Origin: Gemmobacter aquaticus
GTDB taxonomy: Bacteria > Pseudomonadota > Alphaproteobacteria > Rhodobacterales > Rhodobacteraceae
Direction of reading: 5' to 3'
DNA: 64,000 bases
Assembly: GCF_007859075.1 (NCBI RefSeq)
Contig: NZ_VOAK01000011.1
Span: 1 to 64,000, forward strand
Shown here: positions 1 through 64,000 of the stretch, in pieces
How positions within the stretch are numbered: position 1 is the first letter of the stretch
How the letters are laid out: each line of letters opens with the position of its first letter
Position numbers and translations under genes: made by a program
The notes under the pieces: generated by a model
What the model was told of the DNA's origin: nothing
Databases searched by the model: none
Seen by the model: only the letters and a program-made list of their open reading frames with translations

Positions 1-138
1 GCCATACTTGGCCCGCCACTTGTAAAACGTCGCACTGCTGATGCCGTGCTCGCGGCACAGCTCGGGAACAGGCATCCCGCCCTCCGCCTGACGCAGCACG
101 CCCATGATCTGGGCTTCGGTGAAACGGTTCTTCTTCAT
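1..138 (-). pseudogene. IS3-family OrfA, N-terminal part, cut by window edge
   Basis: The first 46 codons read MKKNRFTEAQIMGVLRQAEG and continue through a helix-turn-helix ending ATFYKWRAKYG, the hallmark of OrfA (DNA-binding subunit) of IS3-family transposases of the IS407 type. The start ATG is preceded by a purine-rich GAGGAGATTCC-like ribosome site. The gene runs off the left end of the window, so whether the element is complete is unknown. Sequence to its right is unrelated IS21 debris, so the element's left terminus should lie around 140-250. Confidence 0.85.
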
Positions 139-308
139 CGGAATCTCCTCGTCCATCCTGCCGAGAAAATTCTACTTCCGCATCCCCTTAACCATCGGGA
201 GGATTACCCGACGGCCTCACCCCGCGGGAGTTCCTCAACCGGTCGACAAAGGACCAAACCACTAACAGAACTAACTTCTGAACGAGGACAATACGGGGAG
301 CAGGTCAG

Positions 309-518
309 CGGACCAGCGTCGCGATCACCACCAACCTCAGCTTCAGCGAATGGGCCGCAGTCTTCGGCGACGCCAAGATGATTACGGCCTTGCTCGACCG
401 TCTCACACACCGCTGCCACATCCTAGAAACCGGAAACGCCGGCTACCGCTTCAAGGCAAGTTCAACCGCCCCAGCCCGAAGAAAGAAGGACGCAAATCAT
501 GCCTTGACCCCAGAATGA
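309..518 (+). pseudogene. istB: istB remnant (IS21-family helper ATPase), C-terminal part
   Basis: About 69 codons ending in TGA at 516-518 match the C-terminus of IstB, the AAA+ helper of IS21-family transposition: the stretch [20 protein letters not shown] is followed by [20 protein letters not shown] and a basic tail. No Walker motifs or upstream istB sequence are present, so this is a decayed 3' fragment. The upstream junction is near 300. Confidence 0.8.
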
Positions 519-537
519 CACAAAATCCATAATCAAA

Positions 538-590
538 GGTGGGTCACTTCTCGATGGAAAACCCGGGTCACCTCTCACTGCAAATCAACA
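538..590. repeat. IS21-type right-end repeats
   Basis: Immediately after the istB remnant lie two copies of a GGGTCACYTCTC motif (541-552 and 565-576), spaced 24 bp apart. Serial short repeats of this kind are typical of IS21-family ends, where the transposase binds. They mark the likely right end of the old IS21 element and the left border of the leftward genes that follow. Confidence 0.55.
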
Positions 591-600
591 GGTCTGGAGC

Positions 601-1242
601 CTAGGTGCTACCGGTCGCACTTTTCCCGTAGTCGAAGTTCTTTTGGGTGCTAAAAGTTGCTTGGGTGCAAAGATCCATCAGCATGTCCTGCACCCAGAAC
701 TGCCAATGCTGCGGTTCGATCCGAAATTCTGCCATGCGGCCAATGGTGCGCAGGGGCTTCGCCAGGCGCTCGATCACATGATATGCTGGCCTGTCGGTGT
801 AATCATCGAACAGAACGGTGACCGGGCGACTGATGCGCAGGCAAGCCGTGACGAAACAGGCGGGGCGGAACCTGCCGTCGATCAGGATCAGGTCCGGGTG
901 GCGGAAGAAGGGTTGAGTCCAGACCGAGGTGGGGTAATGGTGGAATTTTCGCCAAGCTGCTTCACTGACGGGGCGCCCCCATTCTCCGGTCGGACCGATA
1001 TCGGCATGCCAGATGATGACGGGCGAAGGCAAGCTAACAGCATTGAACTTGCGTTGCAGGTCTATCGCCCAGTTCCGGTCGCTTTCAACACTGATTACCA
1101 ACTTTCCGGGCAGTTCTGCGGCGAGAACGGTAGAGCCGCCTGATCCGTATTCGAGAATGACCGTGGCAGCCTTGTAGGCCATGCGCAGATGGTTCGCCTC
1201 GGCTTCAGGGAAAGTTAGAACAGGCCAGCCCACGTTGTTCAT
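601..1242 (-). CDS. class I methyltransferase-like protein of a glycan locus
   Basis: A 213-residue protein starting MNNVGWPVLTFPEAEANHLR. The stretch ATVILEYGSGGSTVLAAEL (residues about 25-45) is a Rossmann glycine-rich loop of the class I SAM-methyltransferase fold, followed by VISVESDRNW, the acidic end of strand beta-2, and LILIDGRFR further on. Such proteins are common in Rhodobacteraceae glycosyltransferase loci. The start was chosen at 1242 because its ATGA overlaps the stop of the upstream gene, implying translational coupling; an in-frame start 72 bp further upstream would lie inside that gene. Substrate unknown; a role in modifying a surface glycan is inference from context. Confidence 0.65.
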   Translation of the reverse strand: MNNVGWPVLTFPEAEANHLRMAYKAATVILEYGSGGSTVLAAELPGKLVISVESDRNWAIDLQRKFNAVSLPSPVIIWHADIGPTGEWGRPVSEAAWRKFHHYPTSVWTQPFFRHPDLILIDGRFRPACFVTACLRISRPVTVLFDDYTDRPAYHVIERLAKPLRTIGRMAEFRIEPQHWQFWVQDMLMDLCTQATFSTQKNFDYGKSATGST

Positions 1243-2819
1243 TTCTGAGGCCTTCTCCTGTTCAGCGCACGAAACCGGTCGATCGCGCGCCGGGCCGGAC
1301 GAGTAATGCACCAAGATGTGCTATTGATAACCGCATTGTATCGCTCCAGATGCTGTTTGGCCTCGTCTTCCCAAGCCTTTCGCTTCATCTCCAGCTCGTG
1401 AAGCTGCGCCTGCAGTGTCGCAACCTGCAGGCTGTGCTCCTGGATCAGAAGAGTTCGCTCTTCGACAGAACGCTGGGTCCTCTCGCGTTCCTTTTCGAGC
1501 GTCGAAGTCAGAACCGCGATTTCACGAAAGCGTTCCTCACGCCCAGCCTCTGCCTCTTGCCGTCGAATGGATTGTTCCTCTCGCTCGGCCTCTAGCGCTG
1601 CGATCCGCTGTTTGGCCGTGTCTTCCCAAGCCTTTCGCTTCATCTCCAGATCGTGAAGCTGCGCCTGAAGTGTCGTAACCTGCAGGCTGTGCTCCTGGAT
1701 CAGAAGAGTTCGCTCTTCGACAGAACGCTGGGTCCTCTCGCGTTCCTTTTCGAGCGTCGAAGTCAGAACCGCGATTTCACGAAAGCGTTCCTCACGCCCA
1801 GCCTCTGCCTCTTGCCGTCGAATGGATTGTTCCTCTCGCTCGGCCTCTAGCGCTGCGATCCGCTGTTTGGCCGTGTCTTCCCAAGCCTTTCGCTTCATCT
1901 CCAGATCGTGAAGCTGCGCCCGAAGTGTCGCAACCTGCAGGCTGTGCTCCTGGCTCAGAAGAGTTCGTTCTTCCAAGTCTCGGCTCAGTTCCGTGTTTTC
2001 TTTTTGCAGGCGGTCGAGACTGCGTTGCTGCTCGTGTAGGCGCTGGCTGTCCTTGCGGCTCTTCCATTCATACCGATGCGCGGCACCCAGCCGCTGAAAG
2101 ACCTGACGGACATCAAAATAATCTGGGGTTTCCGGGGCGAGGTTGGCGAGCCCCTGAAACCGCTCCTGACGCTCGGTACCCCAAAGCAGGACGCTGAGAC
2201 CGTCGCCACCGTCGAAATGCACGGTTGGGCAGCGAGCCCCTAGATCGCGCAGCAATACCGCGCCGGGGGTTTCCTCGAAGCCGGGTCGGCCGGTGCCATG
2301 CACCAGCACCACCGCACGCTCCGATAGCTTGCAAGTCCAGTCCTGCACCAAGCTGTTCATAGGGGTGTCGTCGCCCTGCAAGTTGACCAGCAGCAGATCG
2401 ACGCTGCCGTTGTGGATGCGGCTGGCAACCTTAGCGGGAGGTTCGGTAAGGATCTGCGAGAATTCGGCGTAGAATTCGGAATTGCGCCAAAGGATGCCTT
2501 CAGGGATCGTAGCAGGCTTCCCGCCTGTCTGGTGCCAGATGCCCGTGCAGACCGCATCCGGCTCGATTTTATCCATGGCCTGGCAAGCCGCAAAGTACGA
2601 CACCGCCTCCGTCATGTTGATTTCGACATAGCGGCGCGGGCGCAAGATGGACAATAGCCAGAACAGGAACGGCAAATGCTGCAGAATCGGCGATTCCTGC
2701 AGATAGCGCGCCCTCCAGAACAATGCGCGCGCCGCCTGCGGCGAGGTGAGATCGGACGAGGCCACGAAAGAATGGGCGACAAGTGTTTCGAGAGCGACAG
2801 ATTTGTTTCTTGGGGGCAT
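1239..2819 (-). CDS. large coiled-coil protein with glycosyltransferase-type tail
   Basis: A 526-residue protein. Residues 1-245 form a globular region with RRYVEINMTEAVSYFAACQA and VDLLLVNLQGDD, which looks like a degenerate Rossmann/methyltransferase domain (class II of the motif pair is unclear). Residues about 250-490 are an uninterrupted charged coiled coil rich in Glu, Arg and Gln, built from an 85-residue unit repeated almost perfectly. The end, INSTSWCITRPARRAIDR, resembles the linker seen after coiled coils in large glycosyltransferases of polysaccharide loci. It is the first gene of a two-gene leftward unit, coupled by ATGA to the methyltransferase-like gene. It could be a scaffold or chain-length ruler for glycan synthesis; this is inference. 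Confidence 0.6.
   Translation of the reverse strand: MPPRNKSVALETLVAHSFVASSDLTSPQAARALFWRARYLQESPILQHLPFLFWLLSILRPRRYVEINMTEAVSYFAACQAMDKIEPDAVCTGIWHQTGGKPATIPEGILWRNSEFYAEFSQILTEPPAKVASRIHNGSVDLLLVNLQGDDTPMNSLVQDWTCKLSERAVVLVHGTGRPGFEETPGAVLLRDLGARCPTVHFDGGDGLSVLLWGTERQERFQGLANLAPETPDYFDVRQVFQRLGAAHRYEWKSRKDSQRLHEQQRSLDRLQKENTELSRDLEERTLLSQEHSLQVATLRAQLHDLEMKRKAWEDTAKQRIAALEAEREEQSIRRQEAEAGREERFREIAVLTSTLEKERERTQRSVEERTLLIQEHSLQVTTLQAQLHDLEMKRKAWEDTAKQRIAALEAEREEQSIRRQEAEAGREERFREIAVLTSTLEKERERTQRSVEERTLLIQEHSLQVATLQAQLHELEMKRKAWEDEAKQHLERYNAVINSTSWCITRPARRAIDRFRALNRRRPQK
1354..1973. repeat. 255-bp in-frame tandem repeat (2.4 copies)
   Basis: Copies begin at about 1973, 1718 and 1463, reading leftward with the gene. 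The landmark ccaagccttt recurs at 1371, 1626 and 1881, exactly 255 bp apart. Copies 1 and 2 differ at only a handful of bases; the third is partial. The unit encodes 85 residues (EERTLL... to ...TQRSV), so copy-number change keeps the frame and alters coiled-coil length by about 12 nm per unit. Confidence 0.95.
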
Positions 2820-2944
2820 ATTCGGAGATCAAAAGGTTGCGCAGGTACCATATCTTAGTCACCTGACTTAGTTCGTAAAAGGGCGTTGTTGCAGAACTCT
2901 GCGCATCGAGGATTCACATCGCGAATCCAGACTGCCAGGCGGGG

Positions 2945-3033
2945 CGGATCAGCAAGCCATCATCCTACCGCTGCCGCACGACGAACCGGTCCAGCTACAC
3001 GGCTTCGCTGCGCAAGCGCGCGTCACTGAGCTC
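2945..3033 (+). pseudogene. IS5-type transposase N-terminal fragment
   Basis: Reading from 2945 gives RISKPSSYRCRTTN followed by RSSYTASLRKRASLSS, a recognisable version of the conserved start of IS5/IS903-type transposases (RYRTTNWxSYnaaLrqRGSL). Just upstream, around 2883-2900, is a GTTGTTGCAGAACTC-like motif resembling ends of that family. The rest of the gene is missing. Confidence 0.5.
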
Positions 3034-3105
3034 TACCGAAAATCGGACAGCGACGGAAGCTACGATCTGACCTCTTCTGGTCTCCAGGCGCAAGGAGATC
3101 AGGGC

Positions 3106-3150
3106 ATGTCGAAACGCCGGAATTACGAAGCGGCATTCAAGGCGCGGGCA
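3106..3150 (+). pseudogene. IS3-family OrfA start fragment
   Basis: The residues MSKRRNYEAAFKAR are the conserved start of an IS3-family OrfA (MSKRRNHDAAFKARVALEA), with a GGAGATCAGGGC ribosome site upstream. Homology breaks after about 15 codons, where leftover serine-recombinase sequence on the other strand begins. Confidence 0.55.
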
Positions 3151-3203
3151 TCTGCACGCCCGGGAAACCGGATCAAAGGCGAGGGCAGGCATCGGGCGCT
3201 GGA

Positions 3204-3793
3204 TCATCCGTCGTCGGCGCCGCCCACAAAGAGCGAAGGTTCGCGCCGAGCGTGGCGGCGTCGCGTACCGCCGGGGAGGACGGTTTTGGGTGCCGTGGTG
3301 TGGTGGGCAGCAATCCCGGCCTCGATCTGGGCGGCCATCGCGAGAGCAAAGTTCGACCGCACATCGAGCTTCCCGGCTACAAGCCGGTTCGCGGGATCGG
3401 AGGCAGCGATGGCGCCGGGTTCGACGACCCGCAAGAGCGCGTCCTCGATGGTGTCGTCGCCCCGCATGCCGCCGAGGGCGATGCAGCGCGGTTCACCATT
3501 GTCGAGCAAGCCTCGCCAGCAGGAATGGCGCGGGATGTCGTGATGTAGCCCGGTGTAGGGGGACGTCAACTTGCGACCGCAGCACCGACAACGGAGGAGA
3601 CCGGGGTAGCGACGATCAACTTACCACGGAGAGCCCTCTCGTAGTGGGCTGACATCGACCGTCGCCGCAGCAGATCAGGCCCATACTCGTTGAGGCTGTG
3701 CAGCACATTATGGGCCGAAGATTGCCCAACATAGAGGATCGCTTTGCGCTGCAGATGATGTGGCCCGATCTTCTCATGCATCATATCCGGCAT
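3204..3793 (-). pseudogene. decayed large serine recombinase
   Basis: Two separated, frame-shifted pieces on the minus strand. The right piece (3793 down to about 3690) begins MMHEKIGPHHLQRKAILYVG then QSSAHNVLH, matching the N-terminus of large serine recombinases (KAxxYvRQS; the catalytic serine is in QSS, though the usual arginine of RQS is glycine here). The left piece (3569 to 3204) contains RGLLDNGEPRCIALGGMRGD then DTIEDALLRVVEPGAIAAS, typical of the zinc-ribbon and coiled-coil C-terminal region. The whole central part is deleted, so the enzyme is dead. No att site is evident. Confidence 0.6.
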
Positions 3794-4139
3794 CCTTCCG
3801 TTGGCTCGCCGCGCCGTTGGCGAGGTTGAGGATCAGGCGAACCATCAACTCGGCCGGCGTCAGCCGCGCCTCGTGGGGCAAGCTGCGCCATTGCGGCCTT
3901 GGAGTTCGCTTGCCGTCGCATAGAGGGCTGAAGAGGTCGAGCTTCTGGGGTTTGTCGGTCAATGTGGCATGGGCATCTCCCGAAATCACCTTTGGGGAGC
4001 CAGATGCTGCGTCCGGATCGACGGATCGCGATGGGAGTGCTGCGTCGCTCAAGAATGCCGCCAGGGCCGTCAGAGCCGAACCCGCCACCAGCGGCGCGGC
4101 TTTCAACTGCCAAGACCGGCAGACGGCCCGGTCGAACAT
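3774..4139 (-). CDS. hypothetical protein upstream of the recombinase remnant
   Basis: A 121-residue reading frame (start MFDRAVCRSWQLKAAPLVAG) that ends inside the first codons of the recombinase remnant, an overlap suggesting the two were once translationally coupled. It contains VAGSALTALAAFLSDAALP and LTPAELMVRLILNLANG. I do not recognise a family. Given the decay of its neighbour it may itself be a remnant; the frame remains open upstream only to a TAG about 80 bp away. Confidence 0.3.
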   Translation of the reverse strand: MFDRAVCRSWQLKAAPLVAGSALTALAAFLSDAALPSRSVDPDAASGSPKVISGDAHATLTDKPQKLDLFSPLCDGKRTPRPQWRSLPHEARLTPAELMVRLILNLANGAASQRKDAGYDA

Positions 4140-4303
4140 CCAGATCGGGATCTCCAGCCAACGATCGTAAGCTATGCTGGTCAGGCCGAAGCGAAACGCC
4201 GCAATACTTGCCTGCTAGGTAACCGCATGGACGTGAACCCGCCGACCTGTCCACGGATGCCACGGATAGAGAAGCTCACGTTCCACGTTACTGTGGGCGT
4301 TCC

Positions 4304-4417
4304 TTGACCGAGTTGTACAACCACCAGCGGCCCCACACCGCCCAAGGCTGACAGCCGCCTGCCGTGGGCTACTTCAATGCAAGCGAAACCGATCCGCAGG
4401 TCCAGGCGACAGCTTAA
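4304..4417 (+). pseudogene. IS3/IS481-type transposase C-terminal remnant
   Basis: The frame reads LTELYNHQRPHTAQG, a stop, then QPPAVGYFNASETDPQVQ to a TAA. The YNxxRPHxAxG...PaxvYF pattern is the C-terminal signature of rve-type transposases of the IS3 and IS481 families. The in-frame TGA and the absence of the DDE core show it is a fossil. It lies just left of the glycan island. Confidence 0.6.
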
Positions 4418-4598
4418 ATGACGCCGACAACTGCACAAAGACCAACGTGTAGTTTACCTAAGGGCAACCACAATAACAACCGGGTGGTTACGCTTGACAG
4501 CCCCCGGAAATTGAATAGAGGTGTTCTGCCGTCACAGATCCGCGAAGACATTTCGCAGATGAAGTAGCGCAGCGCAAAATTTTATTAAGCGACGCAAG

Positions 4599-6836
4599 AT
4601 GAATAGAATAGGGCAAACTACACCATCTATTGATGGCTCTCCATCCCTATCCCGCCGAACCGATGACAGCCTGTTCAACGCAACGTGGTACCGGGCGCGC
4701 TATGGTGATGTCGACATGTTAGGCGCTGATCCGCTGCAGCACTTTCTAGCTTGGGGGCGCTTGCTGGAGCGCTCGCCCGGGCCGGATTTCGATACGCGCT
4801 TTTATCTGTCGCGCTATGCCGATGTCGGGTCGGAAAATCCACTGCGGCACTATCAGGCCTTACCCGAAAGCGACAACCGGCCAGTCACGCCCGCGCAACT
4901 TCAGGCCGAAATGCGTGCGTTGGTCCGGCAGATGGATGCCCAATGGCAACCAACCCCGCCGGCATCGCCACGCGGCGCGCCGCCAGTAGTGTCTTACTGT
5001 ATTCCACTAATGGGCCGACTGGACGATATCCGCGGCACTCTGGCGGAGAACCTGGCGGCCCATGTGGAACTGGCCGATCAGGTCGAGTTCCTGGTCTTGC
5101 TCTTTGGCGACAACACAGAAAGCAAGGCTTGGATAAGCGAGAATTTTGGCACTGCTCTTGAGTCCGGGCTGCTGCGAGTAGTCTGCGATGACAGTCTCGA
5201 TTCTTGGCATTTCGGCAAGGCAAAGAATGCCTTCAGGCCGCATATGTTGGGCCGTATCTACTCCAGCCTCGACGGCGACAATTTCGTTACCCAAGCTGAG
5301 ACCCTTCGGTTGCTGGCGGTGGATGCCGAATTCGACGGCCACTTCCTACTGCACCACTTTTCCGGTCAGTGGGGCGACGGAACCAGCGGCCGCATCAGTA
5401 TGCCGACTGCGGTCTACCGCAGTGTCGGTTATGACAGTTCCCTGCTACCCCGTCAGTTCGACGAGATCGATTTGATCCTGCGCGCTCTGAAGCGGTTCTC
5501 GTCGATGCCCTTTCTATGCATCGACGCCGACCAAAACATTTTTGGGAAGTCGTTTTTCGCTCGTAAGTTCCGTGACGAAGAGCGTCTGCCCAACCGGACG
5601 ATCGCCATCGGCGATTACCCACGTCGGCCTCCTCTTAATCCGCGTGGCGAAGGCTATGCGCAGCAGACACCATATCTCAATCATATGGGTAATCTGAACG
5701 CGAGACTTAGCGGATTCGCTGCCAGTTCGGACTCCATCAGGCGCAATAGCTATTTGAATGACCTGACCGCGGACAAGCACAGGCTTCTCGATACGATGCC
5801 GCGGGAAATTCTGCTTTCAACCTTTTTCCACGCTCCCAGGGAAAGGGATATGAACTGCCGCATCCAAGCCGGGCGGGTCTGTGCTTTCCTTGTTGTCAAA
5901 AACGAGCGACATTTTCTGGCGCCACTTCTGGCACATTATCGCCGCTGCGGTGTCAGTGATTTCTTCATCGTCGATGACGGTTCGGACCAGCCTGTCGAGG
6001 ACTGGATTACGGATGAAGATGTTCATGTATTCCACCCCAAGGTAGGCTCTTTCCGCACACTCAAGACTGCTTGGGTCGAAGCGCTAATGACATATTTCCT
6101 GCCTTCAGGCGCTTGGGCGCTAACTATTGATGCCGACGAATTCATTCATCTACCCTCCGATACCAATAGCTTTACGACCCTTGCCGCCAGTTTAGAGCGG
6201 GAGGGACATGACTTCATGCCGGGGCTGCTGATCGACCTGCTGCCCGCACCGGACACGCCTCTCGAGGCGTTGCAGCATGCCGATTGTGATTTTATTCAGC
6301 TTTTTACCCATTGCGGAAATGCGGACTACTCTCCTCCGGAAAGCTACCGCAGCCATGCTTCGGTTGCCTGGGCTTTCGGTCCCTATGCCCACCTTCCATG
6401 GCAGGTCGATGTGCGCAACCATGCATTCGGCACATTCGATTCGTTGCGAAAGATCCCCTTCCTGCGTTGGCAGACCCAGCGGCATCTCAATCAGGGGTTC
6501 CACACGCTGCACCACACCGATGGCCGTCCACAACCTGGCCACGACATCTGGGAACGGTCCATTCTGCCAGTGTATCACTACAAGCTAGTGCGACTGTTTT
6601 CGGAAGAGGCCCGTGCGCAGATGTTGCGCGAAGCGGGAAATTACCATTCCCGCACCAAGGAGAACCTGGTCCGGATCTTCGGTGGCGAAGCGGCAGGGGT
6701 TATGGCCCGGTTGCGCGATCTACCCACAATGCCGGCAGTGCAGATCCACGACCGACTCAAAGCTGCACGGGATCTCGAGACTATCTTAAGCCCCGCCTTG
6801 CCGGGAACAGCCGGCGGAGTGCGGCTCCATGGCTGA
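4599..6836 (+). CDS. bifunctional glycosyltransferase (two GT-A domains)
   Basis: A 745-residue protein. Residues about 25-90 carry the repeat pattern FNATWYRARYGDV...PLQHFLAWG...FDTRFYLSRYADV..NPLRHY, a small helical module found at the front of large glycan glycosyltransferases. Residues about 125-370 form a first GT-A-like domain (VVSYCIPLMGRLDDIRGTL; HFGKAKNAF; metal-binding-like DGDNFV). Residues about 425-700 form a second, GT2/GT92-like domain (CAFLVVKNERHFLAPLLAHY; FFIVDDGSD; catalytic-type DADEF). It probably adds two sugars in turn to a surface glycan. It opens the rightward glycan island. Confidence 0.8.
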   Translation: MNRIGQTTPSIDGSPSLSRRTDDSLFNATWYRARYGDVDMLGADPLQHFLAWGRLLERSPGPDFDTRFYLSRYADVGSENPLRHYQALPESDNRPVTPAQLQAEMRALVRQMDAQWQPTPPASPRGAPPVVSYCIPLMGRLDDIRGTLAENLAAHVELADQVEFLVLLFGDNTESKAWISENFGTALESGLLRVVCDDSLDSWHFGKAKNAFRPHMLGRIYSSLDGDNFVTQAETLRLLAVDAEFDGHFLLHHFSGQWGDGTSGRISMPTAVYRSVGYDSSLLPRQFDEIDLILRALKRFSSMPFLCIDADQNIFGKSFFARKFRDEERLPNRTIAIGDYPRRPPLNPRGEGYAQQTPYLNHMGNLNARLSGFAASSDSIRRNSYLNDLTADKHRLLDTMPREILLSTFFHAPRERDMNCRIQAGRVCAFLVVKNERHFLAPLLAHYRRCGVSDFFIVDDGSDQPVEDWITDEDVHVFHPKVGSFRTLKTAWVEALMTYFLPSGAWALTIDADEFIHLPSDTNSFTTLAASLEREGHDFMPGLLIDLLPAPDTPLEALQHADCDFIQLFTHCGNADYSPPESYRSHASVAWAFGPYAHLPWQVDVRNHAFGTFDSLRKIPFLRWQTQRHLNQGFHTLHHTDGRPQPGHDIWERSILPVYHYKLVRLFSEEARAQMLREAGNYHSRTKENLVRIFGGEAAGVMARLRDLPTMPAVQIHDRLKAARDLETILSPALPGTAGGVRLHG

Positions 6837-6884
6837 CGACATGAGAATGATCAATGGTGCGCCATCAGAGCAACAGTCAGCGAC

Positions 6885-7020
6885 GTATGCAGGAGCGACG
6901 TTTGGACCGGCATTGGGGCTAATGCCGTGGTGACAGATGATATTCCCCCTCTATGCGATCATGGTAGGCAGCCCTGGCCATGTGCGTCATTACCGCCTCG
7001 GATCGCTACAGATCATATGA
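6885..7020 (+). pseudogene. hexapeptide acetyltransferase remnant (CatB-like)
   Basis: From 6885 the frame gives SDVWTGIGANAVVTDDIPP, then after a single-base shift near 6950 YAIMVGSPGHVRHYRLGS to a TGA at 7018-7020. This is the C-terminal signature of left-handed beta-helix O-acetyltransferases (DVWIGxGAxVtxdvPpyaIvgGnPAkvik+R). The 5' part and the catalytic histidine region are gone. It suggests the island once had an acetylating enzyme, now lost. Confidence 0.65.
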
Positions 7021-7089
7021 CACCCTGAGACTATTGCTTGCCCCTTGCGGTGGGCAACGATGTTACGTCTTGGTTAACGGGAGAAGTAG

Positions 7090-7632
7090 TTGCAAAGTAA
7101 TCTTTTTTTGGGTCCAGATGCCGATGGCCGCTTCGCCCTGAGTGCCTTGCGGGCTTACGAGGCGACCGGTACGATCTCGTCTGAGAAAACCGTTATCCTG
7201 AATGGAATTACCCTGTCCTACGGAGGGGGTGGGCAACTGAGGGGAAAGTACGTGAGCAGGCGGGACAATATGCTGTCCCTGAGCCTTACCTGCAGGTCGC
7301 GCTCACTCCCGCAATGGCAATGCCTGACAGTTCCTCTAGGCGCGATGGACCTGACAGGGGCTGCCGCAATCGGCATCATCGTGCGCAGCTGGTCGGATCA
7401 GTCTACTGTGTCCCACTTCGCCCTCCGATCTGGGCGGGACGGGGATTTCGTGGATCAGGCCTTCGGAAAGACAATGGTATCCTTTGCCGCGGCCTCCACC
7501 CATCTAGACGTGATCGAAATCGCCAAAGCTCCCAACCTGCCCATTCAGGCTCAATGGCGAGATCTGGTCCTGTTTTTTCGCCCTGGACCGCTTGAGATCG
7601 AGCTTCTGGATCTTCGCTTCTTCGTCGTGTGA
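7090..7632 (+). CDS. hypothetical protein of the glycan island
   Basis: A 180-residue protein without recognisable family, starting at a TTG with GGGAGAAG about 8 bp upstream. It is beta-rich (VILNGITLSYGGGGQLRGKY; SLPQWQCLTVPLGAMDLTGA; DLVLFFRPGPLEIELLDLRFFVV) with no signal peptide or membrane segment. Six bases separate it from the next glycosyltransferase, so it is almost surely cotranscribed. Its beta-sandwich look would suit carbohydrate binding, but that is only inference. Confidence 0.55.
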   Translation: MQSNLFLGPDADGRFALSALRAYEATGTISSEKTVILNGITLSYGGGGQLRGKYVSRRDNMLSLSLTCRSRSLPQWQCLTVPLGAMDLTGAAAIGIIVRSWSDQSTVSHFALRSGRDGDFVDQAFGKTMVSFAAASTHLDVIEIAKAPNLPIQAQWRDLVLFFRPGPLEIELLDLRFFVV

Positions 7633-7638
7633 CATCCG

Positions 7639-8622
7639 ATGACAGATAAAGCTTCGCTGGGGATCGCCATCCCGGTCTGGAATCTTCCTGATGATCTGGC
7701 GCATCTGCTGGAGCAGGTGTCCCAGATGGGAATATTTTCCGAGATATTGGTCTCGGACGATGGATCGGACATGCCGTGCGATCCTGCGAGGCTGGGCTTC
7801 ACGGAGGAGCGATTGGGCGCACGCCTGGTTTATCTCCGATCGCCCAAACAGCGGGGTGCGGGTCATGCGCGCAATCTCGCGCTTGCCTCGGCGACCACGC
7901 ACAATCTTTTGTTCTTCGACGCAGACGACCATCTGGCCCCCGAGTTTCCAGCCATCTGGCAGCAACATCTGGATGCCGACTGTCCTGATTTTACGATCTT
8001 TCGGCACAGCGATACCCGTGTCCTGGAAAGTGAGGGCCGTGAAGGCACGTTTTCGCCCGACGAAGCGCGGTGGAAGTTGGCCTTGGGAGCCCGGCCATCC
8101 ACAATCCTGACCCTGGCTGAGGCGGCGGAGCTATGTTCGATTAGCGCCTATCCTTGGAACAAGATCTACCGGACAGATTTTCTGCGCCGTGCAGGGATCA
8201 ATTGTTCTGAGACACCGGTTCACAATGACGTCCGCCTACACTGGCTTAGCTTTCTCAAGGCGCAGCGGATTCAGGCCGACACCCGCATCGGAGCGGTCCA
8301 TCTCATCCAGGATCGCGAACATCACTTGACGATACGCCGAGGCGCCGAGCGGCTGTGTCTGGGACCCATTCTCGAGGATCTGGTTGGCGAGTTTCAGTCG
8401 GCACTAGATCGCCGGATCTTCATGCGTCAGTTCATCCAGTTTGCCCACGATCTGTGTTTCTGGAATCTTGCTCACATTGACCCGCCGGTGGTGCCCGATT
8501 TCAAGCGGTTGATGATCAACTTCTACATGCGGCTTCGATTCGAGGATTTTCGGATATTCGCCGAATGTCGTCCCGATCAGGCCGAGGAAATCGTAGACTT
8601 CCTGCTGCGCGAAGGAGGTTGA
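7639..8622 (+). CDS. family 2 glycosyltransferase
   Basis: A 327-residue GT-A enzyme. SLGIAIPVWNLPDDLAHLLE at the start and EILVSDDGSD (about residue 38) form the nucleotide-sugar site; LLFFDADDHLAPEF (about residue 92) carries the DXD-type metal ligands. A VHNDVRLHW motif follows in the acceptor half. It ends in TGA one base before the next ATG, with the next gene's GAAGGAGG site inside its last codons, so the two are tightly coupled. Sugar and acceptor cannot be told. Confidence 0.85.
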   Translation: MTDKASLGIAIPVWNLPDDLAHLLEQVSQMGIFSEILVSDDGSDMPCDPARLGFTEERLGARLVYLRSPKQRGAGHARNLALASATTHNLLFFDADDHLAPEFPAIWQQHLDADCPDFTIFRHSDTRVLESEGREGTFSPDEARWKLALGARPSTILTLAEAAELCSISAYPWNKIYRTDFLRRAGINCSETPVHNDVRLHWLSFLKAQRIQADTRIGAVHLIQDREHHLTIRRGAERLCLGPILEDLVGEFQSALDRRIFMRQFIQFAHDLCFWNLAHIDPPVVPDFKRLMINFYMRLRFEDFRIFAECRPDQAEEIVDFLLREGG

Positions 8623-8623
8623 G

Positions 8624-9760
8624 ATGACCATCAGCTTCATCCTGACCAGCTACAACATCCGGCCCTATCTGCCCCAATGCCTGCGATCTTTGTCCAACGT
8701 CGCCCGGCCGGGCGACGAGGTGATCGTTGTTGATGACGGCTCCACGGACGGCTCAGCCGAACTTATCGCATCCAAGCTCAGTGACTTTGGCTTCGGTCCC
8801 GGCGTAAATCTGCAGCCGGTGTGCTTGGGGGCCAATACCATGGGCGGCGTTGGGATCCCCGCTAACATAGGCCTGTCGTTGGCCACCCAAGAGACCGTAT
8901 TCTTCGTGGATGGAGATGACTGGATCATCCCCGAGGGCTTCAACCGCGCGCGAGCGCAGATGCTATTGACCCCTGCGGACATCCTTATTGCGAATTACAA
9001 GGTCTTCGACGAAACTCGCCAGACATCTAGCCAGCCTGCAGATGACGATAAGTGGCACAAGCTGGTTCACAAGGGCGACATCGAAATCCTGCGCGTTCAG
9101 GCCCTTTCCTTGATTGGGGTGCCCTGGCGCAAGTTCTATCGCCGCGGATTCCTGCAGGAACGAGCGTTGCGCTTTCCCGAAGGGGATTTCTTCTACGAAG
9201 ATAATCCCTTCCATTGGGCAGTCTGCCTTGCTGCCGGCAGTATCCGCTTCCTAGATACGGCTGTCTGCCAACACCGGGTGAACCGGCCTGGTCAGACCAT
9301 GGGCGAAAGCGGTATGGCGCTTACGGCATTCTTCACGCATTTTGAGACGATCAGCCGAATGCTACACCGGAGGGATGCTGAGTATCACCTGCTGGCCGTA
9401 AGGTGGCTTCTCGAGAACATGGCATGGCACACCAATCGCCTGTCCGCTGAAGCGTTCTATCCATATGCGGTTCATGCCGCTGCGGTTCTGTCCGCCATTC
9501 CCGAGCCAATCTGGGTCGAGGCCCTTGCAAGGAGCGGACATCTCCACCCTGTCTGGTTGGTCGCCGATCGGCTGCGGAAAGGCGATATCTCGGGACAAGT
9601 CAATAGTTGGGAGCATGCAAGGTTACATGGGCGGCTAGCTGAGATCGAAGCGCATTTGGCAGACATCGGAAAGACATCTAAAGAATCCTTAGACCGTCTG
9701 CGCGGCCAGGATGCCGCTGATCGCTTCGCTGCGATCAAGGCGACTTTCGATATGCGTTGA
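8624..9760 (+). CDS. family 2 glycosyltransferase
   Basis: A 378-residue GT-A enzyme: TISFILTSYNIRPYLPQCLR at the N-terminus, VIVVDDGSTDGSAELI at about residue 38 and VFFVDGDDWI at about residue 90. FPEGDFFYEDNPFHWAV in the middle is an ED-type catalytic-base motif common in this family. The C-terminal 120 residues are helical. It is a near neighbour in kind of the preceding glycosyltransferase, consistent with successive additions to one glycan. Confidence 0.85.
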   Translation: MTISFILTSYNIRPYLPQCLRSLSNVARPGDEVIVVDDGSTDGSAELIASKLSDFGFGPGVNLQPVCLGANTMGGVGIPANIGLSLATQETVFFVDGDDWIIPEGFNRARAQMLLTPADILIANYKVFDETRQTSSQPADDDKWHKLVHKGDIEILRVQALSLIGVPWRKFYRRGFLQERALRFPEGDFFYEDNPFHWAVCLAAGSIRFLDTAVCQHRVNRPGQTMGESGMALTAFFTHFETISRMLHRRDAEYHLLAVRWLLENMAWHTNRLSAEAFYPYAVHAAAVLSAIPEPIWVEALARSGHLHPVWLVADRLRKGDISGQVNSWEHARLHGRLAEIEAHLADIGKTSKESLDRLRGQDAADRFAAIKATFDMR

Positions 9761-9997
9761 TACAGAACTCCCCTCTGAGATGTTAGAGCCCCTTTTAACT
9801 TGAGCATCAGTTCACGTGGACGATTCAGGCGGCGCCGAGGGTAGAGAACCTAGTGGCAAGGGCTCAGAACTTGACGGCAGCCAGCAGGACGGGTAACCCA
9901 TCGGTCGCGACGGAAAGTATAAGTACTTCTCTTATTCTTCGCCCTACGTGACGATGCCTCCTGTCTAGGTGAGGCTTAGGTAATTTGGAGAGATATC

Positions 9998-10744
9998 TTG
10001 CCCGTATCATCTAATAATTACTCCAATTCGATCCTAGTATCGTCTGCACGATCAGGTACGAATTACTTCCTTTCGATATATGCCAAGATGTTTCCTCGGG
10101 ACCTGGTTCTCAAAGAAATTTTCAGGCCGCAATCCGACAGCTTGCATCTGCTTGCCCCTCATATTGGTAAAAACCCTGAGGCTATTGTTGAGATGGCAAA
10201 CAAGGATCAGCTTAGCCTGTGGCGGGATGTCGTTTCTCGTTCTGAGGCAGTCGACCGGCGGACGATGGCTAAATTATTCTATTACCATACCCCCCGCAAG
10301 GGGCCACTGATGGAATACTTCCGCGCCCATAGCAACGTCATTCACCTGATACGCCGCAATATCTTTGACGTATACGTTTCTACCATGATTGCGCGTCGAA
10401 CTGGCCAATGGCAGTTAGTCGGAGATCATACACCTGCTGTCGAACCAGAGCCGTTCGAGATCATTAGAGCAGAGTTTGAAGATTTCCGCTGCACTCGAAT
10501 GAATGACATCAGCCTAACGCGCGAGTTTTTTTCCGGATCACCGAACTACCACGAAATTTTCTATGAAGACATTTGTGATCGTCCAGAAGACTGCAGGCAG
10601 GTGATTGGGGAGATATTCGGTGTTAATGCGGCCTCGGAGATATCTACCCAGCAGAGAAAGCAGAAATCTACCCCTAACAGCGCCCTAATAACGAACTACT
10701 CCGAAGTGGCGGATCTTGATTGCCCTATTTCGTGGAGCGTGTGA
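9998..10744 (+). CDS. sulfotransferase (Stf0-like)
   Basis: A 248-residue protein, start TTG preceded by TTGGAGAGA. SILVSSARSGTNYFLSIYAK (residues about 11-30) matches the PAPS 5'-phosphosulfate loop, and VIHLIRRNIFDVYVSTMIAR (about 112-131) the 3'-phosphate site (RxxxDVxVS). It would transfer sulfate from PAPS to a hydroxyl, here probably of a glycan made by the preceding enzymes (inference). It overlaps the next gene by TGATG. Base composition looks lower in GC than the neighbouring operons, a hint of transfer. Confidence 0.7.
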   Translation: MPVSSNNYSNSILVSSARSGTNYFLSIYAKMFPRDLVLKEIFRPQSDSLHLLAPHIGKNPEAIVEMANKDQLSLWRDVVSRSEAVDRRTMAKLFYYHTPRKGPLMEYFRAHSNVIHLIRRNIFDVYVSTMIARRTGQWQLVGDHTPAVEPEPFEIIRAEFEDFRCTRMNDISLTREFFSGSPNYHEIFYEDICDRPEDCRQVIGEIFGVNAASEISTQQRKQKSTPNSALITNYSEVADLDCPISWSV

Positions 10745-11634
10745 TGACGATGAACTATCACTTCGAGAGCAGCCACATTGCGGACTACGATCTTTATACC
10801 CTTCCGGGTATTGGCTTCACCTTGCGCGGCCCGCGATGGCCACTCCACGCTTCCACTCCATCCATCAGCTTCTTGGGCGCGGCACAGACGTTTGGTGCCT
10901 TCTGCAAGTATCCCTTCGCAAATCTCATCGGCGAGATGTGTTCAGCGCGCGTCTTGAACCTTGGCAGAGGCGGGGCCGGACCAGGCTACTATCTGAAGCA
11001 GCCGAAGGTGTTTGAGTACGTCAATACAACCAAGTGTTGCATTGTGCAGGTCATGTCGGCGCGTTCGTCGATTGAAAACTCGTACATGACTGCTCCATAC
11101 GGGCTGGCTTCTGTTGAGATCAAGAAAGGCCAATTGGCGGGCCAGACCCTCATAGGGCATAATGCATTTCAGAAACTGTTCGAAGAACTGCCGCGTGGCG
11201 AGTTCCTTGATCTCATCCGACAGACCCGCGAGGCCTACATTGAGCAGATGATAGACCTTTCGGCCCAAATCAAGGTTCCCAAGGTCTTGCTTTACGTCGG
11301 CAGGAATGAACCTCTCACAGATGCGACCTTAGATGAAAACAGTAAGTTTTCTGACATTTTTGGCATCCACCCGCACATGATTACCAAGAGTATGGTTGCT
11401 CGCATGGGTGCGCACTTCGACCAGACAGTAATCGTTCATGGAAGTGAAGGTTTCGATCAGCGACTGATGAGCCGTTTCACCGGAGAGTTTGTGTCAGTAA
11501 AACGGTCAGAGACATACACTGTAAACTCTCACGATGCCTATATCTCACCGACCCTCCATGTGAAAGCAGCCCAAGAACTTTATCCTACGATCAGTGCAAT
11601 CATTCGTGGCAGGAGCAACGCGCAGACTCGATAG
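10744..11634 (+). CDS. DUF6473 family protein
   Basis: A 296-residue protein of a family known mainly from Rhodobacteraceae polysaccharide loci. YHFESSHIADYDLYTLPG is followed by LRGPRWPLHASTPSISFLGA, then AQTFGAFCKYPFANLIGE and VLNLGRGGAGPGYYLKQPKV: the order of features of DUF6473 (RGPrr...i.flGgteTyGrFi..PfpdLi...g...NlG..naG.d.fl.dp). VQVMSARSSIENSYM resembles the core VQVMgAqnmsNrfY. The fold resembles SGNH hydrolases, so glycan de- or trans-acylation is possible, but activity is unproven. It is coupled by TGATG to the sulfotransferase. Confidence 0.75.
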   Translation: MTMNYHFESSHIADYDLYTLPGIGFTLRGPRWPLHASTPSISFLGAAQTFGAFCKYPFANLIGEMCSARVLNLGRGGAGPGYYLKQPKVFEYVNTTKCCIVQVMSARSSIENSYMTAPYGLASVEIKKGQLAGQTLIGHNAFQKLFEELPRGEFLDLIRQTREAYIEQMIDLSAQIKVPKVLLYVGRNEPLTDATLDENSKFSDIFGIHPHMITKSMVARMGAHFDQTVIVHGSEGFDQRLMSRFTGEFVSVKRSETYTVNSHDAYISPTLHVKAAQELYPTISAIIRGRSNAQTR

Positions 11635-11933
11635 TTCACTTCACCCCAACGGTCAGCCTCCGCAACGAATGCCTTCTGTAATCGGGACGTGGCTGTCAAG
11701 CTTGATCGGCCCTTCCCTTGCTCCGTCTGGGATCATGCTTCTGTCCGCGGTCGGCATCTCGGCGCACCGCATAATGGTGGTCGAAGGTGAGGCTGACAAT
11801 GCTGAACGGCGGGCTTGCAGATTTACGCACATTTGCAGCCCAGACACTCGTGCGGCCTTCGCCTGTGACCTGCCCCCCGGAAGTTTCCTCGCCGTGATGT
11901 AAAGTCTGCCCAACTTGAGAAGGATCAGACGAC

Positions 11934-12178
11934 ATGAGGAAGAGCCGTTTCACCGAGGCGCAAGTCATTGGGATGCTCAAGGAGCAGGAGGCAGGCTTGC
12001 CGACCTCCGAGCTTTGCCGGAAGCACTGGCTGAGCCCGGCCACATTCTACAAGCTGAAAGCCAAGGATGGCGGGATGGACCTGTCGGACGCAAAGCGGCT
12101 GAAGCAACTCGAGGACGAGAACGCGAAGCTGAAGCGCCAGGTTGCGGAAGCCATGTTCGACAATGTGGTGCGGAAAGA
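11934..12178 (+). pseudogene. IS3-family OrfA, truncated
   Basis: MRKSRFTEAQVIGMLKEQEA leads into a helix-turn-helix (LPTSELCRKHWLSPATFYKL) and the leucine zipper (DAKRLKQLEDENAKLKRQVA) of an IS407-type OrfA. Homology stops near EAMFDNVVRKDFMG at about 12178, where an unrelated IS21 fragment begins. The left terminal repeat probably starts near 11868 (tgacctgccccccgg). The same OrfA type lies in opposite orientation at 1-138. Confidence 0.8.
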
Positions 12179-12180
12179 TT

Positions 12181-12366
12181 TTATGGGGGATCCGTCTCTT
12201 CAGACCGCAGGATCCTCCGGATCGTATTCCGCGACACATGCAGTTCCCGCGCGATCTTCTTCACTGACCGGCCCTGAACGTAGAAGGCCCGCCGGACCCG
12301 CGCGATCGTATCCACTCGCTTCAACTCCCCCCTCAGTTCGCGGCCTCGCAACGAACGGTCCGACAT
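12181..12366 (-). pseudogene. istA: istA N-terminal remnant (IS21-family transposase)
   Basis: The start MSDRSLRGRELRGELKRVDT is followed by IARVRRAFYVQGRSVKKIAR and ELHVSRNTIRRILRSEETDPP, the N-terminal DNA-binding helix-turn-helix of IstA. Only 61 codons remain before the junction with the IS3 fragment, so the transposase is dead. The catalytic DDE domain is absent. Confidence 0.8.
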
Positions 12367-12425
12367 AACATCAGGGGGTAAAACTGGACGCCGATACCGC
12401 GCCTCAGGGAGTCAAAGATGCTTGC
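12367..12425. repeat. IS21-type left-end sequence
   Basis: Read on the minus strand, the region before the istA start contains TATCGGCGTCCAGTTTTACC then CCCTGATGTT, and a second GACTCCCTGAGG-like block. A related arrangement (TGTCGGCGTCCGAGATTACC) is seen at 31430-31456. Serial blocks of this type are typical of IS21-family ends. Confidence 0.5.
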
Positions 12426-12439
12426 CGAAACACACCTCG

Positions 12440-12796
12440 TCAGAATTTGGCCTGAACCGTCTTCCCGTCAGCGCCGGTGATCTGGATCGCCCCCTTTACG
12501 TCGGCGGGGATTTCCACGCCGGTATCGGCAGACAGGACACCCGGCGTCGTGGGCGCGAGTGGCGCGCGGACCGGTTTGCCGCCGATCAGCAGGATGGCCG
12601 TTCCGGTCATCGTCAAGGTGTCGACGGCGCTTTCGTCATCCATAGTGACATAGACGTTCACCACCGTGCCGCTTGGCACCAGTTCGACACGGTAGGGACT
12701 GGCGTCCACGCGCATACCACCGTTCGGTCCGATGCCAGGTTCGTGGGCGGCGAGTGGGGTCGCGAGGAAGATCAGAAGTGTGGCGATGCGGAGCAT
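12440..12796 (-). CDS. small secreted protein of the metal-efflux operon
   Basis: A 118-residue protein beginning MLRIATLLIFLATPLAAHEP, a signal peptide cleaved after AAA/AAH. The mature part is beta-rich and starts HEPGIGPNGGMRVDASPYRV, with a His and Met-containing N-terminus; such proteins often end RND metal-efflux operons and are thought to be periplasmic metal-binding helpers. ATG at 12796 was preferred to an upstream TTG because AAAGGAA sits 5 bp before it. It is the last gene of the leftward operon, 18 bp after the RND pump. Confidence 0.7.
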   Translation of the reverse strand: MLRIATLLIFLATPLAAHEPGIGPNGGMRVDASPYRVELVPSGTVVNVYVTMDDESAVDTLTMTGTAILLIGGKPVRAPLAPTTPGVLSADTGVEIPADVKGAIQITGADGKTVQAKF

Positions 12797-12814
12797 GACG
12801 TTTCCTTTCAAGGA

Positions 12815-15800
12815 TCAGAAGGTTTGGACCGCCGCGCCTTCGGGGGCGGTCCGGTCGGAGGTCGTAGATTTGGCAGCCGCAACAAGGCGTTCCAGCGAGG
12901 CGCGACCGTAACGCAGGAAAAGAACCGGCGTCAGGAAGGTGTCGAGAAGTGTCGACGAGATCAGCCCGCCGAAGATCGTGATGGCAACAGGGCTGAGGAT
13001 TTCCTTTCCCGGCGCATCTGCGCCGACCATCAGCGGGATAAGCGCCACACCTGCCGAAAGCGCCGTCATTAGCACAGGTGTCAGCCGTTCGAGCGATCCG
13101 CGGATGATCAACTCGCGGCCGAACGGCAGACCTTCATGCAACGCAAGATTAATGTAATGGCTGATTTTCAGGATGCCGTTGCGGGCCGCGATTCCGGTCA
13201 GCGTGATAAACCCGATCATTGACGCGACCGACAGTGGTTGCCCCGCAATCCACAGCGCCGCGACCGAGCCAATCAGGGCGAGGGGGACGGAGCCCATAAT
13301 GATCAGCGCGCAAACGGTGGATTTGTAACGGCTGAAAAGGATCGCAAACACCATAGCAAGTGAAACGAGGGAAAGGAGGGCGATGGTGCGGCTGGCCTCT
13401 TCCTGCGCCTGGAACGTGCCTTCGAGCGTGGCGGTGTAACCTTCGGGGAGTTCGGCGGTGGCGAGCACGGCACGGATCTGTTCGACCACTCCGGCCATGT
13501 CGACCTTTCCGTCGGTATTTCCTAGAACCACAACTCGGCGACTGCCGTTTTCGCGCAGGATCTGGTTCGGCCCGTCGGTTTCGCGCACCTCGGCAAGTTC
13601 GCGCACCGGCACCCAGCCCGCGGGGGTTTCGATAAGCAGGTCACCCAAGGCCTGCGTCGTGCGATATTCATCCGCAAGTCGCATGACGACATCGTAGGTG
13701 CGTGCCCCGTCCACCAGTTTCGAGACGACGCGTCCGTTCGAGAGCCGCTCCAGCGCTTCGGTGATAGCGGCAGGCTGGATGCCGTAAAGGGCGGCACGGT
13801 CGTAATCGATACGGATTTCGAGCTGCGGAATGCGGACCTGCTTTTCCACCTGAAGGTCGACCAGTCCGGGGATCGTGGCGATGTCGGAACGCAAGCCTTC
13901 GGCCACGGATCGCAGGGTGTCAAGGTCGGGGCCGTAGACCTTGAGCGCCAGTTGCGCCCGCACTCCAGACAGCATGTGGTCGAGACGGTGCGAGATCGGC
14001 TGGCCCACGTTGACGGCGACCGGCAGGACCGACAGGCGCGCGCGGATGTCAGCGACGATCTCAGTCTTGGGGCGGTCGGAGGGGTTGAGGTCCACCTCAA
14101 TTTCCGACGAATGGACCCCTTCGGCATGTTCGTCGAGTTCGGCGCGCCCGGTGCGGCGGCCCACGGCGCGCACCTCGGGTACTTCGAGGATCAGCTTTTC
14201 CGCGATCAGGCCGACGCGATGGGATTCAGCCAAAGAGATGCCCGGATTGAAGAGCATCGAGATGGTAAAGGTGCCCTCGTTGAATGGCGGCAGAAAGGCG
14301 CGGGGCAAAATTGTCGCCGCTCCGGTGGCTATGATCACCGCTGCCGCCGAGAGGATCATCAGGGTTTTCTGCCAGCGGAACACCACGTCGAGCGCCGCCC
14401 TGTTGCCGCGCTTGAGCGTGCGGACGAGCCAGCCTTCATGTTCATCGAGCCGTTTCAGACCAGGAAGCAGGTAATAGGCCATGACGGGGGTCAGGGTGAT
14501 CGACACCAGCAGGCTGACCAGAATCGAGATGATGTAGGCCTGACCCAAGGGCGCGAAGAGCCGCCCTTCGATGCCCGAAAGGGCAAAGAGGGGGACGAAG
14601 ACCAGCACTATGATCATCGTGGCATAGACGATGCCCGAGCGGACTTCCTGACTTGCCGAGACGACCACGGCGAAGGTCGAGCGCGGGTTGCCCGCCTCGC
14701 GGTTCTCGCGCATCCGGCGGAAGATGTTCTCCACGTCTACCACCGCATCGTCGACCAACTCGCCGATGGCGATGGCAAGGCCCCCAAGCGTCATGGTGTT
14801 GATCGACAGGCCGAGTAGCTGGAACACGATGGCCGTAACAAGTATCGAGACGGGAATGGCGGTGAGCGAGATAAAGGTGGTGCGAATGTTCAGCAGGAAA
14901 GCGAAAAGCACGATTGCAACGACGACAATCGCTTCGACCAGAACGGTCTGCACATTCCTGACCGATGTTTCGATGAAGTCAGCTTGCCGGAACAACACCT
15001 CGTCGGCACGCATGCCTTCGGGCAGGCTGGCGGTGATTTCGGTGAGGGCGGCTTCGACGCGGCGGGTCAGATCGACGGTATCCACATCGGGCTGTTTCTC
15101 GACCGAGATGATGACGGCGCTTTCGCCCATGTATCCGGCTTCGCCCCGTTTCAGGCGTGCGCCATAGCCGACATCTGCCACCTGATGCAGCAGGATCGAC
15201 TGGCGGCCATCGCTTTTGACCACCACCTTGCGCAGGTCTTCGAGGCTAAGCGTGCTGCCGATATTCCGGATCAGGAATTCACGGGCGTATTGGTCGGTGA
15301 AGCCGCCGCCGGTGTTCACGCCAAAGGCGGTGATGGCGGTTTCGACCTCTTCCAGCGTGACGCCCAGGGCGCGCAGAGCGGCGGTATCGGGGGCGACGCG
15401 GAACTGGCGCACCTCGCCTCCGATGGGGATGACCTGTGCCACGCCGGGGATCGTAAGGAGGCGCGGGCGGACGATGAAATCGGCGGCTTCGCGCAACTCC
15501 ATCGGCGTCACGCCTTCGGGCGCGGTCATGGCGACCAGCATGATCTGGCCCATGATCGAGCTGATCGGCCCCATCTGCGGGACGACACCTGCGGGCAGTT
15601 GCGCTGCGACAAGCGTCAACTTTTCAGCGATCTGCTGGCGGTTGCGGTAGATATCGGTGCCCCAGTCGAACTCGACATAGATGATGGACAAACCCACTCC
15701 GGAAACCGAGCGGACACGGTCCACACCGGGCAGACCGTTCATCTGCGTCTCGATGGGGTAACTGACCAGCTTTTCCACCTCGGGCGGGGCAAGGCCTTCG

Positions 15801-15958
15801 GCTTCGGTCATGATGGTGACGGTGGGGCGGTTGAGGTCAGGGAAGACATCGACAGGAAGTTTCATGGCGATGAATGCGCCGTAGCCCATCAGGACCACAG
15901 ACAGAACAAGCACCAGCACGCGGTTGCGCAGCGACTGCGTGACAAGGAAAGTGAACAT
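12815..15958 (-). CDS. heavy-metal efflux RND pump (CusA/CzcA family)
   Basis: A 1047-residue inner-membrane proton antiporter of the HME-RND family with the standard plan: TM1 ([20 protein letters not shown]), a large periplasmic loop, TM2-6, TM7, a second loop and TM8-12. The family motif is clear in [22 protein letters not shown]4 reads [20 protein letters not shown], supplying the Asp/Asp/Glu proton relay. The porter loop [20 protein letters not shown] has one methionine in the region that binds Cu(I) in CusA, but I cannot settle Cu/Ag against Zn/Co/Cd. The adaptor is 12 bp upstream. No outer-membrane factor gene is present in the window. Confidence 0.9.
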
Positions 15959-15970
15959 CCCTGCTCTCCC

Positions 15971-17632
15971 TTACCGCAGCTGGTTAAGAAGTTCGGCCCC
16001 TCGGGTGACCACGCGGTCCCCCGCATCGACGCCCGCAACGATGATGACCCGCCCGCCATCGAGCGGTTCGGTTCTCACGGCGCGGGGTTCGAAAATTTCG
16101 GGTCCGATGTGGACAAAGACAATGTTTTCGCCGTTCGCGCTGCGGATCACCGCTTCGCGCGGGGCGCTGATGCCCTTTGTGACGCTGGTTGTTTCGGCAT
16201 AGACGGTCACGCGGTCACCGACACGCAAACCCGTCGCAGGATCCGCGATACGGAATTGAACCGGCTGCGCCTGTCCGTCTTCTGCAAAGCCCGCGCCAAC
16301 AAGTTCGAGGGATACGGCTTCTTCGTCGGGACCGGCGACCGAGGCTTGGTCGGCCACGGCCACGTCAGCAAACAGTGCGGCTTCGACCCAAAGCTTCGCC
16401 GGATCGATTATATGGAAGACTTCGGTATTCGTCTCGGCGATCAGGCCGGGGGCGGCGTTGGCCTTGGACACCACGCCCGACACGGGTGCGACCAGTGTTT
16501 CCGCCGCCATCCGCAGGTTATCCAGTTCGGCGCGGCGGTCGCGCAGGCCCTGTAGGGTCAGTTCGGCTTCTTCCAGTTGGGCCTGCGATACAGCCCCACT
16601 TTTCGCGAGCGGGCGATAGCGCTCCAGCTGCCGTTCGGTCAAGGCGATGTCCTGTTCCAGTTCCGCCTTGGATTGGCGGATGGACGTCTGGTCGGCGGCG
16701 GCGAGAGAGGGTTCGACGAGTGCCATCACATCACCCGCTTTCACGGTCGTTCCGAGGGCCGGAAAGCCGCCGGGCGGTGGGAGAAGACGGCCACCGATGG
16801 CGGTCTGGACCAAGCCGCTGGCGTTGGGGTCGGGGACGACACGTCCGGCCATTTCGATGCTGCGGCGGTGCTCGTTCTCGACCGCGGCAAGGGTGCGGAT
16901 GGCAAGGATTCGTTGTGAGGCCTTGGGTACGAAGATGCGACCGTCCGGCAAGCGCTGTGCCACGTCGCGGATCACGACTGCGCCCTGTGGTGCGGTTTCC
17001 GCAAGCGCCATGGGCGCCGTGGCTGCGAGTATGATGCCGAGGACGAATAGGCTCGCGACGACTGATCTGCCCCTTTTAAGTGCCATGACCAGCACTCCGG
17101 CAAGGAAGCCTGCGATGCCAACGGCGATCAACGCCAGATCGCCAGCACGCAGCCGTTCGGCGACCGATGCGAGGCCGCTTGGCAATTGCCACGATCCTGC
17201 AAGTGGCGCGGTATCAGCACCGGCAGCGATTTCGGGGATGGTCAGGGTGGCAGTCAGGAAATCGATGTCGGTTCCGGCTTCGACGGTAAAAAGGAGTTCA
17301 TATTCACCCGACTCTGCCGCCCAAGGGGCATCGAGCAGAAAAACGTCACCTTCCAAGGTGGCCGTTGCCGGTCCTGCGGGGGTTTCGACGTAGACTGTCG
17401 CTTCCGTCACCGGCTCGTTCGTGTCGAAGCGATCGATATAGACCGTCAAGTTCTGCCCGTTTGCCACTGCGACCAATTCAAACAGCGTTGAGGCCGCAGT
17501 TGCTCGGGGCGCAGTCTGAACGGTATCGGGCGGCGCTTCGTCGCCGTGGGAATGGCCCTCGTGTGCGAGGGCAGTACCTGCGGTCAGGGCCGCGAAAAGG
17601 GCTGCGAAAACGCCCGTGCGAAAGGAAATCAC
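15971..17632 (-). CDS. fused periplasmic adaptor (CusB/CzcB) with N-terminal domain
   Basis: A 553-residue protein starting at GTG. Residues 1-23 are a signal peptide, followed by a metal-ligand tail HEGHSHGDE. Residues about 45-135 form an Ig-like beta domain (LTVYIDRFDTNEPVTEATVY). A membrane helix lies at about 165-188 and a second signal-like hydrophobic stretch with Ala-X-Ala at about 192-214. Only then does the usual adaptor begin: barrel-sandwich (RSIEMAGRVV...GGRLLPPPGG), alpha-hairpin (AELEQDIALTERQLERYRPL) and lipoyl/beta-barrel parts. Normal CzcB/CusB proteins are about 380-420 residues, so the front 200 residues are a fusion. It works with the RND pump downstream. Confidence 0.85.
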   Translation of the reverse strand: MISFRTGVFAALFAALTAGTALAHEGHSHGDEAPPDTVQTAPRATAASTLFELVAVANGQNLTVYIDRFDTNEPVTEATVYVETPAGPATATLEGDVFLLDAPWAAESGEYELLFTVEAGTDIDFLTATLTIPEIAAGADTAPLAGSWQLPSGLASVAERLRAGDLALIAVGIAGFLAGVLVMALKRGRSVVASLFVLGIILAATAPMALAETAPQGAVVIRDVAQRLPDGRIFVPKASQRILAIRTLAAVENEHRRSIEMAGRVVPDPNASGLVQTAIGGRLLPPPGGFPALGTTVKAGDVMALVEPSLAAADQTSIRQSKAELEQDIALTERQLERYRPLAKSGAVSQAQLEEAELTLQGLRDRRAELDNLRMAAETLVAPVSGVVSKANAAPGLIAETNTEVFHIIDPAKLWVEAALFADVAVADQASVAGPDEEAVSLELVGAGFAEDGQAQPVQFRIADPATGLRVGDRVTVYAETTSVTKGISAPREAVIRSANGENIVFVHIGPEIFEPRAVRTEPLDGGRVIIVAGVDAGDRVVTRGAELLNQLR

Positions 17633-17695
17633 GTGTCACCTCGAGAAGTTGTTTGCTTCGGATCCGCAGCGTTTCTCACTGCCGCGATGATGCAG

Positions 17696-18103
17696 TCAGC
17701 TTCTTGGGGGGCGTTTAAGGGTGTCTTGGTCGAATAAGGCGCTCGTTACCGCATGGGGAACGGCAAAGGCGTCCTCTGCGGCCAAAGTCGGATGCGTGTT
17801 GGCGTCCGCCGCTGCCAGTCCCGCAGCACAATGCGCGGGAGAGCAACATTCGACGCGGCATTCGGTTTCTATCGAAGCAATGCTTTCAACCCTTGTTGCC
17901 TCGACGGGTGACGCAGAAGCAGCAGTCTCGACCGCTTCTGGGAGGTGCAGGACGTGGGCTTGAGCGCCACCTGCAGAGAAGAAGCTGAAACCGAGAGCGC
18001 AGAACAGCACAGCAAAAGCCCAGAGGGTCGCACCGATGACGTGCGGCCAAAATGTGTTATTTGCTGACGCAGCAGATACAATCAAGCTGTCGGACCACCT
18101 CAC
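17696..18103 (-). CDS. small Cys/His membrane-anchored protein, first in efflux operon
   Basis: A 135-residue protein, probably from a GTG start. One hydrophobic segment (VIGATLWAFAVLFCALGFSF) ends in GGAQAH, a possible signal peptide. The mature part has CRVECCSPAHCAAG, a cluster of four cysteines and a histidine, and ends LKRPPRS, like several small proteins that open Rhodobacteraceae copper loci. It lies 63 bp upstream of the adaptor. Likely a periplasmic metal-binding or sensing helper; family not firmly recognised. Compare the protein at 20897-21268. Confidence 0.6.
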   Translation of the reverse strand: MRWSDSLIVSAASANNTFWPHVIGATLWAFAVLFCALGFSFFSAGGAQAHVLHLPEAVETAASASPVEATRVESIASIETECRVECCSPAHCAAGLAAADANTHPTLAAEDAFAVPHAVTSALFDQDTLKRPPRS

Positions 18104-18607
18104 ATCATGGGTTGCACTTAGCCTTAAAGAGGTGCCATGGCGATATCAAATCTCTGTGATCCGAGGGACCCGCCTTTTGGGTGATGAGGATACGCCTATT
18201 CCCTGGAGTGGGCTCTTGTGGCGACACATGGCTGACCCAACTGGTTTGGTTTGTCTAGAATTCCGCCGCAACCCAAGGTTCCCACCCATGTTTCGAGGTA
18301 CCACGCACCACATCGCGGAACTGGTGCAGGAGGATGTTACCAAATGGTGGTCCAGAACGCCCGGTTTGGCGCTGCGGATCAGGTCAGTGCCCTAAGCGCA
18401 GGGCTCGTCTCGATGTTGTGACCGGCCCGGAGTGAGATTGCAGAAATTAACGCTCTTCGCGCCTGCAGTTTCTGCGCTCGAAATCCAGCAAACATGGGCA
18501 ATAGACGCTGAACACGCCCGGACAGAGCCGCACCTGCGGGCAAAGATCCTCGCCAGAAGACCGGGTGTTGCAGTATCGTTTTGAACGGGAAGCCCAAGGA
18601 GGTGGCC
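18104..18607. other. 504-bp gap with no convincing gene
   Basis: This should hold the promoter of the leftward efflux operon. A plus-strand reading frame ending at 18395 (its later part MADPTGLVCLEFRRNPRFPP) overlaps the start of the leftward gene and matches nothing I know. I see no clear MerR- or CueR-type spaced promoter. Confidence 0.4.
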
Positions 18608-19078
18608 ATGCGGAGTGATACCGAGTACCTGCGCCTTGCCGTGGAGATCGCCCGCGCCAGCAGGGCAAGCGGAAATCATCCCTTTGGCGCCTTGCTAGTC
18701 GGGCCGGACGGCGACGTGCTGCTGACATCAGGCAACACTTATGCACGGGACCGAGGTGTCGGCCATGCAGAGGCGAACGTGGCCCGTGAGGCTGCACAGC
18801 GCTATGATCCAGCCTTTCTTGAGCGATGCACCCTGGTGACCTCGGTCGAGCCGTGCTGCATGTGCGCGGGGGCCTGTTACTGGGCCGGGATCGGCGCTGT
18901 CGTCTACGGGTTGAGCGAAAAGCGGCTGGCTGAGCTGACCGGGGATAACCCGGAAAATCTGACGCTCGATCTGAGTTGCCATCAGGTGTTTGCGGCGGGT
19001 CGACGGCATGTGGATGTCCGTGGCCCCTTTGTTGAACTTGAGAACGAGATTTCAAGCGAACATAAGGATTTCTGGTAA
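18608..19078 (+). CDS. nucleoside deaminase (zinc-dependent CDA fold)
   Basis: A 156-residue enzyme of the cytidine/guanine deaminase superfamily. GVGHAEANVAR (about residue 50) holds the zinc-ligand His and the proton-shuttle Glu; SVEPCCMCAGACYWAGI (about residue 81) holds the two Cys ligands in PCxxC. Start ATG at 18608 has AAGGAGG at ideal distance; an in-frame TTG 27 bp upstream is less likely. It resembles guanine deaminase or TadA-like proteins of general purine salvage; exact base unknown. It stands alone after the efflux operon. Confidence 0.8.
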   Translation: MRSDTEYLRLAVEIARASRASGNHPFGALLVGPDGDVLLTSGNTYARDRGVGHAEANVAREAAQRYDPAFLERCTLVTSVEPCCMCAGACYWAGIGAVVYGLSEKRLAELTGDNPENLTLDLSCHQVFAAGRRHVDVRGPFVELENEISSEHKDFW

Positions 19079-19269
19079 CAGGATCGATGGAGCGGGGCAT
19101 GAACTTGCACCGCGCAGAACAGACGCTGCCCTGCGCCCTGCTCAGTCGGGCATTCCCTCGACTTGCAGCCAAGCATCATTCTCCGATGCGTGGGGCGCGT
19201 TTGCCAACGAAGCCCGCGTCAGGTATACTACATATGTCTGGACCCTTCTGATGTTTGTCGGAGGCGACC

Positions 19270-19731
19270 ATGTATCGGACAGTTCTTCTGGCTTATGACG
19301 GGACACGTGAAGGGCGGCTTGCTCTGCGTGAGGGAGCGCTTCTCGCGAAGCGTTTCCGTTCGAACGTTGTGCTCTTGGCTGTCGTTGAGGCGTCGTTCAT
19401 GCCGGTGGCGGTGGATACCGGTGTGGCCTATGTCCCGAACGATCAAAGCGAGGAGTATCGTCTGGTCCTCGACGAGGGGTCGGAGCGGCTGAAGAAACTG
19501 GGGCTGACACATAGCGTAAACATGCAGGTGGGTGACCCGGTGACTTGCATCGTCAATGCAGCCAAGGAAGCCCAGGCCGATCTGGTTGTGATCGGACACC
19601 ATAAGTCGGGCTGGTTGGCGAGGTGGCTGCATGAATCGGTGGCGAGCGCACTGATCGAAAGTCTGGACTGCAGCGTCCTCTTGGGGCGCATGGAGATTTC
19701 TGACGACGATCTCTTTAGGTCTGACGAATAA
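19270..19731 (+). CDS. universal stress protein (UspA family)
   Basis: A 153-residue single-domain USP. MYRTVLLAYDGTREGRLALR is the usual strand-1/nucleotide-binding Asp start; DLVVIGHHKSGWLARWLHES then VASALIESLDCSVLLGR corresponds to the G-2x-G-9x-G(S/T) ATP loop, here with the glycines partly replaced, so ATP binding is uncertain. Start at 19270 is supported by GGAGG 5 bp upstream. Role in metal or redox stress is only suggested by its place between two metal loci. Confidence 0.8.
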   Translation: MYRTVLLAYDGTREGRLALREGALLAKRFRSNVVLLAVVEASFMPVAVDTGVAYVPNDQSEEYRLVLDEGSERLKKLGLTHSVNMQVGDPVTCIVNAAKEAQADLVVIGHHKSGWLARWLHESVASALIESLDCSVLLGRMEISDDDLFRSDE

Positions 19732-20012
19732 GGCCGTTGGCCTGGACGAAAGCCGCAATTGGTATGGGGAGATACGCGGGAGCCGCCAAATTTTCTGCCG
19801 CGCGCCGCCTTGATGTGCAGACGTTTCATCCCGTTGGCTGAGCTTTCCGAGACGTGACGCTATGCGGGCCCTCTCGGCCCCCTTGTGATGGCAAACGATA
19901 GGCGAATGACCGAGCGCATTTTACCCGCCGTTCCGAATTACAGGGCCTTCGGGTGCAAGGACGTGGAGAACCTGCGCGGGGGACACCGTGCGAACAATCA
20001 GGAGGGCAAGTC

Positions 20013-20648
20013 ATGGCACTGGAGGTGATCGGTTCAGGTTTCGGACGCACTGGGACGAAATCCCTGAAGGCAGCACTCGAGCGTCTCGGCTTTGGGCAAT
20101 GCCATCATATGCACGAGATCGTCGTGAACCCTGAACAGGTGATCCACTGGCAACGGCTGGCGGCGGGCGAAGCGGTCGATTGGGAGGTCGTCTTCGCCGG
20201 CTATCGGTCCCAGGTGGATTGGCCAGGCGCCCATGTCTGGCGCGAACTGGCGACCGCATTCCCCGATGCAAAGGTCGTTCACACGATCCGTCCCGAGGAG
20301 AAGTGGTGGGCAAGTTTCGACAAGACGATCGGCAAGCTGATGGCCCGCTACGGCGATATCCCGCTGCCACCACATATTCACGATATCCTCACCGCGTGGA
20401 ACGAATTGGCGGGTATGGGCACCTTCGGCGGTGTCCTTGATGACAAGGAAGTCGCATTGGCCGCCTATCGACGTCGGACTGCGGATGTGCGCGAAGCACT
20501 TCCCGCCGATCGGTTGCTGGTGTTCGACGTGGCAGAGGGGTGGGAGCCCCTTTGTGCCTTCCTTGGCGCCGAGGTACCTGACGAACCCTTCCCGCACCAC
20601 AATTTGAGGGCCGACTTTTGGGAGGTTCTCGGCGGAGAACCTGCGTGA
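20013..20648 (+). CDS. sulfotransferase family protein (Sulfotransfer_4-like)
   Basis: A 211-residue protein. LEVIGSGFGRTGTKSLKAAL at the start is the PAPS-binding P-loop variant of this family (GfgRTGTxSlk.AL); VVHTIRPEEKWWASFDKTIG is the 3'-phosphate region. It ends with a typical FLG..VPDEPFPHHN motif. GGAGGGCAAGTC precedes the ATG. It stands alone; the sulfate acceptor is unknown and the name reflects family only. Confidence 0.75.
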   Translation: MALEVIGSGFGRTGTKSLKAALERLGFGQCHHMHEIVVNPEQVIHWQRLAAGEAVDWEVVFAGYRSQVDWPGAHVWRELATAFPDAKVVHTIRPEEKWWASFDKTIGKLMARYGDIPLPPHIHDILTAWNELAGMGTFGGVLDDKEVALAAYRRRTADVREALPADRLLVFDVAEGWEPLCAFLGAEVPDEPFPHHNLRADFWEVLGGEPA

Positions 20649-20896
20649 ACTTGAGCTGCCGCACCGATCGCCTTGCACGAGGCCATTGCCAAGCCCCGTG
20701 TGTTGTCCCCGTGTGTCGGGAATTTCTCTCTGGTATCCCCTTCCATGTTTCCTTCAACCCCGGTTGCGTCAGGCAGCGCGCCGGGTTTCCTCGTTTCATG
20801 GAGGGACATTGCTACCGGGCCTTTGACCTGCGCGTCTTGGACCCGTGCTGCGGCCTCGAAGCTGCGACAAGGCCGACATTGGACACGGCCGCTCAA

Positions 20897-21268
20897 ATGG
20901 CGCATGATCAAAGCATGATCCACCGCGCCATCGCATTGATCGCCGTCTTGTGTTTCGCGATTTTCCCCGCGATCACCTCAGCGCATGCGACCGCACTTGC
21001 CAAGGGTGCCTCGCAGGACCACCATGTGGCGCATCTGCTGGGTGGAGCAGCAGACCACCATGATTGCATGGAAGGCTCATCCTGTGACGTCGGTGATGCT
21101 GGTGCTTGTGCGGCGGCCTGTGCCGCCCTTGTCGGCTATTTCCTCCCATCAGAGGGTGTCGCCCCGGCCACGCTGATCCTTCAGGTCCATCGTTGCCCTG
21201 CCGAGATCGTTGCAACTGGTCGCGTTCCAGGATTGGCCGAACGCCCACCCATATTGCGTCTTAGCTGA
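20897..21268 (+). CDS. small secreted Cys/His protein opening the copper operon
   Basis: About 123 residues (ATG at 20897 or 20915). A signal peptide (HRAIALIAVLCFAIFPAITSAHA) is followed by DHHVAHLLGGAADHHDCMEG then SSCDVGDAGACAAACAALVG: several His and five Cys, then YFLP and the end LAERPPILRLS. The Cys-rich middle and Arg/Pro-rich end resemble other proteins that precede multicopper oxidases in Rhodobacteraceae. Probably a periplasmic copper-binding protein. It lies 69 bp upstream of the oxidase. Confidence 0.65.
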   Translation: MAHDQSMIHRAIALIAVLCFAIFPAITSAHATALAKGASQDHHVAHLLGGAADHHDCMEGSSCDVGDAGACAAACAALVGYFLPSEGVAPATLILQVHRCPAEIVATGRVPGLAERPPILRLS

Positions 21269-21337
21269 GAGCTGTCCGGGCCTCGCCCGGTGTTCCATCG
21301 ACTGCTTACGGGGGATACATGCCCCCAGGAGACGCAC

Positions 21338-22783
21338 ATGATCACCTTTTCCCGACGCGGCTTTCTGGCCGCAAGTAGCGCAGCTATCGCGGTTCCGCAT
21401 CTTGTACACGCCACAGCCGCGGACCCTGCACCCGCGCTTGCGTTGGCCGCATCCTCCCGCACGCTCGATATCAACGGCCGCGCCGCCACAGTCTTTGGCC
21501 TTGCCGGGCCCGCGGGTCAGGGACTGGTCCTTGATCCCGGCCAGTTGTTCCGGGTCGATCTGACAAACCGGCTGACAGTTCCGACGATCATCCACTGGCA
21601 TGGCCAGATCCCGCCCAATGAACAGGATGGGGTTCCGGATATGCCCTTGCCGTTGCTGGCGCCGGGCGAAATGCGATCGTTCGACTACATCCCACGCTCT
21701 GGCACGCACTGGATGCACAGCCATGTCCCAGTGCAAGAGATGCAGCTTCTGGCCGCGCCTCTGATCGTGCGTCGGTCCGAGGACTTGGCTGCCGATCGGC
21801 AGGAAGTGGTGCTGTTCCTGCACGACTTCTCGTTCAAGCCACCAGAGGAGGTGCTGGCCGAGATCACCGGCGGCACTGGCATGGCCACGATGGATCACGG
21901 CGCATCGGGGCAGATGGGCATGGGCCAGATGGAGATGCCGATGGGCGGTATGATGGGCCATGGCGGGATGTCCATGGACCTGAACGACTACGACTGGGAC
22001 GCCTACCTCGCAAATGACCGCACGCTTGATGATCCCGAGGTGGTGATGGTCGAGCGCGGCGGGAGGGTGCATTTGCGGGTGATAAATGCGGCGGCGGCCA
22101 CTGTGTTCTGGATCGACAGCGGCGAGCTATCCGCGCGCCTTGTCGCCGTGGACGGCCATGACGTGCAGCCGGAAGCGGGCAGCCGCTTTGGTCTTGCGAT
22201 GGGCCAGCGGCTGGATCTTGAGATCGACCTGCCGGCAGGGACTGGTGCCTGGCCGATCTTCGCGCTGCGTGAGGGCAGGCGCGAACGTACCGGGCTGATC
22301 CTCGCGACCACCGGCGCCGAGATTTCTCGTCTCGACACGCTGGCTGAGGCCGAGTCGCCTGCCTTCGACCTCGCGCTGGAGGCGCGACTGGCGGCCCTGG
22401 ATCCCTTGCCGGACCGGGCGGCGGATCGTGGCCAGATGCTGATGCTGGGTGGCTCGATGCAACCCTATGTCTGGACGATCAATGGCGCGACCTGGGGCAA
22501 GCACGAACCAGTCAGGGCACGCAAAGGCGAAAGGGTGATCCTGTCCTTCCACAACATGTCGATGATGGGCCACCCGATGCACCTGCACGGTCATGTGTTT
22601 CAGGTCGTCGGGATCAATGGCCATCCGATCGCCGGTGCCTTGCGTGACACAGTCTATGTTCCGCCAATGTCGATGGTGGATGTGGCGCTCGACGCAGGTG
22701 AGGCCGCGCGCTGGATGCTTCATTGCCACCACATGCCGCATCTCTCGACCGGCATGATGACGGAATTCGTCGTCTCGGCCTGA
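21338..22783 (+). CDS. periplasmic multicopper oxidase (copper tolerance)
   Basis: A 481-residue laccase-like enzyme with a Tat signal (FSRRGFLAASSAAIAV). The four copper motifs are present: HWHGQ (about residue 87), HWMHSHVP (about 126), HPMHLHGHVFQV (about 411) and HCHHMPHLSTGM (about 465), the final Met being the type-1 axial ligand. A Met/His-rich loop (GQMGMGQMEMPMGGMMGHGG, about residues 190-210) is like that of CueO/CopA oxidases that turn Cu(I) into Cu(II). Copper detoxification is also implied by the neighbours: ATPase and DUF411 protein. Confidence 0.9.
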   Translation: MITFSRRGFLAASSAAIAVPHLVHATAADPAPALALAASSRTLDINGRAATVFGLAGPAGQGLVLDPGQLFRVDLTNRLTVPTIIHWHGQIPPNEQDGVPDMPLPLLAPGEMRSFDYIPRSGTHWMHSHVPVQEMQLLAAPLIVRRSEDLAADRQEVVLFLHDFSFKPPEEVLAEITGGTGMATMDHGASGQMGMGQMEMPMGGMMGHGGMSMDLNDYDWDAYLANDRTLDDPEVVMVERGGRVHLRVINAAAATVFWIDSGELSARLVAVDGHDVQPEAGSRFGLAMGQRLDLEIDLPAGTGAWPIFALREGRRERTGLILATTGAEISRLDTLAEAESPAFDLALEARLAALDPLPDRAADRGQMLMLGGSMQPYVWTINGATWGKHEPVRARKGERVILSFHNMSMMGHPMHLHGHVFQVVGINGHPIAGALRDTVYVPPMSMVDVALDAGEAARWMLHCHHMPHLSTGMMTEFVVSA

Positions 22784-22791
22784 CATCAGCA

Positions 22792-22820
22792 GGGCGGGAC
22801 GGCTCCCCGTCGCCCCGCCC
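22792..22820 (+). terminator. GC-rich hairpin after the oxidase gene
   Basis: GGGCGGGACGG pairs with CCGTCGCCCCGCCC around a 4-base loop, 9 bp after the oxidase stop. No T-run follows, so it could attenuate or protect the transcript rather than end it; the next copper genes are only 50-270 bp on. Confidence 0.4.
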
Positions 22821-22868
22821 CTATCGATCCCGGTGCAGGGATTGCACCAGCGAAAGGGAGACTTCATC

Positions 22869-22973
22869 ATGATGAACGGCATCGGAATGGGCTTTGGTTG
22901 GCTATTTGGCCTGCTGGTACTTGTCCTGGTCATTCTGGCGATCGCCGCCCTGGTCAAGTACCTGCGCAAATGA
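22869..22973 (+). CDS. 34-residue single-span membrane peptide
   Basis: A short gene starting MMNGIGMGFGWLFGLLVLVL, one transmembrane helix followed by a KYLRK basic end, which predicts the C-terminus in the cytoplasm. GAAAGGGAGA lies 7 bp upstream of the ATG. Its place between the oxidase and the ATPase and the good ribosome site make it a credible gene. Similar tiny membrane proteins often sit in proteobacterial copper loci; a regulatory or assembly role for the ATPase is inference. Confidence 0.6.
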   Translation: MMNGIGMGFGWLFGLLVLVLVILAIAALVKYLRK

Positions 22974-23092
22974 TCGCCGAGCGGCAGTAAACTGCGGACG
23001 GAACAAACGCCACGCGCCCCAAACCGGTGCAGCATCGGCGTTTCCGCTCATGCACAGGGCTGCCCAAATTCGTTAGGAAGGGTAGGCACATC

Positions 23093-25426
23093 ATGGAACA
23101 CCACCATTCGCATTCGAAGTCAGCCCTCCCCGGAGCGGGGCTGACCGCACAAGACCCGGTCTGCGGCATGACCGTCGCAGTCGGCGCGGACACCCGGCAT
23201 GAGGACTTCGGCGGGACGAGTTTCTATTTCTGCTCGGACAAGTGCCGCGCGGCCTTCAAGGCCGACCCCTGGCATCATGCCAGCGGTCGCGCCATGGCCC
23301 TGAAACCCGCCCGTCCAGCAGGCACCCGTTGGACCTGCCCGATGCATCCGCAGATCGTCCGCGAAGAGCCCGGCTCTTGCCCGATCTGCGGCATGGCGCT
23401 TGAGCCGATGGTGCCAACCAGCGTCTCCAGCCCCGAACTTGCCGATTTCACGCGCCGGATGTGGATCAGCCTTGCGGCCGCGATCCCTCTGGTCGTCCTG
23501 ACCATGGGGGAGTTGGTGTCTCTGCCTGTGCGGGACTGGATCGGCCATGGCGCCGCGTCTTATGTCGAATTCCTGCTGGCCACGCCCATCATCCTCTGGG
23601 CTGCGACTCCCTTTTTCGTCCGCGGGTGGGCGTCGGTCATCAACCGCTCTCCCAACATGTGGACGCTGATCTCGATCGGCGTCGGTGCGGCCTATGCCTA
23701 TTCGATCGTTGCCACCTTCCTCCCGGGTATCTTCCCAGAAGTCTATCGTATGGGCCACGGCGTCGGCACTTATTTCGAGGCCGCAGTCGTCATTGTGACG
23801 CTGGTCTTCGTGGGCCAAGTACTGGAACTGCGTGCGCGTGAACGCACGGGCGATGCGATCCGGGCTTTGCTGGATCTTGCACCCAAGACCGCGCGCCGGG
23901 TGCTGGAGGACGGCAGCGAATATGATGCACCCCTTGAGAACATCATGGTGGGCGACCGGCTGCGGGTGCGGCCCGGCGACAGCGTGCCGGTGGACGGGAT
24001 AGTGGTCGACGGGCACTCGTCTGTGGATGAAAGCATGATCACCGGCGAGTCTGTTCCGGTTGAAAAGGGCGAGGGGGATGCTGTCACTGGCGGCACGATC
24101 AACCGGAACGGCAGCCTGGTCATCACCGCGCAGCGGGTGGGGGCCGATACCGTGCTGGCACAGATCGTCGAGATGGTCTCAAGTGCGCGGCGATCCCGCG
24201 CGCCCATTCAGGGTCTGGCCGACCGGGTGTCGGCGGTGTTCGTGCCGACGGTGGTGGCGATTGCCCTCATCGCATTTGGCGTGTGGCTGGTCTGGGGGCC
24301 GGATCCGGCGCTGGTCTTTGCCATCGCCGCTGCTGTGTCGGTTTTGATCATCGCCTGTCCCTGCGCTCTTGGTCTCGCCACACCGATCTCGATCACCACG
24401 GCGGCGGGGCGCGGAGCGCAGGCGGGCGTATTGATCAAGGACGCCGAGGCGCTGGAGCGAATGGCTGCGGTCGATGTTCTCATCGTGGACAAGACCGGCA
24501 CCCTGACTGAAGGGCGTCCGAAGCTGACCGATGTGGTCGCCTTGGGGCCGACTGATGAGAACAGCCTGCTTGCCTTCGCTGCGGCGCTGGAACGCGGATC
24601 AGAGCATCCCTTGGCTGAAGCGATTGTCGAGGGCGCGCTGGCGCGCGGGACCGAGACCCTCGACACAATCCGGTTCGAGGCTGTCACCGGCAAGGGCGTG
24701 CAGGGCGAGGTTGCGGGCCATGCGGCGGCACTCGGGAATGCCGCGATGATGGCAGATCTGGGACTGGACACGACCGCTTTGGATGTGCAGGCCGACGCGC
24801 TGCGCCGCGATGGCAAGACGGCAATGTTCGTCGCGCTCGACGGTCGGCTTGCGGGCATCGTCGCCGTGGCCGACCCGATCAAGCCCTCGGCCGCCGAGGC
24901 GATCCGCACCCTGCACCAGCTCGGGATGCGCGTCATCATGGCGACCGGCGACAACCAGCGCACCGCAGAGGCTGTTGCTGCAACGCTGAACATCGACGAG
25001 GTGCGCGCAGGTGTTCTGCCCGAAGGCAAGAAGGCCCTGATCGACTCTCTGCGCAGGGATGGCGCGGTGGTCGCCATGGCGGGCGACGGGGTGAACGATG
25101 CCCCGGCCCTTGCTGCGGCTGATGTCGGCATTGCCATGGGCACCGGCGCGGATGTCGCGGTCGAAAGCGCGGGACTGACGCTTCTTGGGGGCGATCTGAT
25201 GGGGGTGGTTCGCGCCAGACGGCTGGCGACCGCAACGCTGCGCAATATCCGGCAGAACCTGTTCTTTGCCTTCGCCTACAATGCCGCCGGCGTTCCTATC
25301 GCTGCGGGTATTCTTTACCCGCTGACCGGCATGCTGCTGTCCCCGATGATCGCGGCGGCGGCGATGAGCCTCTCCTCCGTCTCGGTGATCGCGAATGCGC
25401 TGCGCCTGCGGCGGCTGGAGCTTTGA
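23093..25426 (+). CDS. copA: copper-exporting P1B-type ATPase
   Basis: A 777-residue pump. In place of the common HMA domains its front carries a His tail (EHHHSHSK), a YHS domain (DPVCGMTV...[18 protein letters not shown], residues 20-62) and a CPMHP...CPICGM heavy-metal-binding domain (residues about 83-106). The core has [23 protein letters not shown] (the Cu-binding CPC), the phosphorylated [19 protein letters not shown] and [12 protein letters not shown], all intact. It moves Cu(I) from cytoplasm to periplasm, where the oxidase can act. Start chosen at MEHHHSHSK; upstream codons look non-coding. Confidence 0.9.
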
Positions 25427-25458
25427 CACCTCACGCAAATCCATGAAAGGAACTGTAG

Positions 25459-25938
25459 ATGACCCAATTCACTGTGACGCGCCGTCGGCTGCTGGCTATG
25501 GGCGCAGGGCTTGCCGCACTGTCCGCCACACCCGCATTTGCCGCGACTGACGCGACCCCGCTCCATGTACTGAAGGACCCCGATTGCAGTTGCTGCGGCG
25601 CCTGGATCGGGATCGTTGAGTTCGAAGGATTCGTCGTCACCACCGACTTCGCCTCCGCCACGGACCTCATGCAGTACAAGCTGGACAATGGCATTCCCGA
25701 GGCGCTGGTCTCGTGCCATACGGCGCGGGTCGGGGGCTATATGATCGAAGGCCATGTTCCGGTCGCCGACATGCGCCGCCTACTCTCGGAACGTCCAGAT
25801 GCCATCGGACTTGCCGTGCCGGGCATGCCGTGGGGATCGCCCGGCATGGGCCCCGAGGCCGAGCGCGAAGCCTATGACGTGTTCCTGATTCACCGCGACG
25901 GAAGCACGACGGTCTTCAGCCACTACCCCGCTGCGTGA
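25459..25938 (+). CDS. DUF411 periplasmic metal-binding protein
   Basis: A 159-residue protein with a Tat-like signal (VTRRRLLAMGAGLAALSATPAFA). DPDCSCCGAWI provides the conserved CxCC cluster of DUF411 proteins, and VSCHTARVGGYMIEGHVPVADMRRLL is the family's second hallmark. DUF411 proteins recur in copper-resistance loci, where a role in periplasmic copper binding or delivery is proposed. It is 32 bp after the ATPase and is probably the last gene of the operon. Confidence 0.9.
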   Translation: MTQFTVTRRRLLAMGAGLAALSATPAFAATDATPLHVLKDPDCSCCGAWIGIVEFEGFVVTTDFASATDLMQYKLDNGIPEALVSCHTARVGGYMIEGHVPVADMRRLLSERPDAIGLAVPGMPWGSPGMGPEAEREAYDVFLIHRDGSTTVFSHYPAA

Positions 25939-26066
25939 GCAGAGGGGTCAGATCTCTCTTGCCCAAGGACACCGCGTCGTAGTGGCCGCGCACTGCCTTC
26001 AAGGATCATCTGGTAGTGTGCTGGAGTTCAGGCGCCAAGCGTCCATCCACGCTCGGGAGGGCAGCC

Positions 26067-26450
26067 ATGAAGCGCTATATCACTGAAGTCGGGGGCGTAC
26101 CCCCATCACCTTCGCCGATCAGCAATGCAGTTGTTGTTGGAAATCACTGCTGGATCAGCGGCCAACTATCGGTTGGCGCCGACGGGACCTATCTGCGAGG
26201 GACTGCGCGTGAGGAGGCGGAGCGCGCCTTTGGCCACGTATTCCGGATCGCTGAAGCCGCAGGCTTTTCGCGATCCGACATCGTTTATGTCGATCTTGCT
26301 TTCACGGATCTGAGCGACCTCCGCGAGGTGAATGACCTCTATGCGAGCCTTTTCCCTGAGGGAAAGAGACCCGCCCGAACGGTCTACCAGGCTGCAAGAC
26401 TGCCGTTCGGCGGTAAGGTCAAGGTTCAGGCCGTCGCTGCGCGAGTGTGA
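26067..26450 (+). CDS. RidA (YjgF/YER057c) family protein
   Basis: A 127-residue protein with VGNHCWISGQLSVGADGTYL near the front and KRPARTVYQAARLPFGGKVKVQAVA at the end, where the Arg of ARtvyq is the one that holds the substrate carboxylate in enamine/imine deaminases. It would hydrolyse reactive enamines such as 2-aminoacrylate. The ATG at 26067 has GGGAGGGCAGCC upstream. Alone, not clearly tied to the copper operon. Confidence 0.8.
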   Translation: MKRYITEVGGVPPSPSPISNAVVVGNHCWISGQLSVGADGTYLRGTAREEAERAFGHVFRIAEAAGFSRSDIVYVDLAFTDLSDLREVNDLYASLFPEGKRPARTVYQAARLPFGGKVKVQAVAARV

Positions 26451-26958
26451 TCGCCACGCGGGGCTCCTGCCTTGGGGGCGCTATCCTGCCAAGTGCGTTC
26501 GGTGGCGTTTGTCTTTTCGCCATGGGACGCCCGCACTTTCATGCAACCGTCGGCGCCCGAACTCGCAGCACCGACGGACACTTGTTGGCAGCTTTAATCG
26601 CTACCTACGACACCTGCCGATCCGTTCTTGTTGCTTGGTACACTGGTTGGCGCAATGAGCGGGCATTTGAACGAAAACACGATTGCCCGACAGAACTCTG
26701 GGGCGCTGACTCCCGCAGCTTCGTCGTTCCGAGGTTTGTCAACGTGGACCGCCACCCATCGGCGGCTGGCAACACGCCGCAGTCCACGTCGACAAACCTT
26801 CAGGATAGCGGCCGTTCGGCACCCCCTGCTCTATCAAGGGCGTGAGGTCAGAGATGACCAAGCTGTCGTCCTTTCGACGAACGTAAACCGGCCTCGGACA
26901 AGCTGACACGGCCAGAGGCTTTCGCTTCGGGCCGTGGGTTGATTTGCAGGTTGCGTGA
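26451..26958. other. 508-bp intergenic stretch
   Basis: Holds no gene I can support. Short overlapping frames in both directions lack ribosome sites and family likeness. The one clear structure is the large inverted repeat at 26732-26802, described separately. Confidence 0.5.
26732..26802. repeat. imperfect 22-bp inverted repeat with nested stem
   Basis: GAGGTTTGTCAACGTGGACC (from 26732) is mirrored by the complement of GTCCACGTCGACAAACCTTC (to 26802) with two or three mismatches. Inside, CCGCC and GGCGG make a second small stem. The unit is about 71 bp long and could form a cruciform or a folded single strand. No transposase or integrase gene adjoins it. Confidence 0.7.
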
Positions 26959-27450
26959 TTACTTTTCGAAGGCGCCCATCTGAAACAGGCCGCCGAGCCA
27001 GTCTTCGAGGTGCCAGGTGGTCTGCACCATGCCCTCTTCGTTGAACTCGTGGATGTCGATGGTCATGATGGTGAAGGGCCTGTCCTTGGCCGGAAAGCCT
27101 GCGAAGGGCCCGACCTGGGTGGCGGTATAGGTCGAGCGGACGGCGACTTTGTTGCCATCCTGGACGATGTCCTCAATCTTGATGTTGCCGTCCTTGAAGG
27201 TGGCGGCATAGCCCGGGATCAGCGTCTTGAAGCCCTCGCGGCCCGGTTCTTCACCCGGGGCGGCGGGGATGTGGACCCAGTCCTCGGCGATGATCTGGTC
27301 CAGAAGCGCCGGGTCGTTCTGGTTGAAGGTTTCGTAGAAGATGCGGATCTTCTCCTTGTAGTCGTCCTGCGCCATGGCTGCCCCGGCAAATAGCGACAGG
27401 GTGGTGGCGGCGGTGGCTAGGGCCAATGTGGCGCGGCGGGTGATGGACAT
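26959..27450 (-). CDS. secreted SnoaL-like protein (NTF2 fold)
   Basis: A 163-residue protein with a signal peptide (TRRATLALATAATTLSLFAG then AAMAQ). The mature part KEKIRIFYETFNQNDPALLD...IIAEDWVHIPAAPGEEPGREGF...YTATQVGPFAG...VDI-HEFNEEGMVQTTWHLED is the SnoaL/ester-cyclase pattern of about 130 residues. Members bind or convert small hydrophobic molecules; substrate unknown. It lies downstream of the LysR gene in the same direction, 230 bp away. Confidence 0.75.
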   Translation of the reverse strand: MSITRRATLALATAATTLSLFAGAAMAQDDYKEKIRIFYETFNQNDPALLDQIIAEDWVHIPAAPGEEPGREGFKTLIPGYAATFKDGNIKIEDIVQDGNKVAVRSTYTATQVGPFAGFPAKDRPFTIMTIDIHEFNEEGMVQTTWHLEDWLGGLFQMGAFEK

Positions 27451-27679
27451 GATGGTCTCCTTCTCTCTCGTTTTGGGGTAAGGCCACCGGATCGGTGCCG
27501 CGCGTTATGCGCGGCCCGGCGGGCCTTTCGGGTTTCGGGTTTGGATCGGGGCTGCTTGGCTTGTGATGTCTCGCAGCCCGATGAGAGGAAGCTAAGCCTT
27601 AATCCTCAGGAGATCATCTGGCGGCCCGTTAATCCAGACTTTCCTGCAAGGAGATGATCACCCTCGTCTGTTGCCCACA

Positions 27680-28585
27680 TCACAGCGCCCCCAGCGGGCC
27701 GCCGAAGCCTTCGGGGCCAGCAAGGTAGTCAAGAAAGCTGCGGGTCTTTGCGGGCAGGTAGCTGAGGTCGGGGTAGATTGCTGACAGAGCCACCGTAGGC
27801 GCGGGTAGGTCGGGAAGAAGCCGCTCTAGCTTTCCCTCAGCCAGGTAGCTGCGGCAAACGGGGTGGGGCATGATCGCAATGCCCATCCCTTCCAGCGCGG
27901 CCTGAAACAGCAGCGTCTCATTGGCGCTTTGCATGACGGGGGTCATGCGGACCTCGGGGGCATTGGGACCAAGCCCCAGACGGACCCGCCCCCCTGTACT
28001 GACCGGGCTGTAGGCAAGAAACGGCATGCCGTTCAGGTCTGCAACCTCTTGAGGGCGGCCGATCCGGTCCAGAAGCGGGGGGGCGGCGACGACGTGGAAG
28101 GTAATGTCCACCAAGCGCCGCGCAATGAGCCCCTCGTCCAGCGCCGGGCTGACTCGCAGGGCGAGGTCATAGCCGTCCTCGACCAGATTGACAGGCCTTC
28201 CGCTGAGGTCGAGATCGAGGGTCACCTCCGGGTACCGAGCGCGATAGGCCGCCAGCACGCGGACGAAGCCGGGCTCGGCCAGCCAGACCGGCAAGGACAT
28301 CTTCAGGGTCCCGCGCGGGTCGATGGTCGATTGCGCAAGCCGCGCCCCGGCCTCGTCCAACCCTTCCAGCAAGGGGCGCACGGCGGCAAGGTAGATCGCG
28401 CCCGCCTCGGTCAGGCTGACACTGCGGCTGGTGCGGTTGAGAAGCCGGGCACCCACCTCGGCCTCAATGTGCTGCACATGCTTGCTGGTCATCGCGGCCG
28501 AGATGTCCAGGCGGTCGGCGACGGCGGCGAAACTCCTCGCTTCGGCCACGGCGGCAAAGACCCGCAGGCTGAGAAGGCTGTCCAT
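27680..28585 (-). CDS. LysR-family transcriptional regulator
   Basis: A 301-residue protein: SLRVFAAVAEARSFAAVADR then LDISAAMTSKHVQHIEAEVG form the N-terminal helix-turn-helix, RTSRSVSLTEAG the linker, and residues 90-300 the periplasmic-binding-like effector domain. It belongs to the AaeR/YafC-like group (VNLVEDGYDLALRVSPAL). Start at 28585 has AAAGGGAAATC upstream. It is divergent from the DoxX-VOC-heme operon, so that operon is its likely target. Confidence 0.9.
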   Translation of the reverse strand: MDSLLSLRVFAAVAEARSFAAVADRLDISAAMTSKHVQHIEAEVGARLLNRTSRSVSLTEAGAIYLAAVRPLLEGLDEAGARLAQSTIDPRGTLKMSLPVWLAEPGFVRVLAAYRARYPEVTLDLDLSGRPVNLVEDGYDLALRVSPALDEGLIARRLVDITFHVVAAPPLLDRIGRPQEVADLNGMPFLAYSPVSTGGRVRLGLGPNAPEVRMTPVMQSANETLLFQAALEGMGIAIMPHPVCRSYLAEGKLERLLPDLPAPTVALSAIYPDLSYLPAKTRSFLDYLAGPEGFGGPLGAL

Positions 28586-28630
28586 GATTTCCCTTTGGTA
28601 AATCAAGCTATGATTCGGGCTTGGATCAAT

Positions 28631-28665
28631 TTTCCATAAGGAAATCTAGCGATGCAAAGATTTCC
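28631..28665. promoter_or_regulatory. candidate LysR operator
   Basis: TTTCCATAAGGAAA (28631-28644) runs into GGAAATC, which is repeated inverted as GATTTCC (28659-28665) after 12 bases. It lies 46 bp upstream of the LysR start and 158 bp before the divergent DoxX gene, a usual position for a LysR-type activator site. Binding is inferred from position and symmetry only. Confidence 0.5.
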
Positions 28666-28822
28666 GATCAATGCGCAATACTGACCATTATCGCAAAGAT
28701 CATCAACTGAGAGGAAAGACAGCCTTCGCCCTTGCGCCAATGATCAGAGGCGGCGGACCGAGTATCTTTTGGGGGCACAGAACAAAGGGGCCCCGCCCCC
28801 CCCAATAGCTAGAGGACAGACC

Positions 28823-29248
28823 ATGACCATGACTTCGACTGCTTCCGTAACCTCGAGCCGTGGCTGGAACATCGCCATCTGGGTAGGCCAGATCGCACTT
28901 GCAGGTCTTTACCTGATGGGGGCCTGGTTCCATTTTCTCTCACCGGAAGAGGCCGCAAAGATGGGCGCGGTCTGGATGTCGGAAGTGCCGATTGCACTGC
29001 CCCGGTTCATTGGAGTGATGGAAGTTCTTGGCGTGCTCGGGCTGATCCTGCCTGCTGCGACCCGCATCATGCCGCATCTGACCGTCTGGGCCGCGGCTGG
29101 CCTTCTGGGGATCCAGGCGCTCGCCATTCCGTTCCATGCCATCCGCGGCGAATTCGAGCCGCTCCCCTTCAACCTGGTCTACGTCGCACTGGCCGTGTTC
29201 GTCCTCTGGGGCCGCGCCCGGAAGGCACCCATCGCGCCTCGAGCCTGA
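28823..29248 (+). CDS. DoxX-like membrane protein
   Basis: A 141-residue protein with four membrane helices (IWVGQIALAGLYLMGAWFHF; RFIGVMEVLGVLGLILPAAT; LTVWAAAGLLGIQALAIPFH; PFNLVYVALAVFVLWGRAR). The pattern fits the DoxX-like family of small quinone-linked or redox membrane proteins. It is the first gene of the rightward operon divergent from LysR and is 23 bp from the VOC gene. Confidence 0.75.
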   Translation: MTMTSTASVTSSRGWNIAIWVGQIALAGLYLMGAWFHFLSPEEAAKMGAVWMSEVPIALPRFIGVMEVLGVLGLILPAATRIMPHLTVWAAAGLLGIQALAIPFHAIRGEFEPLPFNLVYVALAVFVLWGRARKAPIAPRA

Positions 29249-29271
29249 TCCTCACCCCACAGGAGACCGAC

Positions 29272-30207
29272 ATGGAAACCGCAGCCCTCGCCCTTGCCCG
29301 GCAACGCGCAGCCGACAACCTTCCCGAACGGCTGACTTGGGGCCCGCTGACCTTGTCGGTCACCAACCTTGACCGCGCCGTGGCGTTCTGGACCGAAGTC
29401 ACCGGTTTCTTGCGCCGCCCCGACGAGGGGCCGGGCGTCGCGCTTGGCACCCCCGACCGGACACTGGTCGTGCTTGCCCCCGGCGCCACCAGTCCGGTCA
29501 CGAAGGGATATGCGGGCATGTACCATGTGGCCTTCGGGATGCCTTCACAGGCCGAATTCTCGCGCCGGATGCAGCGGTTCATAGGTCTGGGTGTTCACTT
29601 CTCACCAGTAGATCACCTGATGTCGAAGGCAATGTATCTTGACGATCCCGATGGCCACGGCATCGAGATCGCCTATGAGACGCCCGAACGCTTTGGCCGG
29701 TTCAGTTTTGACGGCGGCCGCTTTGCCATGTTCGACGCACAAGGCCGCCCCCATAGCGGGCGCGAGCGGCTCGATCTGCGGGCCGAACTGGCTGGGGCCG
29801 ATGGCACTGATCCGGCCCTGCCTCTGCACCGAGATGCGACGGTCGCGCATCTGCACTTGCACGTGCCAGCCCTTGACCCTTCGCTCAGCTGGTTCGAGAC
29901 CTTAGGGTTTGCGCGCAACCTGAACCTGCCCGACTTCGGCATGGCGGACATGGGGACGGGTGCGCCCTACACCCACCGGCTGGCGATGAACCTCTGGGCG
30001 GGCTCCGGAGTGCGGCCGGCGCCGCGCAACTCGGCCCGGCTTTTGTCCTACCGGCTGGAGGCGGCCGACGCCGATATCTTCGCCTCCGCGAAGGTGCAGC
30101 TGGCTCAAGACCCGGCAACGGGCGTCTTGAGCGGCACCGATCCCGCCGGTGTCAACCTGACCCTGGCCCTGCGCGCCACCGAACACGAGAAGGATGACGC
30201 AGCATGA
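29272..30207 (+). CDS. two-domain VOC protein (extradiol dioxygenase-like)
   Basis: A 311-residue protein with two vicinal-oxygen-chelate modules. Module 1: LTWGPLTLSVTNLDRAVAFW...MYHVAFGMPSQAEF...DDPDGHGIEIAYETPER; module 2: ATVAHLHLHVPALDPSLSWF...YTHRLAMNLWAG. His and Glu metal ligands (YHVAF, GIEIAYE, HLHLHV) are present. It resembles CatE-type catechol 2,3-dioxygenases (Bacillus YfiE-like). Ring cleavage of an aromatic is plausible but unproven. Its last codon overlaps the next gene by ATGA. Confidence 0.75.
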   Translation: METAALALARQRAADNLPERLTWGPLTLSVTNLDRAVAFWTEVTGFLRRPDEGPGVALGTPDRTLVVLAPGATSPVTKGYAGMYHVAFGMPSQAEFSRRMQRFIGLGVHFSPVDHLMSKAMYLDDPDGHGIEIAYETPERFGRFSFDGGRFAMFDAQGRPHSGRERLDLRAELAGADGTDPALPLHRDATVAHLHLHVPALDPSLSWFETLGFARNLNLPDFGMADMGTGAPYTHRLAMNLWAGSGVRPAPRNSARLLSYRLEAADADIFASAKVQLAQDPATGVLSGTDPAGVNLTLALRATEHEKDDAA

Positions 30208-30854
30208 CCCTGCAAAGTCCGATCGAAACAGCCCCCGCGCCTACACCCTCTCTGCTGCGGCGCCTTCTCTACCCCTACGGCCTCTGGGCGCTTTTCGCCT
30301 TGCCCGGTGTGGCGATGACCGTGGCGATCTTCATCTCGGCCACTCCCGCGACGATGATCCACGAGATGATCCATCCCGCGGGCGAGTTCTCGGCCCGCTT
30401 CCTGATTGTCGCGATGATGGCCACACCGCTTGCCATGCTGCTGCGCGGCTGGCGCGGGCCGCAGTGGATGAAGAAGAACCGCCGCTATCTGGGCGTCGCG
30501 GCCTTCGGCTATGCCCTTCTGCACACGGTGCTCTACCTGATCGACAGGGCCACGCTGGACTCGGTACTGTCAGACCTTCCGAAGTTCGATATCTGGACCG
30601 GCTGGGTTGCCTTCCTGATCTTCGTGCCGCTGGCCATCACCTCGCATGACTGGTTCGTGCGCCGCATGGGCACCTGGTGGAAGGGACTTCAGCGCTGGAC
30701 CTATGCCGCCGCCGTGCTGACACTCGCTCACTGGGCCACGCTGAACGACTGGGGCGGTGTTGCCCCGGTGCTGATCCACTTCGGCCCGCTGTTCGCGCTT
30801 GAGACCTACCGCATCTGCTACTGGTATCTGCGCCCCCGCCCCACCTCCGCCTGA
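30204..30854 (+). CDS. MsrQ/YedZ-like heme membrane protein
   Basis: A 216-residue protein with about six helices of the ferric-reductase-like fold. FSARFLIVAMMATPLAMLLR...YLGVAAFGYALLHTVLYLI...FVRRMGTWWKGLQRWTYAAA then VLTLAHW match MsrQ in order, with His in LLHT and LAHW as heme b ligands. MsrQ normally feeds electrons to the periplasmic reductase MsrP, but no msrP adjoins here; the partner may be a neighbour in this operon. Coupled by ATGA to the VOC gene. Confidence 0.75.
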   Translation: MTLQSPIETAPAPTPSLLRRLLYPYGLWALFALPGVAMTVAIFISATPATMIHEMIHPAGEFSARFLIVAMMATPLAMLLRGWRGPQWMKKNRRYLGVAAFGYALLHTVLYLIDRATLDSVLSDLPKFDIWTGWVAFLIFVPLAITSHDWFVRRMGTWWKGLQRWTYAAAVLTLAHWATLNDWGGVAPVLIHFGPLFALETYRICYWYLRPRPTSA

Positions 30855-30881
30855 CCCAGCCCTTAGCCAGGAGACCCCATC

Positions 30882-31382
30882 ATGGCCATCGCCCCCACCG
30901 CCTACCGCCCTGCCCAGATCTGGCTGCACTGGATCGTCGTCATCGGAGTCATCCTGCAGATCGGCTTCAACAGCGCCATCGTCGCTGTCGTCGATGCGCG
31001 AGAAGCCGGGCAGGTCCCCACTGATGCCGACATAACCTGGGCCTGGTTCCATGTCGGCATCGGCAGCGTGATCCTCTTGTCCGTCATTGCCCGCCTTGTC
31101 TTGCGCTTCCGCCATGGTGTGCCCGGCCATGCCCCCGGCACATCGGCCGCACAGGCGCGCATCGCCAGCATCATGCACAACACGCTTTATGGCCTTCTGC
31201 TGGCCATGGTCGTCACCGGCATGCTGACCTGGAACGAGATCGTCCCCCTCGGTGGCCTGCATTTCGCCCTCAGCACGGCGCTATTCTTCGCGGCTCTCGC
31301 CCATGGCCTTGCCGCCATCTTCAACCAGTTCGTGCGCAAGGATGGCACACTGGCGCGGATGGTCCCCGCGCTGCGGAAGTGA
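30882..31382 (+). CDS. cytochrome b561-family protein
   Basis: A 166-residue protein with four membrane helices. Histidines in IWLHWIVV, WAWFHVGIG, SIMHNTLYG and LAHGLAAIF are at positions that bind two b hemes in bacterial b561 proteins. It would pass electrons between the quinol pool and a periplasmic acceptor. It closes the DoxX-VOC-MsrQ-like operon, suggesting a membrane redox chain. Confidence 0.8.
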   Translation: MAIAPTAYRPAQIWLHWIVVIGVILQIGFNSAIVAVVDAREAGQVPTDADITWAWFHVGIGSVILLSVIARLVLRFRHGVPGHAPGTSAAQARIASIMHNTLYGLLLAMVVTGMLTWNEIVPLGGLHFALSTALFFAALAHGLAAIFNQFVRKDGTLARMVPALRK

Positions 31383-31407
31383 GGTGCCATGTCCAGCCCT
31401 GACACCC

Positions 31408-31456
31408 TGGCCTGTCAATCGGCTTGCAAAACTGACCGCCTGTCGGCGTCCGAGAT
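31408..31456. repeat. IS21-end-like remnant
   Basis: CTGTCAATCGGCTTGCAAAA then CTGACCGCCTGTCGGCGTCC and GAGATTACCCCC form spaced blocks like the ends of IS21-family elements, and the second half matches the sequence at 12367-12400 read on the other strand. No istA or istB lies nearby. A 33-codon open frame across it is accidental. Confidence 0.45.
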
Positions 31457-31542
31457 TACCCCCTTGCGCTTCGTCGAGATCAGGGCCTGAGCCGACGGAA
31501 CTGATCACAGACTGGAGGCGGGGCACGCCCTGATCGCGGTTA

Positions 31543-32394
31543 GGCCGTGTTGGACAAAAGGGATTCACAGGGCGGTCAGAACGTGATTCAAGCTGGTATC
31601 TGTGATGGGGACCAGCTTGGCACGAGCCCTGATGTCGGACGTTGAGTGGGCGTTTCACGAGCGCTTCAACCTGGCGATCCGAGCCCTGAACGGGCGCAAA
31701 CCCATGAACCATCGGCTTGTTCTGGATGGGATTTTCAGGGTTGCACGCATCGGTTCGCCGTGGCGTGACCTGCCGGAGGAATTCGGAAAGTGGTCGTCGA
31801 TCTATCGCCAGTTCCGACGCTAGACGCTGGCCGGGTTCTGGGAGGGGATACTGAAGGCCCTGAACGAGAGCGCGCTGGTCCCGGACAGGCTCCAGATGAT
31901 CGACAGCACTATGGTCCGCGCTCATCATCAGGCAGCGGCCGCTAAAGGGGGCCTCCGCGACAAGGTCTCGGCCGTTCGCGTGGTGGCTTCACGACCAAGA
32001 TCCACCTTCGCGTCAAAGCTGCGGGCCTGCCCATGAGATCGACCATCACGCCGGGCCAGACGTCGGACTATCTGGGCTTCGACTTGGTCATGGACAACAA
32101 CCTGCCAGAGCCCTGCGTCCTGCTGGCGAATTGCGGCTATGACTCTGCCAAGGTTCGAGAAACCATGGATGCGCGAAACGGCGTGCCGGTCATCCCGATG
32201 CGCAAGTCCCCAAAGCTGCGCGTCACCGTGGATCGCTCCCTCTACCGATTGCGCAACTTGGTCGAGCGCCGCTTCAACAAGCTGGAAAACGCCCGCCGCG
32301 TCGCAACCGTCTACGACAAGACCGCCGAGAGCTTCCTGGGCTTCATCGACATCACTTCCATCCGCCTGTGGCTACACCATTTGTCAACATGACC
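31543..32394 (+). mobile_element. inactive IS5-family (IS427-like) element
   Basis: Ends: GGCCGTGTTGGACAAAAG at the left and ATTTGTCAACATGACC at the right are imperfect inverted repeats. The length of about 850 bp is right for IS427-group elements. The transposase is broken in two places (see next entry). No clear target duplication remains. Confidence 0.7.
31602..32392 (+). pseudogene. IS5-family transposase, nonsense and frameshift
   Basis: The first part (LSDVEWAFHERFNLAIRALN...MNHRLVLDGIFRVARIGSPW then RDLPEEFGKWSSIYRQFRR) ends at a TAG at about 31821. The frame continues TLAGFWEGILKALNESALVP...LQMIDSTMVRAHHQAAAAKG with the first DDE aspartate (IDST). Near 31960-32030 the frame shifts, then RSTITPGQTSDYLGFDLVMD...LLANCGYDSAKVRE (second Asp) and LYRLRNLVERRFNKLENARR (catalytic Glu) follow. 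It cannot make active transposase unless by shifting and read-through. Confidence 0.85.
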
Positions 32395-32620
32395 TGGTGG
32401 CGGGATGAACCGCGACCGACAAAATGGCCCAGAAGGCTAACTCAGATCAGCCTTGAGGAAGGCGTTCCCGGCTATTGGGATAATCAAGTCAGCTTTTGTT
32501 TTCAGTCCTCATGCGGTGCCTGGACGCATGAACGCGCCGTGTCCGTACCAGAGGTAGTGCAAGGCCCACCAGGATGACCAAATGGTCTCCAGAGAGGCGC
32601 AACATTGAAGGAAGCCCCAG

Positions 32621-34474
32621 ATGATGACTTCCAAATCGCGCAAGACTACCACGGCAATGCTCGCGGTGTTGTCGCTGATGCAACCGGTGCCGGCTTCGAC
32701 ACAGGTCCTTAAGGGCGCCAACGATAACGAAAACGGAGCGATGTCGGATCGGAAAGAGCGCCGCGACCGTGTCGAGGCCCGTTCGTTCGAAGAAATTTGT
32801 GCCGAGGCAATGATTGCAGATCCGCGCGCCTGCGCAGCCCTGATCCGCGACCTTAAGGCAAAGGCCGAACTCAAAGCCCGAGCAGCGACCGACAAGGCTG
32901 GACAGGCCGCGATCGAAGCCAAGGCAGCGGGAAAACTGGCGAAGGAGACCAAGGGCGCTGAAAAAGGTAAGGCCAAGGCAGTGGCAGCGAGGCTCGCCCG
33001 CGAGGCGGATGTCGCCGCAGCCCAGGCCAAGGTGGCGACTGAAACCGCCGAATTGCTTGCGGCCCAGGCACAAGCGGCTGAACAAGCCGCGGACGGCGAG
33101 GCGCAAGCACGGGCGAAAGCTGCCGCATTTGCTAAGGCCCAGGTGGATGCCAAGGTCGCGGCTGACACGACTGAGCAAGCCCAGTCCGAGGCCCAGTCCG
33201 AGGCCGAGGATATGGCGGATGCCAAGGCTGGGACAGAAGCAGAATCCGTTGCTGGTGACCAACAAACCGTAGAGGACACTGCCGCCGCAGAATCTGAACA
33301 ACCCGCTCCTGCGGCAGGTGCGGACGACTGTCCGGCCCAGGTCATCGATGCGGACGGAACAATCCGCTGCGTAGATGCGCTGACGTCCGACGCTATGGCA
33401 GCGATTGCGGTCGGGTCTGATGCCGGGACCGAGGAGCAGGCCGAGGTAATCACCGAGACCGTCACAGAGAGCAAGCACCGCTCCAGCAGCGAGGAATTCG
33501 GCCATAGCGACCCGGTTGAGGAAACAGCGGGCAAGGAGGCCGGCGACGGTAATGCGACCGTTGCGGCCAAGGCGCAACCCGACACCGGACTGAGCGATCT
33601 TGAAAAGGCGGGCCTGATTTTCCTAGGCGCCGTAGCGGTCGGGGCGATCCTGTCCAACGGTCAGCGGGTGGAAACCAACACCGGCGATCGGGTGATCGTG
33701 CAGGAGGACGACGGATCCTTCCGGGTTCTGAAGGATGACGATGCTCTGCTTCGCCAGCCGGGATCAAAGGTGCGCACGGAACGCTTCAACGATGGTTCGA
33801 CCCGTACCACTGTTACGCGTGCCGATGGCACCCGGATCGTCACCATCCGCGATTCCTCGGGACGCGCGCTGCGCCGCATGCGCATCGAGCCGGACGGGCG
33901 CGAGTATCTTTTGATCGACGACACACGCACCTTCGAGCCCGTGACCGTCGAGGAGTTGCCCAGTCCTGCCCAGGACGCTTACGATTATCGGGAGGCATCC
34001 GACGCAGAAAGCCTGCGCCTAGCACTGCTTGCTGCCGAGAGGCGCGACATCGGCCGCAGTTTCAGCCTGCGCCAAGTGCGGGAATATGCCGAAGTGCGCG
34101 CACTGGCGCCTGTGATCAACCTGCAGTCCATCACTTTCGCAACGAACTCTGCCGCTCTTCAGCCATCGCAGGCAGAACAACTGCGACAGATGGGTCTGTT
34201 GATGCGCGAACTGATCACAAAGGATCCGACCGAGTTGTTCCTCGTCGAAGGCCATACCGATGCGATGGGAAGCGCGAGTTATAACCTGCTTCTGTCGGAT
34301 CGGAGGGCAGAGTCGGTGGCGCTCGCCTTCAGCGAGTATTTCGGGGTTCCCGCCGAAAACATGGTCGTTCAGGGCTATGGCGAGAGCTTTCTGCGGGTTC
34401 CTACCCAGGAGGCTGAAAGGGTGAACCGTCGCGTGGCTGTCCGCCGCATCACGCGGCTTCTGTATCGCTATTGA
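32621..34474 (+). CDS. OmpA-family protein with long Ala/Lys/Glu coiled coil
   Basis: A 617-residue envelope protein. A signal-like start (MMTSKSRKTTTAMLAVLSLM) is followed by a long coiled coil (residues about 60-220, runs of A, K, E, Q), an acidic low-complexity part, a hydrophobic segment (EKAGLIFLGAVAVGAILSNG, about residue 327) and a C-terminal OmpA domain (NLQSITFATNSAALQPSQAE; VEGHTDAMGSASYNLLLSDR then RAESVALAF). NxxLSxxRAxxV, which binds diaminopimelate of peptidoglycan, is intact. Likely a peptidoglycan anchor or spacer; between two IS remnants, so its neighbours say little. Confidence 0.8.
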   Translation: MMTSKSRKTTTAMLAVLSLMQPVPASTQVLKGANDNENGAMSDRKERRDRVEARSFEEICAEAMIADPRACAALIRDLKAKAELKARAATDKAGQAAIEAKAAGKLAKETKGAEKGKAKAVAARLAREADVAAAQAKVATETAELLAAQAQAAEQAADGEAQARAKAAAFAKAQVDAKVAADTTEQAQSEAQSEAEDMADAKAGTEAESVAGDQQTVEDTAAAESEQPAPAAGADDCPAQVIDADGTIRCVDALTSDAMAAIAVGSDAGTEEQAEVITETVTESKHRSSSEEFGHSDPVEETAGKEAGDGNATVAAKAQPDTGLSDLEKAGLIFLGAVAVGAILSNGQRVETNTGDRVIVQEDDGSFRVLKDDDALLRQPGSKVRTERFNDGSTRTTVTRADGTRIVTIRDSSGRALRRMRIEPDGREYLLIDDTRTFEPVTVEELPSPAQDAYDYREASDAESLRLALLAAERRDIGRSFSLRQVREYAEVRALAPVINLQSITFATNSAALQPSQAEQLRQMGLLMRELITKDPTELFLVEGHTDAMGSASYNLLLSDRRAESVALAFSEYFGVPAENMVVQGYGESFLRVPTQEAERVNRRVAVRRITRLLYRY

Positions 34475-34775
34475 TGCGCTGCACACTGGCGGCAGGATGT
34501 GTGATTGCCGCTGAGAACTGACCCACCCTTCAATTATGTTCTGTGGGGCATGTTTGGGTCAATGCACTTGCGGCTCCCTTAATTGGTTTGACGGCTGCCG
34601 TCGATTGGCCTGTGAATAGCCCCGGGTTTTCTAGACGCCTTCGTGTCTCATCATCTGCCGCCGTTAGAACTCAGCAGGCGAAAGGCTCCCGTTCCGCGCA
34701 TGCTTGCGCTTCGGGTTGTAGTGGACTTGCCCGGGAAAAGTGGAGAGCACCAACTGAGGGACCAGGAGGTGGTCT

Positions 34776-35015
34776 ATGGGAAACGGGGACAGGCCGACGC
34801 CGGAGTTTCGGCGTGAAGCGGTGCGGCTGGCACAGACCAGCGGCCGGACGCGGCGGGAGATCGCGGAGGATCTGGGCATCGGGCTGTCGACGCTGACGCG
34901 ATGGCTTGTTCAGGAGCGCGATGCATCTGAGCCGAGTGAGGCACCGGTCGATGTCCATGACAAGTTGATGAGGCTGCGGCAGGACAATGCGGTCCTGAAG
35001 CAGGAGCGTGACATC
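34776..35015 (+). pseudogene. IS3-family OrfA fragment
   Basis: RPTPEFRREAVRLAQTSGRT then RREIAEDLGIGLSTLTRWL is the OrfA helix-turn-helix, and HDKLMRLRQDNAVLKQERDI the start of the leucine zipper. Homology stops at ERDI (about 35015), where a second OrfA fragment on the other strand abuts. A left IS end (tggacttgcccggg) is visible near 34720. The frame runs on for 80 unrelated codons. Confidence 0.75.
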
Positions 35016-35019
35016 TTTA

Positions 35020-35186
35020 TCGGCATCACCCGAGGTTGCCTTCGCAAACTTGCGCTTCTAGGCAAAGAGCGAGTGCAAACTCACCCCCAAGCGTTCCGAC
35101 ACCTCTTTGATCGGGAAGCCCCGATCGGTGATCTGCGCAACCGCATCACGCTTGAAATCGTCGCTGAAATTGCCGGTGCCCATCAT
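35020..35186 (-). pseudogene. second IS3-family OrfA fragment, amber-mutated
   Basis: On the minus strand from 35186: MMGTGNFSDDFKRDAVAQIT then DRGFPIKEVSERLGVSLHSL, a typical OrfA start. In LFA-stop-KRKFAKATSGD the expected Trp codon (TGG) has become TAG. The fragment ends where it meets the plus-strand OrfA remnant, a tail-to-tail junction of two dead elements. Confidence 0.75.
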
Positions 35187-35270
35187 GGCCTCCTTGCCTC
35201 ACAGTCAGCAAAGAAGACCCCCAAGAAACATGGGGCTATTCAGTTCCGGGGTGAAACGCAGGTGGTGTAG

Positions 35271-35286
35271 GTCGGCACATGCCGAC
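35271..35286. promoter_or_regulatory. 16-bp perfect palindromic arm pair
   Basis: GTCGGCA-CA-TGCCGAC, seven-base arms around a two-base centre, 157 bp upstream of the first Tat-tagged dehydrogenase. It could be an operator or the edge of the IS3 remnant. Not found again upstream of the barrel gene. Confidence 0.35.
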
Positions 35287-35361
35287 CAGTCATTACGTTG
35301 AACCCACGACATCAATACCTCAGGGGGGTGGTGCCTTGGAGCAAACGGCTACGGTGCCAGA

Positions 35362-35376
35362 TACCCAAAATGGGCA
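35362..35376. promoter_or_regulatory. inverted-repeat motif TACCCAAAATGGGCA
   Basis: A six-base inverted repeat (TACCCA/TGGGCA, one mismatch) around AAA, 67 bp before the ATG of the first dehydrogenase. An almost identical copy lies 86 bp before the barrel gene at 39950-39964. Candidate shared operator. Confidence 0.5.
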
Positions 35377-35411
35377 CACACTCTCTTGTGGTCTGGTGGA
35401 TGGCCTTTACG

Positions 35412-35422
35412 CTTTGGCAAAG
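35412..35422. promoter_or_regulatory. palindrome CTTTGGCAAAG
   Basis: A symmetric 11-mer 21 bp before the ATG of the first dehydrogenase. The same 11-mer occurs at 39986-39996 and a one-base variant at 40100-40110, in both cases in the control region of the barrel gene. Always near the TACCCA motif. Confidence 0.45.
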
Positions 35423-35442
35423 AAAATCCATGGGAGAAGCAG

Positions 35443-36453
35443 ATGGAACGGCGCGATGTGCTGAAAGCTGCAGCCTTGACAGCGACGACTGCAGCAACGC
35501 TGGGTGGCATCATGGGCGGCGGGGTCACCCCCGCATCGGCGCAGGGCACCAAGGGTGTTGGTGTGATCGACATTCCGCCGGTCGACCCGGCCTATTTCGT
35601 GCCTGGCAGGTTCACGGGCAAGACGATGATTGTAACCGGCTCGGCCCGGGGTTTGGGTGCCGGGGCAGCCATCCGCGCGGCGCGTGAGGGGGCGAATGTC
35701 GTCGGCGTCGACATCCTGGGCGACCTTGGGCAATCGGTGATCGACGCCATCGTGGCCGAGGGCGGCAAGGCAGTGTTCGTGGCCGGCGACATTGCAGACG
35801 AGGACACCTCAACCAGGATGATCGCCGCGGCGGTGGACAATTTCGGTGGGCTTGATCTTGCGATCAACAATGCCGGGGTGATGGACGGGGCATTTCCGGG
35901 TGATCCGCCAGACTATGCCAGCCAGAAGGACCTGGTATTCGCGCGCCTGCATGAAAGTACCGATGCCTATTGGGAGGGCGTGATCCGCACAAACATTACC
36001 GGCACCTGGCGCAACCTGCGGGCGGAACTGAAGCAGATGGTCGCCCAGGGCCGCGGCGGGGCCATCGTCAACGTCGGCTCGATCGCCGGGCTGACCGGGC
36101 TTGCCGGCAACCCGGCCTATGTCACGACAAAGCATGCCGTCAACGGCATGACCCGCAACGCGGCAGTGGACTACGCGCCCTATGGCATCCGCGTGAACTC
36201 GGTCAACATGGCCGCAACGGACACGCCGATGATCGCTCGGGCGGGGGCAATGGTGGCCGCCTCGATGGCAGAGGTCCAGGGGCCAACCATGGGCCGGGTC
36301 AAGACTCAAAGCCTTCTTGCCTATGCCGACAGCGCCAATCGGCCTTCAACAGTGGCCGAACAGGTTGCCATGATGCTGTTTCTGCTGTCTCCTGAAGCCT
36401 CAAACTTCACGGGGGCGCTTTATGCCACGGATGGCGGCTGGACGACCTACTGA
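35443..36453 (+). CDS. Tat-exported short-chain dehydrogenase, first paralogue
   Basis: A 336-residue protein. MERRDVLKAAALTATTAATL has the twin arginines, a long hydrophobic run and cleavage at TPASA-Q, a Tat signal. The SDR core follows: TGSARGLGAGAA (TGxxxGxG), NVVGVDIL (acidic end of beta-2, favouring NAD), INNAGVMDG, catalytic Ser in VNVGSIAG and YVTTK (YxxxK). With all catalytic residues present it should be an active NAD-dependent oxidoreductase in the periplasm, folded with cofactor before export. GGAGAAGC precedes the ATG. Substrate unknown; its paralogue lies at 37009-38058. Confidence 0.85.
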   Translation: MERRDVLKAAALTATTAATLGGIMGGGVTPASAQGTKGVGVIDIPPVDPAYFVPGRFTGKTMIVTGSARGLGAGAAIRAAREGANVVGVDILGDLGQSVIDAIVAEGGKAVFVAGDIADEDTSTRMIAAAVDNFGGLDLAINNAGVMDGAFPGDPPDYASQKDLVFARLHESTDAYWEGVIRTNITGTWRNLRAELKQMVAQGRGGAIVNVGSIAGLTGLAGNPAYVTTKHAVNGMTRNAAVDYAPYGIRVNSVNMAATDTPMIARAGAMVAASMAEVQGPTMGRVKTQSLLAYADSANRPSTVAEQVAMMLFLLSPEASNFTGALYATDGGWTTY

Positions 36454-36979
36454 CGCTTCTGGCGACAGCGCGACGCCAGAGACCGCGCGCGGTGCTGTAT
36501 CTGCTGTGCTTGAGGCAAATTACCCGACCGTGCAGTACCACTATGTCCAGTTTCTGACCGAGCACCTGATCGATTGCCGCAAGACGCTTGGCGGCGATTT
36601 CGATGACCTGATGCTGCTGGCGGTCATGGGGCAACGCTTTCTGCAGGCGCGGCGCGACCGCGATGCAGGAGATGCTGCGGCTGCCGAACGGATCTGGATG
36701 TCGGCTCTGCGGCTCTCGGATGTAACAGGCATCCCGCGCGAGTCCGTGCGTCGCAAGTTGAAAGGGCTTGCCGCGCGGGGGTGGGTGACACAAGACCCGG
36801 CGCGAGGCTGGGGGCTGGCCGGGTCGCTCGATTATGCCACCGCGCGGATTGACCTTGGCGATCTGGACCGGCGCGGGCTCGAGCGACTTGGAAAGTTGAT
36901 GACAGCACTCATGCCCCTGCTGCTCGACAGGCAAGCGCCTTCGTCCGACGCTGGCGCTTGCGCGATGAAGAGCGTGTAA
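36422..36979 (+). CDS. winged-helix transcriptional regulator
   Basis: About 185 residues if it starts at the ATG overlapping the end of the dehydrogenase; a GTG about 70 bp further in is also possible. WMSALRLSDVTGIPRESVRR then KLKGLAARGWVTQDPARGW is a winged helix-turn-helix (recognition helix IPRESVRRKLKGL). The N-terminal half (YPTVQYHYVQFLTEHLIDCR) is helical and might bind a ligand. It lies between the two exported dehydrogenases and is the obvious candidate for binding the motifs found upstream of both units. Confidence 0.65.
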   Translation: MPRMAAGRPTDASGDSATPETARGAVSAVLEANYPTVQYHYVQFLTEHLIDCRKTLGGDFDDLMLLAVMGQRFLQARRDRDAGDAAAAERIWMSALRLSDVTGIPRESVRRKLKGLAARGWVTQDPARGWGLAGSLDYATARIDLGDLDRRGLERLGKLMTALMPLLLDRQAPSSDAGACAMKSV

Positions 36980-37008
36980 GCCTGCTTTGCCCTGCGTCAC
37001 CAGCGCAA

Positions 37009-38058
37009 TCAGAACACCGTGAAGCCGCCATCGGTGTTGTATGTGGAGCCGGTAATGTTCGACGCTTCCTGTGATAGAAGGAACAGCATGATCGCCACCT
37101 GCTCGGCCGCAGTGGAGCCGCGCTTTTGCTGGTCGCTGAACTGAAGAAGGCTCATGCTCTTGTAAAGGCCGATACCGGTGTCGGCAAAGCCGGTCTCCCG
37201 TCGTTGTCCGATGATCTCGTAGGCGCGCTCAAACATCGGGGTCAGGGTCGTTCCCATCCCGACCGAATTTACACGGATGCCGTAGGCCGCGCAGTCGATG
37301 GCGGCGGTCTTGGTCAACCCTTGCACCGCGTGCTTTGACGCGACATATGGCGCCGTACCGCCGAAGCCCCGGATTCCGGCGACCGAGGCCACGTTGACGA
37401 TCGCGCCGCCGCGGTTCTGGGCGATCATCTGCCGGATCTCATGTCGAAGCGAATAGAACGTCCCATAGACGTTCACCCTGACCACGCGGTCCCAATACGC
37501 ATCGCCCGCCTCGTCGATCCGCGCCATCACGCGGTCCTTCTGATTGACGTAATCGATGGGTTCGTCGGGAAAGAGGGCATCCATGACGCCCGCATTGTTG
37601 ATCGCACCATCCAGCCCGCCATAGGCCGAGACCGCAAGCCTCACCATCTCTTCGCAGACAGCGTTCTCGGCAATGTCACCGCCAAGGAAGGTGGCGCTGC
37701 CGCCCTGAGCCTTGATGTCGTCGATCACCGAGGCACCAAGATCCTCGAGTATATCGACACCGACCACGTTTGCGCCTTCCTTCGCCAGACGGCGAGCGGC
37801 TACCTCGCCCATGCCGCGGGCCGAGCCTGTGACAATTATGGTCTTGCCGGAAAAGCGGCCGGGGATGAAATAGTCATCGGGCACGGGCTCGACGTTCATT
37901 CGGCCGGGGATCTGCGGGTCGGCGGGGTTCCACGGCGTTGCCATGGGGCCGGTCGGGGCCAGGGCCTGTGCTTTCGCGTCGTCGGTGGCGGACGATACGG
38001 TGGCCGCAGCGGCAGCGGCAATTCCTATCCCCTTCAGGATCTCGCGGCGTTCCACCAT
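37009..38058 (-). CDS. Tat-exported short-chain dehydrogenase, second paralogue
   Basis: A 349-residue protein starting MVERREILKGIGIAAAAAAT, a Tat signal cleaved near DAKAQ. The core repeats the plan of its paralogue: PGRFSGKTIIVTGSARGMGE, VVGVDIL, INNAGVMDA, VNVASVAG and YVASK. A linker of about 45 residues (NPADPQIPGRMNVEPVPDDY) precedes the Rossmann fold, longer than in the first paralogue. AAGGAGA lies 6 bp before the ATG. It follows the barrel gene by 28 bp in the same direction, so exported enzyme and outer-membrane protein are made together. Confidence 0.85.
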   Translation of the reverse strand: MVERREILKGIGIAAAAAATVSSATDDAKAQALAPTGPMATPWNPADPQIPGRMNVEPVPDDYFIPGRFSGKTIIVTGSARGMGEVAARRLAKEGANVVGVDILEDLGASVIDDIKAQGGSATFLGGDIAENAVCEEMVRLAVSAYGGLDGAINNAGVMDALFPDEPIDYVNQKDRVMARIDEAGDAYWDRVVRVNVYGTFYSLRHEIRQMIAQNRGGAIVNVASVAGIRGFGGTAPYVASKHAVQGLTKTAAIDCAAYGIRVNSVGMGTTLTPMFERAYEIIGQRRETGFADTGIGLYKSMSLLQFSDQQKRGSTAAEQVAIMLFLLSQEASNITGSTYNTDGGFTVF

Positions 38059-38086
38059 GGAAAATCTCCTTGCGACTGGGACAATG

Positions 38087-39856
38087 TCAGAAGGCGTAGC
38101 GGACAAAGACCATTGCGCTAAGCCAGTCTTTTGCGGTGCCCCCCAAAGCGTCGGTCACGGCCTGACCGGGCACGGTGTAGGCAATATGGCCGTGAACATA
38201 GGTGTTCCGGCTGGCGAACCATTTCACCGTGACATTGGCCTCGTAGCCGTATTCGTCGTCCGACATGAAGGTCAGCGCCGGGTTGCCGCCAATGTTGTTG
38301 GTTTGATCGGCGTAGAAGGCCCAGAGTTGCGGCACCACCTCGACTTTTGGTGTGACGCGCAGGCGGGCCTGCAGGCGATGCGCGATGACATTGCTGTCCT
38401 GCACCACCTTGAAATGGTTCGCGCCCTGCACCCACTGCTCGCCATTGCCACCAGACAGAAGCGGATCCCACCTCTCATAGGCTGCGGTGGCCGGGTCATC
38501 ACCTGAAAAGTAGGACAGCCGGTAGCTGACTGCGGGCGTCCACTTCGCCTCGGCAAATGAATAGCCAAGCTCGGCATAGCCGGCCCATGCGTCCATGTCG
38601 AAATTGTCGTTGGTCTGACGGGCGACTTCTGCCCCTCCGAAGAACCCCGAGGTGCCCGCAGGCTGACTGTAGGTGAAGCGAAGATCCCAGAGGTTCAACC
38701 CCTCACGCGTGCCGGCGATGCCGCCAGTGGGACTGAAATACTGCTGCGTCGATTGTGGCACAGTCAGGTAGCTTGCCCCGACCAGAAGCCCGGGTCGAAC
38801 CACGGATTCGACGTTGACCCCGGTTATGACGGTGTCGCTGTCAATGATCGGCAGCTCATCCGGGTCGACATAGAAGGCTTCAAATTTTGTGCTGTTCCAG
38901 CCGATCTGGCCGAGGACCAGCATATCGGACGACCAACGCGCGTTGGCCTGCAGTGCAGCGCGTTCCGAGCCGTTGGCGGCGGTGTTCGCAATCAGAAATG
39001 CATTGGCCAGCGTGAACCGCTGCCGCCCGGCAGAGAGGTTGAAGGTCAGCCGGTTGCCGGCCTCATCGGTGTTGCCGGTGACAAAGCCTGCATAGGCATC
39101 CTCGACCCCGGTGTAGGTGCGCGCTTCGTCAGTGAAAAGCTCTTGCCCGCGCGATGTCGCAGAGATGGCGCTCAGCCCACCATAGACGAAGAACGTGTCT
39201 GACAGCGGGGTGATCCCGTATAGCCCATAGTGCAGATAGGCCTCCCCCCACTGATCCCACCCAGCCCCGGCGGGCGATCCGGATACCAGCGGGTTGCCCG
39301 CCAGCATCAGGTCAGGGCGGCCATACCATGCGTTGTTGTTGGCGTAGTAAAGGGTCAGGACGTCCAGCTTGTAGCGAAGGATGGTGCCGTTGCGGTCATA
39401 GAGCAGAGGCAGATCGTCACGATCGCCCGTCAGGAAATACCCCTTCGCCACTTTTTGATTGGCGTCATCGGTCAGGGTGACGGTGACAGAGACATCCAGA
39501 CTGCCTGCCGCGCCGGGGGCAAGGTCATAGGCAATATCGGCGATCTCCGGGTTGCGACGGGCCTGGCCTACGGCGGCGTTCGCGCGGTCACGCGAGAAGG
39601 CCGAGCCCGGAAACAGCGCCAACGATCGACGGACGCTGTCGACAACGCGGTTGTTCAGTGCGGCATCCCCGGACGGATTGGCAATCGTGACGCTGACGGT
39701 GCCGACCGGTCGGTCCTCGAACGGGTCGCCGACGTAGGACTGTGAGAAGGCTGGCGACGTGGTGATCGTAACAATCGCGACAATGGCTGCGAGACAGCGC
39801 GCAAAGGCCTTCGATCCGTTTCCGGCGCGACTGGTGAATGCTGGTCGGCTCCGCAT
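38087..39856 (-). CDS. outer-membrane barrel of alginate-export type with POTRA-like front
   Basis: A 589-residue protein from ATG 39856 (GAGGGAC upstream; a longer frame exists). Residues 1-39 are a signal peptide ending SPAFS. Residues about 50-130 (VGTVSVTIANPSGDAALNNR...VVDSVRRSLALFPGSAFSRD...AVGQARRNPEIADIAYDLAP...LDVSVTVTL) follow the beta-alpha-alpha-beta-beta pattern of a POTRA domain. The remainder is a barrel of alternating strands with the alginate-export signature (YRLSYFSGDDPATAAYERWD then PLLSGG) and a final Phe (FVRYAF) for BAM recognition. Probably exports or imports a (poly)saccharide or other anionic compound. First gene of the operon with the second dehydrogenase. Confidence 0.75.
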   Translation of the reverse strand: MRSRPAFTSRAGNGSKAFARCLAAIVAIVTITTSPAFSQSYVGDPFEDRPVGTVSVTIANPSGDAALNNRVVDSVRRSLALFPGSAFSRDRANAAVGQARRNPEIADIAYDLAPGAAGSLDVSVTVTLTDDANQKVAKGYFLTGDRDDLPLLYDRNGTILRYKLDVLTLYYANNNAWYGRPDLMLAGNPLVSGSPAGAGWDQWGEAYLHYGLYGITPLSDTFFVYGGLSAISATSRGQELFTDEARTYTGVEDAYAGFVTGNTDEAGNRLTFNLSAGRQRFTLANAFLIANTAANGSERAALQANARWSSDMLVLGQIGWNSTKFEAFYVDPDELPIIDSDTVITGVNVESVVRPGLLVGASYLTVPQSTQQYFSPTGGIAGTREGLNLWDLRFTYSQPAGTSGFFGGAEVARQTNDNFDMDAWAGYAELGYSFAEAKWTPAVSYRLSYFSGDDPATAAYERWDPLLSGGNGEQWVQGANHFKVVQDSNVIAHRLQARLRVTPKVEVVPQLWAFYADQTNNIGGNPALTFMSDDEYGYEANVTVKWFASRNTYVHGHIAYTVPGQAVTDALGGTAKDWLSAMVFVRYAF

Positions 39857-39949
39857 GTGCGAGTCCCTCGCGGCAATCCTCATGCGCATAGTAACTACAT
39901 CGACATCAGCCGACAGCAACTCGAGAGTGCGCCTTCGCGGTGGCGTTAC

Positions 39950-39964
39950 TACCCAGAATGGGCA
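39950..39964. promoter_or_regulatory. inverted-repeat motif TACCCAGAATGGGCA
   Basis: Differs by one base from the motif at 35362-35376. It lies about 94 bp upstream of the barrel gene's ATG on the control side. Shared position and sequence suggest common regulation of the two dehydrogenase units. Confidence 0.5.
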
Positions 39965-39984
39965 TCAACAAGGATGTGGGCCTG

Positions 39985-39997
39985 CCTTTGGCAAAGG
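39985..39997. promoter_or_regulatory. palindrome CCTTTGGCAAAGG
   Basis: A 13-base perfect palindrome, whose inner 11 bases equal the sequence at 35412-35422. A third, one-base variant is at 40100-40110. Confidence 0.45.
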
Positions 39998-40099
39998 TGG
40001 CGAGCAGCCGGTAGCGAAGTGATCCCGCAAGTTGCCCGATGTGGAGAGAACCGTTCGCGCGGTCGCTGGTCATAATCACCAGTATGTTGATGGGCTTGC

Positions 40100-40110
40100 C
40101 TTTGGGAAAG
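40100..40110. promoter_or_regulatory. third copy, CTTTGGGAAAG
   Basis: Matches the 39986-39996 palindrome except for one base, and shares the flanking TGGGCYTGCC. Further from the barrel start (about 245 bp), so perhaps an auxiliary site. Confidence 0.35.
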
Positions 40111-40316
40111 CCGGATGACTTTTCAGGGGCAGGTCAGCGGAAAAAACAACACCACGCGGATAGAGAGCGATCTTGCCGCAAACACTGCGGGGGCTATGCA
40201 CGAGGGGGCTTCGGATCGTCCTCCTTCGTGATATCGGGCAAGGTCTTCCGGGGGCTCGACCGCTTTGAGGACAGGATACTCTGGGCCAGACGCGGGCAGT
40301 GCTTGCCAGAAGTGGG

Positions 40317-41537
40317 TCAGCCCTCTTTCGGCAACCTCAACACCAGAATGATCGCCAGAATCTTAAGGCCACAGGGCAAAAGCGCATAAGCGAAGGCAAG
40401 ACTGGACAGGGCTTCGGGGCCATTGGGCTGGCCCGGAACGAAGCCGTTCCGGGCCAAGAGCGGCAGAACCATGAAGGCCGCCAGCGCCAGCCCAAGCTTG
40501 CCCGCGAAAGACCAGATGCCGAAGGCAACCGATGCGTTGAGCCCGGCCCTGCTGAGCGCAACCGAGAACATGGCGGGCAGGATGACCATATCGGCGCCCA
40601 ACGCCACGCCGGATGCCGCACAGATCGCCCCAAATCCGATCAAGCTGCCCGGCTCAAGCAGGGCTGCGCCGACAAAGCCGAGAATCGCCAGAGGCATGGC
40701 CAACAGCAGGGTCGCTTTCGCCCCGATCCTTCCGCTCAATCTGGTCCAAAGCGGCACGCTGACTCCTGCCGACAGAAAAAACAGAACAAGCAGCGGTCCG
40801 GACCAGCCCGCGAGTTTCAGTCGGTCTTCGACGAAGAACAGGAACAGCGTCGAGGTGATCGCCACAGGCAGGCTGTTGACCAGGGCGATCGCCAGAAGGC
40901 GGAGAGCGCCCGAGCGGACCAGCCCGGAGGCCGATAGCGGTTCACCGGCCAAAGGAGGCCTCTGCCAGATTGGCCGGGTTACAAGGGCAGTCACCACCGC
41001 GATTGCGCCAAGCAGCAGGCCAAAGGCCGGGTAGCCCTGACCGCCTGCACCAAGCCCGTAGAATATCGATGGCGCAACCGACGCCGTGACCACGCCGGCC
41101 AACATTCCGCTTTCGCGCCAGCCTGCCAGTACCATCAGTTCCGCGGGCTCGGGCCGGAGCGCCAGCGTGGCGCTGCGCCCATAGAGCAGGATCGACCCGA
41201 GGCTGTAGGCTGTGAACAACAGCACCAGCGTGGCCAGAAGCTGCACGGCGACCGATGGTCCAGGGCCGAGGTTGAACAGAATGGGAAAGCCAACCGCCAA
41301 CCCCGCAGCCGCACTCATTGCAAACAGGCCTTGCGCGCGCGGCCAACGGTCAATCGCCCAGCCGATCAATGGGTCCTGCACCAGATCGACCAGACGAATG
41401 ACAAGCAGAAGGGTGCCGATCGTGGCGAGCGATATTCCAAGCTCGGTCGATGCGAACCGCGGCACGTGGATATAGAGCGGGATGCCAGCCGCCGCCAGCA
41501 TAAGCGCATAGAGACTGACGCGTGGATACACCTTCAT
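40317..41537 (-). CDS. MFS transporter, GPH/MelB-like
   Basis: A 406-residue carrier with about 12 membrane helices. The N-terminal part (FASTELGISLATIGTLLLVI then RLVDLVQDPLIGWAIDRW) carries the conserved R.vDa..DPl.G...D signature of the glycoside-pentoside-hexuronide (MelB) group, which import sugars or uronates with Na+ or H+. It lies in the same direction as the barrel operon, upstream of it, so uptake of a product made in the periplasm is a fair guess. Confidence 0.8.
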   Translation of the reverse strand: MKVYPRVSLYALMLAAAGIPLYIHVPRFASTELGISLATIGTLLLVIRLVDLVQDPLIGWAIDRWPRAQGLFAMSAAAGLAVGFPILFNLGPGPSVAVQLLATLVLLFTAYSLGSILLYGRSATLALRPEPAELMVLAGWRESGMLAGVVTASVAPSIFYGLGAGGQGYPAFGLLLGAIAVVTALVTRPIWQRPPLAGEPLSASGLVRSGALRLLAIALVNSLPVAITSTLFLFFVEDRLKLAGWSGPLLVLFFLSAGVSVPLWTRLSGRIGAKATLLLAMPLAILGFVGAALLEPGSLIGFGAICAASGVALGADMVILPAMFSVALSRAGLNASVAFGIWSFAGKLGLALAAFMVLPLLARNGFVPGQPNGPEALSSLAFAYALLPCGLKILAIILVLRLPKEG

Positions 41538-41808
41538 TGGACCGACATCCTGACCTACGGCGGCGCAAAGTCAATCGGGCAGGCCCGGGATCGTGCCTAT
41601 AATCGGGGTCAGGTGCGTTTCTTGCCCAGCAGTTTGGCTGTCTGTCACGCGCAACATACGCCGCCAAACTCACCGAAATGGGCGACCGGATGTCCCGGAC
41701 GAGAACGATCCGCCGCTCGCCCGTTGCTCCCACACCGCAACCGTACCAAATTCAACCACCTGTGCCGGTTTCAGCTGAATGAGAGCAAGGGATCTCAGCA
41801 GCCTGAGC

Positions 41809-42837
41809 CTAACGCGCGCCCCAGGTGTCGCTCAGCTTGTAGCCTTCTGGCCAGGGATCATCGGGGTCCAGCATGTGTTGGTGGATGCCGGTAATCCAGC
41901 CCCGTCCCGAGATCTCCGGCAGGATCGCAGGTTTGCCGCCGACGGTGGTCGTCCCGACGATGCGCCCAGCGAAGGTGGAACCGATCAGGGACTCGGCGGT
42001 CAGGCGGTCTTCCGTCCCCATCTGGCCACGCGCGTGCAGCACAGCCATTCGGGCGGAGAGTGCTGTGCCCGTGGGAGATCGGTCCACCTTGCCCGGCTGG
42101 ATGGCGACGGCCGCTTTGGCGCGCAGTTCATTGCCAGCACGCTCGACCGCCCCGGCAAACAGGCAGAACGAAACGTGCCGCCAGTCCGGGTTTTCCGGGT
42201 GGTGAAATCCAAGCTGTTCGGTCGCGGCATTGGTGATCCGCACGCCAAGCGTCGCGATGTCATGCGCTTCGTCCTGGGTCAGTGAGAAACCGAGAGACGG
42301 GGCGTCGACGAACACGAAGCTGTCGCCGCCATAGGCTGTGTCGACCTGAAGGCTGCCCAGCCCTTCGACCTCAATCCGGGCGTCGAGCGTTGACGCGAAA
42401 CTTGCAAGGTTTTGCACGAAGATCCGCTCGGCCTTGCCGTTGCGGCACTCGGCGCGCACGCGCACAAGCCCGCCCGGTGCCTCGAGCGTGATATGCGTTT
42501 CGGGCTCGGTCATGGGCAGGATGCCGCTGTCCAGCAATACAGTAGAGACGCAGATCGAGTTCGACCCCGACATGGGGGGCGTGTCCTCCGGTTCCATGAT
42601 GATGAAGGCCGCATCTGCATCGGGATGCTTCGGCGGGACCAGCAGGTTGACATGGCGAAAGACCCCGCCGCGTGGCTCGTTCAGAACGAAATTGCGCAGG
42701 GTCTGATCACGCGCAATCCAGCGCGACTGCTCCCAGACCGTATCGCCCGGCGGAGGGGTGACACCGCCCACGATGACATCGCCAACCTCGCCCTCGGCAT
42801 GGGCGGAAATCACATGGATCGTCTTGGTCGAGCGCAT
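41809..42837 (-). CDS. proline-racemase family protein, Ser/Thr variant (3-hydroxyproline dehydratase-like)
   Basis: A 342-residue protein. Where classical members have two catalytic cysteines, it has Ser90 ([11 protein letters not shown]) and Thr256 ([10 protein letters not shown]). Loss of the second Cys to Thr is known in trans-3-hydroxy-L-proline dehydratases, which only need to abstract a proton and eliminate water. The Ser/Thr pair argues against 1,1-racemase activity. It lies 6 bp after the AcnX-type gene, supporting a role with 3-hydroxyprolines. Last gene of the long leftward operon. Confidence 0.75.
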
Positions 42838-42843
42838 GGCAGA

Positions 42844-44520
42844 TTACTCCAGCCAGTGTGGAAGCGCATGGGGCGCTTTCCCCGTGATCGCAGCCTCGGC
42901 GCAGGCGGCAAGCCCGCCAAACCGGATGGCGCGGCCCGAAAGGCCGGGCCCGTAGTGGGCGTATTTCCCCGAGTTCGTCATCAATGCACGGGTTGCCGGC
43001 GGAAAGACCGGCTCCGAGATCGAACACCAGCAAAGGTCCGGCAGCACTTGCACACCATCTGCCTCCAGTCTGGCAAGCGTACCCTCGGCGCGCATGTTTT
43101 CCATCACGGCGCGGCCGGCGGTTACGATGGTCGGGATCGCAACCCTGCGCCCGTCAAGGGCATCGGCCAGAGCCCGGCATTCCTCGGCAGAGGCATGGGG
43201 GCTGCCGATGGCAACAAGCTCGACCGTATCGGGACCTGCGTTCAGGACCTGCCACCCAGCAACCATGTCGGCGCGGGTGATGCAGGCATGATCCGCATCG
43301 GCGGCGATCCGGTGTGCCTCGGGCGTCACGCCTTCGACGTGCAGCATGGGGGCGGCAGAGGTGGTGCCAAAGGCCGCGCAGACAGCCTTGAGGTTTTCCG
43401 GCGTGGGTTTCGCCGCGGCGAGGCCGCGCAGCAACGGGATGCGATCTGGTGCGGCCTTGCCCGCAAGCCAGCCGATCAGTGGCCAGAAGGCATCGTCGAT
43501 GGCCTCGGGCAGCTCCACATCGAGGATCCGCCGCGCCTGGCGCGGGGCGTCCAGATAGACCCCGGCAAGCGGCGCGCGCCCGGTCATTGCGATGCAGAGG
43601 TCCAGAAAGTCCGGATGTTTGGCCGTTCGGGCACCGAGCACGGTATTTGCATAGATCACCGCGTTCGATTCCGCCCAGGCGATGGCCTCGCCCTCATGCG
43701 GGGCGGTGTCCAGCAGATAGGGCGAACAGGTGAAGCTGGGCTGGCAGCCCATCCGGACATAGGCATCGGCAAGCCGCTGCGCCGGCCCCCCGAAACTGGG
43801 TGGTACGCCCTGCGTCCGCCAGTTCCCGTGATCGACAGAGATCGCGTTCATCGTCGTGGGAATGCGCACGCGCGCACCCATGTCGGCCATCTTCTCGGCA
43901 AAGGTCAGATTTGCGGGGCTGGCGTAGATGCAGCCGTCGATATGTCCCTGCGTGACATCGATCAGGCGTTCGGCCCCCTGATTGGCCGCCATCGCACAAA
44001 GGATGCGCATGGCCTGCGCCACGGCCTCGCCCTCGGCCCCTGCCAGCATGGCCTTATCCGTGTCAGTCAGCGCCAGCGTTGTGGTGGCGGGCGGGTGAAC
44101 CGGGATTAACACGCCCTCGGCCTCGATCGTGTCTCTCCCGATCCGGGCAGAGCCGGCCTGCGCCAGCGCGTCAAAGGCATCACGCGTCAGGCGCAGGACG
44201 GGCAGGGTCTTGCCGAACATCTCGGCCGCGATCAACGCGCCAAGCGTCACCACATCTTCTGGTTCGGCAAAGACCAGCGCCGCAGGCGCGCGCTGGTTCA
44301 GAACCATGTCGAGCAATACGCCCGACCCGGTACAGGACCCGCGTGTCCCAGGCATCACGAGAATGCGCCCGACAAGGCTTTTCCCCGCCAGCGGATGATG
44401 CACATCGATCACGCATCCCGTGGCCGGGTCAACACCGCCCCAGAAGCTGATCGGCTCGGTCGTGGCAATGATCTCGCCCGAAGCCGCGCCCGGCAGGATC
44501 GACAGCGCGTGCCCGGTCAT
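42844..44520 (-). CDS. AcnX-type cis-3-hydroxy-L-proline dehydratase, fused subunits
   Basis: A 558-residue aconitase-X protein. The N-terminal 135 residues are the small domain ([20 protein letters not shown]...[20 protein letters not shown]). The large domain shows [34 protein letters not shown] and the closing [20 protein letters not shown] then [15 protein letters not shown]. Such Fe-S enzymes dehydrate cis-3-hydroxy-L-proline to delta-1-pyrroline-2-carboxylate; the alternative is mevalonate-5-phosphate dehydratase, less likely beside hydroxyproline genes. The ATGA overlap with the epimerase gene shows coupling. Confidence 0.85.
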
Positions 44521-45518
44521 TTGACCACGAACCCGTGGGCAAAGGGGTCGCGATCATCGATGAAGATGGTGTTGTACCCCGTCATCCGCGCCCAACCGGC
44601 AATGGAGGGGATGATGGCCGGGCGGCCCGCCACGGTTGCCGAGGCTTCTACCCGGCCCTTGAAGATCGAGCCGATGATCGACTCGTGGTGAAACTCGTCG
44701 CCTACTGCCAGCTTGCCCTTGGCGGCCAGCTGCGCCATGCGGGCCGAAGTGCCGGTTCCGCAGGGGCTGCGGTCGATTGCCTTGTCGCCATAGAAGACCG
44801 CGTTGCGCGCATGGGCGCCGGGGACAGTCGGCTGGCCGGTCCACTGGATATGGCTCAGGCCGTTGATCGCCGGATGCTCGGGGTGAACGAAGTCATACTT
44901 CGCGTTCAGCGCCGCGCGCAGCTTTGGCGAGAAACCGATCAGCTCTCCGGCCGTGAAATCGGCCATGTCGCGGAAGTTCTTCTGCGGCTCGACGATGGCG
45001 TAGAAATTCCCGCCATAGGCCACATCGACCACAACTTCGCCCAGCCCCTCCACCTCTGCCGTCAGACCTTCGGAGTGAAGGAAGGAGGCGACGTTGGTCA
45101 GCCGCACCTCTTCGACAAAGCGGCCCTCCTGGCGGTAGGCGATATCCACCTTGCCCGCTGGCGCCTCGATCGACAACCGTCCCGGTTCGCGGGGGCTGAT
45201 CAGGCCGTTTTCGATGCCCATGGTGATCGTGCCGATGGTGCCATGTCCGCACATCGGCAGGCAGCCCGAGGTTTCGATGAACAGCACCGCCACGTCGCAA
45301 TCCGCCCGCGTTGGCGGATAGAGGATCGAGCCCGACATCATGTCATGCCCACGCGGCTCGAACATCAGACCGGTGCGGATCCAGTCGAACTCGCGCAGGA
45401 AATGGGCGCGCCGCTCCAGCATGTCGGCGCCCTCCAGACGGGGTCCGCCACCGGCGACGAGGCGGACGGGGTTGCCGCAGGTGTGGCCGTCGATGCAGGA
45501 GAAGGTATGGGTTGCCAT
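44517..45518 (-). CDS. 4-hydroxyproline 2-epimerase
   Basis: A 333-residue proline-racemase family member with both catalytic cysteines: Cys90 in PMCGHGTIG and Cys252 in [29 protein letters not shown] at the front fits 4-hydroxyproline epimerases rather than proline racemase. It converts trans-4-hydroxy-L-proline to cis-4-hydroxy-D-proline, the first step of the pathway. It lies 7 bp after the D-amino-acid oxidase gene and is coupled to the AcnX gene. Confidence 0.9.
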
Positions 45519-45525
45519 GATTGCC

Positions 45526-46770
45526 TCAGAAGCGTTGTGGCGAGAAGGGGGTCATGTCGATCGCGGGGGCCGTTCCGGTAACCAGATCCGCCACCAGCCG
45601 CGCAGTGCCTGCGGATTGCGTCAGGCCCAGATGGCCGTGGCCAAAGGCGTAGGTCACGCGTGATGTGGCGCGCGCCTTGCCGATGGCGGGCAGGCTGTCG
45701 GGAAGCGACGGGCGGAAGCCCATCCATTGAACACCACCCGTGGGGCGCAGCCCGGGAAGAAAGCTCTGTGCCTTCTTGAGCATGGCCTCGGACCGGCGGA
45801 AGTTCGGCGGCAGATCCAGCCCGCCCAGTTCGACCGCGCCGCCCACGCGGATGCCACTGGCAAGCCGGGTGATGACAAAACCATGCCCGCCAAAGGTTAT
45901 CTGTGTGCGCAGGTCAAAGGCATCGCCGGGCAGGGTGGTGTTGTAGCCGCGCTCGGTTTCCAGCGGGATACGCTCACCCATACCGCGGGCCAGAAGATGG
46001 GAATGCGCGCCTGCCGCCAGCACGACCTGCGCCGCGCGCCGTGTCTGGCCGTCGGCCAGCGTCAGCGTGACGCCTGCGTCATCGGGAGTAAGGGCCACGA
46101 CCTCGCCTTGGGTCACCTCGCCGCCCTGTGTGCGCAGACGTTCGGCCAGGGCGAGCGTGTAGTCCTTGGGGTCGGTGATCGAGTACCAGCCGGGGGTAAA
46201 GGTGCCGCGGATGAAGCGGGGCGAAAGGCCGGGCTGAACCTCGGCCATTTCTTCGGGGTCCATATGGCGGAAGTCGATCCCGTGATCGGCCCGCGCCTGC
46301 CAGCCCGGCAAGGATGCGCGGAACTCGGCCTCTGTCTCATAGACCTGCAGGTTGCCTTCCTTGCGCAGCATCGCGAGCAAGCCTGTTGCCGCAAGAAACG
46401 GCTCCAGCTCGGCCTTGGACAGATCCATCAGCGCCGTCTGTGCGCGGGTCGAGGCTGCAACCCGCGATGGTGCGCAAGCCCGCCAGAAGCGATACATCCA
46501 GGGCGCGATGCGCAGCGCATAGGCGGGTGGCACGCTCAGCGGTCCGAGCGGGTCGAGGAGCCACTTGGGCGCCTTGCGCAGGATCCCCGGAGAGGCCAGC
46601 GGCAGGATGTCGGTAAAGGCAAAGGCGCCGGCATTCCCCGCCGAAGCCCCCGCAGCCGGCCCTTCGCGGTCAAGCACGGTCACGGTTCGCCCCCGCGCCC
46701 GCAAGGCCAGTGCGGCCGACAGGCCGACAACACCCGCGCCGACCACGATCACATCAATATTCCGGTCCAA
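45526..46770 (-). CDS. FAD-dependent D-hydroxyproline oxidase/dehydrogenase (DadA-like)
   Basis: A 414-residue flavoprotein. DVIVVGAGVVGLSAALALRA is the FAD-binding GxGxxG motif, followed by VTVLDREGPAAGAS. The C-terminal GGVQWMGFRPSLPDSLPAIG then FGHGHLGLTQSAGTARLVADL is typical of DAO/DadA enzymes. It oxidises cis-4-hydroxy-D-proline to delta-1-pyrroline-4-hydroxy-2-carboxylate. The start is put at TTG 46770, 7 bp after the stop of the ATPase gene; an upstream in-frame start would overlap that gene. Confidence 0.85.
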   Translation of the reverse strand: MDRNIDVIVVGAGVVGLSAALALRARGRTVTVLDREGPAAGASAGNAGAFAFTDILPLASPGILRKAPKWLLDPLGPLSVPPAYALRIAPWMYRFWRACAPSRVAASTRAQTALMDLSKAELEPFLAATGLLAMLRKEGNLQVYETEAEFRASLPGWQARADHGIDFRHMDPEEMAEVQPGLSPRFIRGTFTPGWYSITDPKDYTLALAERLRTQGGEVTQGEVVALTPDDAGVTLTLADGQTRRAAQVVLAAGAHSHLLARGMGERIPLETERGYNTTLPGDAFDLRTQITFGGHGFVITRLASGIRVGGAVELGGLDLPPNFRRSEAMLKKAQSFLPGLRPTGGVQWMGFRPSLPDSLPAIGKARATSRVTYAFGHGHLGLTQSAGTARLVADLVTGTAPAIDMTPFSPQRF

Positions 46771-46777
46771 TTTGGCC

Positions 46778-47500
46778 TCAGTGGGTAGCGGCAAGGAACT
46801 TCTGAAGCTCCGGGTCTTTCGGAGCGCCGAACAGCTGGTCAGGCGCTGCAATCTCGGCCATCACGCCCTTGTGGAAGAAGGCCACCCGGTCAGACACCTC
46901 GCGCGCAAACTTCATCTCATGCGTGACGCAGATCATGGTCATCCCCTCGGATGCCAGCATCCGCAGCGTATCCAGCACCTCGCCCACAAGCTGCGGGTCC
47001 AGCGCCGAGGTCACCTCGTCAAACAGCATGTAATCGGGCGACATGGCCAGCGCGCGGGCAATGGCCATGCGCTGCTGCTGCCCGCCCGAAAGCCGTGACG
47101 GATAGACCTTGAGCTTCTCGCCCAGACCCACGTGGTTCAGCTGCTTGACCGCCTCGGCCTCGGCGTCAGCCTTGCTGCGCTTCAAGACCTTGACCTGTGC
47201 AAGCATCACGTTTTCCAGCACCGTCAGGTGCGGGAAGGCGTTCCATTGCTGGAACACGATGCCGATCTTGCGGCGCAGCTTGTTCAGGTCTGTCGTCTTG
47301 GCGTGAACCTCGACACCATCGACGAGGATCCGGCCGGAGTCGATGGGTTCGAGCCCGTTGATGCAGGTCAGAAGCGTTGACTTCCCTGACCCCGAGCCGC
47401 CGATCACCGTCAGCACCTCGCCCTTGGCCACCGTCAGGTTGATGCCCTTGAGCACCTCGAGCGGGCCAAAGGATTTGCGGACATTCTCGATCTCAATCAT
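46778..47500 (-). CDS. polar amino-acid ABC transporter ATPase
   Basis: A 240-residue GlnQ/HisP-type subunit: Walker A GGSGSGKST, Q-loop VFQQWNAFPHLTVLENVMLA, signature LSGGQQQRMAIARAL, Walker B YMLFDEVTSALDP and H-loop CVTHEM are complete. Start at MIEIENVRKSFGPLEVL (47500) overlaps the permease stop by 8 bp. It drives uptake, most probably of hydroxyproline given its operon. Confidence 0.95.
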   Translation of the reverse strand: MIEIENVRKSFGPLEVLKGINLTVAKGEVLTVIGGSGSGKSTLLTCINGLEPIDSGRILVDGVEVHAKTTDLNKLRRKIGIVFQQWNAFPHLTVLENVMLAQVKVLKRSKADAEAEAVKQLNHVGLGEKLKVYPSRLSGGQQQRMAIARALAMSPDYMLFDEVTSALDPQLVGEVLDTLRMLASEGMTMICVTHEMKFAREVSDRVAFFHKGVMAEIAAPDQLFGAPKDPELQKFLAATH

Positions 47501-48146
47501 TGGACCACCGTTTTTCCAGATAACCGCCAAACCGGGCGATTGGGAAGGAAATGAGGAAATAGAACAGGCCGCAGATCATCAGCAGGAACAGTGGCTCCTG
47601 CAGGCGCGTGATCAGGATCTGGGTGGATTTCAGCAGTTCCACCACCTGCACGATATAGACAAGGGCCGAGTCCTTCATGACCCCGAGCGCAAGCCCGATC
47701 CATGAGGGCAGGGCCACACGCGTGGCCAGCGGCAGCACGACATAGGTCATGTCCTGCCCCCAGGTCATGCCAAGCGATCGCGCGGCCCGGCGCAGGGTCT
47801 GCGGCACCGACTCGATCCCGCCGCGCACGATCTCGGCGCAATAGGCTGCGGTGTAGAGTGAGAGCACTCCGCAGGCCACGGCAAAGCCCGAGATGCGCAG
47901 GCCGAGGACGGTCGTGATGAAAGCATTCGCCAGAACAAGCTGGATCAGCAGCGGGATGGAGCGGAACACATCCAGCACAAGCGTCATCGGCGTCGCCCAC
48001 CAGGGGCCGATCTGATAACGGATCACCCCGAACAAGATCCCGAGGATCGTACCGAAGAAAACCGAGATCGCCGTCACAAGGAGCGTCATCCCGGCGCCCT
48101 TGGCGAGGAAGACCAGATCGTTCGCGGTCAGTGCGGTATCAAACAT
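47493..48146 (-). CDS. amino-acid ABC transporter permease
   Basis: A 217-residue HisMQ-type permease with about five helices. YCAEIVRGGIESVPQTLRRA then ARSLGMTWGQDMTYVVLPLA contains the EAA loop that docks to the ATPase. It pairs with the next permease as a heterodimer. Twelve bases separate the two genes. Confidence 0.9.
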   Translation of the reverse strand: MFDTALTANDLVFLAKGAGMTLLVTAISVFFGTILGILFGVIRYQIGPWWATPMTLVLDVFRSIPLLIQLVLANAFITTVLGLRISGFAVACGVLSLYTAAYCAEIVRGGIESVPQTLRRAARSLGMTWGQDMTYVVLPLATRVALPSWIGLALGVMKDSALVYIVQVVELLKSTQILITRLQEPLFLLMICGLFYFLISFPIARFGGYLEKRWSND

Positions 48147-48158
48147 CTGATTTCCCCC

Positions 48159-48824
48159 TCAATACCGGAAGAGCCGCGCCGCAAGCAGGCGGGCCGAGAG
48201 GGTGATCGCCTTGGTGATCACATAGAAGATGACCGCAGCGATGGCGAAAAGCTCGAAGGTCCGGAAGGTGCGGGCATTCAGCTCGCTCGTCACACCATAG
48301 AGGTCGGTGTTCATTGCGACGACAGCGCCAAGCGACGTCATCAGGATGGCCCAGACCATCTGGTTCGTCATGGGCAGGAAGGAAATGCGCAGCATCTGCG
48401 GCAGGATCACATTCTGGAAGGCCTGGATCGGCGACATCCCCAGTGACCGCGCGGCGCGGGTCTGTGTCTCGGGGATGGCCTTCAGCGCGCCGCGGAAGTT
48501 CTCGGTCAGATAGCCCGCATTGTTGAACGCGATCCCGATCAGCAGCGACAGATAGGGTGACAGGTGGATGCCGAAGCCGCCAAGGCCGAAATGCACCATA
48601 TAGATCTGGAACAGCGCGGGCGTATTCCGCGCGATCTCGACCCAGGTGGTTGCGATGGCGGAAAGCGGGCGACTGCCCGAAAGGCGGAACAGGGTCAGCA
48701 GAATGGCGACGGTGATCCCGATAGCCATCGACAGCACGGCGATCTCGATGGTGACGAGCGCCCCTTCCAGCATCTGCGGAAGTGAGCTTAGCGCCTGGTT
48801 CCAGCGGAAATTATAGTTGAACAT
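48159..48824 (-). CDS. amino-acid ABC transporter permease
   Basis: A 221-residue HisMQ-type permease: LTENFRGALKAIPETQTRAA then RSLGMSPIQAFQNVILPQML is the EAA loop. MLEGALVTIEIAVLSMAIGI is the first helix. Partner of the preceding permease in the same importer. Confidence 0.9.
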   Translation of the reverse strand: MFNYNFRWNQALSSLPQMLEGALVTIEIAVLSMAIGITVAILLTLFRLSGSRPLSAIATTWVEIARNTPALFQIYMVHFGLGGFGIHLSPYLSLLIGIAFNNAGYLTENFRGALKAIPETQTRAARSLGMSPIQAFQNVILPQMLRISFLPMTNQMVWAILMTSLGAVVAMNTDLYGVTSELNARTFRTFELFAIAAVIFYVITKAITLSARLLAARLFRY

Positions 48825-48893
48825 GGCCGCCTCTGGTCAGGGAAGGCGGTGGCGACGCGGGCGCATGTCCCGCGTCGCCACACGGTTCCGGTA

Positions 48894-49703
48894 TCAGCGA
48901 TAGACGCCCTCGACGATCAGGCTGGCGGGTTCGCCGTCGCCGACCCATTTCTTGTAAAGCTCGTTGTAGCGACCGGTACGGACCTGCTGGTTGATGAACA
49001 GGTTCATGTAGTTGATCAGGCCGTACTCTTCGCGAAGCGTGATCAGGGCCACATAATCCGGCACCATCGGGGTCTTGTCCACGATCTTGATGCCCGGGTA
49101 GTTGCCAGACTTCACATTGGCCTGGGATACCTCGACCGTCGCCACGGTCGCATCAAGCTGGCCCTGGCTCAGCGCGAGGAAGACATCAGCCTGCGTCTGG
49201 TACGGACGGAACTCGCCCTCGCCCCATTCCTTGACCTTGCCTTCAAGCCAGATCGCCTCATAGGTGCCGGCGGTGGCGCCCACGACCTTGCCCTTCATGT
49301 CTTCCCAGGTCGACATCTCGATCTTCTCGTTCGCGACGACAGCGTTTTCGAACGAGTAGTATGGGATGGTGAAGCCGACTGTCTTGGCGCGCTCCAGCGT
49401 GTCCGAAGTCGAAGCGACCGCGATGTCAACGCGGCCGGACATCAGCGAGGGGATCCGCTCGGGGAAGGTGGTTTCCACGATCTCGGCGGTCACACCAAGA
49501 GCGGCGGCCAGATCGTTGCAGTAGTCGACGTCAAAGCCCACCGGGTTGTTGCTGGCATCGCGCGACCCCATCGGCGGGAAGTCGAGCACCACAGCGCAGC
49601 GCAGCGTGCCCGAGGCGATGATGTCGTCAAGCTTGTCCGCCTGCGCCGGAAGCGCCAGTGCGGTGGCCGCCAGAAGGCCTGCGGCAAGAACTGAAGTCTT
49701 CAT
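48894..49703 (-). CDS. amino-acid ABC transporter substrate-binding protein
   Basis: A 269-residue family 3 binding protein with a signal peptide (VLAAGLLAATALALPAQA). LRCAVVLDFPPMGSRDASNN then PVGFDVDYCNDLAAAL...VDIAVASTSDTLERAKTVGF follows the family plan, with the Arg of ERAK region that holds the ligand carboxylate. Likely ligand hydroxyproline or a related imino acid. A half-site like the GntR palindrome (ATTGTCGAA) lies about 15 bp upstream of its start. Confidence 0.9.
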   Translation of the reverse strand: MKTSVLAAGLLAATALALPAQADKLDDIIASGTLRCAVVLDFPPMGSRDASNNPVGFDVDYCNDLAAALGVTAEIVETTFPERIPSLMSGRVDIAVASTSDTLERAKTVGFTIPYYSFENAVVANEKIEMSTWEDMKGKVVGATAGTYEAIWLEGKVKEWGEGEFRPYQTQADVFLALSQGQLDATVATVEVSQANVKSGNYPGIKIVDKTPMVPDYVALITLREEYGLINYMNLFINQQVRTGRYNELYKKWVGDGEPASLIVEGVYR

Positions 49704-49867
49704 GTCTCTCTCCCTTTTTATTGTCGAACGTTACGAGTCACTCACCAAAGACTATCCCACCGGCACCACAACAAAGCAATCTCTAAATACAGCCAGTATG
49801 CAAGAAGTATCCAAGATTATCTATGCCCCATGCAATCGCACCGGGGCGAGGGCGCGGGACGGGCGGA

Positions 49868-51382
49868 TCACATCTGAAAGTCGGCCGGCAACAGCGCCGC
49901 CGGAATGTTCTGGTAGCTGACGGGCCGCAGGAATCGGCGGATCGACAGCGTGCCGACCGAGGTGGCACCGAAGTTCGTGCTGGCGGGGTAGGGACCGCCA
50001 TGGACCATGGCATCGCAGACCTCGACCCCTGTCGGGTAGCCGTTTGCCAGGACCCGCCCGGCCTTGCGTTCCAGCACCGGCATCAGGCGGCGGCCAAGGG
50101 CGGTGTCCTCGGCATCAAGATGCAGCGTCGCTGTCAACTGGCCTTGCAGGCTCTGCGCAATGGCAAGCATCTCTTGGGTATCGGCGGCGGTGACGATCAG
50201 GCCAAGCGGACCAAAGACCTCTTCGGCCAAGTCGTGATCCGCCAGCCAGTCGGCGCCCCGGACCATGAACAATTGCGGCGTCGCCTGCCGCCTGTCGCAG
50301 ACTTGCGTCAGCAGCGACTGAACGCCTGGCGCCCCGGCGATCCGGTCGCGGCCCTGAACATAGGCTTGTGCGATCCCCTCGGTCAGCATCACCTGGGCGC
50401 CCACGGATGCGAGGGCCGCGATCGTTGCCTCGGCCAGCGCCTGCGCCTGATCGGCCATCACAACCGCGATCCCCGGATTGGTGCAGAACTGGCCAGCGCC
50501 CATCGTCAGACTGGCGGCCCATCCCTGCGCGATCTGTGCGCCGCGGGTGCTCATCGCCGCTGGCAGCAGGAACATCGGATTGACCGATCCCAGCTCGCCA
50601 AAGAACGGGATCGGCTCAGGGCGTGCCGCGCAGAGGTTGAAAAGCGCGCGCCCCCCGGCCAGCGAGCCCGTGAAACCCACCGCCTTGATCATGGGATGCG
50701 ACACCAGCGCCTCGCCCACACGGCGGTTTCCGCCTTGGATCAGGCTGAAGGCGCCCGGATGGACGTTGCATTTTTGTAGCGCGGCGAGGATGGCTTCGGC
50801 CACGATCTCGCCCGTGCCGGGGTGCGCCGAGTGACCCTTGACCACGACGGGGCAGCCTGCAGCCAGCGCCGCCGCCGTATCCCCCCCGGCGGTCGAGAAG
50901 GCGAGCGGAAAGTTCGATGCGCCAAAGACAGCGACCGGCCCGATGGGCCGCTGGATCATCCGGATCTCGGGGCGCGGCAGAGGCTGGCGGTCGGGAAGGG
51001 CCGGATCGATACGCCGGTCGAGATAGGCGCCCGTCTCGATATGATCGGCAAAGAGCCGCAACTGACCGGTCGTGCGTCCGCGCTCGCCATTCAGCCTGGC
51101 CTCTGGCAGGCCGGTTTCCTCGCAGCCGATCTGGGTAATGGCGGCGGCACGCGCGTCAATCTCATCGGCGATCGCACGCAACAGGGCGGCGCGTTCTGCC
51201 CGCGACGACCAGCCAAAAGACCAGAAGGCATCTTCTGCCGCCCGCGCGGCCTGATCGACAAGCTCGACGGTTCCGGCCGCGAAGTCATGGGCAGGGCCAT
51301 GCGCCGGTTCCGAGCGGAACGTGCCCTCTCCACCAAGCCAGGTGCCCGCGATCAGGTGTTTGCCATGGGGGGTGAAGGTCAT
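49868..51382 (-). CDS. 2,5-dioxovalerate (ketoglutarate semialdehyde) dehydrogenase
   Basis: A 504-residue aldehyde dehydrogenase. PIGPVAVFGASNFPLAFSTA is the NADP-site start, PFFGELGSVNPMFLLP the catalytic Glu region and GAGQFCTNPGIAVV holds the catalytic Cys. Unusually short FGWSSRAERAALLRAIADEI and GCEETGLPEARLNGERGRTT mark the alpha-ketoglutaric-semialdehyde group. It gives alpha-ketoglutarate, the last step of hydroxyproline breakdown. The frame is open further upstream; ATG 51382 begins the conserved part. Confidence 0.85.
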   Translation of the reverse strand: MTFTPHGKHLIAGTWLGGEGTFRSEPAHGPAHDFAAGTVELVDQAARAAEDAFWSFGWSSRAERAALLRAIADEIDARAAAITQIGCEETGLPEARLNGERGRTTGQLRLFADHIETGAYLDRRIDPALPDRQPLPRPEIRMIQRPIGPVAVFGASNFPLAFSTAGGDTAAALAAGCPVVVKGHSAHPGTGEIVAEAILAALQKCNVHPGAFSLIQGGNRRVGEALVSHPMIKAVGFTGSLAGGRALFNLCAARPEPIPFFGELGSVNPMFLLPAAMSTRGAQIAQGWAASLTMGAGQFCTNPGIAVVMADQAQALAEATIAALASVGAQVMLTEGIAQAYVQGRDRIAGAPGVQSLLTQVCDRRQATPQLFMVRGADWLADHDLAEEVFGPLGLIVTAADTQEMLAIAQSLQGQLTATLHLDAEDTALGRRLMPVLERKAGRVLANGYPTGVEVCDAMVHGGPYPASTNFGATSVGTLSIRRFLRPVSYQNIPAALLPADFQM

Positions 51383-51543
51383 GCCTCTGTCCTCTTCCAC
51401 GCAACGAAATGCTGCCCCCTGCGTCCAAAGTCGCCTTTGGCTGTGCAGAGCGTCTGGTCTCGTGCGTCTTTTGATGATGCGTGTCAGATATTCATCGCCC
51501 AAGGCCCCGTGTCGTAAGGCCTTGGGCGGTCAGTTCGATCCGA

Positions 51544-52506
51544 TCAGACCTTGCAGGACTGAACGACGCCCGGAAGCTTGCTCCACTCTGCATACCACGT
51601 CTTGAACTGGTGGTACTGCGTCTCGGCCCAGGCTTTCTGGCTCGGCGTCAGGGCATCGGTCGGGTTGAAGTGGAGCTCGTATTCGGCGTCGCCCTGCAGC
51701 ACCATCATGTGCTTGTAGTAGAGCACGAGGTCATAGCCTTCGTCCCACGACGAAAGAACATCCAGCGCCTCGCCCAGTTCCTGTGCGCGCTGACGTGCTT
51801 CAAGGTTTCCGCGCGCGGCGACCTTGGCAAGCTCGACAAAGTGCAGGATTTCTTTCGGCAGCACGTTGCCGATCCCGGTGATCGTGCCGGTGGCGCCACA
51901 TTTGACATATCCATGGTAGACGCCGGTATCCACGCCCGCCATCAGGATCACGCTTTCATCGGCGCTGGTGATGTGTTCGGCCGCATAGGTCATGGCCTTG
52001 GCGCCACCGAACTCCTTGAAGCCCACGAGGTTCGGGTGCTCGGCCCGCAGGGCAAAGAACAGATCGGCCTTGGTTTCGAACCCGTAGTAGGGGCTGTTGT
52101 AGATAACGGCTGGCAGGTTCGGCGCGGCGGAGAGCACAGCCTTGAAGTGGTTGCGCTGCGCGATCGGCGAGCCGCCACGCGACAGCACGCGGGGAATGAC
52201 CATGAGCCCAGCCGCGCCCACCTGCTGCGCATGGCCGGCAATGGCAGCGGCGCTGGCCGAATTGATTGCCCCGGTTCCCACAATGACCGGAATCCCGGCC
52301 TTCACCAGACGCTCCACCCCTTCCATGCGCTGTGCATCGGTCAGCAGTGGCCAGTCGCCCATCGACCCGCAATAGACGACTGCCGACATGCCGGCTGCGA
52401 TCAGCTCGCCCCCCTTGCGCACAAGCGCGTCGAAATCAGGTGTACGGTCAGCCTTGCAAGGCGTCATGAGTGCCGGGATCACCCCGGTGAAGATCGCGGT
52501 ATCCAT
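51544..52506 (-). CDS. pyrroline-4-hydroxy-2-carboxylate deaminase (DHDPS family)
   Basis: A 320-residue (beta/alpha)8 enzyme of the dihydrodipicolinate-synthase family. VYCGSMGDWPLLTDAQRMEG replaces the GTTGE... loop of true DHDPS, IYNSPYYGF holds the Tyr and LVGFKEFGG the Schiff-base Lys. Members in hydroxyproline loci turn delta-1-pyrroline-4-hydroxy-2-carboxylate into ketoglutarate semialdehyde and ammonia. CAGGAGATTCTG precedes ATG 52506. The GntR palindrome lies 88-102 bp upstream. Confidence 0.85.
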   Translation of the reverse strand: MDTAIFTGVIPALMTPCKADRTPDFDALVRKGGELIAAGMSAVVYCGSMGDWPLLTDAQRMEGVERLVKAGIPVIVGTGAINSASAAAIAGHAQQVGAAGLMVIPRVLSRGGSPIAQRNHFKAVLSAAPNLPAVIYNSPYYGFETKADLFFALRAEHPNLVGFKEFGGAKAMTYAAEHITSADESVILMAGVDTGVYHGYVKCGATGTITGIGNVLPKEILHFVELAKVAARGNLEARQRAQELGEALDVLSSWDEGYDLVLYYKHMMVLQGDAEYELHFNPTDALTPSQKAWAETQYHQFKTWYAEWSKLPGVVQSCKV

Positions 52507-52592
52507 CAGAATCTCCTGTTGATCGGGCTTGGCAGCACCGGACATGCCCCGGATGCCACCGAATCTCACAGGAAGAATACACCTTGCATTTT

Positions 52593-52608
52593 ATTTGTCG
52601 ACATAAAT
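52593..52608. promoter_or_regulatory. GntR-type palindrome ATTTGTCGACATAAAT
   Basis: The core TTTGTCGACATA differs at one position from TTTGTCGACAAA at 53345-53356. It lies in the gap between the gntR stop and the deaminase start, the right place to control the leftward catabolic unit. Inverted TTGTCGACAA cores are typical FCD/GntR sites. Confidence 0.65.
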
Positions 52609-52617
52609 TCGGCGCCG

Positions 52618-53322
52618 CTAGAGCTTCACGTCCTGACGCATGTCGCGGCTGAAGAACTGCTTGATCTGACGCACGATCTGGTCGGCATGTTCGCGCGCCA
52701 GACGGTCGCACAACTCGACATCGCGGGCCGCGATCGCGTTTATGATGCCTTCATGTTCGTCGGAGTATTCCTTGGGCAGGCGGTCATTGAATGACTGATA
52801 ATAGAGCCGAAGGATGCGCCGCCCCTCGTCGAGCAGCCTTAGGGTAAGTGCGGTGTAATAGGGGTTGCGACCCGCCTCTGCGATGGCGGCATGAAAGTCG
52901 CGGTTGACGGCGATCATCGCAAGCGGGTCTTGCGCTGCGACAGTTGCGGCATAGCGGGCCTGGTGTGCCCGGATAATCTCCAGATCCTCGGGCCGGTGAT
53001 GCTCGGCGGCCAGCCGCGTGGTGACCCGGTACATCAGCGTGATCGCGTCGAAGAAGGTATAGAGCTTGGTGAAGTCGATGTTTGCCACGATGGCCGAACG
53101 GTTCGGCAGTGTCTCGACCAATCCCTCGCCGGCCAGACGGACAAGTGCCTCGCGGATCGGGGTGCGTGACATGCCAAAGCGCTCGGCCAGATTCACTTCG
53201 TCGATCGGGCGGCCAGGTGGCAGTGCAAGGGTCAGGATCTCGTCCCGCAGCATCTCGTAGACCAGTCGCACGCCAGAGCCACGCTTGCGCTCGCCTCCAA
53301 GATCTTCGGCAGTTTCCGTCAT
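52618..53322 (-). CDS. GntR-family regulator (FCD domain) of the hydroxyproline genes
   Basis: A 234-residue protein. LVYEMLRDEILTLALPPGRP...NLAERFGMSRTPIREALVRL is the GntR winged helix; residues 85-225 (MYRVTTRLAAEHHRPEDLEI...NRDFHAAIAEAGRNPYYTAL...EHEGIINAIAARDVELCDRL) are the all-helical FCD ligand domain with metal-binding histidines. Presumably a repressor released by hydroxyproline or a pathway intermediate. Start at 53322; a longer frame is open upstream but covers the palindrome. Confidence 0.9.
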   Translation of the reverse strand: MTETAEDLGGERKRGSGVRLVYEMLRDEILTLALPPGRPIDEVNLAERFGMSRTPIREALVRLAGEGLVETLPNRSAIVANIDFTKLYTFFDAITLMYRVTTRLAAEHHRPEDLEIIRAHQARYAATVAAQDPLAMIAVNRDFHAAIAEAGRNPYYTALTLRLLDEGRRILRLYYQSFNDRLPKEYSDEHEGIINAIAARDVELCDRLAREHADQIVRQIKQFFSRDMRQDVKL

Positions 53323-53344
53323 ATGGTGGCCCCTTGGAACGCTG

Positions 53345-53356
53345 TTTGTCGACAAA
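53345..53356. promoter_or_regulatory. perfect palindrome TTTGTCGACAAA
   Basis: Twelve bases, perfectly symmetric, 23 bp before the regulator's own ATG and repeated almost exactly before the deaminase gene. Candidate site for autoregulation. Confidence 0.65.
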
Positions 53357-53392
53357 GTTTTTTTAACGCGCCGAGGTTGGCGGAGCAACGGC

Positions 53393-53992
53393 TTATGTTG
53401 GCGCCGCGGAGCGTGAACCGGTTGCCTGACCAGAGGCAACCAGTATCCGCGCGGCCTGACCTGCTGCCAGCGCATAGCCGGGGTCGCGGTGGACCAGCAT
53501 GGCCGAGAATGCGCCGTCAATCAGCACGGCGATCTGGCGCGCGGTGGCCTCTGGCGCGGCAAGGCCAGCCTCGCGGAAGGTTTCGGCCAGCCAGCCCTCG
53601 ACCTTCTTCTTGTGCGCGGCCCCCACGACCCGCGCCGGATGTCCCGGCATGTTCGCCAGTTCCGCAGTGGTGCGCAGGAAGCCGCAGCCTTTCCAGGCGG
53701 GGTGCCGGGCCGCCCTGGCCATGCGTCCGAAAAAGGCCTCCATCCGGTCGGGGAGGCTGCCTTCAGCCTCGTGCAGCCATCGGGCGAAAGCGGCGAGGTT
53801 CGGCGCATCGCGCGCGCTGAGATAGGCCGCCACCAGATCGTCCTTGCTGGCAAAGTGATAGTAGAGCGTCTTCTTTGTCACGCCGGCTTTCTCGGCGATC
53901 GCGTCGACGCTGACCGCCCTGATCCCCTCGGCGTAGAAAAGATGGGCGGCAGCCTTGATGATGCGGTCGCGGGTCGGGGTCTTGGCATCCAT
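53393..53992 (-). CDS. TetR-family regulator
   Basis: A 199-residue protein: TRDRIIKAAAHLFYAEGIRA then VSVDAIAEKAGVTKKTLYYH then FASKDDLVAAYL is the TetR helix-turn-helix. The C-terminal ligand domain (residues 70-190) has FLRTTAELANMPGHPARVVG. It is divergent from the enoyl-CoA hydratase gene 71 bp away and probably controls it and itself. Confidence 0.9.
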   Translation of the reverse strand: MDAKTPTRDRIIKAAAHLFYAEGIRAVSVDAIAEKAGVTKKTLYYHFASKDDLVAAYLSARDAPNLAAFARWLHEAEGSLPDRMEAFFGRMARAARHPAWKGCGFLRTTAELANMPGHPARVVGAAHKKKVEGWLAETFREAGLAAPEATARQIAVLIDGAFSAMLVHRDPGYALAAGQAARILVASGQATGSRSAAPT

Positions 53993-53996
53993 GTAT

Positions 53997-54006
53997 ACTG
54001 ACCAGT
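53997..54006. promoter_or_regulatory. near-palindrome ACTGACCAGT
   Basis: Ten bases with one mismatch in symmetry, 4 bp upstream of the TetR ATG and about 57 bp before the divergent hydratase gene. A TetR operator at this spot would block both genes. Short, so only a candidate. Confidence 0.35.
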
Positions 54007-54063
54007 GAGTTTTTTATCTGCCTCAGCCTGCTACGGTTTCCTTCAGCCATCAAGGAGGTTGCG

Positions 54064-54834
54064 ATGGAAACGGTACTTCACGACAAGCGCGGCGCGGTCA
54101 CCCTGTTGACGTTGAACAGGCCCGAGAAGCTGAATGCCTTGAACTATGCGATGATCGACCGGCTGATGGCGCGGCTTGACGCGGCCGAGGCAGATCCGTC
54201 GGTCAGCGCGGTTATCCTGACAGGTGCCGGGCGGGCTTTTTCGGCGGGGGGTGACATCCCCGAGTTTTCCGCCAGCATCGAACGCAGCACGGAAGAGGCG
54301 GTGCGGGAGTTCTCGCGCAGGGGACAAGCGATGACCGCGCGCCTTGAGACTTTCCCCAAGCCCGTTATCGCGGCGGTCAACGGCCTTGCCTATGGTGGCG
54401 GGTGCGAGATCACCGAGGCCGCCCATCTCGCGATAGCAGCAAGTGATGCCCGTTTTGCAAAACCCGAGATCACCTTGGGAATTCCGCCGACCTTTGGGGG
54501 CACGCAGCGTCTGCCACGGATTGCCGGCCGGAAACGCGCGCTTGAACTGCTTCTGACCGGTGAGAGCTTTTCTGCGGACCGGGCGCTGGAACTTGGGCTG
54601 GTGAACGCCGTGGTTCCGGCCCCCGATCTTATGCCCGCAGCACTTGACCTTGCTGCCCGTATCCTGCGCCACGCGCCGCAGACCACCGCCCGAATCCTCG
54701 CCGCCGTCACGCGTGGCTTGAACGCCCCGATGGGCGAGGGGCTGGAGATAGAGCGCGCCGAGTTTGCGCGCATCTGCGGAACCGAGGCCACCCGCGACGG
54801 CCTGACAGACTGGCTGAACCGCCGCGTATCGTGA
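54064..54834 (+). CDS. enoyl-CoA hydratase/isomerase family protein
   Basis: A 256-residue crotonase: TLLTLNRPEKLNALNYAMID at the front, the oxyanion loop AGRAFSAGGDIPEFSASIE, and NGLAYGGGCEITEAAHLAIA with ITLGIPPTFGGTQRLPRIAG carrying the second Glu region. It hydrates or isomerises an enoyl-CoA; chain unknown. AAGGAGG lies 5 bp before the ATG. First gene of a rightward unit with two small proteins. Confidence 0.85.
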   Translation: METVLHDKRGAVTLLTLNRPEKLNALNYAMIDRLMARLDAAEADPSVSAVILTGAGRAFSAGGDIPEFSASIERSTEEAVREFSRRGQAMTARLETFPKPVIAAVNGLAYGGGCEITEAAHLAIAASDARFAKPEITLGIPPTFGGTQRLPRIAGRKRALELLLTGESFSADRALELGLVNAVVPAPDLMPAALDLAARILRHAPQTTARILAAVTRGLNAPMGEGLEIERAEFARICGTEATRDGLTDWLNRRVS

Positions 54835-54847
54835 ATTGGAGGAACTG

Positions 54848-55228
54848 ATGGGCAGTCTTGGCTATGCCTGCATCGGCACAAACGACTTCGATGGTGCCTT
54901 GCGTTTCTACGACGCGCTTTTCGGGGCGATGGGCGGGCGTCGCCTTATGACGACCCCGGCGGGCGAGATCTACGCACTGGAAAGTGGCGCGGCGGTGGGT
55001 ATCGTCCGCCCGTTCGACGGACAACCCGCGCATCCCGGCAACGGCACGATGCTGGCCTTTCGGGTTTCAAGCCACCCGGAGGTCGCGCGTTTGCATGAGC
55101 TTGCGATGGCGCTTGGTGCAAGCGATGAGGGTGCCGCCGGGCCACGGGCAGACTTTGGCACCTTTGCCTATGTCCGCGACCCCGATGGCAACAAGCTCGC
55201 GTTCTATTACCGTGAGAGGAACTCATGA
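54848..55228 (+). CDS. single-domain VOC (glyoxalase-like) protein
   Basis: A 126-residue protein: YACIGTNDFDGALRFYDALF at the front and FAYVRDPDGNKLAFYYRE at the end, a typical small glyoxalase/bleomycin-resistance-like fold. Start ATG 54848 has GGAGGAAC upstream. It overlaps the next gene by ATGA. Possibly a metal-dependent isomerase or lyase; unproven. Confidence 0.75.
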   Translation: MGSLGYACIGTNDFDGALRFYDALFGAMGGRRLMTTPAGEIYALESGAAVGIVRPFDGQPAHPGNGTMLAFRVSSHPEVARLHELAMALGASDEGAAGPRADFGTFAYVRDPDGNKLAFYYRERNS

Positions 55229-55530
55229 CGACTGCAGACCCGGGCTTTGTCCTCATCCTGCACGAGGTGGAGGATTATTCGACTTGGAAGGCGATTTTCA
55301 CCAATGCTGCAGCGATGCGTCACGCTGCGGGCGAGATTGACTATCAACTGCTGGCGGATGAGGCTGACGAGCGGAAGATCGTCCACTTCTCGCGTTGGCG
55401 ATCATTGGGGGCGGCACGGGAATTCTTTGAATCTGATGCTCTGGTCGAGATCCGTAGGCGTGCCGGTGTCCACGCGCCAGAGTTTCACTACCTGCGCGAG
55501 ATCGAGCGTGACTTGCTGGGGAGGGGGTAA
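55225..55530 (+). CDS. small dimeric alpha/beta-barrel-like protein
   Basis: A 101-residue protein (FVLILHEVEDYSTWKAIFTN...IVHFSRWRSLGAAREFFESD then ALVEIRRRAGV) with the pattern of the antibiotic-biosynthesis-monooxygenase-like ferredoxin fold. Catalytic residues are not diagnostic. Coupled to the glyoxalase-like gene by ATGA. Confidence 0.6.
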   Translation: MTTADPGFVLILHEVEDYSTWKAIFTNAAAMRHAAGEIDYQLLADEADERKIVHFSRWRSLGAAREFFESDALVEIRRRAGVHAPEFHYLREIERDLLGRG

Positions 55531-55617
55531 CCATAACGCGCTGTCATCTGGCAGGTCGTTGCGCCGACACTGCTGCACACCGGGCGCAGGCGGCCCGGCA
55601 CAGGACGGGCCAAAGGC

Positions 55618-56481
55618 ATGAACGGCACAGTGACCCTTACGATACGACAATTCCGTCGCGCCACATTCAAGGCGGTCAACAGCAGCCAGCCGGCCTTGAT
55701 CCGTGTCCTTGCAGGCGCAAAGCGCGTGCGGTCCATCCTCGGGGCGATGGATGTTGTCGCTGGCGGGGTCGCCGTTCTGGCGCCGCGTCTGGATATGACG
55801 ATCGAGAATTGCCCTGCGCCCGATGGCCCCTATCAGGCGCAGCTCATGGTCATCCCCGAGGAACTGGTCGGATGCACCGATCACGCGGACGCCGACAAGT
55901 GTAATCCGATGCGGGCCACGACACGGGAACGCGTCGTTGCGGCCTTTGACCGGTCGGCAGTCTATGCCCGGGATCCAGCGGTGCCAGAGCGGATCAGGCT
56001 GAACGCGGTGCGCGAGGTTCTGTTGTGGTTGGCCGAAGAGGGCATCGGCTTTGGCCGGTTGAGGCAACCCCTTTTGGCAGACAGGTTGCGGGCCATTCTG
56101 TCTGCCGATCCGGGTCGCGAATGGCGATCTGCCGAGGCTGCGGAAATGCTGGCGGTCAGCGAACCCACCTTGCGACGGCAGCTTGCCCAGAACGGGGCCA
56201 GTTTTGGCGTGCTTCTGGCCGATGTGCGGATGAGCGTTGCGCTGGGTATGCTGCAGTCCTCGGATCTGCCGGTGAATCGTGTTGCTCTGGATGTCGGATA
56301 TGCCTGCCCCTCGCGTTTTGCGGTCAGGTTTCGCAAGCGCTTCGGGTTGGCGCCATCGTCGATCCGTATGGCCGCAACGCAGGGCGATGACAGGGCTTCG
56401 CTTGACGCCGCACCCGCCTTTGATCGGATCGGCACCAAGAACGATCGATCCGGCACGATACCGGTCGTGTCAGAGGCATAA
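55618..56481 (+). CDS. AraC-family transcriptional regulator
   Basis: A 287-residue protein. The C-terminal AraC double helix-turn-helix is clear in WRSAEAAEMLAVSEPTLRRQ and LPVNRVALDVGYACPSRFAV then RFRKRFGLAPSSIR. The N-terminal 170 residues (beta-rich) would sense a ligand. It lies 87 bp after the preceding unit. Its target is unknown; the secreted YbhB-like gene 26 bp downstream is a candidate. Confidence 0.85.
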   Translation: MNGTVTLTIRQFRRATFKAVNSSQPALIRVLAGAKRVRSILGAMDVVAGGVAVLAPRLDMTIENCPAPDGPYQAQLMVIPEELVGCTDHADADKCNPMRATTRERVVAAFDRSAVYARDPAVPERIRLNAVREVLLWLAEEGIGFGRLRQPLLADRLRAILSADPGREWRSAEAAEMLAVSEPTLRRQLAQNGASFGVLLADVRMSVALGMLQSSDLPVNRVALDVGYACPSRFAVRFRKRFGLAPSSIRMAATQGDDRASLDAAPAFDRIGTKNDRSGTIPVVSEA

Positions 56482-56507
56482 CATGACCCTGTCCAAACAG
56501 AGGATCC

Positions 56508-57062
56508 ATGATGCCGAAACTTTCCCGCGCCTTGATACATGTCTTTATCCTTGCCTGCGCTACGGCCGCGCCGGCCCATGCCGAAATGAGCCTGTCCCTG
56601 CCGGGGATCAGCGAAGACGGATTTGCCCCCGATCAAGTGTTGTCAGGCTTTGGCTGCGAGGGCGCGAACCTCTCGCCGGAATTGGTCTGGAGCGATGCGC
56701 CGCCCGAGACCAAAAGCTTCATCGTGTCCATCCATGACCCTGATGCGCCGACGGGGTCAGGGTTCTGGCATTGGTCGTCGTTCAATATTCCAGCGACCGT
56801 CACGGGCCTTTCCGAAGGGGCGGGCAGTGCATCGGGCGAAATGCCTGTGGGTGCGGTCATGGCGCGGAACGACTTTTCGCACAACCAGTATGACGGCGCT
56901 TGCCCGCCCGAGGGCAGCACGCACAAATACCTTGTGACGGTTTTTGCCATGCCGACGGAATCGATACCGCTGGATGAGACGGCGTCGGCGGCGATTGTGG
57001 GTTTCTTTGCGAACACGGCCTCGATTGCGCGTGCCAGCGTCGTCGTGACCCACGGGCGATGA
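56508..57062 (+). CDS. periplasmic YbhB/YbcL (PEBP) family protein
   Basis: A 184-residue protein with a signal peptide (RALIHVFILACATAAPAHA). FGCEGANLSPELVWSDAPPE then TKSFIVSIHDPDAPTGSGFW then HWSSFNIPA is the conserved PEBP ligand pocket (DPDAP and H-W). Bacterial members of this Raf-kinase-inhibitor-like family have no settled function. Probably cotranscribed with the AraC gene. Confidence 0.85.
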   Translation: MMPKLSRALIHVFILACATAAPAHAEMSLSLPGISEDGFAPDQVLSGFGCEGANLSPELVWSDAPPETKSFIVSIHDPDAPTGSGFWHWSSFNIPATVTGLSEGAGSASGEMPVGAVMARNDFSHNQYDGACPPEGSTHKYLVTVFAMPTESIPLDETASAAIVGFFANTASIARASVVVTHGR

Positions 57063-57081
57063 CAGGAAGGCGGGCTGCAAG

Positions 57082-57684
57082 ATGAGCGATAGCCAAGACG
57101 CGGGCGGGCGGGATATCAGCGCGGCCCTGCCTGACATCAGCCCGCTCGCCTGGGTTGCCCCGGACTGCACGATCCGGGGCAATGTCGTGATCGGCCCCGG
57201 CAGCCGCGTCATGCACGGTGCCAGACTTGTGGCTGAGGGCGGGGGGCGGATCGTTCTGGGCCGGAACTGCATCGTTCTGGAGAACGCGGTGATCCGCGCG
57301 ACGGCGCGCCATGATTGCCGGATCGGCGATCACTGCGTGTTCGGCCCCCAGACCCATGTCGTCGGCGCCGATATCGGGGACGAGGTCTTTGTCGCGACCG
57401 GGACCACCATCCTGCATGGCGCCAGCATCGGGGCAGGGGCCGAAGTCCGCATTCAGGCGACAGTCCATATCCGAACACGGCTTGATCCGGGCGCTGTGGT
57501 CCCGATCGGATGGGTCGCGGTCGGCAACCCCGCGCATATCCTATCCCCCGACCGGCATGAGGCGATCTGGGAGGTGCAGAAGGATCTTGATTTTCCGGGC
57601 TTCGTCTATGGTGTCAATCGCGACGATCCCATGGCGATGCGCAAGATTGCCCTGCGCTTGTCGGAGGATCTGGGGCAAACGTGA
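57082..57684 (+). CDS. hexapeptide-repeat protein (gamma carbonic anhydrase-like)
   Basis: A 200-residue left-handed beta-helix protein: VAPDCTIRGNVVIGPGSRVM...IGDHCVFGPQTHVVGADIGD then EVFVATGTTILHGASIGAGA, with a C-terminal helix. Some His positions that bind zinc in gamma-CA (the HxxxxH pattern) are not plainly preserved; acyltransferase or CaiE/PaaY-type roles are equally possible. GGAAGG lies 15 bp before the ATG. Confidence 0.7.
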   Translation: MSDSQDAGGRDISAALPDISPLAWVAPDCTIRGNVVIGPGSRVMHGARLVAEGGGRIVLGRNCIVLENAVIRATARHDCRIGDHCVFGPQTHVVGADIGDEVFVATGTTILHGASIGAGAEVRIQATVHIRTRLDPGAVVPIGWVAVGNPAHILSPDRHEAIWEVQKDLDFPGFVYGVNRDDPMAMRKIALRLSEDLGQT

Positions 57685-57857
57685 TGACAGCACGCGTCCT
57701 GTGGGTGGTGGACCGCTGAGCTGTCGTCGGATCCGATGCACGCCAGGTCCTTGGCGGTTGGTCAGGGGCCGCTATGGGCGCAGAAGTGACGCCGCCTGAG
57801 CTTCCAGGCAGCGTATAGGATCGCTCATCATAGCAATACAGGATGACTGATTGTGCC

Positions 57858-59948
57858 CTAGGGCAGCCGTGACGGCCCCGGTTCCAGACCGGCCACCTCG
57901 CGGCGGAAGCGCGGGGTGTCACCGCGATCATCGGTCGTGTCCAGTTCCTCGGCAAAGCGTCGGCCCGCATAGGTTGCCCAGGCAATCGGGCCCGGCGCTG
58001 CCGCATCCCCGATCAGCTGTACCGATTTGACCCCGGCGTCTGCCCATTCGGCCTGCCGGGCGCGCAGATCATGGTAGAGCGCGTCATGGGGCAGGCGTGA
58101 GGTCACCATCACAACCGCGTCTGCCGCCAGAGCGCTTGCGGCGCCCGTCCATGTGCAGCCCAGTGTCACCTCTTTCGGACCGATCGCCTCGGGCGCCTTG
58201 CTGAGATGCACGCGGACGCCGATCTCCAGCAGCCGGCGCATGATGATGGCTTGCTCCAGCGTGTTTTCCGCCCACTCGGCCACCTTGGCGGCTGGCGTCA
58301 CGAAGTCGACCTGGCAGCCGCGCGCCGCGAGCACCTCGGCCATGACCGAGCCCATGTAGAAGTGGTCGTCATCATAAAGCATGACGCGTCCACCCGTCGG
58401 GCCGATCCCCGCCATCAGATCATCCGGCGAATAGACCGGCATCGCCGCGTCGGTCGGGATCGGGTGCAGATGCAGCCGCGCCACCGCGTCGCGTCGCCAG
58501 CTTGCGCCGGTGGCAATGGCCACATGTTCGGCCCCCATGGCCAGAACGTCATCAGCGGACAGGCTGCTATCGCGATAGATCTCGACATTGGTCATCGGTG
58601 CCATCTGGCCGGTGCGGTAGTCCGCGACCCGTCCCCAGGCCGCAAGGCCCGGCAAGGTGCGCTCTTTTGCGACGCGCCCGCCCAGAACGGTCGTCGCCTC
58701 GGCAAGCGTCACGGCGTAGCCGCGCCGACCGGCCTGCAAGGCAGCCTCCAGCCCGGCAGGCCCGGCCCCCACCACCAGAACCGAGCCGGACGGCCCCTTG
58801 GGGCGTGCCCGCTCAGGGTGCCAGCCCTTGCGCCATTCCTCCATGAAGGCGGTGTTCTGGGTGCAGCGGCTGATCCCCCCTGTCATGTCGCCCGAGACGC
58901 AGATATTGCAGCCGATGCATTCGCGGATGTCTTCGAACCGCCCCTCCTCGATCTTCTTCGGCAGGAAAGGATCGGCGATCGAGGGCCGCGCCGCGCCGAT
59001 GAAGTCAAGAACGCCTGCCCGGATCTGGCGCACCATCGCGTCGGCCGAGGTGAACCGTCCGACCCCGACCACGGGTTTCGGCGTCAGCGCCTTGATCCCT
59101 GCGACCAGATCCTCTTGCGCGCCCTCGGGCTTGAAGCGGCTGGTTCCAGAGCAGGCCTCCCAGGTTCCATGCGCCAGATCCCAGATATCGGGCAGTTCGC
59201 CATGCATCTCGATGAAGTCACGCAACTCGGCATTGGAAAAACCGAAGGCCCCGCCCTCATGCAACGACAGACGCAAGCTGATGGCCAGTTCGCCTCTGGT
59301 TTCCTCGCGTGCTTCCTCGACGATCTCGCGCAGGAACCGCGCGCGGTTTTCAAGGCTGCCCCCGTATTCGTCAGTCCGGTGATTGGTCGCGCGGCTCAGG
59401 AAGTGCTGAAGGATGCCGAAACCATGCGCCCCGTAGAGGCAGATCAGGTCAAACCCGGCAGTCTGACTGCGGCGAAAGGCGTTGCGGAACCAGCGGCGCA
59501 GGTCGCGGATATCTTCACGGTCCATCGTGCGTGCCTGAACCGGGTCGGATGTGAAGGTCAGGATCGGCCCGCCCGTTACTGCCAGCGGCACCTCGCGGCT
59601 GTAAAGGTTCGGCCCGTTGATGCCAGAATAGGCCAACTGAATTCCCGCCAGCGCCCCGCCTGACTTCATGGCCTCGGCCATGGCGGCCAAGGCTGGGATG
59701 TCCTTGTCCTCCCACAGGTGCTGCTCAATGAAGGGGGTGATCTCGCTCGTGGGGTGAATCTCCGTCTGTTCGGTGAAGATCACACCCCATCCGCCCTCGG
59801 CCTTGGTGCGGCGCATCTCCGCCACGGCGGATGGATCGCGGTAGCCACCGCCGTTGCAATGCGGCACCTGATAAAAGCGGTTCTTGGCGGTTTTGGGCCC
59901 GATCTTCACGGGCTCGAACAGGATGGCGTAACGGCTGTCGGTCGGCAT
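57858..59948 (-). CDS. trimethylamine-dehydrogenase-like iron-sulfur flavoprotein (N-methyl amine demethylase)
   Basis: A 696-residue protein in the TMADH/DgcA family. The N-terminal barrel keeps Cys31 in FYQVPHCNG, the residue that covalently holds FMN, and Tyr172/His175 in YGAH. Cys344, 347, 350 and 362 in CIGCNICV...GGISRC bind the 4Fe-4S cluster. Of the three aromatic residues that cage trimethylamine, Trp256 stays, but the Tyr60 and Trp355 equivalents are Gln61 and Asp354. The C-terminal half has the ADP-binding VLVVGAGPAGLEAALQAGRR. So a different, perhaps charged, N-methyl substrate such as N-methylproline, hydroxyproline betaine product or dimethylglycine is likely. Start ATG 59948 follows the upstream stop by one base. 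Confidence 0.75.
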   Translation of the reverse strand: MPTDSRYAILFEPVKIGPKTAKNRFYQVPHCNGGGYRDPSAVAEMRRTKAEGGWGVIFTEQTEIHPTSEITPFIEQHLWEDKDIPALAAMAEAMKSGGALAGIQLAYSGINGPNLYSREVPLAVTGGPILTFTSDPVQARTMDREDIRDLRRWFRNAFRRSQTAGFDLICLYGAHGFGILQHFLSRATNHRTDEYGGSLENRARFLREIVEEAREETRGELAISLRLSLHEGGAFGFSNAELRDFIEMHGELPDIWDLAHGTWEACSGTSRFKPEGAQEDLVAGIKALTPKPVVGVGRFTSADAMVRQIRAGVLDFIGAARPSIADPFLPKKIEEGRFEDIRECIGCNICVSGDMTGGISRCTQNTAFMEEWRKGWHPERARPKGPSGSVLVVGAGPAGLEAALQAGRRGYAVTLAEATTVLGGRVAKERTLPGLAAWGRVADYRTGQMAPMTNVEIYRDSSLSADDVLAMGAEHVAIATGASWRRDAVARLHLHPIPTDAAMPVYSPDDLMAGIGPTGGRVMLYDDDHFYMGSVMAEVLAARGCQVDFVTPAAKVAEWAENTLEQAIIMRRLLEIGVRVHLSKAPEAIGPKEVTLGCTWTGAASALAADAVVMVTSRLPHDALYHDLRARQAEWADAGVKSVQLIGDAAAPGPIAWATYAGRRFAEELDTTDDRGDTPRFRREVAGLEPGPSRLP

Positions 59949-59949
59949 G

Positions 59950-60690
59950 TCACAGGGTCCGCAGGTCAAGGGATTGGGTTGAGAGACGCGAGGGATCGCG
60001 TGGCGGCAGATCGGCGATCAGTAGCGCCGGATGCTGACCCGCCTGTGCCAGCACCTCGCCATGTGGCCCTGCAATCAGGCTGCCGCCGGTATAGGTCAGG
60101 TTGCCCTCGCTGCCGCAGTAATTTGCATAGGCGATGGCCAGCCCATGATTGGCCGCCATTGCCGGAACGGTATGGGCCGGCACATGGACAAAGGGCATCA
60201 TGTTAGCGGTGGGGCACAGGATCAGCTGAACGCCCTGATCCGCCAGTGCCTTGATATGCGGCGCAAATTCTATGTCATAGCAGATCAGCAGCGCGGCGCG
60301 CAGCCCGCCCAGATCGAACGTGCAATAGGCGTCGCCCGGAGTGTAGAGCGCCCTTTCGCGTGGGCCATAGAGCTGCACCTTGTGATAGCGCGCCCGCGCG
60401 GTGCCAAGAACGCTGGCGCTGTTGTAAACCGCATCCCCCTCACGTTCGGCGTGGCCAAGCACCAATGCGCAGCCGGCCACCAAAGCCGTCGCGTGCAGCT
60501 CCTCCAGCAGTGCGGCATCGGGCGCTGCGGCCGCAGGATCCGCGCAGTTGTAGCCGGGCAGGAACACCTCGGGCAGTACCAGCACCCCGGCCCCCGCCGC
60601 GCTGGCCGCGCGTAGCGCCATGCGGGCCCCAGACACAGCTCGTTCGGCATCGCCCGAAGGCGATGGGCATTGCAGCACAGCAATCCGCAT
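59950..60690 (-). CDS. carbon-nitrogen hydrolase (nitrilase superfamily)
   Basis: A 246-residue enzyme with the complete Glu-Lys-Cys triad: Glu in VLVLPEVFLPGY (about residue 41), Lys in ARYHKVQLYGP (about 105) and Cys in ALLICYDIEF (about 138). Members hydrolyse amides, carbamoyl amines or nitriles; the close ones in amine-catabolic loci are often amidases. First of a leftward pair with the TMADH-like gene, one base apart. Confidence 0.85.
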   Translation of the reverse strand: MRIAVLQCPSPSGDAERAVSGARMALRAASAAGAGVLVLPEVFLPGYNCADPAAAAPDAALLEELHATALVAGCALVLGHAEREGDAVYNSASVLGTARARYHKVQLYGPRERALYTPGDAYCTFDLGGLRAALLICYDIEFAPHIKALADQGVQLILCPTANMMPFVHVPAHTVPAMAANHGLAIAYANYCGSEGNLTYTGGSLIAGPHGEVLAQAGQHPALLIADLPPRDPSRLSTQSLDLRTL

Positions 60691-60754
60691 CCCGGATGTC
60701 TCCCGCCCTGGTGCGCCCGCCCGACCGGTGGGCGTGGCGAGCGCGTTGTGATGG

Positions 60755-61783
60755 TCACTTCTTCAGATTGGTCCAGACCGCGTCATAGAGCTTCTGGGTT
60801 TCTTCATCGCAGACCGCGATGAAACTGCCCTTTGCGGCATCTGCGGGCGGATTGGTCTCTGGGCTGGACTTCACGGCATCCGACAGGAAGGGCTCCACCC
60901 CCATCACGCCCGATGTGTAGGCGGCGTAGTTGGTCACCGCCGCCGCGTTTTCGGGCTGCAGAAGGAAGTCCATGAACTTCAGCGCGTTGGCCCGGTTCGG
61001 CGCATCTTTCAACAGCACCACGTTGTCCATCCAGACAACATAGCCTTCCTTCGGATAGGCATATTCCACCGGCGCACCCTCGGCCCGGGCCTTGGCGGCA
61101 AAGCCGTTGTAGATCATGCCTGCCGCCGCATCGCCCGAAACAAGCACATCCTTGGCCGTGTCTGACCCGAAGCTGGCCCAGCTGGCCTTGGCCTTCAGCA
61201 GCATCTCCATCAGCGCCTTCAGCTGTTCCTTGTCATTGGTGCATTGGGGGATGCCAAGGTACATCGAGCCAAGCGCCAGAACCTCGCCCTGGCTGTCGAG
61301 CACGTTGATCTTGCCCTGCAGTTCTGGCGGCGGATCGAAGATCAGGCCCAGCGAGTTGATGTCGCCCTTGAAGACATCGCGGTTCACGGCAAAGGCGGTC
61401 GAGCCCCATTGATAGGGGATCGAGGATTTGCGACCCGGATCGAAGGGCACATCCACCCATTGCGGATCGATATTGGCGTAGCCGGGCAGCTCTTCGGGCG
61501 TGAAGGTATCGAGCAGCCCTTCGCCAGCCATGATCTGCACCATGTAATCGCCGGGCACCGCCACGTCATACTGACCCAGCTTCCCGGCCTTCAGGCTGGC
61601 CAGCATCGCCTCGTTGCTGTCATAGGTGTCGATGGTCACCTTTATCCCGGTCTCGGCGGTGAACTTGTCCACCAGCTCTTGCGGCATGTATTCGAACCAG
61701 TGGTAGACCGAGAGCGTTTCCTCGGCATGTGCGGCCGCGCCTATCAGGGCAAGTGCGGCGGTGGTCAGCATCAGGCGGTTCAT
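60755..61783 (-). CDS. ABC transporter substrate-binding protein, PotD/PotF-like
   Basis: A 342-residue periplasmic protein with signal peptide (MLTTAALALIGAAAHA). ETLSVYHWFEYMPQELVDKF then TAETGIKVTIDTYDSNEAML and QWGSTAFAVNRDVFK are typical of polyamine-type binding proteins. Ligand may instead be a betaine or amine handled by the neighbouring demethylase. The operon order is ATPase, permease, permease, binding protein, all leftward. Confidence 0.9.
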   Translation of the reverse strand: MNRLMLTTAALALIGAAAHAEETLSVYHWFEYMPQELVDKFTAETGIKVTIDTYDSNEAMLASLKAGKLGQYDVAVPGDYMVQIMAGEGLLDTFTPEELPGYANIDPQWVDVPFDPGRKSSIPYQWGSTAFAVNRDVFKGDINSLGLIFDPPPELQGKINVLDSQGEVLALGSMYLGIPQCTNDKEQLKALMEMLLKAKASWASFGSDTAKDVLVSGDAAAGMIYNGFAAKARAEGAPVEYAYPKEGYVVWMDNVVLLKDAPNRANALKFMDFLLQPENAAAVTNYAAYTSGVMGVEPFLSDAVKSSPETNPPADAAKGSFIAVCDEETQKLYDAVWTNLKK

Positions 61784-61804
61784 GGGGTGGCTCCTTGTCG
61801 GGGG

Positions 61805-62611
61805 TTACAGGCTCTTCTGGCCCTTGCGGTTGATCAGGTAGGACAGCGTGACGAACAGGATCGAGACGCCAAGCATCAGGGTGGAGATCGCCATGATGTT
61901 CGGCTTGATCCCCTGCTTGACTGATCCGTAGATGGCGGTCGGCAGCGTCTCCATGCCGGCGCCTTTCACGAAATTCGTAATGATGAAGTCATCCAGGCTG
62001 ATGATGAAGGCGAGCAGATAGCCCGACACCACACCGGGCATCATCAAGGGCAGCAGGATCAGGAAGAAGGACTGCGCGCGGCTGGCGTAAAGGTCCCGCG
62101 CCGCCTGCTCGAACGACCCGTCGATCCCTTGCAGACGGGCCGCGATGGGCAGGTAGGCAAAGGGGATGCAGAAGGTGATATGGGCGATCAGGATGGTCAG
62201 ATAGCCCGGTGTCAGCCCCACCATGCTGAAAAAGATCAGCGAGGCCACGGCGATCACGATCTCGGGCACCATCAGGGGCAGGTTGATCAGCGCATAGGTC
62301 AAAGACCTGCCCTTGAAGCCGCCCGCCCGCAACATGGCCAGTGCCGCAGCCGTGGCGATCGCTGTCGCCGAGGTGGCCGCGATCACCGCAATGGTAAGCG
62401 AGTTCCACGCCGCCGCCTTGAAGCGCGGGGCTTCGGGGCCGGTGAAGACATCCGTGTACCAGCGCAGCGACACACCACCCCAATTGGTGATTGAGGTGGA
62501 ATCGTTGAAGCTGTAGGCCATCACCACCAGCAGCGGCGCATAGAGGATGACGAGGCATGCCACGGTCATCGCCAGAAATCCGGGGTAGTGCCGCACATTG
62601 CGCAGGGCCAT
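61805..62611 (-). CDS. ABC transporter permease, PotC/PotI-like
   Basis: A 268-residue permease with six helices; [20 protein letters not shown] then [19 protein letters not shown] is the EAA loop. [20 protein letters not shown] is the periplasmic loop usual in PotC. Its start overlaps the stop of the other permease (TGATG). Confidence 0.9.
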
Positions 62612-63531
62612 CAGCGCACCTCCTGCCGCGTGGCGGCCCGCGCCTGCACGAAGAGCACGATCAGCACGAGGGTCATCAGGATCATCGACACGGCCGCCCC
62701 AAAGGGCCAGTTGCCAAGCGATTTCTTGAACTGCTCCTCGATCAGCGATCCGATCATGAAGTTCTTTGCCCCGCCCAGAAGGTTCGGCGCAAGGAATGCA
62801 CCCAGCGACGGGATGAAGACCAGGATGCAGCCCGCGACGATACCGGGGCGCACGATCGGCAGCACGATCTCGCGCAGGGTCACCCAGCGGTTGGCGTACA
62901 GGTCTGCGGCGGCCTCGGAATAGGCAAAGCTGTAGCGTTCGACGGCTGCATAGATCGGCAGAACCATGAAGGGCAGGTAGCTGTAGAAAAGCCCCAGTTG
63001 CACCGCCATGTTGGTGTTGATGATCTGCAAGGGCTCGGAAATCAGCCCCACCCCCATCAACGCGTCGTTCAGCGGTCCGTTCTCGCGGATGAGGAAGCGC
63101 AGGCTGACGGTGCGGATCAACAGGTTAACCCAATAGGGAACGGTGATCAGGAACAGCCAGATGCCGCGTGAGCTCGCAGGCCGCGTCGCGATGAACCATG
63201 CCGTCGGAAATCCGATCAGAAGACATAGCGCTGTCGCCCCCGCTGCCTGCGCGATCGAGCGGGCAAAGACCGTGATATAGGTCCACTCCAGGGTCGGCGG
63301 CTCATCCCCGAACAGGCCCCGGTTCAGGAAGAACTGGTCATAGGCGGCCAGCGAGAACTCCCATTCCACCCCGCCGCGAAACTCCTTGGTCAGAAAGGAG
63401 TAGACCGCCATCAGCAGCACGGGCAGCAGAAGGAAAATGCCGATCATCGCCCAGGTTGGCAGCAAGAGCGGCACCAGAATGCCCCGCCAGCTTCCCGGCC
63501 CCGGCGCATGGTTTGATCCGGGCCCGGCCAT
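62611..63531 (-). CDS. ABC transporter permease, PotB/PotH-like
   Basis: A 306-residue permease with six helices and the EAA loop [20 protein letters not shown] then [38 protein letters not shown] is the usual first periplasmic loop. Coupled at both ends by TGATG overlaps to the ATPase and the second permease. Confidence 0.9.
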
Positions 63532-64000
63532 CAGTCGGCCAACAGACGCGCAGCGCCTGCCTCTACCGCCAGACCAACCCGCTTGCCGGGTGCCGGTACT
63601 GCAACTCGGTCAGAGTTCTGCAAGCGCAGATGCAGCGGGGTGCCATCCTCCAGCCGGGCGATGACCTGCCGGTCGGTGCCCAGATAGACCACCCGGTCGA
63701 CCACGGCCTGCAGATCGCCCGCCTCGGTCAGGGCCATGCGTTCGGGCCGGATCGACAGGTGATGCTTGCCGATGCCTTGTCCCGCCGCCGCGACCTGCAA
63801 GCGGTGCCCTCCGGGCAAGGTAACCTCGGCCCGACCGTCCCGCACCGACAAAACCTCGACCGGCAGAAGGTTGGTCTCGCCAATGAAGTCCGCGACGAAG
63901 CGGTTTACCGGTGCCTCGTAGATTTCCTGTGCCGTGCCGATCTGCTGGACATGACCGGCGCTCATCACCGCGATCCGGTCGCTCATCGTCAGCGCTTCTT
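63531..64000 (-). CDS. ABC transporter ATPase, PotA/PotG-like, C-terminal part
   Basis: Only the last 156 codons are in the window; the gene continues beyond 64000. [20 protein letters not shown] then [20 protein letters not shown] is the end of the nucleotide-binding domain just after the H-loop, and [20 protein letters not shown] the TOBE domain. It is the first gene of the four-gene importer operon as far as seen. Confidence 0.9.

Follow-up and report, generated by a model that had tools for sequence, protein, structure and literature searches.

Why should a short-chain dehydrogenase (SDR) carry a Tat-type export signal and be encoded next to an outer-membrane barrel? NAD-dependent chemistry is regarded as cytoplasmic because free NAD is, to our knowledge, not expected in the periplasm, and we know of only few exceptions. 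The earlier note on this DNA had assigned five adjacent genes, coding for two SDRs, a barrel protein, a regulator and a GPH carrier, to one envelope pathway. In the window (the whole stretch of 64,000 nucleotides that was analyzed), the conserved core is smaller and firmer than this proposed pathway, consisting of two genes, barrel then SDR2. The features of the locus are as follows:

38087 to 39919, minus strand: barrel protein, composed of a signal peptide, a single POTRA domain and an AlgE-type barrel of 18 strands (Pfam, AF2 model)
39473 to 39709, minus strand: POTRA domain of the barrel protein (beta-alpha-alpha-beta-beta; model residues 46–124)
38090 to 39385, minus strand: 18-strand barrel
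37009 to 38058, minus strand: SDR2, a short-chain dehydrogenase with Tat-type signal, following the barrel gene on the same strand after 28 bp
37963 to 38058, minus strand: Tat-type signal of SDR2 (RREILK, alanine-rich stretch, AKA/AQA)
37528 to 37578, minus strand: insertion of SDR2, about 14–17 residues after NNAG, also present in SDR1 (alignment)
35443 to 36453, plus strand: SDR1, a paralog of SDR2 (54% identity) and likewise a short-chain dehydrogenase with Tat-type signal
35443 to 35541, plus strand: Tat-type signal of SDR1 (RRDVLK ... ASA)
36422 to 36979, plus strand: winged-helix regulator, a facultative part, overlapping the end of SDR1 (HTH_IclR, 21.7 bits)

The true start of the barrel protein is probably near 39856. 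A promoter and terminator scan gave one promoter-like site (1.7 in shuffled sequence) and seven terminator-like sites (5.5 in shuffles, sd 2.7).

Both SDRs have intact TGxxxGxG, NNAG and Ser-Tyr-Lys motifs, as the earlier note had claimed, and match adh_short above its cut-off; at E ≤ 0.001 Pfam gave only adh_short, adh_short_C2 and KR, and no Gfo/Idh/MocA domain. The insertion after NNAG emerged when the sequences were aligned with four other relatives and with 12 further SDRs of the genome (parsed from 20 fetched, out of 32 other PF13561 matches); an extended segment after beta-6 was also evident from the alignment. Among the closest structures are 4URE (1-(4-hydroxyphenyl)ethanol dehydrogenase), 5H5X (carbonyl reductase) and 7DJS (isopiperitenol dehydrogenase), which share 39–40% identity with the SDR within the structurally aligned core. 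4URE aligns without the post-NNAG insertion and its chain starts about at the SDR core. The arrangement of SDR1 recurs in locus L032.

Export of the SDRs via the Tat route is well supported at the sequence level. The RR motif is invariant across 45 aligned members and was seen in 48 of the 49 loci carrying the SDR, in support of the Tat-type signals noted earlier. By a rule of our own, with a loose AxA definition and applied without a shuffle control, RR, an uncharged stretch and an AxA-type site were found in all 49 selected intact N-termini, a set for which 14 of 54 loci were dropped as redundant, truncated, frameshifted or of divergent type. At E ≤ 1 the Pfam profile TAT_signal matched 22 of the 45 members, the best with 4.9e-5; SDR2 scored 14.0 bits against a cut-off of 22.7. 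No such N-terminus occurred in the 12 parsed other SDRs (of 20 fetched) of the same genome, and the sole SDR relative found without a barrel is also devoid of the signal. One genome (G274) encodes a second Tat-type SDR that does not lie beside its barrel.

The partner was recognized in the earlier note as a POTRA-like, alginate-export-type barrel protein, an identity borne out by our structure predictions, which covered proteins of the window and of related loci. Its AF2 model (mean pLDDT 77.8, pTM 0.72) has 18 long strands, with AlgE as the best structural match. The match of the window barrel to Alginate_exp (PF13372), 24.0 bits, lies below the gathering cut-off of 25.2, whereas a relative (L025) exceeds it with 60.9, and all 41 aligned barrel members matched at E ≤ 1 (best 3.1e-13). 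The 18-strand barrel type is thus common to AlgE and the protein described here, but the latter carries an N-terminal POTRA domain, the two are 13% identical in the structural alignment, and no alginate synthesis genes were seen beside the pair. The POTRA domain was assigned from the secondary structure of the model; a profile comparison with six POTRAs of the same genome scored 32.6, while none of 40 column shuffles exceeded 16.1. A comparison with Alr2269 gave a weak match (E 0.43), and the PF07244 search listed matches in other places only. In a barrel of 31% identity with two signal-less SDRs next to it (L083–L085), the POTRA region can be aligned as well, so that the domain need not serve the Tat-type SDR. 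Matches on plasmids were confined to divergent barrels, one of them with a serine hydrolase.

The pairing of barrel and SDR is likewise well supported by sequence: in loci that were found from the barrel, a member of the SDR family adjoins it in 49 of 54 cases, in line with the earlier expectation that the two should occur together in other genomes. The loci span Alphaproteobacteria, Betaproteobacteria, Flavobacteriaceae and one cyanobacterial MAG, i.e., three phyla, and include near-relatives (such as L038, L039, L040 and L070) and many MAGs. Across three genome sets (295, 52 and 63), close barrel and SDR occurred in the same 16 genomes, judged among the SDR candidates scored (seven per genome in one survey, up to 41 and up to 34 in the genus sets), such that an SDR may have been missed; the genus sets were centered on genomes already known to hold the barrel. 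A further survey scored up to 77 SDR candidates and covered 28 of 29 genomes, all but L057, and in a phylum-wide sample of 398 genomes the SDR was found in the window's own genome only, among five candidates scored per genome. Over 40 loci, with L076 left out, barrel and SDR distances are correlated (r 0.65, a value reached in none of 2000 permutations), a correlation that does not separate co-inheritance from co-function. Purifying selection is also evident from our computation. An SDR family with an invariant RR motif in 45 aligned members and a near-obligate partner of the POTRA-AlgE type in three phyla could provide a simple two-gene test system for periplasmic NAD enzymes.

How might such a pair work? 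The SDR would fold in the cytoplasm and bind NAD(H), and Tat would then export the folded holoenzyme. In the outer membrane, the barrel would let a specific small molecule pass from the outside to the periplasm or the reverse; the most likely candidate is a secondary alcohol or ketone of cyclic or aromatic type, or a polar relative of such compounds. The POTRA domain, on the periplasmic side, may keep the SDR near the pore. Because no free NAD is expected in the periplasm, the SDR probably retains its NAD and performs redox-neutral work, either epimerization with a ketone intermediate that stays bound or, in the manner of glucose-fructose oxidoreductase, the coupled oxidation of a first substrate and reduction of a second. 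SDR1 and SDR2 may catalyze the same step with different specificity or different stereochemistry. The best reading of the SDR would accordingly be a periplasmic alcohol dehydrogenase or epimerase with putatively retained NAD. We judge the chances to be about even that the pair constitutes a transferable two-gene envelope module, in which a Tat-exported, NAD-retaining, redox-neutral SDR is served by a dedicated outer-membrane channel. A more specific version, with the SDR docked via the POTRA domain to the AlgE-type pore, the substrate epimerized or dismutated at the channel mouth and the two-gene cassette spread between phyla, we consider rather unlikely.

There is precedent for nicotinamide-type oxidoreductases with a Tat signal in the glucose-fructose oxidoreductase of Zymomonas mobilis, which is periplasmic, and the aldose-aldose oxidoreductase of Caulobacter (available portion of PMC4628093). 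Those enzymes belong to the Gfo/Idh/MocA family, a different superfamily from the classical SDRs described here, and a POTRA barrel partner as in our pair is not mentioned in that portion of the article. Among the open-licence papers listed by our searches, none appeared to describe an SDR exported by Tat together with a POTRA barrel; PMC8631904 and PMC7953866 are unrelated to the pair. The combination of a POTRA domain with an AlgE-type barrel, likewise not found described there, would be an added architecture.

Transport could also run outward. As the closest fold, AlgE, is an exporter that acts in alginate secretion, the barrel may release from the periplasm a product, be it a glycan, a lipid or a signal, that the SDR has first oxidized or epimerized; this alternative appears unlikely.

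Still less probable is a net periplasmic oxidase, in which the SDR would pass the electrons of its bound NADH on to a quinone or a dedicated redox partner as external carrier. In mycofactocin SDRs, the adenosine half of NAD is covered by an insertion that follows beta-2. In SDR1 and SDR2, alignment and structures showed the stretch from beta-2 to beta-3 to be free of insertions when compared with ordinary SDRs, and the missing NAD-covering insertion also counts against bound NAD. The family profile for mycofactocin-coupled SDRs, TIGR03971, is nonetheless the best NCBIfam match of SDR1, and the extended post-beta-6 segment is present as well; yet the scores of 152.3 and 150.2 bits for the two SDRs reach only about half of the cut-off of 300. 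The mycofactocin-coupled enzymes, in the available part of PMC5264612, combine a classical SDR core and a post-beta-6 extension, as seen here, with an insertion at the NAD/adenosine site, whereas the present SDRs carry a Tat-type signal. A mycofactocin maturase above the cut-off was found in 0 of 29 genomes (weaker matches in 9 of 29, compared with 7 of 14 control genomes), and no redox partner gene was seen repeatedly beside the pair. Mycofactocin coupling was rejected on account of the score, the absent insertion and the lack of a maturase above the cut-off.

The presence of a POTRA domain and the close pairing of the barrel with one exported protein are reminiscent of two-partner secretion, in which the barrel would move the SDR through the outer membrane or display it on the surface. 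We regard this as improbable. Omp85 barrels have 16 strands, whereas the model has 18 and is closest to AlgE, for which reason secretion of the SDR in the Omp85 manner was dropped as first choice. Moreover, a partner with a Tat-type signal should be folded before export, and the mature partner consists of the SDR fold and a short N-terminal arm. Single-POTRA members of the Omp85/TpsB superfamily such as PlpD and Sam50 (PMC4104836, in the portion available) also have the domain N-terminal to an outer-membrane barrel, but differ from the present pair, which has an AlgE-type 18-strand barrel and, in place of a passenger, an exported SDR as a protein of its own.

That the N-termini are mere Tat look-alikes of ordinary cytoplasmic dehydrogenases is very improbable: 23 of the 45 members are left unmatched by TAT_signal at E ≤ 1, but the RR motif is invariant, and neither the genome's other parsed SDRs nor the barrel-less relative have such an N-terminus.

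The full five-gene pathway, with outer-membrane entry, oxidation by two SDRs, GPH import and a local regulator, is equally implausible. All of its genes are adjacent in the window, but none of the 54 loci has a GPH carrier homologue (>60 bits) in the neighborhood of the barrel, 19 of the 49 Tat-SDR loci have a regulator of this kind, and 6 of 54 contain two full SDRs. Homologues of the carrier are widespread, being encoded in 157 of 295 family genomes; those of the other four genomes with a close barrel show 43–45% identity and are unlinked to it, mapping to a different contig or, in the case of G279, to a site about 258 kb from it. In the window, 397 bp separate the carrier from the barrel gene, and its other neighbors are proline-racemase/AcnX genes. 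The carrier is outside the conserved unit, and the five-gene proposal was abandoned, the carrier being unlinked to the barrel and the regulator facultative. Genes around the pair point to no common pathway; deducing the substrate from neighboring genes was given up for want of a general neighbor. By eye, sugar- or polyol-like genes recur in a few Rhodobacterales loci, and Abhydrolase_9 is present in 7 of the 54 loci (L035, L036, L049, L051, L053, L055 and L069).

The earlier note had proposed a five-gene envelope pathway, and the presence of all five genes was confirmed by sequence and domain searches of the window, which covers the initial 64 kb of contig C1 in a genome (G000) of 3.99 Mb. Judged by these genes, the closest relatives are Rhodobacterales MAGs and Paracoccaceae. 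The genes and the element next to them are:

34776-35270, IS3-type transposase fragment (HTH_Tnp_1 and IS3 models), directly upstream of SDR1
35443-36453, plus strand, short-chain dehydrogenase SDR1, 32 bp overlap with the regulator
36422-36979, plus strand, winged-helix regulator, overlapping SDR1 by 32 bp
37009-38058, minus strand, paralogous dehydrogenase SDR2, 28 bp behind the barrel gene
38087-39919, minus strand, outer-membrane barrel gene (one POTRA, 18-strand AlgE-type barrel), SDR2 lying 28 bp downstream
40317-41537, minus strand, GPH carrier, 397 bp upstream of the barrel gene

The transposase fragment scored 32.0 bits with HTH_Tnp_1 (above the cut-off of 24.1) and 35.5 with the IS3 model (below the cut-off of 160). 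The carrier's neighbours are genes for proline racemase, AcnX, amino-acid oxidase and ABC transport, and it adjoins the minus-strand cluster that they form at 41809-48824 (two proline racemase-like genes, AcnX, an FAD amino-acid oxidase and an ABC transporter), which we take to serve hydroxyproline-type catabolism. Elsewhere in the window, 32621-34474 encodes a protein with an OmpA domain and a long, alanine-rich middle region, and 28769-31382 holds consecutive DoxX-like, glyoxalase-like, MsrQ-like ferric reductase and cytochrome b561 genes.

A profile built from six barrels and scanned over one genome per species returned 54 loci (L-numbers below). Of the proposed gene set, the barrel with its SDR stood, an SDR1/SDR2-family dehydrogenase, whole or partial, being present at 49 of the 54 loci; the remainder did not, as a carrier homologue above 60 bits occurred at none of the 54 loci, the regulator type in 19 of the 49 Tat-SDR loci, and two full SDRs in six of the 54 (L032, L033, L035, L036, L049, L074). 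The five loci devoid of the SDR family are L077, where the barrel match reaches near the contig end, and L082-L085, with barrels 31-40% identical. The RR motif was found in 48 of the 49 SDR-holding loci, L075 lacking that region; the L043 SDR keeps the motif and has no ordinary start codon. After 14 of the 54 loci were dropped, the rest together with the window gave 41 pairs, 37 of them in the same-strand order barrel then SDR, spaced by no more than 400 bp and by a median of 31 bp. The four departures are convergent (L043), divergent (L071), with the SDR upstream (L079), or with a gap of 562 bp that contains a regulator-type match (L073). In Paracoccus solventivorans (L075, 10001-11496) the barrel gene breaks off after its first part and continues directly as the last part of an SDR gene, as a deletion might leave it, and L042, L076 and L081 also appear broken; an assembly error is possible.

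The same pairing was seen across whole genomes. Among the 295 genomes of the window's family, a close barrel (60% identity or more) occurred in 5, the SDR family in 6 and both in 5, while 13 further genomes had a distant barrel only (about 29-33% identity). The sixth SDR (G253) is 52% identical across the matched part, its N-terminus carries no signal, and that whole genome gave no barrel match. In the genus of G677 (52 genomes; Aquimarina, going by its locus title), 5 genomes had a close barrel and the identical 5 the SDR, two more having a 30-31% barrel only; in that of G678 (63 genomes; Rhizobium/Peteryoungia, likewise from locus titles), barrel and SDR were found in the identical 6, one frameshifted. 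When 28 genomes were searched in full, 24 contained the SDR family, at 26 places in total that all fell at barrel-locus coordinates, the other four genomes having a divergent barrel (three) or a broken SDR (one). An exception is G274, with a barrel-SDR pair plus a second Tat-type SDR, 73-74% SDR1-like, on a separate contig.

The window genes are under selection, as judged against the nearest relative, L032, whose arrangement is identical (the barrel followed by SDR2, and next the regulator and SDR1 on the opposite strand): dN/dS values were 0.070 (SDR1), 0.085 (SDR2), 0.086 (barrel) and 0.179 (regulator).

The proposed twin-arginine-type signals held up at the level of sequence: R4 and R5 are invariant across 45 aligned family members, and all 49 selected intact N-termini fit a pattern of RR with a hydrophobic +4 residue, at least 12 consecutive uncharged residues and a loose AxA match. 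No such N-terminus was found among 12 parsed other SDRs of the window's genome (20 fetched of 32). Asp102, Tyr238 and Lys242 are likewise invariant in the 45, and Ser225 nearly so; the Asp after beta-2 presumably suggests NAD rather than NADP. The structure model is a standard SDR (mean pLDDT 83.0), with chains of alcohol and carbonyl SDRs, and of enzymes related to them, as the nearest structures. Two places exceed the length usual in SDRs, one after NNAG, with about 14-17 residues, and the other in the segment after beta-6; after beta-2 the length is normal. A Tat-SDR relative with no signal and a shorter stretch after NNAG (L094, 4699-5538) offers a natural control.

In the simplest account, the holoenzyme would be exported and have an outer-membrane channel of its own. 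For NAD chemistry in the periplasm the cofactor must be retained, and the work must be redox-neutral or have an acceptor. Mycofactocin is the proposed partner of NAD-burying SDRs (PMC5264612). Coupling to it is not supported: SDR1 scored 152 where the cut-off is 300, the covering insertion is missing, and a maturase exceeded its cut-off in none of 29 genomes. Redox-neutral periplasmic work has a precedent in glucose-fructose oxidoreductase, a Tat-type enzyme that belongs to a different superfamily (PMC4628093). With mycofactocin unsupported and this precedent in hand, we favour epimerisation or paired oxidation/reduction, the details being tentative.

The SDR might also dock on the POTRA domain of the barrel; the other barrel types speak against this. 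A second type (L025, L083-L085; 31-34% identical, the POTRA region alignable in L025) is accompanied by two SDRs that by eye lack signals and by a small membrane-like protein, L084 and L085 also having a regulator of the same type. The third (L026-L031) is AlgE-like, has no POTRA region and is followed by a hydrolase that by eye appears signal-bearing; this pair is a sister system. In Pseudomonas putida (L082), the hydrolase, both SDRs, signal-less by eye, and the barrel share one locus. These arrangements suggest that what the wider family has in common is a channel together with an enzyme acting on its cargo, rather than a fixed protein contact.

Several further genes adjoin these loci. The L026-L031 hydrolase is of PF00144 type (Pfam on L029, the others by similarity), and the regulator type adjoins the barrel-hydrolase pair in four of six (L027, L028, L030, L031); MarC-like or regulator genes lie beside several of L083-L085, L025 and L082. 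An Abhydrolase_9 membrane hydrolase (PF10081; Pfam on L069, the rest by similarity) is near L035, L036, L049, L051, L053, L055 and L069, and also L027, L030 and L094, sometimes with DUF308. A small protein, membrane-like and some 170 residues long, stands beside both system types (L034, L035, L046, L051, L031, L027) and had no Pfam match in the three checked (L034, L024, L031).

Exported nicotinamide oxidoreductases are known, as are AlgE-type channels; the SDR-channel pairing and the POTRA-AlgE-type architecture appear new, searches of open-licence papers having shown no account of a Tat-exported SDR family with such a partner.

The five sequences from Flavobacteriaceae cluster together in the SDR tree (100/100), nested in a 20-member set (100/100) that includes SDR2 and is otherwise alphaproteobacterial. 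As read from the SDR tree, transfer between phyla is likely. L079, the cyanobacterial locus, comes from a MAG and sits on a long branch.
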